Positions 1 to 64,000 of a stretch of DNA of 64,000 bases are shown one piece after another (position 1 is the stretch's first letter; the number at the start of each line of letters is the position of its first letter). The DNA lies in assembly GCA_963855995.1 (NCBI GenBank), contig CAWLCR010000065.1, positions 131,501-195,500 on the forward strand. Direction: 5' to 3'. The stretch is from Muricea muricata (lineage: Eukaryota > Cnidaria > Anthozoa > Malacalcyonacea > Plexauridae). The notes below the pieces were generated by a model. That model was given only the letters and a program-made list of their open reading frames with translations. It was not told the origin of the DNA and ran no database searches. The translations under genes and the position numbers were made by a program.

Positions 1-373
1 GTTCCTCAAAGAAATCAAAATCATTGCCACCACCAGCGACATCCAGTTTTTCAGACATATCGACTTCTGTTTGCAAATGGTCATGAGTCCCATGAATTTC
101 TTCTGATTGATCAGAAAAAGATGTTTGTATGGTGCAATCTTCGTCGGTGGAATCAATCAACTCATTGCTGATACCATGTAAATTAAAGCCGTCACCAAAC
201 GTTTCTGTCGGAGAAGAATCTTCGCTATAGATATTTAATCTGTCGCTAGTAATATTTTCGCTTGAATCAAAATTTTGTCGACGCCATTTTGTTGTTCTTG
301 GTATATTAGTATCATCATATTCGTCGTTCATCCACCGTTTATACGGCCCTCTTGCTTTTGTAGGATTACTCAT
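1..373 (-). CDS. Unrecognised acidic protein, N-terminal part
   Basis: A minus-strand frame opens with ATG at 373-371 and stays open for 124 codons to the window edge, so the 3' end is missing. The protein begins MSNPTKARGPYKRW and then becomes rich in Asp, Glu, Ser and Asn, with no membrane segment and no catalytic motif that I recognise. The basic RGPYKRW start followed by an acidic low-complexity stretch recalls the N-termini of some transposon-encoded proteins in invertebrate genomes, but this is only an impression. It could equally be a first exon of a host gene. There is no splice donor that must be used inside it. Confidence 0.45.
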   Translation of the reverse strand, partial: MSNPTKARGPYKRWMNDEYDDTNIPRTTKWRRQNFDSSENITSDRLNIYSEDSSPTETFGDGFNLHGISNELIDSTDEDCTIQTSFSDQSEEIHGTHDHLQTEVDMSEKLDVAGGGNDFDFFEE

Positions 374-658
374 TCTTTGTTATCATTTTTTGTTTCATTA
401 GTTTTATTATATTACGAGTTCAGACTCAGACTGTATTCAAAGCACCGTCAGAAAATTTTGGTTGATATTTGTTCACATTTTTCAGTCCTTATACTTCGGT
501 AACTCTTCGGCAAGTCTTCGGTAAATTTCGACGTCGTTTCGTGCGCAGCGTGAAACTTCGTCACTGGTCAGCCTGACCACAGATTACTATTGTACCAGAT
601 GTCTATCTTCGTGTTTTCGCAAGGTAAATTTGTGTTCTCGATTTTCACTCTGATCACG
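374..658. other. Non-coding stretch between the minus-strand ORF and the DIRS element
   Basis: I see no convincing gene here. It would be the 5' flank of the minus-strand ORF. It holds the left member (577-611) of a perfect 35-bp inverted repeat whose partner lies beyond the DIRS element. Confidence 0.5.
577..611 (+). repeat. Left arm of 35-bp inverted repeat flanking the DIRS element
   Basis: This sequence begins CCACAGATTACTATTG and ends GTCTATCTTCG. It is an exact reverse complement of 5694-5728. The similarity extends weakly outward (ctggtcagcctga against gggccagtcagg). The pair lies outside the DIRS termini, so it belongs to an older palindromic element or host palindrome into which the DIRS element inserted. 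Confidence 0.8.
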
Positions 659-812
659 AATTATATTTCGAACACAGAAGTTCGATATAACAATGCTTTA
701 TTCTTCATTAAACTTTACACAGCTGATGAAGAAAAAATAACAAAGACTGGTAACTAATATTACGTCATAAAGTGACTGTTAACACGAGGCAAGCCTCGAC
801 TCAAGTCAGTTC
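659..812 (+). repeat. DIRS left inverted terminal repeat
   Basis: About 120 bp of this block (roughly 690-812) match the reverse complement of 5270-5400 almost exactly. The outermost 30 bp differ between the two ends, as is usual for DIRS split termini, and are separately copied in the internal complementary region. Confidence 0.88.
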
Positions 813-907
813 TTCATCAGCTCGCTTTGCACAGCAAACGCTTCGTCGAGTCACTCCGAAAATACATTCTTATTGAATTAATTTACGCCCTCTGGTATAG
901 CTTGGTG

Positions 908-1987
908 ATGGCTTCGGATGGGGTAGAGGTAGCTAGTACTCCTGAGGAACCCCAGTCAGTTTCACGACCTGTGTCGTGCGGAAAAGAGCCGGTTTCAGAA
1001 CCGAGGAAAAAATCTCCCGTAGCCCGCTCGGCGGCCGGGAAAAAATCTCGAAAGCGTAGGCTTTCACCAAAACCAAAACCCTCCAAATCAAAAAGGAAGA
1101 GGTCCAAACGGTCCAAATTTGTCTACTCGACTTCACCAAGCTCGGATACCAGTGAAACCTCGAGCTCCGATGATGAATCCAGCTCGACTTCGTCAAGCAG
1201 CGTTTTTGAGCGCGAAAAATCTGGCCAGTCCTTTCAGACCGATGAAAATGGGGTCTCGATCTCGCCCCAAGTGCTAGATTTTGCTGTTTCTGCCGCTTTT
1301 CAGGGCCTGTCAAAGTCCGAAAGAAAAAACCTGGCAAAAGAGGCACCAGTACCTCAGCACGCTGATTTGCGGCCAAAAAGAGTTGATAGGTTTATCAAGA
1401 AATATTTCAAGCGCAAGGGCATTTCGTTCAATCCCAGCATGGACAGAAGGCAGTTGAATCTCGCTGCCCGTATTTTAGATCCTATTGGCCCTCTCACACA
1501 GTTGTGGGTGGCCGCTCTAGCAGCAAACGAAAACCAAACGGGTTTAGATCCTGCCGTAGTTGTCGAATTCGTTCGCCAGGCGATTTCGCTAGTGGGAAAT
1601 GCTTCCTTTTGTGGGCTTTCTGATCGCCGTAAAAGCCTGCTCGCAAAGGTTTCTCCGGAATCCTTAGATTTACTGGATGAGAGAAATTTGTTTGAAAAGA
1701 ATTCTGCCGATTTGTTCGGCAAAAAATTCAAAAAAGCCATGCTAAAAGAGTTTAAACATGACAAGATTATGGATAATCTTTTCGGTCGCAGTAGCCATGG
1801 CAACCGCAAGCAGTTTTTTCGCCAGCAGCCCGGGAAAGGCCCGGGCTTTTTCCCGGGTACCAATGCCCGACCGGGCATTCGTCAGTGGTCCGAGAGTCCC
1901 CAAAACCGCGGTTGGCAGACAGGGAAAACACAGTTCAGGAGCTTCGCGCCAGGAACAAAGAGGCGCTATCAACAGAGCGGAAAATAA
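908..1987 (+). CDS. DIRS Gag-like protein
   Basis: An ATG at 908 gives 359 residues starting MASDGVEVAS. The first 120 residues are basic and serine rich, with a run of KSKRKRSKRS-type sequence followed by an acidic serine cluster. The middle is a predicted helical region and the C-terminus is rich in Gly, Arg, Gln and Phe (QQPGKGPGFFPG, QNRGWQTGK). This matches DIRS Gag proteins, which lack the CCHC knuckles of Ty3/gypsy Gag. The frame stays open upstream to 827 but has no ATG there. It overlaps the RT frame by about 100 nt, implying a frameshift or separate initiation for Pol. Confidence 0.75.
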   Translation: MASDGVEVASTPEEPQSVSRPVSCGKEPVSEPRKKSPVARSAAGKKSRKRRLSPKPKPSKSKRKRSKRSKFVYSTSPSSDTSETSSSDDESSSTSSSSVFEREKSGQSFQTDENGVSISPQVLDFAVSAAFQGLSKSERKNLAKEAPVPQHADLRPKRVDRFIKKYFKRKGISFNPSMDRRQLNLAARILDPIGPLTQLWVAALAANENQTGLDPAVVVEFVRQAISLVGNASFCGLSDRRKSLLAKVSPESLDLLDERNLFEKNSADLFGKKFKKAMLKEFKHDKIMDNLFGRSSHGNRKQFFRQQPGKGPGFFPGTNARPGIRQWSESPQNRGWQTGKTQFRSFAPGTKRRYQQSGK

Positions 1988-4152
1988 CTCAAGGTATTTC
2001 ACCTGTTTTAAAACAATTTCCAGAGGCACGGGCCGGACTACCGAGTTTGCAACCCACAGCAGTTGCGCAAACGGGACCTTTGAGTCGTTTAAAAATAGAT
2101 TTTCTCGCCATCACTCAGCCAGCGAAGTTAGCCGGCCGTTTGGCTCATTTTGTTCAAAATTGGCGTCTCATTTCAAGCGACCCAGACGTTCTGGCGGCCG
2201 TTGTGGGTTACAAACTCGAGTTCACAACAACTCCACTCCAAACAGGCCTGCCCCCCGTGCTACATTTCTCAAAATCGGACTCGGCCAAAATCGATACCGA
2301 GATCCAATCCCTGATACAGAAAGGGGCCCTAAAACAGGTTCAACCAGAAGCAGAACAGTTTCTGAGCAATCTTTTTCTAGTCCCCAAACGAGACGGGACT
2401 TCACGTCCAGTGATCAACCTCAAGGGTTTGAACGGTTTTCTCCAATACACACATTTCAAAATGGAGGGTATCCATCTCCTGCGAGATCTGGTTCAGCCGG
2501 GGGACTGGCTGGGCAAAGTCGACCTGAAGGATGCCTATTTTGTAGTACCGATTTGGAAGGGTCACCGGAAGTATCTTCGTTTCCTTTGGAAAGAGACACT
2601 TCTGGAATTTGCCTGTCTCCCGTTTGGTCTGGCTCTCGCACCGAGATTGTTCACCAAAATTATGAAGCCTGTCGTTGCCTTGCTTCGCCGGGCGGGTATT
2701 CGGTTGATAATTTACCTGGACGATCTGTTGTTCATGCATGCAACACGGGAGGGGCTGCGGGAGGACATGGCCACAGCCCGCTACCTCCTAGAAAACCTAG
2801 GGTTTGTGATAAACCTAGAGAAGTCAGTGTTTGTTCCAACGCAAAAACTCGAATTTCTGGGGTTCGTGATCAATACCATAGATATGATTCTTGTATTGCC
2901 CGACGACAAGGTGAAGTCGATCAAATCTCTGTGCAGGACTTTGCTGGGGCAACAACTAGTCTCAGTTCGGGACCTTTCTCAACTGATCGGCAAGCTTACG
3001 GCATCAATTCAGGCTGTTTTTCCTGCGCCCTTGCATTATCGCCACCTCCAACACCTCAAACATCAGGGTCTTGCGAGGGGAAGTGGCTACGATTCTTGTT
3101 TACCCCTTTCACGGGAAGCGAGGGAGGAAATCCAGTGGTGGCTAGTCCACCTTGAAGCATGGAACGGCAAAGCCATCCTGAGCTCACCCCCCGATCTAGT
3201 GATCGAGACCGATGCCTCGAAGGTAGGGTGGGGAGCAGTCTGTCGAGAAGTGAGAACAGGAGGCCTGTGGTCTCAGATGGAAAAGAAGCTCCATATAAAT
3301 TGCCTGGAGTTGCTAGCCGGCTCGTTTGCGGTGAAAAGTTTCACCAAGAACCGATTGTGTGCCCATGTGAGGCTTCGCATGGACAACACAACTGCAGTAG
3401 CCTATGTGAACCGATTAGGGGGTACCCATTCTTTAGTCCTCTCCAATTTAGCGCTTGCTCTGTGGGAATGGGCCCAAAAGAACAGCATCATGCTCAGCGC
3501 AGAACATTATGCGGGCCATCTCAACACGGTAGCCGACTGGGAGTCGCGTCACTTCCGGGATGCCAGCAACTGGCGCCTAGACCAGAACGTCTTCAGTTCC
3601 CTGATGCAAATTCGAGGACCTTGTGCGATAGATCTGTTTGCCGACAGATTGAACAGCCAGCTTCCGCAATTTTACAGCTGGAAACCAGACCCATTGTCAA
3701 TAGCAACGGATGCTCTACTGCAGGATTGGTCTCGAGGCCGGAATTATGCCTTCCCGCCCTTTTGGCTGATCATGCGCTCCCTAGCCAAATTACAGGGGGC
3801 GGGCGGGGAATTGATCTTAATCACGCCAGTCTGGCCAACACAAGCCTGGTATCCCAGAATTCTAGACATGTCTGTAGCGCCGCCTGTTCTCCTCCCGTCC
3901 TTTCCGGACCTATTGCTGAGCCCACGGGGCGAGAGACACCCGTTACTACTGAACGAGACCTTGTCGTTAGCCGCATGGCATGTCTCAAGCAATCCTTGCA
4001 ATCGGAGGGCATTTCTCCAGACGCTTCCCGGCTCATCCTGGCAGCATGGAGGCCAAGCACAAGCGCAGTTTATAACTCCGCCTGGAAAAAATGGCATTGC
4101 TGGTGTGACCGCCGGCAAATTGATCCACTTTGCCCCACTTTGGCTAATATAA
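1885..4152 (+). CDS. DIRS reverse transcriptase / RNase H / methyltransferase-like polyprotein
   Basis: The frame is open from 1885 to 4152 (755 codons); the true start is unknown because it overlaps Gag. The RT core includes FLVPKRDGTSRPVINLKGLN, KVDLKDAYF and the catalytic YLDDLL near 2716. RNase H follows, with ETDASKVGWG near 3206, LELLAGSFAV, RMDNTTAVAYVNR and YAGHLNTVADWESR. Downstream is the DIRS-specific block CAIDLFADRLNSQLPQFYSW and ITPVWPTQAWYPRI, related to the Dam-like methyltransferase region of this order. No internal stop is present over 2.2 kb, so the frame looks intact. The last 180 nt overlap the recombinase frame. Confidence 0.9.
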   Translation: MVRESPKPRLADRENTVQELRARNKEALSTERKITQGISPVLKQFPEARAGLPSLQPTAVAQTGPLSRLKIDFLAITQPAKLAGRLAHFVQNWRLISSDPDVLAAVVGYKLEFTTTPLQTGLPPVLHFSKSDSAKIDTEIQSLIQKGALKQVQPEAEQFLSNLFLVPKRDGTSRPVINLKGLNGFLQYTHFKMEGIHLLRDLVQPGDWLGKVDLKDAYFVVPIWKGHRKYLRFLWKETLLEFACLPFGLALAPRLFTKIMKPVVALLRRAGIRLIIYLDDLLFMHATREGLREDMATARYLLENLGFVINLEKSVFVPTQKLEFLGFVINTIDMILVLPDDKVKSIKSLCRTLLGQQLVSVRDLSQLIGKLTASIQAVFPAPLHYRHLQHLKHQGLARGSGYDSCLPLSREAREEIQWWLVHLEAWNGKAILSSPPDLVIETDASKVGWGAVCREVRTGGLWSQMEKKLHINCLELLAGSFAVKSFTKNRLCAHVRLRMDNTTAVAYVNRLGGTHSLVLSNLALALWEWAQKNSIMLSAEHYAGHLNTVADWESRHFRDASNWRLDQNVFSSLMQIRGPCAIDLFADRLNSQLPQFYSWKPDPLSIATDALLQDWSRGRNYAFPPFWLIMRSLAKLQGAGGELILITPVWPTQAWYPRILDMSVAPPVLLPSFPDLLLSPRGERHPLLLNETLSLAAWHVSSNPCNRRAFLQTLPGSSWQHGGQAQAQFITPPGKNGIAGVTAGKLIHFAPLWLI

Positions 4153-4955
4153 CAAGTTTCCTTGCCTGGGCTTTTGATGAAGGTTTTGAATACCGGACAA
4201 TCAACACTTATCGGTCTGCGTTATCTGGAGTGTTACCGCCCATTGAAGGTTTTGCGGTGGGTCAGCATCCACTCGTCGTCCGTTTGTTGAAAGGGATTTT
4301 AAACTTGCGCCCTGCGATGCCTCGTTACCAGAGCTCGTGAGATGTTTCTCTTGTTTTAGACTACTTCCGTGCGCAGCCAGAAAATAAGGACTTACCGCTA
4401 AACACTTTGTCACGCAAATTGGCTATGCTTCTTGCCCTTACTGCTCCAAAACGTTCTTCGGAACTTCAGCTTCTTGATACTCGTTTTATGCGCCTACATC
4501 CGGAAGGTGTTGAATTTCAGTTGCCTGGTCTAACTAAAACATCTTCTGAGATTTCTACGGTGTTCTTCGCAAAATTTGAACAAGATCATAACCTATGTGT
4601 TCTCCGTTGTTTGCAAGCTTATCTGGAGAAGACACGAGTTTTTCGTCCTATTCTTGTTCCCGCTCAACCAAACCAGTTATTGATTAGTTATCGTAGACCG
4701 CACGCCCCGGTAAAGTCATGCACAATTGCCCGATGGATCAAGTCAGTTTTGGGCAAAGCGGGGATTGATACTACCATTTTCAAAGCCCATTCCACTCGTT
4801 CCGCTTCCACATCGAGGGCAGTGAGTGGCGGGGTATCGCTAGAGGAAGTCCTAAAGATGGCTGATTGGTCAGGGCCTTCTACATTTAATCGATTTTACTA
4901 CCGTCCGCGTTTTGACAACGCTTTTGCGCGGTCAGTGTTAGAGAGTGCGGAGTAG
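3975..4955 (+). pseudogene. DIRS tyrosine recombinase with one in-frame stop
   Basis: The frame begins at ATG 3975 (MACLKQSLQSEGI) inside the end of the RT frame and runs to 4955. It contains a SAM-like N-terminal domain (RPSTSAVYNSAWKKW, TINTYRSALSG) and a catalytic domain with an Arg in APKRSSEL, the HxxR motif HSTRSAS and the nucleophile region NRFYYRP. A TGA at 4338-4340 interrupts it between the two domains without any change of frame; the flanking protein is continuous in the same frame, so this is a point nonsense change, most simply from Trp TGG. Recombinase from this copy would be truncated before the catalytic domain unless the stop is read through. Confidence 0.85.
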
Positions 4956-4977
4956 TTCCTGTTTAGCTTTAAACAAG

Positions 4978-5090
4978 CATTGTTATATCGAACTTCTGTG
5001 TTCGAAATATAATTGGGGATTTTGCAAGGGCGCGTAGCGCCCGAAGTAAAGTCGAAATTATATGAGAACACAGAAGTGAGATATAACAAT
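4978..5090 (+). repeat. DIRS internal complementary region
   Basis: The first third is the reverse complement of the element's left end (659-691) and the rest is the reverse complement of its right end (5391-5467). They meet at AATTGGGG. This is the classic DIRS ICR that aligns the two ends during circle formation. Confidence 0.9.
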
Positions 5091-5269
5091 CCCACCCTCC
5101 CTACCCGTTATCTTCGTTTATTGACTTTTATAGATAGCCTATCGGTAAAGCTGGTGTTTGTTTGCAGTGTAAGCTGTTGGATCCCTAAGGTGGTGGAAGT
5201 GTCTGTTTTTTACATTGAAGGTGTTCTGACCTGGAAATGTTGAAGGAAGTTCCATGGCTCGCTGATTTT

Positions 5270-5467
5270 GAACTGACTTGAGTCGAGGCTTGCCTCGTGT
5301 TAACAGTCACTTTATGACGTAATATTAGTTACCAGTCTTTGTTATTTTTTCTTCATCAGCTGTGTAAAGTTTAATGAAGAATAAAGCATTGTTATATCTC
5401 ACTTCTGTGTTCTCATATAATTTCGACTTTACTTCGGGCGCTACGCGCCCTTGCAAAATCCCCAATT
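5270..5467 (+). repeat. DIRS right inverted terminal repeat
   Basis: The inner part is inverted against 690-812. The outer 70 bp (5395-5467, ending GCAAAATCCCCAATT) are unique to this end and are copied in reverse within the internal complementary region. Confidence 0.88.
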
Positions 5468-5909
5468 GCACTCGTCATTTTTCGCAATATCACATATGTT
5501 GCGCTTACTAAGAACATGGCGGACACTTGCGTCAGACTCGCGTCCAGGCCAGGCCTTTGTCAGACATGCATAGGTTTTAGACTCGGTTAGACTGTTGCTT
5601 ACGTTGTATGGCGTGGATTGCGCTTACTAAGAACATGGCGGAAATCTTTCGTCAGCTCGCGTAAGCAGTCAAAAACTTGTAACAGATATTTGGCGAAGAT
5701 AGACATCTGGTACAATAGTAATCTGTGGCCTGACTGGCCCTAGTAAACAGCCCCTGGACATAATAATTAGTGGTCCCCCCTGGAAAAGCTATCACTTCAG
5801 GATAACACGTGCGAAAAAAGCTGCCGTGAATTTGTGCGACAACACTAATTTTCTTTTAAAAAAAGAATAATTCCAAATAAATTCGATAAAAACCACTGAC
5901 TCTTAAAGT
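5468..5909. other. Intergenic, upstream of the BEN-domain gene
   Basis: No gene is visible. A 25-bp direct repeat (starting TTGCGCTTACTAAGAACATG) occurs at 5499-5523 and 5618-5642. The right arm of the DIRS-flanking inverted repeat is at 5694-5728. The last 180 bp would hold the promoter of the BEN-domain gene, though I see no clear TATA box. Confidence 0.5.
5694..5728 (-). repeat. Right arm of 35-bp inverted repeat flanking the DIRS element
   Basis: Exact reverse complement of 577-611, lying 226 bp outside the DIRS right end. The two arms would be about 310 bp apart without the DIRS element, a size typical of a small foldback element. Confidence 0.8.
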
Positions 5910-5981
5910 ATGAAGTACGTCGTTGTAAACTGGATCGAGACAAACGAGACAAGTGTCCTAGAGGAAAGCTGCGTTCGTGAT
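5910..5981 (+). CDS. BEN gene exon 1 (start codon)
   Basis: ATG at 5910 opens 24 codons ending CVRD. The proposed donor is GAT|GTTACG, a weak site that falls inside the 8-bp duplication GATGTTAC. Similarity of the SCVRD end to BEND5 supports the exon. Confidence 0.6.
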
Positions 5982-8900
5982 GTTACGGGTACTTTACACT
6001 TTGCCGTACCCAAATAACGTCAGTGTGCGATGGCGTGATTAGTTTCTCGTTCTTTTATAATGTTTTGATGGCGTATGTATTTCGTAATTCCTAGAGTACT
6101 GACTACGGTACGGTAAAGTGTAAAATTTCCGATGTTACAATGTTGACGAACCCTGGAAAGAAGGGAATGATCTATTATAAAGAAATTGGGAAAAAACCAC
6201 GCAAAGGTGGATCAAAAGCCTATCTTGGTCGAGTTGTATCAGTGCATGGTAAGTTTTAAGCTAAACACATGTATTACAGTATTATTATGACATGTATGTT
6301 TGGATAGGCAGATAATGTTTTGTTTTAAACTCGGTGTATGAATGTTGTGCGCCTTAATTAATACTGGCTAGTATATCCCAACAACTAATAACTATAATGT
6401 GTTATTTTTAATAAGGCACTGTAAGGGAGGCTCGAAAAAGTGAGAATGAGTATATCCTCGAAGAGAAAGAGAATATAGAATCAAAGCAGCAATCTCCTTT
6501 AAAGAAAAGAAGGCGAAATAATTCCGATGAGGAGTCCAATTATTCAGACGAGGAACTTGAAGAAGATTCAGATTCTGCGAGCATAAAATATGGGAAGGTA
6601 TGTTAGCCTTGAACGTTCCTACTAGAATATATACATTTTATTATTTCTCAAAAAGTGATAATTCAATCCAGTGCATGTTATTGGCATAAGTATGATGTAT
6701 TTGGGTAGGATTAAAATATATACTGGTAATTATGTTGTATTTTATTCATTCTACCCCAAAGGAAGCAGGGGCTGCAGAGGCTATTTAGAAGTGGGGGGAG
6801 CTTGAAAATTCTCACATATGCTGCCACCTCTCCACTTGCGGCATAATTATGCATTCTATATACAAAATGTAATTTCATGTTACTTAATTAAGCCTTATTC
6901 TGGGGAAAAAAGTGGAGAGGCTAAAGACCCCCCCCCCCCAGGGCTCCTTGCCACCTGGAACGGATCTAACTTTGTAGAATCTCCTTCTATTTTCTCTGAA
7001 GCTGTTAATTTTTTTATACAGATAGTGTCAGTTGAAAAAAGGAGAAAAAAGGCAGAGAAGCTTGCTGCCGAGAAGTTAGTCAACACAACTGAAATTGAAT
7101 CTGATGACTTAACAAAATGCTCAAAAGAGGAGTTAATTAAAGAAATTAATCAGCTTCGGAAAGAGCTCAATGACGAAAAGGTAAAGAGAAATCTTTGGGA
7201 TGGTAAGTTATCAACAATCATGCTTGTGAATAGGGAGGCACATAACCTGTAATGATAAACTTCATTTACATGTCTCTGGATTTTAATAAAGTTTTAGCTT
7301 AGTTTAATTATGCACCAGAAATAATTAGAATATATTTAAATTTCTAAGAAAATGTGCATATACTGTTGCCTAAAAAGAATGCCATTTTAGTTGTGTTTTT
7401 GTATACATTAAAAAATGCTGCTCATGTCAGTGGCTTTTTCTTGGATTGTTCAGACTGTAGGTGGCACTATTGTTCTTGACAATGTATGACATGTTAGTTG
7501 GCAGTGTATGACCATTAGTCAGCCATGCATTAGTGGATGGTGTAAGACAAATAAAAATAAGAAAGAACAATTAGGATGCATAATTATATTGCATTATTAT
7601 GAACTGTAGCTGGTGTAGGTAGATTTGAATTCTACTGTATTTTCAATACCGAAAAATTGATCCCTTAATATATTTATTTCCTTTTTTTAATTTACCTATT
7701 TTAGAGCTTCCTCAACTACTAATTGAAGCAATGGCAAGTCATAAAGTTCTAGAGAAGCTAAAAAAATTGTCAGAGGAAGTGGAAAAAGCACCAAAAAACT
7801 CTCCTCGAAATGAAAACAAGTTTCTAAATATGGTGAGAAAAAACAGCGTGGCGAAAGTGTCCACTGTACGAACCAGCACCCCGCTCACAAAGGAACCATT
7901 TCAATGCCGGGTTAACTCAAGTAGGCCTGTAACACCCAAAACTCCACCAGTACAATCACATGATGGTCCAGACAGCCTTCCAGTTACACCAGTCAGGGCA
8001 TCCATGAATGACAGCGAACCAACATCATCACTCGAAACATCAGCATCGCTAGCAAGTGATGTTTGTCATGACACACCTGTCACACCATCAAGTTCTATTC
8101 CAAATTCTCCAAAGGACATTGACAAAACTCAGCTGCATGTAAGTTTTCTCATAATTTTTCAATATATATTTAAGTAAATACTGTAGCTACAAATCTTTCT
8201 AACAAAAGATTTGAAGCTACATTATGTAATATATTGGATATGTTTAATTTTTTTTTTTTCAGTTTCATTTTCAGCTCTGGGTAATGTATTGACAAAGCAC
8301 TGTAGCCTATAGCATTTTTTTAATTACTGTCGTTGCAATGGAAGTGTTGGTAAAATATTTTATAATATAGCATTTGTAAATTCTGAACGCTGATTGGCTA
8401 AGAACTGTGTTTATATTACTCTATGTCAACAGGGAAAATTTCCCGCCACTCTTCTGTCAAAGTTCTTCGTGCTATATTATAAAAGAAATATAAAACATTT
8501 TTTCCGTATTGATATACAGTTACATCAACACTCGTGAAAATTGGAAAAACTCGAAATTGTGTGAAAACAGACAATTTCCAGACAATTTCTCGTTCCAATT
8601 TCCACTCGTGTTGATATAACTGTATATCAACACGGAAAATGTTTTATATTTCTAAAGTATGAATTCATCTCCACAAGTTGATGAATCATTCGATAGAAAA
8701 TTGATCAACTTCCTTCTGTTAACTTTATGTGTATTTGTGATTGGTCAATACGTCCTGAAGTGAAATGTAATTGGCTATCTGGCTAACAGGAACTGGACAA
8801 CAGGAAGTTGACAAATTTTCTATCAAATAAATTCATCAACTTTTGGAAATGAATTCACACAATATTTTATCAACACTTCCATTGCAATGACCGTAAACAT

Positions 8901-9407
8901 GCATGCTAGAATTTGATTATTGCAGAATGGCATATTGCTCATGAACATTTTCTTTCATAGAAATTTTTAACACCAACTGCCTTGGCTGAAGTAGAAAGGT
9001 CCAAAAATTTTTCCAAAATGACAAAAACCCTTTTGTCAGCTGTTTTTGGTCGAGAGGTCTTAAAAAAGTCTACTCTAACTGGAAAGGCAAAAGATGAAGG
9101 AGAGATGTTGGATACCCATAAAGTTGAATTAATCACTGGTGAGTTGCTATCATTGTCAAGCTAGATACTGAGTGTGATTTATATACCAAAGCTCATCATT
9201 TGAAAGGATGAAGCATGCATGAATTGCTTTTTGTTGTTGGTTAGTCTAATGTTTTTTTACTATTCTTTTGCAGCCTATGTCATGCAATCCTTTCCTTTTG
9301 CTACAAGAACAGCCATTAGATTGGCAATATCACAAAAAATTAAAGATGAAAAAAAGGCCTGTGACCGCATGCTAAAATCCCAAGTTGATGCCAATATTGC
9401 ACATTGA
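5910..9407 (+). CDS. BEN-domain protein (BEND5-like layout)
   Basis: Seven exons, 5910-5981, 6095-6248, 6416-6597, 7022-7202, 7705-8138, 8961-9138 and 9274-9407, join in phase into 445 codons including the stop. BEN domains bind DNA or chromatin and usually mediate transcriptional repression. The N-terminus (MKYVVVNWIETNETS then ESCVRD) resembles the start of vertebrate BEND5. Exon 3 is acidic with a KKRRR nuclear-signal-like cluster, exon 4 is a charged predicted coiled coil (SKEELIKEINQLRKELNDEK), and exon 5 is Ser/Thr/Pro rich with repeated TPxTP-type sites. The BEN fold is at the C-terminus: MTKTLLSAVFGREVL, then TAIRLAISQKIKDEKKA. The start is the first ATG before the conserved block. 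The first two exons are uncertain because a TIR element interrupts them. An AATAAA lies 130 bp after the stop. Confidence 0.82.
5987..6130. mobile_element. 144-bp TIR element with 8-bp TSD inside the BEN coding sequence
   Basis: The sequence is bounded by GATGTTAC at 5979-5986 and 6131-6138. Its ends are inverted repeats: the left begins GGGTACTTTACACTTTGCCG and the reverse complement of the right begins GGAAATTTTACACTTTACCG, about 20 of 25 positions alike. An 8-bp duplication fits the hAT superfamily. Removing the element plus one duplication copy (152 bp) leaves a continuous frame running from CVRD into VTMLTNPGKKG, so it entered coding DNA. Read through, it introduces a stop (TAA near 6014). 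It must be spliced out, be absent from other alleles, or have broken the gene. Confidence 0.72.
6095..6248 (+). CDS. BEN gene exon 2
   Basis: Acceptor TTCCTAG|AGTACT (6094) lies inside the inserted element and keeps the frame, adding a few element-derived codons before ISDVTMLTNPGKKG. The donor CATG|GTAAGT at 6248 is strong. If the acceptor is wrong, the coding part from 6131 onward is still secure. Confidence 0.6.
6249..6415 (+). other. BEN gene intron 2
   Basis: Short GT-AG intron (GTAAGT to AATAAG), phase 1. Nothing else is seen in it. Confidence 0.7.
6416..6597 (+). CDS. BEN gene exon 3
   Basis: Sixty codons, rich in Glu, Ser and Asp, with a basic cluster SPLKKRRRNN that could serve as a nuclear signal. 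Donor AAG|GTATGT, phase 0. Confidence 0.78.
6598..7021 (+). other. BEN gene intron 3
   Basis: A 424-bp GT-AG intron. It contains a C11-12 homopolymer near 6931. The plus-strand frame starting at 6818 is intronic sequence that happens to be open into exon 4. Confidence 0.65.
7022..7202 (+). CDS. BEN gene exon 4 (coiled coil)
   Basis: Acceptor TTTATACAG|ATAGTG, donor GATG|GTAAGT, phase 1. It encodes a highly charged helix with heptad-like Leu/Ile spacing (EELIKEINQLRKELNDEK), probably a dimerisation coiled coil. Confidence 0.8.
7203..7704 (+). other. BEN gene intron 4
   Basis: A 502-bp GT-AG intron ending CTATTTTAG. I see no repeat structure or gene in it. Confidence 0.65.
7705..8138 (+). CDS. 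BEN gene exon 5 (Ser/Thr/Pro-rich)
   Basis: The largest exon, 144 codons. It starts with a short helix (LLIEAMASHKVLEKLKKLSE) and continues as a low-complexity linker with repeated Thr-Pro sites (RPVTPKTPP, LPVTPVR, DTPVTPSS) that look like proline-directed kinase sites. Donor CAT|GTAAGT, phase 0. Confidence 0.82.
8139..8960 (+). other. BEN gene intron 5 with a transposon
   Basis: GT-AG intron of 822 bp, two thirds of which is the palindromic element at 8329-8891. The rest is AT-rich with a T10-11 tract near 8250. Confidence 0.7.
8329..8891. mobile_element. 563-bp palindromic MITE-like element
   Basis: 31-bp terminal inverted repeats (8329-8359 and 8861-8891, two mismatches) start GTCGTTGCAATGGAAGTGTT on the left. 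Inside are two further palindromes, one centred near 8570 (AAAACATTTTTTCCGT against CACGGAAAATGTTTT) and one at 8660-8850 (AATTCATCTCCACAAGTTGA against TCAACTTTTGGAAATGAATT). No coding capacity. Confidence 0.7.
8961..9138 (+). CDS. BEN gene exon 6 (first half of BEN domain)
   Basis: Encodes the first helices of the BEN fold (MTKTLLSAVFGREVLKKSTL, then LDTHKVELI). Acceptor TTTCATAG, donor ACTG|GTGAGT, phase 1. Confidence 0.85.
9274..9407 (+). CDS. BEN gene exon 7 (end of BEN domain, stop)
   Basis: Acceptor TCTTTTGCAG, then VMQSFPFATRTAIRLAISQK completing the BEN domain, ending ANIAH and TGA at 9405-9407. Confidence 0.85.
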
Positions 9408-9538
9408 ATTGTATGCTGGATTGGACATGATACAAACAGTACTGTGTGACTTTTTTAAATAGATAATTATAAATGCTGATTTAAATGACTTTAATATTTA
9501 ACTTGCAAGTAGTATGTATTTAATGTTCTCAGCCTGTA

Positions 9539-9544
9539 AATAAA
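9539..9544 (+). terminator. Poly(A) signal of the BEN gene
   Basis: AATAAA 132 bp after the stop codon, followed by a T/G-rich stretch (ACTTTTTTGTTCC), as expected for a cleavage site. Confidence 0.6.
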
Positions 9545-9604
9545 ACTACATTCATATATGATTGCTTACAACTTTTTTGTTCCAGAAGTGAAGTTTTACA
9601 TATT

Positions 9605-10090
9605 CAACATTTTCACATGTGAAATCGATTTCACCAGTGGCGGATCCAGGGTAAGTCAAAATAAATTATAGCAGCTCAATTTTAAATTCAAAATAACTTT
9701 ATAACAATGTCATAGGTTATGAATTTCAAAAGAATAAAATCTAACCAATGAAGTTGCTTTGAAGGTATTTTATAATGTAAATATATCCTAGAATGAGCTG
9801 TGGTAATTTATTTTGACTTACGCTAGGTCCGCCACTGGATTTCACATGTGAAATATACTTCACGTATGAAAATTTCACATGTGAAGTGTTCCAATTCCAC
9901 ACATAGGGTTTGTATGTGAAATTGATTTCACATGTGAAAAATTCACATGTGAAACATGTTTCACATATGAAAGTTTCACATGTGAAATGCATTTCACATA
10001 TGAAAATTTCACATGTGAAGTGTTCCAATTCCACATATAGATTTCACATGTGAAATTTTCACATGTGAAAGTATATGTGAAATTTCCGTG
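9605..10090. repeat. Cluster of TTTCACATGTGAAA palindromes
   Basis: The self-complementary motif TTCACATGTGAA and close variants (CACGTATGAA, CACATATGAA, CACATAGG) recur more than a dozen times in two blocks, 9605-9634 and 9838-10090, separated by an inserted hAT MITE. Each full motif carries the E-box core CACATGTG. Partly tandem higher-order copies (AATTTCACATGTGAAGTGTT at about 9870 and 10004) show local duplication. Confidence 0.8.
9635..9837. mobile_element. hAT-type MITE, 203 bp
   Basis: Ends are CAGTGGCGGATCCAGG and, inverted, CAGTGGCGGACCTAGC, with the inverted similarity continuing through GTAAGTCAAAATAAATTA. An 8-bp duplication GATTTCAC (9627-9634 and 9838-9845) flanks it. Both the CAGTGGCGGA start and the 8-bp TSD are typical of hAT elements. 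It split the E-box palindrome cluster. Confidence 0.88.
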
Positions 10091-10464
10091 TAAGTGGCAC
10101 GAAATAGACCGGTTGAAACGTCCCAAACGGTTAAAGAGGACAACCGTTTGAAGCAGACCGGGGTTTTTTCTGGTAATTTTCCCACTGAGTCGACGAAAAG
10201 TGTGTGTTCCATTTATTTTTTATCCGCGGAATTACAGAATTTTTGTGTCAATGGTAAACAACCTTGTGACAAGTCCGGTGTTCCCGTCAAGCTTGTTACA
10301 AGTTGTGAATAGTTGTTCCAGCTTGTTGATAACTTGGGAAAAGCAGTGCGAGCACACCTAGTTGTCGGCTTGTGTATAGACTTGCTGCAAGTTGTGAGAT
10401 TTTGTAAGTGTACGTTACGTTACGATTGAGAAACGGGCTTTGTACATGAGAAGACAAAACGAAC
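10091..10464. other. Stretch 3' of FERRY3 exon 10
   Basis: I looked here for the missing C-terminal FERRY3 exon on the minus strand and found none. Several short repeats of CTTGTTACAAGTTGTGA type (10300-10400) resemble minor palindromes. No gene is supported. Confidence 0.5.
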
Positions 10465-10667
10465 CTCAGTCATTTCCTCGGCTAGCAACACAGGAAGTGT
10501 AATGGTGTGGATATTTTGACGTGATGCTGTATGAAGAACATTACGTAGACCGCTGACGATTGCATTTCTCGCTGCGAGAGTAGGGGACTTCAATGAGTCA
10601 TCAACAACAAGATGAAATGCCACATGTACTTGAGAAAGGTTGGAGTGACGCGTGATGTAAAAGTTGC
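10465..10667 (-). CDS. FERRY3: FERRY3 exon 10
   Basis: Acceptor GTGTATAG, then codons for [36 protein letters not shown] and [10 protein letters not shown]; donor GAG|GTTCGT, phase 0. It matches the conserved C-terminal half of C12orf4. If the intron were retained, 13 more codons would precede a stop. Confidence 0.92.
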
Positions 10668-13600
10668 CTATACACGAAACAAAATAAGGTTGTCATATGA
10701 GGGATGAGGCGACCCCACAAGCTCACGCTTTAAACATTATCGTGTTTAAATAATGTAATAAATAAAGTCATATTATGAGCTGATGTCAGTTTTAATATCA
10801 TAAATATCCATGGCATCTCATGATACATGTGTCTTTTTTGGAATGGAAATCATGTAGACATGCAGAATATAAAGCCAAGAACAGTTAAAAAAGTCATCAA
10901 CTATAGATTGCCCGAACATCATAATTGATTTACCCTCAAAGTATTTGCAGGCATTAGCATCCTGGAGCATGACAATGGCATCGCGAAGGCGTAGGCTCAA
11001 TTTTTGCTGGAGAACCTATCCTTGAGAATTCGTTTCAACTGTTTGAATGTATATCATTTTTACTCGAGAATAAGACACATTTACTCTTTTAGAATTATTC
11101 AACATTCAATGAAAAAACAGGTTTTTTGGGGGCTATTTTGATGGTTTAACTGCTGTGAATGACGTTCAAGTGCACTTTTTTGAAAATAGATCACTATTGC
11201 GGAGGTTTTGAACGTAAAATGAGAAAAGTGGGCTAGATGCTTACAAAATCATCGTTCGCTGAATATTTCAAGGAGTGGACGTTTTGACCGGTTTCGTAAG
11301 TTTGCGTGGACTTTTAACACTTCAAATCACGATCGATCGCATATATTTAGAAAACGATGTTTATTATGGATGTTTAAGACCCCTTTTACACGGTACCAGA
11401 TTCGCTTGGTCACGACATCGAGTTCGGGTGGTTTGCGGTCATATTCACTCTCACCACTTTTTTCTATGACTACTTGTTGTTAAATTCTGCAATACTTTTA
11501 TAGTGTAAGAGTCACACTTGTCGTGGAACTATTCAATTTGATATCGTGACCATGCGGATCCGGTACCGTGTAAACGAGGTCTTAGTTGTGAACTGGAAAG
11601 CGGTTGCCGAATTTTTTGAGAAATATCGTGCGTTAAGTTGTTCAATGTCAGCAGTCAAGTCGCCTATTATGACTGCATATCCAGCCCAGCTTGAAAGTAG
11701 GATTTTGTTTGTTTGTTTAATATGGTTTTATGAATTTAAGAGAAATGATTGCTTGTGTAGAATCTGCTGGCAAATTAGCACAAATATAACAAATATCAAT
11801 ATAATTTGTGCAAATCTGAGCAGCTAAGCATAGTTTTAGACACTCATAATATTATTAAAGTGCAGGTTGACATATATTGCATGTGTTGCAAAGATGATAA
11901 CAAGTTGTGAAACACTGTGATTTTATAAAGCTCCTGCAAGCCTGTTAACAAGACATTTATAAATGCTTCAAAATATGTGTGAATGTAAACACAGTTTTTG
12001 CAAAACAATATATTATAAAATCAGATATTCTTCAGGATTGCTACAGACATAATTAAGCAATATAACTTGCAAAATTAACCTTTTCTAGGTATCAATTTTC
12101 ATTTGTAATAAATATGACATGGCTGCACGCCGAAAGCAGAACTGCTGCATGTCCATTATTAGCTTATCCCAAATTAAAGTCAATCATAGTACCTCCTGGA
12201 AAACTTGTAGTGTACATGTACTGAAAGACAAATTTTGTGCAGATACAGTATTTAATTTTACATTTTAACTACTAGAACATACTAAACGACCAGTTATCCA
12301 CTCCAGAAGTCTTAAACGAACGATATTCTTCAAAAAATTCGGCAACCACTTTCCAGTTCAGATCCAAAACATCCATGATAAACATCGTTTCCTAAATATA
12401 TGCGATCGATCTGGATTCGAAGTATTCAAAGTCCAGTAATACACGCAAACCGACGAAACCGGTCAAAACGTCCACTCCTTGAAATCTTCAGCGAACGATA
12501 ATTTTGTAAGAATCTGGCCCACTCTTCTCATTTTGCGTTCAAAACCTCTGCAATAGTGATCTATTTTCAAAAAATTCCAGTTGAACGTCATAATAGCCCA
12601 AAAACCTGTTTTTTGTAAAACAAGTCCTAATGTTTTTGCCCTGTTGTGACGCCATCTTGGATTTCTCTATTTGGGGTCACGCGCGCCAGGTATACGACAG
12701 CCATCTAGGTCTCCTATATCTATGTTGCCCGGTCAACACTAAAACCGCAAGTGAGCCATAAGGTTGCTCAATGTCGCTTTGAAATATAACACTTGACATA
12801 TAACAGTTAACAAGACACGTATTGCCTGAACCTTCAGGAAATCATTACGCTTTTTGAACCATCGACTACCGATGTAACATCGCTTCGAGTAACATCGAAA
12901 GTCTTGGGATCACAAAACATACAGTTTTCCTCGGGCTCAGCAAATAAGTGTTAATTACATGATATAAGAAACCACCCAGAAGACGATTTTCTCATATTTC
13001 AGGCAAGGACTCACCAGTTTCCATAGTTGAAGTTTTTAGCACCTCATCATTTCTCGTGCCAGTAACACCAGCAGTTGTTTGAAGTTTCTGTTGTCTTTCG
13101 TCCAAATTCTGTTGAATCATGCAGAGTTGTTTATCCAAGTCGGGAAAGTGAAAGTCAGTTGATCGTTGGCAGATAGAGGCAAACTCTGTAGGAAAAGACA
13201 AGTTTAAATACCACTACCTGCAGACAATTTCATAAAATACAAGAAAAATGATACTCTGAAGAATAAACATCTTGGTAAACTAAAGCCATGAGCATGAGCG
13301 ACGATTTTTCAATTCTACTTCAAAGTCATGGTCAAACAAGAATAATCTATTTGCATGCAAACTTGTTATCATTCTATAAACAAAAGAAAACAGGAAGAGA
13401 TGAAGTATTGGAAACATAACCCTACTGTCCTTTAGACCGGACACACTGCTCTCTTTTCACAATCTTATCTAGGTAAACACTGGAACTCTTCACACTTCTA
13501 AAAACACTAATTCTAACCTTCTGCTATTCATTTAAGCTTTATGTATTAAATATAAAAAGCCCATGCTAAATAATGGATTGTAAGCGTCTAAAGAGCTCGG

Positions 13601-16600
13601 GGTCTTCCCCGAAGTATCAATGTGTTATAATATGCTTTTTTTATTTCTACGCGAGGTAGTGCATCTTTACAGTATATATATATATTTATATGCTCTACAG
13701 TTCACTAGGTCTTCTGCTTTTGTTGTCTAGTTGTTTGTGAGTAGAGTTTTCGCTCTCTTGTGGCTATTCTGCAACTACTCTGCAGCTACTGTCGAGATTC
13801 AGCTGGGGCGGTCTTTTATACTAACGGTCGTAGCAGTTTTTGTGCATGTGAACAGAATGGTGGGCTGATGTGGGCGCAGCCAATCAGGTTCTAGGTTTTG
13901 CATTTCTGAAATCTCGCACCAGCTCTTTTCCTCTATTTATTTAAGGCGTTGTCGCACTATCTCAGACGGTCGTATGCTCCGTCATATTATTTAAAAAATG
14001 TTGAGAACTTAACTTATTTCATTTACTTCTTTAGTAGAACTTAATATCTCTATATATATGAACTTAACTTCAATATATGACTTTTACTTTCCTACAATTT
14101 TACAATGCTACATTTTATGACGTGACACTTTTATTACCTGACCGCGCGAAATACCTCTACATATGATTAACGGCAAAGCCCCAAACCTGTGCACGTGAAT
14201 ATTCAAGTATCATTACTTATACTGTGACGCTGTGTGCTTGCAAAAACAAAGCCCATCATCCTTCCTGCTTTATATTGCCTAGGGGAACTAAACTTGAGTA
14301 TTTTACTCCATTAATTTACTGCTTGGTAACAAATGCTCTGAAGTAAGCTAATGTTTCTAGTACGTCATCTTTTTCTGTTTCTTTGTATAGAGTATGGTAG
14401 GAAATGAGTAAATAAATTATAAGGTTTGACAATGACTTTAAAACAAAGTCGAAATATCACCGCAATATTGTCGTCTAGTTGTCCTGTTGTCTTGATGTCA
14501 CGATGTTATTTTTCGGAGTATGTGTTTTCTTGTAAAACCAGCTTTTATGAGCCATGGTTAACATCTTAAAGTTTTTATGAAACGAAATTTTATTTAACAA
14601 TTTGTTGATCACATGGCAAACCTCCAGTCCACCCTAATCAAGCTGAAGTGTCATTTTAATATCAGCTAGACCGTTCATTGTTATCTATTTTCCCTCATTC
14701 ACAGCAGTTTCAAGCTAGCTGCTCCAAACCTAACTACCGATACCACAAAGTGAGTTCGGGATTTTCTCATAAATATCCTAATATCCAACAATGAAGCCTT
14801 CCAGCGTATCTGAAAGCAAGAAAGTATTGGAGGGGCTTTCAAGTAGACATCCATTTTTGATCAAACAGACTTACAATTTTCTGGCCAACACTGTAAGACT
14901 TCTTCTTAAAGAAGCAGTGTCACATTTCACGCATATTTTATTTCTTTATTTTCTCGCTATTTTACAAATTTCATGTAGATTCAGCTTGATTAAAGGACAT
15001 AAATTGCATTATTTTTACCTTTTTTCTGTATGCAAGAGACAACAGATGTGCGGTGAAATCACTAACGGTTACATCCCGCCTCGATTTTTGCATACTCCAT
15101 GCTTTAAATACATTGTATATCAAATAAATTCTTTTGCGTTGATTTTCGCATAATTTCCTTCGACCTTTGTCATTCTGTTGCTTTTTTATCATTCGGAAAT
15201 ATCGATTTAGACCATGCTCGCCTTCCTTTGAGGACGCCATCTTGGATTCCGAACTTGAAAACGTTGGCCCAACGCTTTCAAGTTTATTATGCGCAGAAGC
15301 ATATGCGTGAAATATGACACTGCTCTTTAATGTCCAACATTTTAGCTACTCTTAAATAAACGAAGCTTTTTCCAAAGTCTTAATGACATGTTACGTCACA
15401 CGTTATATTTGCATGTCCAATAATGGTGAACATCTCTATAAAGAACGCAGTTATAGCAATTTTACGAAGTGATCTTTATAATGCAATTAAGAAAATGCTT
15501 GACAAAATTTCATGCCATAGATACTTTGACATGATTACTAAGTTTCAACAACAGGCCCTGGGTCGTTGACTAAACACTTGCTTTATGATGACACAGAGCA
15601 AAAGACATATATGTAGTTTGCTACCAAAAATGTTTACAAGCAAAGCAACTTGCAGAACACCGAGAAAACGGGTGACCTGTGATTATCTCGTGGAGTGTAT
15701 TCGACACGAATTTTTTTATTCCCTAGCAGAGAACATCTTTTAAAATTGTAACTTTTCAGCCTGGTTCACACTTGTCGTAAGAATTGGAGATGACTTATTC
15801 TGGCCGACATGAGTAAGTGAATTCTATACCATTGTAAAAGCAATCCAATATTTGTGAGATCATACGTGAGGTCCCCGATTCTTACCAGAAGTGTGAACCA
15901 CGATTCAATTGCAAACCATGCGAGGTCAGGTGATCTCTCAAAAATTCATATTACAGCAGCTGTTAGGTAGTTAAAACAACAACCCATAATGAGATAGATG
16001 AGCGTGAAGCCTAATAGATACATGAAAGTTCATTTTGGCATGGTCTTCAGCTTGAATAACCAAATTTATTATTTATTTAACATATTCCTCGTTGCTGATT
16101 GGCTAGCAGCGAATTATGAAATTGTCATATCGCTACTCATACACTCAATACCTAACAAAATATGGAAAATAGCGTCCACAAGTCAATATGAAAAAATTGG
16201 ACGCGTTTGCGCCAAATTAGCATGACGACGAGTATCATATTGACTCGCTCACGCAGTGGTAAGTTACAAACTTGAAACAGGACAAAGAAAAAATTGCAAC
16301 GATAAAAATTAAATCAAAACGCAGACCAAAGACAATGACATAGATTGGAATTATACACTGGAAAAAAATGTAAGAAATTTTGTCTTAAAAGAAAAAACGT
16401 TGCTATGTTTTTGCAATAAGTTCTAGTCCTTTATTTATAACTGCTATAGTATTCTACATATAGGTGCTACTCCTTTCGTGTCTCTAGTTCAACTGTCTCT
16501 CAATGTCAATGTCTCGGCACTTGATCATTAGCAATCAGACTATATTACATTATATTACAGTTTTGAAAAATTTGACACATATCTGCGGAGTGTATTAAAA

Positions 16601-19600
16601 TCCTTTGAATATTTTAAATAAACGATAAAACAGTTACTGAATTCGGTTTTCGCATGATATGAAGAATAATCAAGCCGTCAGTTTGCGTTATCAGCCTCGG
16701 CCTTCGGCTTCGGTTGATAATTCCTCATATCATGCTCAGCCTCATTCAAGGAATTGTTAAATAATAAGGTTAAATGAGAGCTTACTCTGCATCGTGACGT
16801 CACATTGGTTGTTATTAACATTTGTTATCATTTAAACAAAAAAAAAATGCCCCGGAATTCTATCATTATTGATCAAGGCTTTATCTATAACTAAATCATT
16901 TTAATATCATGAGTCCCAACAGTATTGCTGGTTTGCATTTAACGTCACGGCAACTATGTTGTAGGTATAACACAAAAGAATAAGTTACTGGTTCCATTGT
17001 CGGATCAAGCCGGCGTGGGTGGCTGACATTGTCTGCCGCATCCCGAGAGATTGATTGTAAACCAACCGGTTGATTGCAAAGCTCGGTTTGGATTAACCCT
17101 TGTCTAAAATTTAACTCACTGTTTTATGTTCTATGTTTTAACATCTTCGGATCCAGGTTGCGGACGCTACTCTGGTTACGTTTAAATTAATACAAAGCAC
17201 GCTCGAATTGCATCAACGACCCAGCGTTTCCACACTCCAGTCTATGTAGTGTCTTCATCAGTTGTGGTCCGATGTTGCAACGCCGCTTCTTATATACTCG
17301 AAGGATGACATCATTTGTCAACAAGTGGATTATTCTTGACTTCTTGTTGCGAATAGCTCCTGTCATCTCTATACAGAACAGACGGCAGAACTGAGGGTAG
17401 CCATTCAGAAATAACAATAGCTATTTGCTACAACAATATTGCCACTTTTTAGCAAGTGATACCATCCTTCGAGTATATGTGGTGTAGCTCAGCAACGTCA
17501 GATCACTTCGGATGAAAACACTAGCGGACGGGCGTCGAGAAATTTTCCGTGTTTACAATGAGTAATGTAAACACGACTCTAACCAATCAGCATTCAAAAT
17601 TCGCAAATGCTATCTATACATTATAAATTATTATTTATTGAAAATATTTTAGGAGTTTTGATTAGTTATGAGCTAAAGGTGAAATCGTCATATCCGCTTG
17701 GTAGTTGCCCAAATTTGGAGTTGAAAATAGATATACGACATTATGAGTCATTTCGTCGTATAATGAAAACAAATATACAACATTATGACTCATTTCGTCG
17801 AAAATGTATTGACTGACCTTGTAATCAGACAATTGTTTTGAGCATATTTCTTACGTAGTGACAGGCTTATTAAAGTTTTCGAACAATTTCATGCTGTTCC
17901 ATTATCAGCAGCTTGTGCCTTCTTACTTACAAAGCAAGCGTTTAAAATGTTAAGCTACCCAGCATTTGAACGACTGTCCCCTGCTGTCGATCCTTTTAGA
18001 TCTTATCATGGTTATAGCAGTGAAGAACAGTATACATACCTTTCTGAATACCAGTATTGGAGTTAATTCGATCGTCAACAAATAAAACTAAGCCAGAGAG
18101 TGATTGAGAATACAAAGACATAGCAGTTTGAATCCTTTGTGGTTGTGCCCAGATACTACTCCTAGTCAAACATAAACGACAGATAGTGTTACAGACATTT
18201 TACCTGATTTTGCCCATGCATCTTGCAAAATTGCCGTTACTACTTTAAACAGCATCAGTATGGAATCTTGGTCTCAATCAAACATAATATCTCCATAAAA
18301 CATAATCTCAAAATAACCAAACTAGATACAAACCAACGGTAACTCCGAAAATAAACATTTTAATAATCTAGCTTTCGACTAGATTATTAAAATGTTTATT
18401 TTTGGAGTTACCGTTGTTTTGTATTTTGTAAAAATACTCAGTGGTTCACGAAATTTTTAAACAAACTAGCTCTTTTTAGTTTTTCAATCACTTGTTTCAT
18501 TCTCCATAAATATACCCAGTTGTAATGAATTATCAACAAGTCAAGTCCCAAGAAGCTTATCACAAGATTTAACAGCTTGTCATAACGTCCTCCAACAACT
18601 TGGAGCAAAAATTTTCAACAACTTGTGAACAGACTTGTTACAACTTTTTTTTTAGGTTTGTTACAATTTGTGCGTTTAAATTGGCGATTCTATTACACGA
18701 ATTTTTTTAAATTTTATCATTCCTTTTGAAGTCACACACGACGCGACTTTTTTTCCTTTGTTGTAAAGATCTTTTAAAATTGTACAACAAATTCTTCTGT
18801 TTTCATTTCCTTTCTTTCAACTTGAGATATTTTATATTAAGAAGAATGGAAATGAAAAACTGCAAATGAAGTTGTTATGCAGTTTTAAAAGATTTTTCCA
18901 ACGAGGGAATAAAAAAGGTCGTATCGTATACACTTATAATACACACAATTATACACACATGTGTAAGAGGACATTTAGAAAGTGATACGTTTTGAGAAGA
19001 TACGCAAACGTGCGCTTCTTAAAACATATATATGATTTCATATGCATTTATAAAGTATGAGAAAATGATAGATTCATAGACTTAAAAAGGCTGAGACAGA
19101 TCAAACGCGATTTGACAGCGCGACGCGAATTTTCTATTTTCAACGTCCTTTAGCTAACATTAATCCTTTGCTATTTTTTTCCAATCTTCGGAAGGACTTC
19201 AGCAATTTAAGCTATGCACATATCTAACCAAATTTCGTTACGTTGATGGTTTTATTTGCTTTTAAAAATCGATAAATCGCGTCGCGTTGGCAAATCGCGT
19301 TCTGTCTGTTGAGCCTCAATTCTTACCCAGGTTTAGCTGGCTTATAACGACACAAATCCAGAAGATCGCCACACATCAACCGCAAATTATGCGTCGATTT
19401 CATCTGCGCTCCTAAAAAATGTATAGATATCTCCATAAATAGGACTTTCCGATTGAATTCAATAAATTTACAAAACCACTTTCGTTCACTGCGATGAGAT
19501 ATGGGTATCTGGTGAAGTGCGTTGATTTATCCTTAACTGTATTGAATTAAATACCAATTAAATTAAACAAAACATTTACGAATTGCTGTCAAATATGATG

Positions 19601-22600
19601 TTTGTAGTGTTATACCCTGAGTTTTATATCCAGACCGGGCAAGCTGAAAAATACGCCTGACCACGGCAGGAATGGAACCCATGATCTTCAAAATACACCT
19701 TAGATTACGTTACACTAGATTCACATTAATCTGACACTGCAGAGAGCAACGAAAAATTCATTCTCTCGAGCGGGATTTGAACTCGCATCTCTGGGGTTCA
19801 AGACCGCCGCTCTACCAATTGAGCTATCGAGTCAACTGGGATTGGTAGCGAGTTTTATCCAATTTAAGTGCACGAAATATTTTTGTTACTTGAAGTAGAT
19901 ATAAGAATCGCTACCAATCCCAGTTGACTCGATAGCTCAATTGACAGAGCGGCGGTCTAGAAACCCGAAGATGCGAGTTTAAATCCCGCTCGAGACAATG
20001 AATTTTTCGTTGTTCTCTGAAGTGTCAGCAGGTTAATATGAGTCTAGTTTTTAATATCTCTGAGGATGGTTCTGAAATTACGTTACACCTTAGATAACAT
20101 TAATGTGAAAGAAACTAGATCAGATTCAAAATATCGAACCAAACTAACCGGGTATAGCTCAATTGGCACTGCTTTGAGCTAGCATTTCAGAGGTTGCTGG
20201 TTCGGCATACATGTATTAATTATTTTTAGCTTGCCCGGTGTAGATATAAACTCGGAATAACAACACAAATATTATTTTCACCTGAGTACATAACAGCGAA
20301 AAACATAGGATTCATAATTGCATTCGAATTTAACTTGAGTTTGGTCTCGACAGAAACAAAATGGTATACAGGGTGTCCCAAAAAAACCCAAAAACTATTG
20401 AAAATGATCTATTGTTAGAATTTCAATGCCTAGCACTAAATTGAACCCACGAGTGGATAAACTATTGACATAATTAATGGTAATACGCATGGGTTATTTT
20501 AGCCTATTCAATTTGGTTTTTATCAATATTCCCATGAGCAAAACAAACGTACTTTACAAAGATATTTTAATTCTTTAACAAGTGCTAGGGTATTCAAATG
20601 TTAACATAAGTGATTTCAATAGTTTTTGGGTTTTTTTGGGACACCCTGTAGACTGAAGCAAATTAACTAATTCTTATTCAGGTAATTACAGCTTGAACGA
20701 GCAATCCGAGGCCGGTTTTGCAAAGTGCTTTCTAATTAAGCTAAAACAACTCACTCGCGGGTTACTCAGACTTTATAAAATGCAAAATAGACCAAAGCGG
20801 CCTCGGTTTGCCCCTTCAAGCTGCAAAGCTCAAACGAGTTGTATGATTTATCTAAAACGTATCGTTAAAATTTTCATAATTCCTGTTTACAAACGGAAGT
20901 TCAAAAGTCGATTTATTGATTTCAGAGACGGTTGTTTATAAGTTTGAAAATATTTTTGCACAAATCTTGTCTAGATCAATAGGAAATTTTGTTATCTGGA
21001 GTTTTTAAATAAAAGGACATATAGAAATACAGAAACGTAAGTGGGTCAAATTTTAAAACCAGGTTTTGGGCTATCCCAGGTTTGAACAAATGGCTACTGA
21101 ACACGCAAACATGAATATTTACTAATTACATGCTTGGTTACGTCACCGATGATATTGGAACATGTTTTCCGATGTAAACGGATATTCACTGTACCTAAAT
21201 GGATGGTAAAACTTTCTTCCAGTCTTGGATGATGTTCTGTGACGTCATCTGGTAACAGGCTTACTGTGGATGGACTTCGATTCCTGTAACAATTACAGTG
21301 AAATCAAAATGCTGAATGGATATGGAGTTTTTGCCTGAGCTCTTTGAAGAGAAAAATTTAAATAGGTGGCTCGTTATATACACAGGGTGCGTAAAAAAAG
21401 TAGACAATTTTGAAACGGCTCTCAACCTCGCGAAGCGGCTTGAAGTATGAAGTTTTTTATTAATATACATTGTTTGGGCGCTTACGGTATAGAATAAATG
21501 AAAATATTCTGAAATTTAAATGTTTGAAACCCAGAGGTGTGCGTATTTTAAAACACATTAAAAATGGCTTGCACGCGAAATTTAAATGCTTCAAGTGATT
21601 TTGAGTAAGTAGGTAACTCAAAAATTTCAAGAAATTTCATTGAGTTTAAACGGCCAATTAAAACGTCGTGCGAACGTATATTTTTCTCAATAAGAATCGT
21701 TTTTCTAAAGAAATGTTCCAATTTTAATGAAATGTCCCTTGGGAGATGTATGCAAATTAAGTAAATAAAGAAATTAAACATGCACAAAGCTAATTTTGCT
21801 AAAAATATGAAAGTTCGCGCGACGTTTTGAACGGCTTAGACTCGAGCAAATTTTCTGAAGTATTGTACAGCAATACAACACCCGACAAATGGTCCATCTA
21901 ACAAGTCAAAACTAGTTTTAGGCATTTAACTTTTGTGCGCAAGGCATATTTAAATTGCCGTGAAAGACTGAACCCCCCCCCCCCGGTATTGAAGTTTTAA
22001 ATTTCTCATTTTCTCGGATAAGTACCAAAACAGCCTACTTTAATACAAAACATCGTACACTGAGGGGCTTTGCGAAACACAGAGCGATTTCAGATTTGTC
22101 TACTTTTTTTTTATACACGCTGTAGAATAACAATACAAGTCAATGTCTAGTTAGTAAAAACACATCGTTCTTCAAATAATTGCAAAAATATGGTCCTTTA
22201 TACAGTTTCTACTAAATCCATCGAACGCAATCATTAAATTACGAGCTAACGTTGCCAGTGTTGGCCGCGCATTGAAAGTAAACAATAGCGAGGTTTAGCA
22301 AACACGACGCGACGTCAAAGACGACGTGAAAATGGCGTTGCAACATCCTTAAATGGTCATATCACGCCATTTTGACGCCATTCTCACGTCGTCTTTGACG
22401 TCGCGTCGTGTTCGCTAAACCTCGCTAATTAACAAATTAAACACTAGATCTTTCACTAGCTAAGCTAAACGATACAGCAAATTTAGCAAGTCTCGAGCCA
22501 ATATCCTTAGGCGGGAAGTTTCTAGTGCAGTATGCCAATGTGTATAAATTGCTTTACCACTCTTTCGCCACATCAATTTCACAGAATTTTTCAATTCTCA

Positions 22601-25600
22601 CGTCAAGACTCACTAGTAATAATTCATGAGGTAGCACAAAAGAAATCATGGTCGTGAAGGAGTCTACATATGTGATAAAAATCCACTTTCATTTACACAG
22701 AATTTTTGCATGCCTTGATTTTCTCAGCTGAACAACTATATAGAAAATTTCTTCGTAAATAAAATTTCGTCGTAATAAATTTTATGCAGTAAACATTATA
22801 AAATAGGAAATCAGTACCTTTCAAACGACGGCCCAGGATCTAAAATTGAAACATAAAATAGAGTAAAAAAATTACAGAGGAGCCTCTGTAGGTTCTATTG
22901 TCCTACCCTCCATGCCTCGCTTTGATGTGCATATTTGAAACATATTGTGTCCATACGAGGCTTGATGGTGACTCAATGGTGAAGACAATAACAACTTGCA
23001 TAAGACCTTTTTCTCATTTAAAAAACCTATGGCAATTTTATTCCAAAAAGTTGATGCATAAAATATTGACAAAAATTAAGAGCAAATAACTCGTATTGTA
23101 AAATTCATGAATTAATGAGGCTTATACCCAAACTTTCGCAAGATTACATCACATCTATGCATACCCCTGTAATCACCATACAAGTTAATGCAAGTCAGTT
23201 ACAAACAGTCGTGACTGATAAAGAAAAATTCAACCAGGAGTGTTTGCAATGAATTTACAAACTGTCGCGCACGTGTTGTATTGAATATACAATCGCTAGT
23301 CTTCGACTCGTGTCTCGTGATATTGTATGTATATTAAATCATAGACAATCAACAGAATGGACTGGAAACGCAAGCTAAAGTATCAATGTTGCTGACGCGA
23401 CATCCGTGATACGGCCTGATATGCTATACTTTGGAACCCTGTAACTTGACTTTAAATATACTTCAGGACTTTCTATTTACATATTTTAAACAAGAACGGC
23501 AATCTCTATGGAACTATCGACTTTTAAAATTCTTTATGGATATAACAAAGCTAAAACCCAACGCTGAATGTTTGCATTCTTTTTGACTGCAGAAATGTCG
23601 CCATTGTTGTTGTTGAAAAAGGTTTACGGAAACATTAAATGGTGATTTTCCGCCTCGTTTATCTTTCTGAAAAGTTTTAAAAGTCGATAGTTCCATTCAC
23701 ATTTCTGTTCTTGTTTAAAATATGTAAATACGAAGTCCTGAAATGTATTTAAAGGGAAGTTACAGGGTTCCAAAGTAAAGCGTATCACGGATGTCGCGTA
23801 AACTTTAGCTTGCGTTTCCAGTCCATTCCTTAGATTGTCTATGATTAAATGCAACACATGCAGCCGCTCGTATTGTAAACATCACCAATTATACATTGCA
23901 ATTCCTGTGCATGTTACCTGCATGTAACCACGTGGGTTGATTTTGGAAAGAAAAAAAGCAAGAGAGATCGCGCGAGACTCGAATTTAGCTTTTTCTAGCG
24001 TGGAAAGGCAAGGTATACTAATGGGCAGTGTTAGACTAGACCTGGGCACGAACGATCAAATCTATCACCACACCTAGAAAGAGCATCTTAAAATTAATAA
24101 AGTTTGGTTGCAAGATGTTGTAAAAATATAGATTTCTTAATGGGAAGTGCTGACGTATGGTATTTACACACGCGTTAATTTGTTTTCGCAAAACGAACGA
24201 GCGAGTGCAACGAGCGAGTGAGTTTGGCGAAAACAAATTAACAAGTGCGTAAACACCGTACACAAGCACTTTCCATTAAGAAATTTGTTTATTTTATAGA
24301 AAATGATATTTTCTATTCAAAAGATTGCCTTTACCCAACCTAAATTTGGCTCACTTAAACGTCAAGCGCCTGGCAAAGAGCACTTTACTTTTGCAAAAAC
24401 CCAAAACAAAACGTCATCGTGTACGATGCCGTGTGTACAGTATATGAAAATTACTTTGCTTTTTGAAGCCAGATCTAATTATATAAACCCTAACAAACCA
24501 GCAGTTTTTAATTTTCCCTTCAAATAAGCAAAGAATACAAAGCCTATCTTCAAAATCTCAAAAAGTTAATATAATGTAAATGCAACTTACCTAGCTGTTT
24601 GTTTTGGTACAACTGCCGTGTCTTTTGCTTGCATATTTCTCTTTCAAAAATATATTTTCCGTTTTTTATAAAATTGTAAATCGTTGTAAACATGGGAAAT
24701 TGCCCAACGTGTCGAATTTAAATCTAAAATAGACTTTCAGCCGCAAGACACAGCCAGCAACTTGAAAAAAACCTCGCCGAAAAGTTTGCCGGCTGCGAAC
24801 GAAGTCACTGCTATGTAAACACAGGCTCGCACTTATTGGACGAAACGGTTTTTTCACGTGTGAGAAAATCGTTTCATGATTCTGATTGGATAACGCTCGT
24901 TAAGAGCAAATCACGAAACGGCTTTTCATACGAGAAAAATCGTTCGTAAATACATAGTTAATAGAGTAGATGGTTTGGAAACTCATTAGAATAACAATAT
25001 AACTCATTATCTATGTTGGTCAACGTTTATTCAAAAATATGGTTCTTCATCGTCACGTGTGCATTGTTTTTTTGCCAAATCCACCAATAGGAGTTCTTAA
25101 ATTACCCTATTGTTCAAGTCGCGGATGCTAAATTTCCTAAAACGTTTCTATTGGTTAGTTAAGCGAAAATACAATACGCACGTGACGACGAAGGACCTCA
25201 TTCCTGCATAAACCACAACAAAAACATAGATAATGACTTATATTGTAGTTCTAATGAGTTTCCAAACCATCTAGCTCTATTAACTATGGTAAATATCAGT
25301 ATCTATATAATAATACATAAAATGTAATCTTGCGATGGAAAGTATTACGCGCGAAAAAAGGTGCCTTTCAGCCGAGAAAATTGTAACTCCTTCCGCGCGT
25401 AATACAAACTTAATATTCAAAATTTGCAAACTTTGCACGGCTATATTTTCCGTATTTTACAACATTTGGTCATCAAACTTTTCAATTTTACCAACTTTAA
25501 AATGCTCTTTGTAGCTGTGGGGAGAGCCTTGCCTATGGAACTAAAAACATCATGCATACTGTCCATTCCATAAGCCTGTTTTATATTTCACCTCCATTAT

Positions 25601-28600
25601 CCAAAAATGAAAGAATACATTTATTTACTTTATACAAGCTGATTGTAACACACAACAGTCAACATACTTTTGCTTGACTTCTTCACAAGATCTTCATAAA
25701 CTTTACTGACCCACTGTTGGTACTCTCTTTTTTGATCTTCTTGCAGATCAGACAAACCGCTGGACCACTGCGTGGATATCATCTACAGAGTAAGTACACC
25801 GCACATTTGAGTTTTGTAGCACTTTACTCCATGTTGGATAATTTTAGGATAAATACATGTCCTACTCACAGAAAATCACAGAAATATAAAAATTCAAGCC
25901 GAAAACATGCACTTGAGAAAAAAATCATACGTCATGAACATACGTCCTTCGGCAGGAATGAACCGATGCCTTTGCGATGCTGGCACATTGCGCATATACT
26001 CAGTTACTTATTTTTACATATACAGTCGAACCTCAATTAAGCGGCCACCCTCGGGGAATGGCCAGGTGCCCGCTTAATAGAGGTGGCCGTTCAATGGAGG
26101 TCTTATCTTTAATAATATATACTAAATATTTTTGGGACTTTGACATGTGGCCGTTCAATAGAGTGTGGCCGCTTAATGGAGGGCCGCTTAATGGAGGTTC
26201 GACTGTACTTATAACTTTTTCTAACACGTTCATGTTTTGCTCGAGTTTATGTCTGGGCCGCCAATAGAAACGCTGAAACTACATTCCTTAACCTTAATAA
26301 GACACGTGATCCCATGTCTGCGCAAGTTCTCCATGTTTACATTTGTTGAATAGCTCAAATATTTACTCTACGAAGTTAATTCAAATCCAAAAGACTTATT
26401 CTGTGTGTCACTGTTTTTGGCGACAGAATAACTCTTTGGGAGTTAATGTAACTTTGGCGTTTTGAGCTTTTCAACAGTGGACAACGTTTAAATTCGAACG
26501 ATTGGTTCGCGAAAAAGGTTTTTAAAACTGTGATTAGAGAATAAATTTAGATACGTAGTCTGTTGTTGAGTCGTTAGGTCCTGGATACGGCTACAAGATT
26601 TTTGAAGTGAAAGCTAATTGGCTGAAACGACCAACACCTTTTGAAAGTTCTGGTTCCTTTTTTTTTTCCAGGGCTAATGGCCACGCAGTCGCAAAAAGCC
26701 CTGCAATCGTCCACATAATATTTGAGACAAACCCCCCTCCCCTATTTCAATGTTGTGTTTCAAGTATAACATTGCTTAGCCAGCGTGGCAGGCTCTTAGG
26801 AAAACAACGCAGAGAAGAGCCTGCCCGGAAGCCCGGGTAATTTTCATACCGCCCACATCCCTAATTATACAATATATAAATGACATGTTTTGTCATAATT
26901 TGTTGGAAGAAACTATTTTTAGGACACATGTAAAAGTAAACAACCTAAATATGTTAGCTGGCCACATTGGCAGTAAATATTACTGTAATATGTTGCCGCT
27001 TACTCCAAAATATGCCAATCAAAGAGAAACTGGGCAATCGCAATTCTCGGCCTCTCACGGCCGAGATGTATGAAAATCACCCGGGCTTCCGGGCAGGCTC
27101 TTCTCTCCGTTATTCCCCTAAGAGCCTGCCACGCTGGCTAAACATTGCTTAATTCAAACGTGAAACGCTAAAATTTAACTGCCAATGAGAGAGCTGGAGT
27201 CTTGGAGGTACAATATACCCTGATAAAAGTATGATGGCGTTTCAACATTGAAATTTGGGGGAAGGGGGGAGTTATTTAAAAAAGTCTCAATATATTTTGT
27301 GGATGATTGTGGGTAGAAGGTTGATCACAGACATGTTCTTACGTTTTGCGCACGAATGCACCGCTTTTTGATCCCAGTCCTAATCTGTGTACAATTTGTG
27401 ATCACACCAAAGAACGAAGCATTTGTACGCGAAACAAGAGGATATCGCTTTTATACACACTTGTTCACATAATGCACGGCCAAAAACCAGAAGCTGTTGA
27501 AAACATGATGCAATAATGTGGAGGCAACATTGTTCCTGGTTGTCAACAATATTGTTCGGCATTGTTACACCTGATTGATGCAACGTTATTCAGTACTGCT
27601 GGGACAGGAATAACGTTTGTCCAACACATCCTGTTTTAAACAACCTGTGACAACTCTTTTTGCCGTTTAGATAATAAACAATTATTGAATTCGGTTCTCG
27701 CAGGATATGAGGAATTATTAAGGCAGAGGTTTGTGTTATAACAAACCGAGGTCTCAATAATTCCTCATATCCTGCGAGAACCGAATTCAATAATTGTTTT
27801 ATTATTTTTTGAAAATATTTTAGACTCAGTTTAAACGCTTGCCTTGTAAGTAAGAAGACACAAGCTGCTAATATTGGAACATCATACATGAAATTGTTCG
27901 AAAACTTTAATAAGCCAATCAGACTACGACAAAAATATTCTAAAAAACAATAGTCAGATTACGACGAAAGGTCGATTAACAAAGGTCAGTCAATATACGA
28001 CGAAATGAGTCATAATGTCGTATATTTGTTTTCACTATGCGACGAAATGAGTCATAATGTCGTATATTCATTTTCAACCCCAAATTTGGGCAACTACCAA
28101 GCGGATATGGCGATTTCAGCTTTAGCACTTAACCAATCAAAACTCCTAAAATATTTTCAATAAATAATAATTGCTGTTACTTGGGGTTATCATCTTAAGA
28201 TTACGCGAAAAGTATCTTATTAGTTTTATTTAGTCTTCTTTAATGGTTAAAACCCGACGACTTTGCGACATTCTTGTACAGCAACGACACTAGCAAATAA
28301 CTAACCTCTTTATCTTCCACGTGTCTTTGGGCAAGGCTATTAACAACACTGTGATATTCATCTTTTCTGCCATTTTCTTGAGGCTCATTTGCGAGGGCTG
28401 CTTCCATCTCATGATCTTGTCTAAACAAAAATAATGAAAATAATTTTCTTGCCGGCCTTTGCAATTGAAACTTTTAGAAAACTATTATCCCGCCCCCGCC
28501 CACTTTTGTGAAATTAAATCCCAGAGCTGCACGAACCGAGTAAAAACAATAGAAAACTGATGTTTTTATGACTCACTATTGCTCAAACTAGCATCACATG

Positions 28601-31600
28601 TTGAAATTTTCGGTATAACAATTTATAATTTTCGGGGGATTCCCCTGAAATGATGATATTTCCCGAGGGCATGTACAAATTAAATTAATTATAATACTAA
28701 AAATAATTTAAATAAATTTAAAACACCCGCAGTTCGTGTTAGTTAGATATAAAATGCACGGCTGCGTCTGGCGTCTTTACATCTGATAGAGCGCTTCTGC
28801 TTGTGTTTTAAATAGTGCATAAAACATCGGCAATAATTTGTAAACGAGAAGTCACAGCGCAATTACTACAAATTACCGCCAATATTTAGTAGTCTCTTAC
28901 TCAAATTAAAGCTATTGTCTCAATTATCTAAAAGCCTCTCAAATTAAGGTATAGTCTTATCTTGAGGCGGGATTTTCTTAAGAACGAAGCTACACACATA
29001 ATACATATTGAAATCGCCCCTTCTCCCCGGACCACCTATCCCGTTATACTTTATGGTCTTACTTTTAGCCAATGTTAGCACGAGATCATGTTGCAATAGT
29101 TAATGAGTTATTTCAAACTCGCATACTATTGCAGTCAATTTAGGTCACTCTTCATTTAAAGGCCTATCTGCACGATACGATTTGTCGCATACGATTCTTA
29201 CTCTATTGTATGTGATCGAGTAAACACGCGTAAAAACATCAGATTTCAAATTTTGCCATCAGCGAACGAGTAAAAATCTGACACCAGCAAATGAGTAAAA
29301 ATCTGACACCAGCGCTCGTTACCATACGCCTGAGTAAGAATTGTAGGCGACAAATCGTATCGTGTAGATTGGCCTTAATGTGTAAACGTGATTTACAGAT
29401 GATAAACCGTGCACATGTTATTTACAAACTATGGAGAAAGGCAATTTTCCGGCACGAATTTTAGGCACTTGTCTCGCTGTAGGATGAATAAACTTGATTC
29501 AAATCCCTTTTTGACATTCTCAACATTTTTCCAGTAATGATTTTCTTCGAATCATATGCGCATGTGCGTTAATTGCGGAACACTTGTAAGGACGGATCGA
29601 GTAGGCTCTCGTAGTTTCAAAAATAAATTAGCCGTGAAGTACTGGCAATAGTTTTCATGCCATACATACAGGGTGTATAAAAAAAAGGTAATCGAACTTT
29701 GCAGTGCTCTAGCGCGTTCATCATACAATCTACAGAAATCATTCTTTCGCAGGCAGAAAGACCAGGCTTTTAGCTTTCGATTATCATCATTTTTGTGAAA
29801 TTTTAAGAAAGATTGGGCAAATACGAATCAAATGAAAATAGCCGGTCGAAATCGCATATTTTCACCTCTGAGCATTTTCAGGGCAGCGAATAAGAAAAGA
29901 AAATTTCATTAATCATTTATCTGTCACGAGAAACAATTAACATCACTAATAAAATGTCAGAAGTTTACTATACCTAAGCTAAAATTGGTCAATTAATTTT
30001 GTAATTTAGTTCCCTAATGGGTTTAAATTTCAACAGATTTTCAATAAACTCCCAACGGTGAAAAAATGCGATTTCGACCCGCAATTTTTATCGCATTTGC
30101 ATTTGCTTGATTTTTCTTCAAATTTTATAAAAACGATGGCAATTAAAAGCTAAAAGCCTGGTCTTTCCAACAAAGTAAGAATTATTTCTGTATGTTAAAT
30201 ATTGAACGTCCTAGAGCACATCAAAGTTCGATTACGTTTTTTGATACACCCTGTATAGAGGTTTACGTGAGGTAAACGGGTGAAATAAAAATCGTATTTA
30301 CACTGTGGAGAAGCGAATAGGCGTTTTCATTGGCCGTACGATTTTTTCACTAGTGAAAAATTATCGTATCAGCATTTTGATTGGCTATACGGTTTTTCTC
30401 ACTAGCGAAGAAAATCGTATTGTTATTTTGCTCACAACATGGCCGCCGTGTCGGGAAAGGAGCGAAAGGGTACTTGCCTTTTATGTCTAAAAGAAGAAGA
30501 GTGTCTCCAATATAAAAAACATGAAACGGAAAGAAGAACAGCTTTGACTCATCATTTAGGCCAAATAACGGAGAAATAAATGGTATGAATCTGTTTTGAT
30601 GTTTCAATATTTTGACTTTTGTTTCGACATTGTTCGCCTTTGACAGGTTTCCAGTGTAAAAATAATCTCTATTTGTTTGGCATAAACAAATTACTGCATG
30701 ATTGGCTCGTTTGTACGATTTTTATTATGCACTTGTTGTGAAAGATTGTTAAACTCACTCGTTCGCTGCGCTCACGCGTTCGTTTAGTTTCGTTTTTTCA
30801 CAACTCGTAAATAAAAATCGTACAAACGAGTAAACCATGCAGTAATCTCTATGTAAACCAAAATTTACATATGTAGTGATCGCTAGATAACTAGAACTCA
30901 TGCCCCCGCACGGACAGAAATCGGGGGTTCGCGAAGCGGGTGTAATGGTAGTATACGTTTTATATATACGTGTGGAATATAGTTAGACTATGAAATAAAA
31001 CACATAAAACTTATACGAAATCGCATTCATAACATTGGCGACGAGGATGGCTACTACTCTAGTTAATCCAATGCCACCGTTCGACCCTGACGCGGATATT
31101 GGAGTGAATTTAGCTCCCAAATGGAAAATATGGCTGCAAGATTTTGAAATGTATCTTGTGGCAAGCGGGGTCACAGATAACAAGAAGAAAAGAGCGCTAT
31201 TACTTTACCAGGCTGGGCCGCGGGTACGTGAAATTTTTCGCCAGATTCCCGATCACGGAGACGACGATGATTTCGATACGGCAGTAAACAAATTAAATGC
31301 TTATTTCGAGCCACAGAAGCATCGTTTGTATGATGTGTACCAGTTCAGACAGACAAAGCAAGGTGAAATGGAAACACTCGATCAATACTACACGCGGTTA
31401 AGAAGTTTATCCCAAAATTGTGATTTCCACCACCCCGATTTCGAAATTATGGTTCAAATTGTTATATATGGAACCTCCAGCCGACTAAGAAAACAGGCTT
31501 TGCGTGACCCGAAAGTAACACTAGAAACACTCCTTATAACTGGCCCTCAGCTCGAGCGAAGCCAAATACAAGCGCGACATATTGAAGAGAAAGTGCATAT

Positions 31601-34600
31601 AGTTGAACAAGATTCTCCGGTAATACAAGCTCTTAACGACCGTCGTCGTACACGTACTGTAGCGAATATGTGTCGAAATTGTGGAGGTGAATGGCCTCAC
31701 ACAAACAACCCATGCCCTGCAAAGAATAAAGAATGTCGGAAATGCAAGAAACTCAACCATTTCGCCAGGGTTTGTCGGTCGGGAATCGTGGAATCCCCAG
31801 GTCAAAGTACAGCCAAGCAAAGCCAAAGTCGGGACAACAATATTCGACCTGTTAACACTTCAAATCTCAAAGAAACCAGTAGTGAATCAAGCGACTCTGA
31901 ATATTGTTATGCGGTAAATGCAAAACAAAGTAAGTCACCTATCACCAAATTAAAAGTTAACAATCAGAAAGTGACATTTACCGAAGACACTGGTTCAACC
32001 ATTAATACCATTGATGAAAATACCTTTAAAACACTGGGAGACATAAATTTGAAAAAAACAAATATTAAAGCATATCCCTTTAACTCAACCGAGTCAGTAA
32101 AAATGAAAGGGAAGTTCCAAACATTGGTTGAATCTCGCAAGCGCATTACAGTTGCTACGATATATGTCACAGAACAAGATGGTGGCTGCTTACTTGGTCA
32201 CAACACAGCACAAGAATTAGGACTCATAAGCTTGCATTTAAACAAGATTGGCACGTCAACAAACTTACGCAAACAAAACAACACAACCAACACTCACCCT
32301 GTCAAAGATAAAACTGTACAGAAATTGCTAACTACGCACAAGCGAGTATTTGAAGGAACTGGGAAACTCCAAAACAGGCAAGTTGAACTTATTGTGGACA
32401 GAAGTGTCAAACCAGTCGTACAGCGACAACGAAGAATCCCCTTCCATTTACGAGCCAAAGTCGATGGTGAGTTAAATCGCTTGGAAGCAGAAGATATAAT
32501 CGAGAAAATACCAGACACTGAGGAAACACCTTGGATATCACCAGTAGTTATAGTACCAAAAAAGGAAGACAAAATTCGTTTATGTGTGGATATGAGGGCA
32601 GCAAACAAAGCTATAAAACGAGTTTGCCACCCAATCCCCACAGTACGTGACATTTCGATGGATCTCAATGGGGCTAAATTCTTCTCAAAGCTAGACATGT
32701 CACAGGCGTACCATCAGCTTGAGCTCGCACCATCATCACGGAACATTACAACCTTCATCACACATGCAGGCTTATACCGATTCAAGCGCCTCAACTATGG
32801 CACAAATTCGGCTGCCGAAATTTTTCAAAATACCTTGCAGCAAGTTTTACACGGCATCAATGGCGTCCGTAATATTGCCGATGACATTCTGATATATGGG
32901 GCAACATATGAAGAGCACAACAAGGCCCTCAAAGAATGTCTTCAAAGATTAGAGCTTCATGGATTGACTTTAAACTTAGACAAGTGTAGATTCCTCAAAA
33001 ACCACTTGGAATTTTTTGGCCTGTTATTCTCGCACGACGGCGTACGTCCAGACCCCAAGAAAATCTCTGCATTCAATAACACCACCACCCCAACTACAGT
33101 TGGTGAAGTAAGAAGCCTTCTAGGTATGGCAAATTATAGCTCACACTTTATCTCTAACTTTGCCACGATTACGGAGCCTTTACGGCGGCTGACCCACAAA
33201 GAAGCAAAATTTATTTGGGGTAAAGAACAGGAAGATGCCTACCAGAAGCTAAAAACAGCCTTAGTCAATAGCCCGGTCATGGGCTATTTCGACACAAAAA
33301 ACGAATCAGAATTAATTGTGGACGCGAGCCCCGTAGGATTGTCCGCCATCTTGACGCAAAAACCCCCAGGAGAAAATGCTCCATCAAAAATCATCGCCTA
33401 TGCAAGTCGTGCATTGACACAGACTGAACAAAGATACTGTCAAACAGAAAAAGAGGCCCTAGCAATTGTTTGGGGGATTGAACACTTCCACTTATACCTG
33501 TACGGAGCACCATTTACCCTATACACTGACCATAAAGCACTCGAACTGATATTTGCAAACCCCTTGTCTAAACCACCGGCTAGAATTGAACGGTGGTTAC
33601 TCAGATTACAAGAATACGATTTTAACGTACTGTTCACCGCTGGCAACAAAAACCCTGCTGACTTCTTGTCACGGCACCCCACAGAGCGTAGGAAATCAAA
33701 ACATAACATCGCAGAAGAATACATAAATTTCGTAACAACTGCAGCAGTACCACACAAAATGAACGTTGAGGAAATTATTCAAGCCACAGAGAAGGATGAA
33801 GCTCTGATTGCCCTAAAGAATGCTGTCATGTCAGGCTCGTGGAACAACCCTAAAGTAAAACCTTATAGAATGTTAAAGGATGAGATTACCATCGACCACA
33901 ATAACAAGATACTCCTGCGTGGTACTCGTATTATCATACCAGCATCATTACAAAAACGCACCATACAGATCGCCCACGAAGGCCATCAAGGTCAAGCAAG
34001 AACAAAAGCCCTCCTAAGAGAAACGGTGTGGTTCCCTGGCATGGATAAACAGGTTCGGACTGAGTTAGAACATTGTTTAGCTTGTCAAGCCACGGCACAA
34101 CCTAATCACCCGGAACCGATCAAAACAGCGCCAATGCCTAATAGCCCGTGGGATAAAGTTAAAATAGACTTTTATGGTCCACTACCAACTGGACAGTATA
34201 TCTTGGTGGTAATTGATTGTTATTCACGATTTCCCGAGATTGAGATATTGACCACCATATCAGCTCAAAAAGTCATCCCTAAACTAGATAGTATTTTCGC
34301 CCGTCATGGTATTCCCTCACACTTAACATCTGATAACGGTCCACCTTTTCAGAGTCACGAATTCGGACGGTACATGACAGCGATGGGAATTACACACACG
34401 ACATCGACACCCCTCTGGCCTCAAGGGAACGCTGAAGTAGAGGCGTTTATGAAGCCATTGAGCAAAGCCATCAAAACAGCACATCTTGAACGTCGATCAT
34501 GGCAGCAGGAGCTATCGCGCTTTCTACTCACTTACCGTTCAACACCACACTCAACCACAAAAGTTCCCCCTGCTCAATTGCTTTACAATCGTGAAATAAG

Positions 34601-37600
34601 GGGAAAACTTCCGTCGTTACCGAGAAACCACAAGGTTGTCAATCGTCACCGTGAAGCCAAAGAAAATCAAATCAAAGCTAAGGATAATGGTAAAGAATAT
34701 GCAGATCAACGTAGAGCTACGAAGTCAAGCAATATTAAAGTAGGAGATACCGTTATCGTTAAACAGCAAAAGAAAAATAAACTGTCAGCAAACTTTGCAA
34801 CAACACCATACACATCACAAAATCACTAGAAATAGCTCGTTTTTCAGGAAGATTCCCAGTGATATAGGAAGTGAAGAAGAAGAAGAATCGGTCATTTCAC
34901 AACCTCTCAGAAGAAAAACCAGAACAGGTCGCCGGGAAGATCGGACTGGAATGCCAGAACAGCAAGATGAAGTAATGCCGCCTAGACGTTCATTAGAACA
35001 GCAAAACGAGGCAGCGCCGACGAGACGATCAACAAGAAATCGAACGCAAACCGAATTCTTTGGGCACCCAATTACCTCTCACGTGATTAATTAGAAGTGC
35101 TAACAGGGACAGTGACACTGAATTTAACACTACATAGCATAATAATGTAACATTTATATTTATTCTGGTTTTAGTGTACATTAAAATCAGTTTAGGTTAT
35201 ATTCCAGTTTTGTTAAAAAAAAAAGAGGAGTGATGTAGTGATCGCTAGATCACTAGAACTCATGCCCCCGCACGGACAGAAATCGGGGGTTCGCGAAGCG
35301 GGTGTAATGGTAGTATACGTTTTATATATACGTGTGGAATATAGTTAGACTATGAAATAAAACACATAAAACTTATACGAAATCGCATTCATAACAACAT
35401 AGTAGGTAATAAAGTCAAGAAATTCAATTCTTTCCTGCAAAGCTGAAGGTCTGAATAATTCCAATATTCCATGTAAGCCTAATTAAGTTAATAAATCCAT
35501 GTTAAATAAAAATTAAACAGACAACAAACCTCAGTCAGCTCTGCCAGTTTGTTTTCACTCAGATAGTCCAAGAAAACACACTTGGCTACTTTAGTATACA
35601 TTTTTGTGCGTTTCCGGGCCCTTGACTTCGATTATTTGCCCGATTTGTTTGGCCGAAACCGAAGCAAAGCGAACTACTGTAAAGCCATTGTCAAAACTCA
35701 AAACAATTCCCGCGATTTATTCTTTTGAAATTCATGCAAATCGCCGCTGAGAAAATACGCGGGCACAGTTTGGACATGACAAATAAATCTCGTATTTGCC
35801 TGTGATGGCGTGAGCACATGACAAATACGAGATTATTTTGTCTGCGCCGAAATACGAAAATTCACTGTAGGCTCTCAAACAATGAGAATACGAGAATCTT
35901 CTTTTCTTATTATTGCCTAAACAATGCTCAGTGCTGAAAATATGTTATTTCGACCGGCTATTTTCATTTGATTCGAATTTGCCTAATTTTTCTTTCAATT
36001 TCACAAAAATGGTGACAGTCGAAAGCTAAAAAAGATTGATTTCTGTAGATTAAATATAGAATGCGCAAGAGCACTCCAAAGTCCGATTACCTTTTTTGAT
36101 TCACAATGTGTAGGAAACTTGAGAGTGGAACTTACTTTTGTTCTAGCTTTTTCAAAGCAGTGTCTTTTTGCGCCAGCATATCTTGAACTGCTAATGCATA
36201 AGTGTTCTCCAGTTGCAACAATGTCTCCAAAGCTGACGAATGAATGAGCGAATGATACATCTCAGAAAAACTCAGTTCTTCTGTTCGCACTTCCTGAGCA
36301 TCAGAATATCTCGAGCATTCTTGTGTAAAAGCTTCATTCCACGAATTGATTGCTCGTTCAGACAGTTGCGGATTTTGTGAATACGTATCTAGGATTTTAT
36401 CTGCTGAATCATTATAGTAGGTCTCATTTTCTTTACTGATAAAAACATACAGTGCATTCAGTAAATCTAAAATAAATAAAAAAAGATGATTAGCAGCAAA
36501 CCACTAGGCAACCATTAAGGCATTTTCAAGAGATCCGCATGAGAGTAATCAACCTCCCCTCCTGGGGCCGGTTGTATAAAAGGCGTTTAGCTTAAACGGT
36601 GGATAAGCAAAAACTTGAAAGCGCTCCAATTCATCTTGTAAATACTTAAACTTAAATTTTATCAACTGAATATGTAGTTCTATATGCGTAGTTGTTATGT
36701 TCCGACCGAAAATTTTAGTTTGGTTTCAGTCAATAGTTCATAGCCTTGCTTGATATTTTCGACTTGTCCAAAACGCCTTTTATATAACCGGCCCCTGTTT
36801 AATATTTAAGCAATGTGAGCAAAAATACTTAAGCATGCTACGCATGTGGGATCTGATCTTTCTCAAACTCGCTGATAATTCATGATCAAAACACAAAGGG
36901 AAAATCACCACTACATGTCTGCCTTGATACCACGGAAAAAAAGCCCATCAAATAACTCAATTTTTGTGTTTCTCGCTAGGCTCAAGTTCGCTTGAGAAGC
37001 AATATAATAATCTCGAAATTACGAACTGAAATTTGTGACTATATCGCAACCAGGTATATAATCCGACATAATAAGTGCTACTCTGGTTTTGTTAAATGAA
37101 TGAAATCACCGAACAAAGATTACATTCACGACCCAACGTTTCGACACTCCGGTCTAGTGCCTTCATTCAAGGAATTGCGGAACCAATCAGGAGAGTTCTC
37201 AATAATTGTGGTATCAAGGTTGCCCTGAAACCCTTTCAGACATTGGGACATATTTTTGCGAAACCCAAGGATCGCGTTCCGACTGATCAGAAAAACACAT
37301 GCTGTATACTCTATACCATGCGGTGATTGCGAGAAAGTATATCTGGGTCAAACGAAACGCCAGTTTTGCACACGTCTGAAAGAACATCAAAGGGCTGTTC
37401 CTAATTTTAACAGTTCAAAATCAGCTTTGGCTGAACACATGTGTGAAGCAAGCCATAACATTGCGTGGGAAGATTCTAAAGTCATTACCACTAACAATCG
37501 TTATGGTCAAAGGCTTTGTTTGGAAGCCTGGCATATCAATGCGAGCCCTTATGCCTTAAATAAGGATGACGGAACTCATTTACCACAAGAGTATTTACAT

Positions 37601-40600
37601 CTTGTTGGTAGATGACATCACCTTGACAGCATATAAGGTCGTGAGTTTCAACATCAGACCACCCCTGATGAAGACACTAGACCGGAGTGTCGAAACGTTG
37701 GGTCGTGAATGTAATCTTTGTTCGGTGATTTCATTCATTTAACAAAACCAGAGTAGCACTTATTATGTCGGATCTCGAAATTGTTTCCTACCAGCGTACA
37801 AAACACCTCAAAGTGCGTGCAAAAAACGCGGCTAGCGCCTTGTTTTTCAACACACTTTTTGGTGTTTTATACACCCGATAAAGGTTCCTTGTTTATTATA
37901 CATTACATAAGATCCTAACTACAGTGATATCTGGCAGGGTTTTCCACCAATGACATTATCATCACGTTATTCTGCATTTAAGTATAGGTAATAGTATAAT
38001 TTCGAGTGCAATTACGGATAAACAAGCACGAGTGAGTTTTAAAAAACTGCAAATATAAAAAGGAAATGTTCAAACAAGCATTTTGTACTTACAACTTCGC
38101 ATTATGCAAGTGCACTCATTCTCGAATTTCTTCGCTTAAAAAAATCATGTTTACAAAAGCCATGGCTAAAAGTTTTACGTACAAAGTTCCAGCATACTTT
38201 AGAGTTTGTTTTGTGATCATAATTGCCAGAGAAGAATCCCAAATTGTGTTGAAATTTCGACGAAATCTTTACGCAAACGTGAAAATTCGGCCGCCATATT
38301 TTTGGTTTTTCAGCGAGTAAATCCCATCGCTCAAAGAGCTTATTACAGATTTTTGCACTGTTGTTACAGATTTTTGCACTGTTGTTACAGATTTTTGCAC
38401 TGTGTTACAGATTTTTGCACTGTTTTGGGTGATGTTTGGGATTAACTGCACTCGAATCAACCAATCACAGCCCAGAAACATTTCCTTGTATATTATTAAG
38501 TGATGAAATAGTTAACATGCACAACTTGACGAAAACGAACGCATATTCAGTTATGTTAATGTCTATCCCCATATTTTATGCAAATTATACGAGTACTTTT
38601 GAAATTAGTTCAAACGCATATATGCACGTATACGCAGCCATGGCTGACGACTTATATGTGATTGAGGTACTTGTTGCTGAGCTGGATGTGGTTGGTGGGG
38701 TGTGGTTAACGTAGTGGTTGACGGGGAAATGGAACTTGTTGTTGGAGTAATGGCATTTGTATACGATCCTTATCGCCTGATATGATTCTTGACGTTGCTC
38801 TGGATATGCAAAATTTGCATATTCATTTCGTCCACTCTTTCCATCAGACCCCTGAAATACACAGTAAATACGTACATATATTACACATATACACACAAAA
38901 TTGAATGGGTATTTTGTTTATACCTTTGCAAAAATCAACGTTTGATTACTGTACTTACTGCCTTACTTCACGATGAACGTAGTCTCGAACTCGCCTACGC
39001 ACAGAATTGGTAACCAATGTGTGGTAACTGCTCAATTCGGGATTTCTTTTAATACCATTGACTATAATACCCACAAAGCACCGTGTTGCCGATATTGCTC
39101 TGCAATGATAAGCCTTCCTTCTACGTTTCCAATCTTTACTCTTGGTCGTGGAGGCATTGTTAGAAACTTGTTATCTTGCTAAACATGTTGAATTGTCCGT
39201 AACCTCCCAAGGGTTCAAAAATTTCTATGAGCTTCATAATCAACTAGCCACTACAGGGTGAGTAAAAAAACTGATGCTCTTTCAAATTCAAAGTAGCGGC
39301 GAATTTCATTACGGTGCATTCCCATGGGTATACAGAGAAGAGATCGTGATTTAGTACACAGTACGTAAACCACAAAGACTCTTTGTTCCGTTGTCAATTG
39401 CACCATGTTGTCGTGTTTCGGACTTTGTCTTGTTTCTGACAATTCTTGCACGGCTAAAATTATGCATTTTAACTTCCACTGGGAATTAGATTTTGTTTTA
39501 GCTCAACGTCTGTCAAATTGCAAGAATGCAATGCTGCTAGTTTGAATTTCAATAGTATAAGTTTTTTTACTCATCCTGAACTGTGTACTTAGTCACGATC
39601 TGTTCTCTGTATACCTATGGGAATACTTAAAGTTCCGTAATGAAATTCGTGGCTAATTTGAATTTGAAAGGGCATCAGTTTTTTTTGACTCACCCTGTAT
39701 AAGAAATTTTTCATGATGCAACGACACGCAGGGTGAATATGAAATAAGCAAACCTTTCAAATTTAATAATCATGCATAATAGGCATCATGCAGCTATATG
39801 TAAACTTGACAGCAATAATTGCTTTAAATAAATGGTACGTTCATAAAATTCTACGCACTTAAACGCATGGAAAGTTAAGTTCCAACGGTATGAAACAAAA
39901 GAACTTAAGTGTAGTCCTCACTGCATGGTTAGCGACATAAGCATAAGCAAAATAACAAACTTTAAGGATAAATTTTCCTCTGAGGTTTACAAAAACAAAG
40001 CAGAAATAATTTTATTCTAAATTTGCTTTTGTTTTGCCATAGCTTATGCTCGTAGTCTTATGTTTGTGCTTATGCTTATGTCGATACTTATGTGCAAGCT
40101 TCGGTGGATATCTTTGTTTTGTTTTACCTTGTGCTTATTGTTATGTCGATTAATCTGAATTTGAAAGGATTGATGTTTTTACGCACATTTTCAGTACATG
40201 ATTTGAATATATCACCTTAATCACTTGACGAAAATTCATAATTTCTCGTGTCAACCAATACGCAAGCGAGTTTATACGCGTTTAAGCAACCTTATCGTTC
40301 AGCTAATGAGGCTTTTCGTTCGTTTTCGTCAAGTTGTGCATGTTAACTAATAAAACGTTATTAACGTTATTTCGCATGCCTAATTGGCGATTAGGGCGTG
40401 TTGCACGTATGGTGGTTTTTGACATGGTATCACATCGGTGAAAGTCTTTAAAAAAAGCATTAGATTTCCATGCTCATGCCAGTATAGAATAAATGGAAGA
40501 AGTTCTATGTAGAACCATCCTCAGAGATATGAAAAACTAGATTCATATTAATCTGACACTGCAGAGAACAACGAGAAATTCGTTGTCTCCAGCGGGAGCA

Positions 40601-43015
40601 CGTATGGTGGTTTTTGACATGGTATCACATCGGTGAAAGTCTTTAAAAAAAGCATTAGATTTCCATGCTCATGCCAGTATAGAATAAATGGAAGAAGTTC
40701 TATGTAGAACCATCCTCAGAGATATGAAAAACTAGATTCATATTAATCTGACACTGCAGAGAACAACGAGAAATTCGTTGTCTCCAGCGGGATTCGAACT
40801 CGCATCTTCGGGTTTCTAGACCACCGCTCTACCAATTGAGCTATCGACTCAACTGGGATTGGTAGCGAGTCTTATCCAATTTAAGTGCACGAAATATTTT
40901 CGTGACGACTTAACGCTTGTCTTTGAGGATAAGACTCGGTAGTTCAATTGGTAGAGCGGCGGTCTAGAAAGCCGAAGATGCGAGTTCGAATCCCGCTCGA
41001 GACAACGAATTTTTCGTTGTTCTCTGCAGTGTTAGATTAATATGAATCTAGTTTTTCAAGTTCTGTGTAGATTACATACATGTAAAGAGTTGCAAGAAAG
41101 TGTACGAAATTTCAATTACAATTTTTGTTAAATTATATTCAGTGTCAAGAAAATAATACATGCACTTGAACCCGAACTTGATCCAACAACTCTCCTGAAT
41201 CATCTCATCCTTGTTCATCCAGAGCTTTGGATCAAGTCTGCATGTCCATAGGGTTTGCAGAATCGAATTAATGCGGAAAAGTTTGAGGGAGAGACCAACA
41301 TCTAATCTTTCACCTTACAAACTTCTTGTTTGGTCGAAGTTGCTATACACAGAGGTACTTGATTTTGATCTAAAGTAATGACTCCAGTACCTGATTAGAC
41401 AGCTAATGAACAAACCTTTTTAGGGTCGATGAAAACAGGCTTGAGCAATGTTGTGTTGTGCCCACAATGTTCAATATTGTCAATCATAATATTGTTGAGC
41501 ATTGTGACATTGTCACACCTGATTGCAGGCTAATGAAGCTCAACAATGCTGAACAATATTGTTGACCAAATTGAACAATGTAGTCAGAATTTATGGACAA
41601 CATTGTTCAAGCCTGTTCTCATCAACCCTGAACTGGTTGTTATTTTTTTGCTTTGCAATGTTCAGGTAAACACATGGTTGCATATTATTTGTAGCATCCA
41701 TATTCCATACTTTGATATTTTTGTACATGAATAAGATGGGATGATTACACAAATATTTGAGGCAGACTTCCATTCTTAATGATTGTACACTTTATTTTCA
41801 GTATCCTCTTTCTAACCTAATCATTAGGTTGAGTGGAAATCCTACACAACATGCTAAAATTCAAGTTTGAGACAGTTGAGGAAGGTTCATCATCAACTAT
41901 AGGTCCTCTGACATGAATCGAAACTACGCTTTGTGATACTGGTGCAATGCTCTGACCACTGAGCTATGGTGGTAGTGCACAAAAGCAAGCATAATTTATG
42001 TGTATTTAAGGATGGTAATGACTACAAGTAATTGGATGGTAAATTAATGGTATATAACATGGCTGCTTCCTTGGTATCCAGTATAGAACATATGGAAATT
42101 GCACATCTGTGAATTTTTGTTACGTTAAAATTTGCACAATGCATACTTGATCACAAATTTCACATTTAAGGTGCAAGGTACGCAGAGAGTCCAGGAGACC
42201 CAGAAAGGTTGGGATGACGCACCAAATAATTGAAAATGTGATTTCTTGTTATGTCAGTACTCGATAAGGAGTACCCAACAAATATATTTGTGCAATAAAT
42301 ATATGAATTAAAAGCATTGAGTAAACTGCATTGAAATTAATGGTGTTGATTTTGTAGACGACACATAATCCACATTTATTTTTCGTATTTGTTTAGCTGC
42401 TGAACTGCTGAGTATTTTGAACATGATGAGCGCTACTTGTGTAACATGCACACTTAAAAAGTACACATGACACAGTTTTGTAACACTGAGCACTTGGTTG
42501 CATGCACACCTGAGATTTTGTCGAAAACAACCACACTTCCCAATTTGGCCTTGTATCAAATAGCATAGTACAGAGATGCAGATATGAGAGAATACGAGAA
42601 TGAGATGAATTGATGATTTTAATGAACAAACTGTCAACTACTGACAGGCAATAAGTTTGTCACAAAAACATTTTTGCTTATTGATGTATTTTAATACTCT
42701 TATATCTTTCTTTTAATAAAATATGACACAAATTGCTTGCAGTTAAAAATAGCTGTTACATATGTGCGAATGGTTGCAACATAAAAGGTTCTCTAGCCTG
42801 GTCGGCACTACCTCTCACTATATAAAGAGCATACCTTCCTCCAGGTAGACAGGAAGATTATGATAAGTTACAATTCTCTTTCCGAATTCATTTACTTTCG
42901 AAATATCGGCAGGTATCGGGACATTCGTCTGAAATTTGTATGATTTATCTTCGTCAACAAACTCAAAAGAGAATGGCCTTGTTACAGCTGACGTCTCGGC
43001 TCCTTTCTGCGCCAT
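10465..43015 (-). CDS. FERRY3: FERRY endosomal RAB5 effector complex subunit 3 (C12orf4 homologue), 3' exon missing
   Basis: Ten minus-strand exons (42835-43015, 36136-36466, 28306-28420, 25668-25782, 22818-22839, 21195-21283, 19327-19411, 18040-18161, 13015-13185, 10465-10667) join with matching phases into exactly 478 codons. The product follows human C12orf4 throughout: [84 protein letters not shown] and [24 protein letters not shown]3 is a subunit of the five-part Rab5 effector complex that links mRNAs to early endosomes. The human protein is about 550 residues, so roughly 70 C-terminal residues in one further exon should exist; I do not find them in the window. Introns reach 7.7 kb and hold a gypsy element and many MITEs. 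The gene is head to head with FNBP4. Confidence 0.92.
11112..12614. mobile_element. 1.5-kb foldback element with about 300-bp inverted arms
   Basis: The left arm (11112-11377, resuming 11583-11640) is inverted against 12310-12614: for example GGAGTGGACGTTTTGACCGG near 11273 pairs with CCGGTCAAAACGTCCACTCC near 12460. The arms begin AAAAAACAGG. The middle (11640-12300) is unique AT-rich DNA without a credible ORF. A second MITE has inserted into the left arm, so the arm is interrupted. Confidence 0.85.
11378..11582. mobile_element. 205-bp MITE nested in the foldback arm
   Basis: Inverted ends GACCCCTTTTACACGGTACC and, reversed, GACCTCGTTTACACGGTACC. It is absent from the matching place in the right arm (near 12365), which proves that it inserted later. 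Confidence 0.8.
13015..13185 (-). CDS. FERRY3: FERRY3 exon 9
   Basis: Acceptor TTTTCCTACAG, then [20 protein letters not shown], the best-conserved block of the family (human FATVCQECTDFHFP), a Gln-rich helix and a variable linker; donor ACTG|GTGAGT, phase 1. Confidence 0.93.
15768..15904. mobile_element. Small palindromic MITE
   Basis: Inverted ends CCTGGTTCACACTT and, reversed, CGTGGTTCACACTT, with inner pairing GTAAGAATTGG against CCGATTCTTAC. 137 bp, no coding capacity. Confidence 0.6.
16620..16770. repeat. Palindromic repeat, family member A
   Basis: Arms ACTGAATTCGGTTTTCGCAT and, inverted, GAATGAGGCTGAGCATGATATGAGG fold over a GCCGAAGGCCGAGG-type centre. Related palindromes lie at 27671-27808, 50863-51017 and 51966-52640. 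Confidence 0.7.
17130..17480 (-). mobile_element. Penelope-like element 3' remnant
   Basis: On the minus strand it carries the tail motif CTGATGAAGACACTACATAG and GGAAACGCTGGGTCGTTGAT, close to the tail of the GIY-YIG element at 37021-37771. A short frame (17187-17417) has only weak resemblance to the region before the GIY-YIG domain. Confidence 0.5.
17590..17960. repeat. Dispersed repeat copy
   Basis: About 370 bp matching, in places inverted, sequence at 27790-28170 and 52060-52520. Markers are CATATCCGCTTGGTAGTTGC and ACATTATGACTCATTTCGTC; the latter is repeated twice inside this copy. Confidence 0.75.
18040..18161 (-). CDS. FERRY3: FERRY3 exon 8
   Basis: Acceptor TTTGACTAG, then [20 protein letters not shown] and [20 protein letters not shown], matching human [20 protein letters not shown]; donor AAAG|GTATGT, phase 1. 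Confidence 0.93.
18162..19326 (-). other. FERRY3 intron 7
   Basis: Contains an 81-bp hairpin at 18335-18415. The rest is AT-rich with several CAACTTGT-type short repeats (18530-18660). No gene is supported. Confidence 0.6.
18335..18415. repeat. Near-perfect 37-bp hairpin
   Basis: Arms 18335-18371 and 18379-18415 (AACGGTAACTCCGAAAATAA against TTATTTTTGGAGTTACCGTT) differ at one base around a 7-nt loop CTTTCGA. Probably the remains of a palindromic element. Confidence 0.8.
19327..19411 (-). CDS. FERRY3: FERRY3 exon 7
   Basis: Acceptor ATTTTTTAG, then [20 protein letters not shown] and CRYKPAKPG, matching human [20 protein letters not shown]; donor CCTGG|GTAAGA, phase 2. A decoy donor-like GTAAAA near 18205 was rejected in its favour. 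Confidence 0.92.
19716..20076. mobile_element. Palindromic tRNA-derived SINE-like unit, copy 1
   Basis: Two tRNA-like modules face away from a short centre: one on the minus strand (19755-19835) and one on the plus strand (19925-20000), each with GATAGCTCAATTG (A box region) and GCGAGTTCAAATCCCGCTCG (B box region), followed by a shared tail (TTTTTCGTTGTTCTCTG, then AGTGTCAG). A 12-bp duplication ATTACGTTACAC (19704-19715 and 20077-20088) flanks the whole unit, so it inserted as one 361-bp piece. Confidence 0.82.
20148..20240 (+). repeat. tRNA-like fragment with inverted partner
   Basis: GGGTATAGCTCAATTGGCAC and GGTTGCTGGTTCGGCAT look like degraded A and B boxes. Its flank TTAGCTTGCCCGGTGTAGAT is inverted against CCAGACCGGGCAAGCTGAAA near 19632, making an outer palindrome around the SINE unit. 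Confidence 0.5.
20370..20648. mobile_element. Mariner-like MITE 1
   Basis: TIRs of about 35 bp (CAGGGTGTCCCAAAAAAACC and its inverse) with TA on both sides (20368-20369 and 20649-20650). 279 bp, no ORF. The TA duplication places it in the Tc1/mariner superfamily. Confidence 0.88.
21195..21283 (-). CDS. FERRY3: FERRY3 exon 6
   Basis: Acceptor TTGTTACAG, then a variable start and [13 protein letters not shown], matching human [12 protein letters not shown]; donor TTAG|GTACAG, phase 1. Confidence 0.9.
21383..22122. mobile_element. Mariner-like element 2, 740 bp
   Basis: Ends CAGGGTGCGTAAAAAAAGTA and, inverted, CAGCGTGTATAAAAAAAAGT are imperfect TIRs; the right end abuts TA. A C10-12 tract lies near 21972. 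No transposase frame remains. Confidence 0.65.
22285..22434. mobile_element. 150-bp palindromic element
   Basis: Arms of about 60 bp: GCGAGGTTTAGCAAACACGA and its near-exact inverse TCGTGTTCGCTAAACCTCGC, with GACGTCAAAGACGACGTGA repeated inverted further in. Many CpG and ACGT sites. Confidence 0.75.
22818..22839 (-). CDS. FERRY3: FERRY3 exon 5, 22-nt microexon
   Basis: Acceptor CAATTTTAG and donor AAAG|GTACTG bound 22 nt that give NPGPSFE. The 1-nt overhang of exon 4 and the 2-nt overhang needed by exon 6 are both met only by including it. It lies in the region of lowest conservation in the family, so similarity gives little help. Confidence 0.7.
23333..23850. mobile_element. 518-bp foldback element
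   Basis: Inverted arms of about 180-195 bp, 23333-23530 and 23676-23850, starting ATTTAATCATAGACAATC on the right arm read in reverse. CGACATCCGTGATACGGCC on the left pairs with the right-arm CGTATCACGGATGTCGCG. The short minus-strand frames inside are products of the repeat. Confidence 0.8.
24131..24284. repeat. Palindromic repeat
   Basis: TTTCTTAATGGGAAGTGCT pairs with AGCACTTTCCATTAAGAAA; within it, GTTAATTTGTTTTCGC pairs with GCGAAAACAAATTAAC around GAGCGAGTG direct repeats. Confidence 0.7.
24953..25288. mobile_element. 336-bp MITE
   Basis: TIRs of about 60 bp, CATAGTTAATAGAGTAGATG and the inverse CATAGTTAATAGAGCTAGATGG. Inner pairing TCGTCACGTGTGCATTG against AATACGCACGTGACGACGA. Confidence 0.8.
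25668..25782 (-). CDS. FERRY3: FERRY3 exon 4
   Basis: Acceptor TTACTCTGTAG, then [20 protein letters not shown] and [16 protein letters not shown], matching human IQKQEYQEWVIKLHQDL; donor AAAA|GTATGT, phase 1. Confidence 0.93.
26023..26205. mobile_element. pogo/Tigger-like MITE
   Basis: TIRs CAGTCGAACCTCAATTAAGC and, inverted, CAGTCGAACCTCCATTAAGC, flanked by TA (26021-26022 and 26206-26207). Several GGCCGTTCAATGGAGG-type internal copies. 183 bp, non-coding. Confidence 0.88.
26771..27150. mobile_element. 380-bp inverted-repeat element
   Basis: TTAGCCAGCGTGGCAGGCTC on the left pairs with GAGCCTGCCACGCTGGCTAA on the right, continuing through AGAAGAGCCTGCCCGGAAGC. ACATTGCTTA stands on both sides (near 26771 and 27143) and could be the target duplication. 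Confidence 0.75.
27671..27808. repeat. Palindromic repeat, family member B
   Basis: Nearly perfect arms: ATAATAAACAATTATTGAAT, then TCGGTTCTCGCAGGATATGA, and their inverses, meeting at a centre of GGTTTGTGTTATAACAAACC. Confidence 0.85.
27790..28170. repeat. Dispersed repeat copy joined to palindrome B
   Basis: Inverted relative to 17590-17960. CAAGCGGATATGGCGATTTC and two copies of GACGAAATGAGTCATAATGT identify it. The TGAAAATATTTTAG block occurs at both ends. Confidence 0.75.
28306..28420 (-). CDS. FERRY3: FERRY3 exon 3
   Basis: Acceptor TTTTTGTTTAG, then [20 protein letters not shown] and [18 protein letters not shown], matching human IEMEKVMQELG and DVNSLAAQHFESQ; donor GAG|GTTAGT, phase 0. 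Confidence 0.92.
29161..29375. repeat. 215-bp palindromic element
   Basis: GGCCTATCTGCACGATACGA pairs with TCGTATCGTGTAGATTGGCC, continuing through TTTGTCGCATACGATTCTTAC. AATGAGTAAAAATCTGACACCAG-like direct repeats occupy the centre. Confidence 0.75.
29669..30253. mobile_element. Mariner-like element 3, 585 bp
   Basis: Long imperfect TIRs of about 200 bp starting CAGGGTGTATAAAAAAAAGG, with TA on each side (29667-29668 and 30254-30255). A truncated relative covers 35935-36114. Confidence 0.82.
30690..30845. repeat. Palindromic block next to the gypsy insertion
   Basis: TGCATGATTGGCTCGTTTGT pairs with ACAAACGAGTAAACCATGCA, and ACGATTTTTATTATGCAC with the facing AAATAAAAATCGT. Its outer edge lies 22 bp from the gypsy target duplication. 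Confidence 0.6.
30872..31034 (+). repeat. Gypsy 1 left LTR
   Basis: Starts TGTAGTGATCGCTAG, ends ATAACA. Contains TATATATACG and AATAAAACAC, candidate promoter and poly(A) signals. Differs from the right LTR at one position (AGATAAC against AGATCAC). Confidence 0.95.
31047..34829 (+). CDS. Gypsy 1 Gag-Pol polyprotein, 3' end disturbed
   Basis: One frame of 1260 codons from ATG 31047, 12 bases into the primer-binding region. Gag is followed by two zinc knuckles near residues 209-243 (an irregular C-x2-C with His, then the canonical [14 protein letters not shown]), protease with EDTGST near 313, RT with [13 protein letters not shown] and the catalytic pair in [10 protein letters not shown] near 610, RNase H ([17 protein letters not shown]), and integrase with an HHCC zinc finger and the D, D, E residues in IDFYGPL, SDNGPPF and NAEVEAF. 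Gag and Pol are fused, as in Mag-type elements. The frame ends early at SQNH; the usual tail reappears in another frame just downstream. Confidence 0.93.
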   Translation: MATTLVNPMPPFDPDADIGVNLAPKWKIWLQDFEMYLVASGVTDNKKKRALLLYQAGPRVREIFRQIPDHGDDDDFDTAVNKLNAYFEPQKHRLYDVYQFRQTKQGEMETLDQYYTRLRSLSQNCDFHHPDFEIMVQIVIYGTSSRLRKQALRDPKVTLETLLITGPQLERSQIQARHIEEKVHIVEQDSPVIQALNDRRRTRTVANMCRNCGGEWPHTNNPCPAKNKECRKCKKLNHFARVCRSGIVESPGQSTAKQSQSRDNNIRPVNTSNLKETSSESSDSEYCYAVNAKQSKSPITKLKVNNQKVTFTEDTGSTINTIDENTFKTLGDINLKKTNIKAYPFNSTESVKMKGKFQTLVESRKRITVATIYVTEQDGGCLLGHNTAQELGLISLHLNKIGTSTNLRKQNNTTNTHPVKDKTVQKLLTTHKRVFEGTGKLQNRQVELIVDRSVKPVVQRQRRIPFHLRAKVDGELNRLEAEDIIEKIPDTEETPWISPVVIVPKKEDKIRLCVDMRAANKAIKRVCHPIPTVRDISMDLNGAKFFSKLDMSQAYHQLELAPSSRNITTFITHAGLYRFKRLNYGTNSAAEIFQNTLQQVLHGINGVRNIADDILIYGATYEEHNKALKECLQRLELHGLTLNLDKCRFLKNHLEFFGLLFSHDGVRPDPKKISAFNNTTTPTTVGEVRSLLGMANYSSHFISNFATITEPLRRLTHKEAKFIWGKEQEDAYQKLKTALVNSPVMGYFDTKNESELIVDASPVGLSAILTQKPPGENAPSKIIAYASRALTQTEQRYCQTEKEALAIVWGIEHFHLYLYGAPFTLYTDHKALELIFANPLSKPPARIERWLLRLQEYDFNVLFTAGNKNPADFLSRHPTERRKSKHNIAEEYINFVTTAAVPHKMNVEEIIQATEKDEALIALKNAVMSGSWNNPKVKPYRMLKDEITIDHNNKILLRGTRIIIPASLQKRTIQIAHEGHQGQARTKALLRETVWFPGMDKQVRTELEHCLACQATAQPNHPEPIKTAPMPNSPWDKVKIDFYGPLPTGQYILVVIDCYSRFPEIEILTTISAQKVIPKLDSIFARHGIPSHLTSDNGPPFQSHEFGRYMTAMGITHTTSTPLWPQGNAEVEAFMKPLSKAIKTAHLERRSWQQELSRFLLTYRSTPHSTTKVPPAQLLYNREIRGKLPSLPRNHKVVNRHREAKENQIKAKDNGKEYADQRRATKSSNIKVGDTVIVKQQKKNKLSANFATTPYTSQNH
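34795..35094 (+). pseudogene. Displaced C-terminal tail of gypsy 1 Pol
   Basis: A second frame encodes [12 protein letters not shown] followed by an acidic and then Arg-rich tail ending [14 protein letters not shown]. Gypsy 2 has the equivalent [12 protein letters not shown] in its main frame, after a stretch of about 30 codons that is missing here. A small deletion with a frameshift at about 34800-34830 explains both. Confidence 0.75.
35234..35396 (+). repeat. Gypsy 1 right LTR
   Basis: 163 bp, one mismatch to the left LTR, preceded by an A-rich/GAGGAG polypurine tract. Confidence 0.95.
35935..36114. repeat. Truncated mariner-like copy
   Basis: Matches the right half of the element at 29669-30253 (GACCGGCTATTTTCATTTGA, GTCCGATTACCTTTTTTGAT) but lacks the left half and has a damaged end (CACAATGTGTAGG). 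It stops about 20 bp before FERRY3 exon 2's donor. Confidence 0.75.
36136..36466 (-). CDS. FERRY3: FERRY3 exon 2
   Basis: Acceptor TTTATTTTAG, then [20 protein letters not shown], an acidic helical stretch, [20 protein letters not shown] and [16 protein letters not shown], all collinear with human C12orf4; donor AAAA|GTAAGT, phase 2. It is the longest exon (331 nt). Confidence 0.94.
36564..36795. mobile_element. 232-bp MITE
   Basis: TIRs GGGGCCGGTTGTATAAAAGG and, inverted, GGGGCCGGTTATATAAAAGG, continuing through CGTTT. I could not settle on a target duplication, so the superfamily is open. Confidence 0.8.
37021..37771 (+). mobile_element. Penelope-derived foldback with a GIY-YIG frame
   Basis: Inverted arms of 106 bp (37061-37166 and 37668-37773), almost identical, enclose a 500-bp core that encodes only a GIY-YIG endonuclease. 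No reverse transcriptase is present. The tail motif GACCGGAGTGTCGAAACGTT is typical of Penelope-like elements. An 11-bp direct repeat ATCTCGAAATT (37010-37020 and 37772-37782) may be the target duplication. Confidence 0.78.
37166..37615 (+). pseudogene. Penelope-type GIY-YIG endonuclease fragment, frameshifted
   Basis: The downstream frame (37256-37615) encodes the GIY-YIG block [20 protein letters not shown], then [22 protein letters not shown] and the catalytic Glu region RLCLEAWHI. The upstream frame (37096-37326) carries the linker that precedes it in Penelope proteins ([18 protein letters not shown]). The two join through a single frameshift near 37310. With no RT domain and a broken frame it cannot act on its own. 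Confidence 0.8.
38343..38422. repeat. 21-bp tandem repeat, four units
   Basis: Unit TTACAGATTTTTGCACTGTT plus G, with the third unit 3 bp shorter. Confidence 0.9.
39254..39697. mobile_element. Mariner-like element 4, 444 bp
   Basis: Long inverted arms starting CAGGGTGAGTAAAAAAACTG (left) and CAGGGTGAGTCAAAAAAAAC (right, inverted), with TA at 39252-39253 and 39698-39699. Inner pairing AAATTCAAAGTAGCGGCGAA against TTCGTGGCTAATTTGAATTT. Confidence 0.88.
40403..40792 (+). repeat. Perfect 195-bp tandem duplication
   Basis: 40403-40597 is repeated at 40598-40792 without a visible difference. The unit covers host flank, the SINE target duplication and the first part of SINE copy 2. The lack of divergence marks a very recent event, or an assembly artefact. 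Confidence 0.9.
40709..41058. mobile_element. Palindromic tRNA-derived SINE-like unit, copy 2
   Basis: 350 bp with a minus-strand tRNA-like module (about 40790-40860) and a plus-strand one (about 40930-41005), both carrying the A box region TTCAATTGGTAGAGCGGCGG type and B box GCGAGTTCGAATCCCGC. Target duplication AGTTCTATGTAGA (40696-40708) against AGTTCTGTGTAGA (41059-41071). Confidence 0.83.
41420..41640. repeat. Palindromic repeat rich in ACAATGTT motifs
   Basis: AAAACAGGCTTGAGCAATGTT on the left faces AACATTGTTCAAGCCTGTT on the right (20-bp pairing), with several AACAATATTGTT palindromes between. Confidence 0.7.
42835..43015 (-). CDS. FERRY3: FERRY3 exon 1 (start codon)
   Basis: ATG at 43015-43013 opens [20 protein letters not shown], then [17 protein letters not shown], collinear with the start of human C12orf4 (LHNLPCFIE). 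Donor GAAG|GTATGC, phase 1. The frame is open further upstream without another ATG. Confidence 0.92.
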
Positions 43016-43708
43016 GAGAAACTTTATGCTTTCAATATTCAATTTTGTTCAAACTTCAAATTTCCTTTAGAAATGACTAGCTGTTTCCACAACATATATT
43101 CACATTTCTTGTTTTTGCGTCAAAATTTCCTCCCCCGCGCAGAAATTTTCGTGAACCTGTTACCTGCGACGAAAAATATGAGCATTGTGAAATCGAGACG
43201 TGAAGATCGAGGACGTCGACGTCTAAGACGACATGAATCAGCAAGCGAAATTATAATCGGCCTGAGCACAAAAATACGAATACTCCCTACCACCACCCAC
43301 CCCCCTCTTCCAAGGTTGGAAACAATAAACTGCAATGTAAATCTCTGCACTCATAAAACATTCACCATATTTGGTGACTATATTCAAAATAACATTGATC
43401 TATGTCATAATTTCAGAGGTTTGAGAAAATAATATTGGTGGAATAAATGGGGTAGTAAAAATGTCAGAGAATTCTATGGTCAAGAAGTGGAAACTTTGTA
43501 GTTTCAGGAAATCCAAATGGAATTTTGAGGAATTTGGGAAGATTTTATTGTGAGAGGGAAGCTTGCAGTTTGTTCTTCGTTGAAGCCTCGCAAGAATTCA
43601 GCTTTTAAATTTACTTTTTTCATATGATTTATAGCCAATTTCACCATGAAAGTGTTCTCTCTCAGTAGCATTAACGTTCTTTCAAATGAGCGATAGCAAA
43701 GCGTGAAT
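43016..43708. promoter_or_regulatory. Shared FERRY3/FNBP4 upstream region
   Basis: 693 bp separate the two divergent start codons, so both promoters and 5' UTRs must lie here unless non-coding first exons exist elsewhere. It is richer in CpG than the introns around 43120-43260 (GACGTGAAGATCGAGGACGT, GACGTCTAAGACGA). No TATA box stands out. A short plus-strand frame (43073-43432) has no recognisable product. Confidence 0.6.
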
Positions 43709-62694
<18,986 letters not shown>

Positions 62695-62959
62695 GTAGGT
62701 GGTCTAAAGTAGGAATGATGTACCACATGGTTGCAAGAATGATATATACCACAGTTTCCTGATCCTGGACTGTACCAAAAACGTAGACCCTTCAAAGTAG
62801 GTGCAATCTGTTGTGTAAGTCAACAGCTGGGAATGCTTTGAACTAATGCTCCAAGCTATTTTCGTTATTACCCAGCACATAAGCGCTGCGCCTATGAGTG
62901 AATCTGTTGCGATTTTGAAATGATCTAATTTTTTCCAGATTTCCCGCAGTCTGGGTACT

Positions 62960-63210
62960 AAATAAACAATTCCCATGATTAAAGGCTAAATTTTGTCCAG
63001 GCAATATGAACAAAACCTTTCAAAACAGCTAAAAAGGAACATCACTCGTCGTGGCTTTACCACGCGAAATACAAGTATACAAAATTCGCCAACTTCGTAG
63101 GGCTATATTTTTCGAATTTACTAATTTTAAGAAGGTTTTTTTAAATTCTGTGACAGATTTTGTTCATATTGCCTGGATCAAAATTTAGTTTATAATGGGA
63201 GTTGTCTATT
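62960..63210. mobile_element. 250-bp inverted-repeat element
   Basis: AATAAACAATTCCCATGATT with GTCCAGGCAATATGAACAAA on the left faces TTTGTTCATATTGCCTGGAT and TTATAATGGGAGTTGTCTAT on the right. Confidence 0.75.
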
Positions 63211-63414
63211 TGTTCATGTCTGTTAAAATCCTAACGTTTTAAAGGCGCATGCCCCAATATTCAAATGTGTATAAGTGCATGCGCCTTTGAATGCAGTGCG
63301 CCTATATGTGGGGTAATAGGGTATCTGAAACTAAAAGATCATCACATAAGCCTTGACATTACTTTTTAAAGTGCACATGACATGCAATGGCTTTTCTCGG
63401 AATCATGTGCGGTG

Positions 63415-63766
63415 ATATAAGAAAAAAACATACCCCGAATAATAATGCCATCTTGTAAACTCAAGATATGAGTTATTAAATAAAACAAGACGCAAATTAT
63501 AGTGGTGATATTTCGACTCTATTTCAGGGTCATTGTCAAACCAAACTAACCATTTACAAGCGTGCTCAGATCTTTATAGGGATCTCTATCAGATCTATAT
63601 AAAGATCTGAGCACGCTTGTAAATAGTTAGTTTGGTTTGACAAGGACCCTGAAATAGAGTCGAAATATCACCACTATAATTTGTGTCTTGTTTTATTAAA
63701 TAACTCATATCTTGAGTTTACAAGATGGCATTATTATTCGGAGTATGTTTTTTCTTATATTTCTTA
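63415..63766. mobile_element. Near-perfect palindrome with 165-170 bp arms
   Basis: Arms 63415-63584 and about 63602-63766 match almost throughout (ATATAAGAAAAAAACATACC outermost, GATCTGAGCACGCTTGTAAA innermost). CCTGAAATAGAGTCGAAATA resembles the tail of Penelope-like elements, as does a related single copy near 14430-14520. Confidence 0.85.
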
Positions 63767-64000
63767 AAATTGTCTGCTGGTAAAGGATGTGCGGTGATTA
63801 TCGCGGTATGCTTGATTTATTGTTGAAAAACGGGATGCTAAGGTTAGAAAAACGTTATGATTGATTTATTGTTAAGAAATGGAGCCGTCTGACAAAAAAC
63901 TATCCTATGCCTTGGAACGAAATTATGACATCGCTGCAGATAAGGCGTATTTAAATGTCTGAATTTAGTTCGGGATAAAACCAGTGGCGTATTATATGAA

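Follow-up and report, generated by a model that had tools for sequence, protein, structure and literature searches.

Has a short transposon in the coding sequence of a cnidarian gene already become an intron, or has it broken the gene? The question is raised by an element in the first coding exon of a BEN-domain gene in the window, the 64,000-nucleotide stretch of Muricea muricata DNA analysed here (C63:131501–195500; the gene and element features below are on its + strand), for which an earlier note, made from the letters alone, had proposed a transposon-born intron. We consider that a fresh MITE insertion disrupting one duplicate of the BEN gene is very probably the right explanation.

The interrupted BEN-domain gene

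Six exons were assigned to the gene, with borders placed by eye from splice-site-like sequence and open frames. Exon 1, the first coding exon, spans 5910–6248 with the insertion included (its empty-site form is 5910–5986 plus 6139–6248) and is followed by the inferred exons 2 (6416–6597), 3 (7022–7202), 4 (7705–8138), 5 (8961–9138), which carries the BEN domain by Pfam match, and 6 (9274–9407), which includes the stop codon; a small extra exon may lie ahead of exon 5. Joined, the inferred exons encode a 431-aa protein that matches Pfam BEN (PF10523) with E = 1.2e-8 and 35.4 bits against a cut-off of 23.2, so the BEN-domain gene recognised in the earlier note is real.

The element occupies 144 bp at 5987–6130, with repeat-family boundaries taken from the alignment with its other copies, and is flanked by an 8-bp target-site duplication, GATGTTAC, at 5979–5986 and 6131–6138. 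Its imperfect 24-nt terminal inverted repeats lie at 5987–6010 (GGGTACTTTACACTTTGCCGTACC) and 6107–6130, and the inverted arms 5986–6010 and 6107–6131 are 84% complementary. The length, inverted ends and duplication described earlier were thus confirmed, as was the uninterrupted frame said to underlie the insertion: deleting the element and one duplication copy in silico gave the open frame MKYVVVNWIETNETSVLEESCVRDVTMLTNPGKKG... When the element is present, the reading frame that starts at ATG 5910 runs for 35 codons and is closed within the element by an in-frame stop (TAA, 6015–6017), which the earlier note had also reported. RNA folding of the element gave a hairpin of −47 kcal/mol (z −2.78; equally stable shuffles, 2/200), which was set aside as a sign of function since inverted ends predict a hairpin anyway.

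The window's own genome, which comprises 74 contigs and 453 Mb, was searched for the repeat family. At least 40 places carry the element (window's included; 40 were scored out of 292 candidates), and the family is thus multi-copy; sequence-similar copies dispersed in the genome are a feature of introners as well. Three of the 39 other scored copies (L009, L010 and L011) are identical to the window copy across all 144 bases and two (L012 and L013) are one base apart, and subfamilies are visible when all 40 scored copies are aligned. A perfect 8-bp duplication flanks 28 of these 39, two have a duplication with 7 of 8 matching positions, four have a 9-bp duplication by eye, and five have none. 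An 8-bp duplication suggests hAT; membership of that group was considered and dropped since 9-bp duplications occur too.

The empty site and the duplicated block

When the own genome was searched with window 5500–6700, a site on contig C2 was found at which window 5731–5986 (99% identity) and 6131–6700 (100%) abut, the two matches overlapping by one 8-bp GATGTTAC. This is the empty site, with a single copy of the duplicated sequence. The C2 copy differs from the window copy by two mismatches in 818 bp, the codon at 5970–5972 being TGC in the window copy and TGT on C2, and the exon-1 proteins are identical over 65 residues. By protein search, all six exons are matched in order at C2:60450522–60464649, with exon 1 open. 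The C2 copy also has approximately 10.8 kb of extra sequence in intron 3, starting approximately 18 bp before exon 4, which counts against it as a simple cover for the window copy. The third copy lies on C1 and is damaged in another way: approximately 5.6 kb of other sequence interrupts its exon 1 between the equivalents of window 5970 and 6155, and it lacks approximately window 7100–9199. Judged by these matches, the BEN gene is present as at least three near-identical duplicates in its own genome.

The duplicates belong to a larger shared block, which is 99.6–99.8% identical among C63, C2 and C1. Such identity, together with the size of C63 (a 350-kb contig beside contigs of 12 to 124 Mb), would be expected if C63 were not a paralogue but an unplaced haplotype, of either C2 or C1, and the insertion an allele of one locus. 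That reading is compatible with disruption, and we regard it as unlikely, though the most plausible of the alternatives. Against it, the block is common to three different places, the sequence farther upstream differs among all three contigs, and window 45000–45600 has no second match in the own genome. As window 1–560 has three matches (C63, C2 and C1) and 45000–45600 has one, on C63, we take the block to be duplicated and C63 not to be the C2 locus again over its whole length.

Relatives of the gene gave the same picture of exon 1. With the 65-aa empty-site exon as query, all six relatives found have an uninterrupted exon 1, at 75–98% identity, independently of the C2 copy. The exon 4 query found two relatives, P0007 (93% identical) and P0008 (only 30% of the query matched), and the 431-aa query found none among 7993 scored candidates. 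Given the empty site on C2 and the uninterrupted exon 1 in 6/6 relatives, the insertion is, as read from these alignments, derived, recent and confined to the window copy among the copies seen.

Several features of the surrounding sequence were also recorded. Directly upstream of the BEN gene, at approximately 574–5730, lies a retrotransposon with inverted ends, presumably DIRS-like, with an ORF at 1885–4152 matching RVT_1 (E = 7.8e-21) and another at 4407–4955 whose Phage_integrase match falls just below the cut-off (26.3 vs 27.1 bits); neither the C2 nor the C1 copy of the block has it. The approximately 230 bp at its right end (window 5500–5730) recur at 99–100% identity in at least 36 other places (40 scored of 514 candidates), which makes this family, too, look very young. 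Within the dispersed repeat, the 24-nt sequence TTGCGCTTACTAAGAACATGGCGG, which we take to resemble YY1 sites, occurs twice by eye, at 5499–5522 and 5618–5641. Elsewhere in the window, at 40403–40792, a 195-bp unit occurs twice in perfect tandem.

Further partial copies of the BEN gene are present in the own genome. Among the matches listed, fragments of exons 5 and 6 (of 8961–9407) occur in pairs on many contigs without the other exons, as if a repeat carried the 3′ end of the gene. Identity is approximately 85–91% for exon 5 and 77–87% for exon 6, and in most pairs the exon 6 fragment contains a TGA. A second BEN-type family, 56–57% identical to exon 1, was found at C3:26713734, C3:39530425, C53:327754, C15:5419382 and C1:47296502; its copies score near-equally, and three have a weak BEN-exon match approximately 3.7 kb away. 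These matches suggest that BEN genes may have been repeatedly duplicated or mobile.

Splicing, downstream initiation or loss of function

The intron proposed in the earlier note joins a GT in the left duplication (5982–5983, GAT/GTTACG) to an AG inside the element (6093–6094, TTCCTAG/). The phase is right and the frame open across the junction, and 12 element-derived codons are left, in line with the few that had been expected to remain. Splice sites were scored with a textbook matrix. The acceptor is fair, its score of −0.45 lying in the top 14% of window AGs and inside the range of the gene's five inferred acceptors (−1.3 to 4.8). The donor is weak: the five donors inferred for the gene score 4.6 to 6.8 and this one −5.7, near the median for the window, where 55% of GTs score as well or better. 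The pair itself is expected by chance. When insertion of the element in this orientation was simulated at 1216 coding-sequence sites, an in-frame open GT..AG arose at 1206, and a pair scoring at least as high as the proposed one at 790; in the other orientation the counts were 1192/1216 and 472/1216. The in-frame GT..AG coincidence is no more than chance. Since nearly all simulated insertions carried one, finding an in-frame GT..AG within a short element does not count as evidence for an intron.

Other insertions of the family were examined by a joined-flank ORF test on 31 insertions, comprising the window's and 30 of the 39 others (five without a duplication and four with a 9-bp duplication were left out). 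Spanning ORFs had a median of 52 vs 67 at 2520 control points, a comparison of low power, the window's own exon being only 66 aa and so below the control median. Among the 10 longest non-window spanning ORFs, none was over the Pfam cut-off, the best match being FixQ (E = 0.087; 13.2 bits vs 29). By this weak ORF and Pfam test, the 30 other insertions showed no sign of exon location.

An introner-like newborn intron was a reasonable idea, since published introners can take their donor from the duplication and their acceptor from the element, and some add codons (PMC9860276). Here the product would carry the 12 extra codons between D24 and V25. This counts to some degree against disruption: residues 25–26 vary between relatives, and a protein made from the spliced form might for that reason be tolerated. 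Set against these points and the fair acceptor are the weak donor, the chance-level pair, the absence of a sign of exon location among the 30 other insertions in the weak test above, and the fact that rescue is unneeded where another copy has an open exon 1. A newborn intron of this kind is therefore very improbable in our judgement. Slightly less credit still goes to the full claim that a young transposon is already a spliced intron (5982–6094) in one duplicate and puts 12 more residues into a conserved N-terminal module, at a position that varies. The argument that the gene survives only if the element is spliced loses force beside the near-identical C2 copy with its empty, open exon 1, and the transposon-born intron is left unsupported.

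Translation might alternatively begin downstream, at the in-frame ATG 6140–6142, which codes for Met27 when the protein is intact. The transcript would then come from a promoter or first exon located at or within the element, and the BEN protein made from it would be shortened at its N terminus. This ATG has an A at −3, the frame is open from 6095 on, and Met27 is invariant in all seven rows of the exon-1 alignment. The shortened protein would lose residues 1–26, which include 13 columns invariant across the seven rows, and the presence of ATG 5910 and of more ATGs in the element upstream means that scanning would require a new transcription start. We consider downstream initiation improbable, if a little less so than splicing.

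Disruption of one duplicate thus remains the preferred reading. A non-autonomous DNA transposon would have landed very recently in exon 1 of one BEN gene copy. The in-frame stop, the element family, the duplication and the empty site together lead us to infer that the window copy, with its 35-codon ORF, is a loss-of-function or strongly damaged copy. Its transcript would be expected to be lost to nonsense-mediated decay, and the damage would be tolerated since exon 1 stays open in the C2 copy, which is putatively functional. The insertion is too young for the state of the other exons, decayed or not, to be informative on disruption. Of what the earlier note raised, two points are supported: that a transposon entered a coding exon which was intact, and the options offered there as alternatives to the intron, a private insertion or a broken copy.

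On this reading there is nothing unusual about the window case: a MITE inserted recently into a gene copy that is redundant. It is also a clean test case, as the genome contains identical sister elements and an empty paralogue that is nearly identical, and RNA reads could show if a fresh insertion in what is probably an animal gene is spliced, retained or silenced. Were it a spliced intron, it would be a very young transposon turned intron with an empty near-identical paralogue as its control.

Comparison with known systems

The gene resembles those of BEN-domain proteins in its Pfam BEN match and in an N-terminal CVRD motif, which we take to be BEND5-like and which reads CV(R/K/C)D in 6/7 aligned exon-1 rows and SVRD in the remaining one. 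The PDB search, for its part, found nothing beyond matches to BANP at non-significant E values of 0.89 and 0.94.

Merlin elements, as defined in PMC8101967, have GG ends, inverted repeats of 24 bp or longer and 8- or 9-bp target-site duplications. The present element is like the members of this superfamily (IS1016-related) and their MITEs in these respects: its ends begin GG (the family ends being GGGTACTTTACACTTT), its inverted repeats are 24 nt long, and 34 of the 39 other scored copies, two of them with a 7/8 match, have an 8- or 9-bp duplication. Matches to DDE_Tnp_IS1595, a Merlin-type transposase, occur in 58 places in the own genome. The likeness stops at an autonomous partner with the element's ends, none being found in the one of 58 transposase copies read (L069), where 2 kb of sequence shows neither those ends nor any obvious inverted repeat. 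We infer from the structural fit that the element is a young MITE of the Merlin superfamily.

Invasive intronic elements have reportedly been described in a dinoflagellate paper. Among the papers listed on MITE-born introns in coding exons, and on introners with cnidarians, none was recognised as the same case. The introner survey reports introners in only two taxonomic groups among animals and land plants, both of them animals (PMC9860276). The window element is unlike introners in its weak donor and in that other copies gave no sign of forming introns (weak ORF test, 30 copies). It is like them in being a short DNA element that is non-autonomous, has inverted ends and is flanked by a duplication. 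Its GT lies in that duplication and its AG inside the element, and the added codons would be of the kind that published introners can also leave (PMC9860276).
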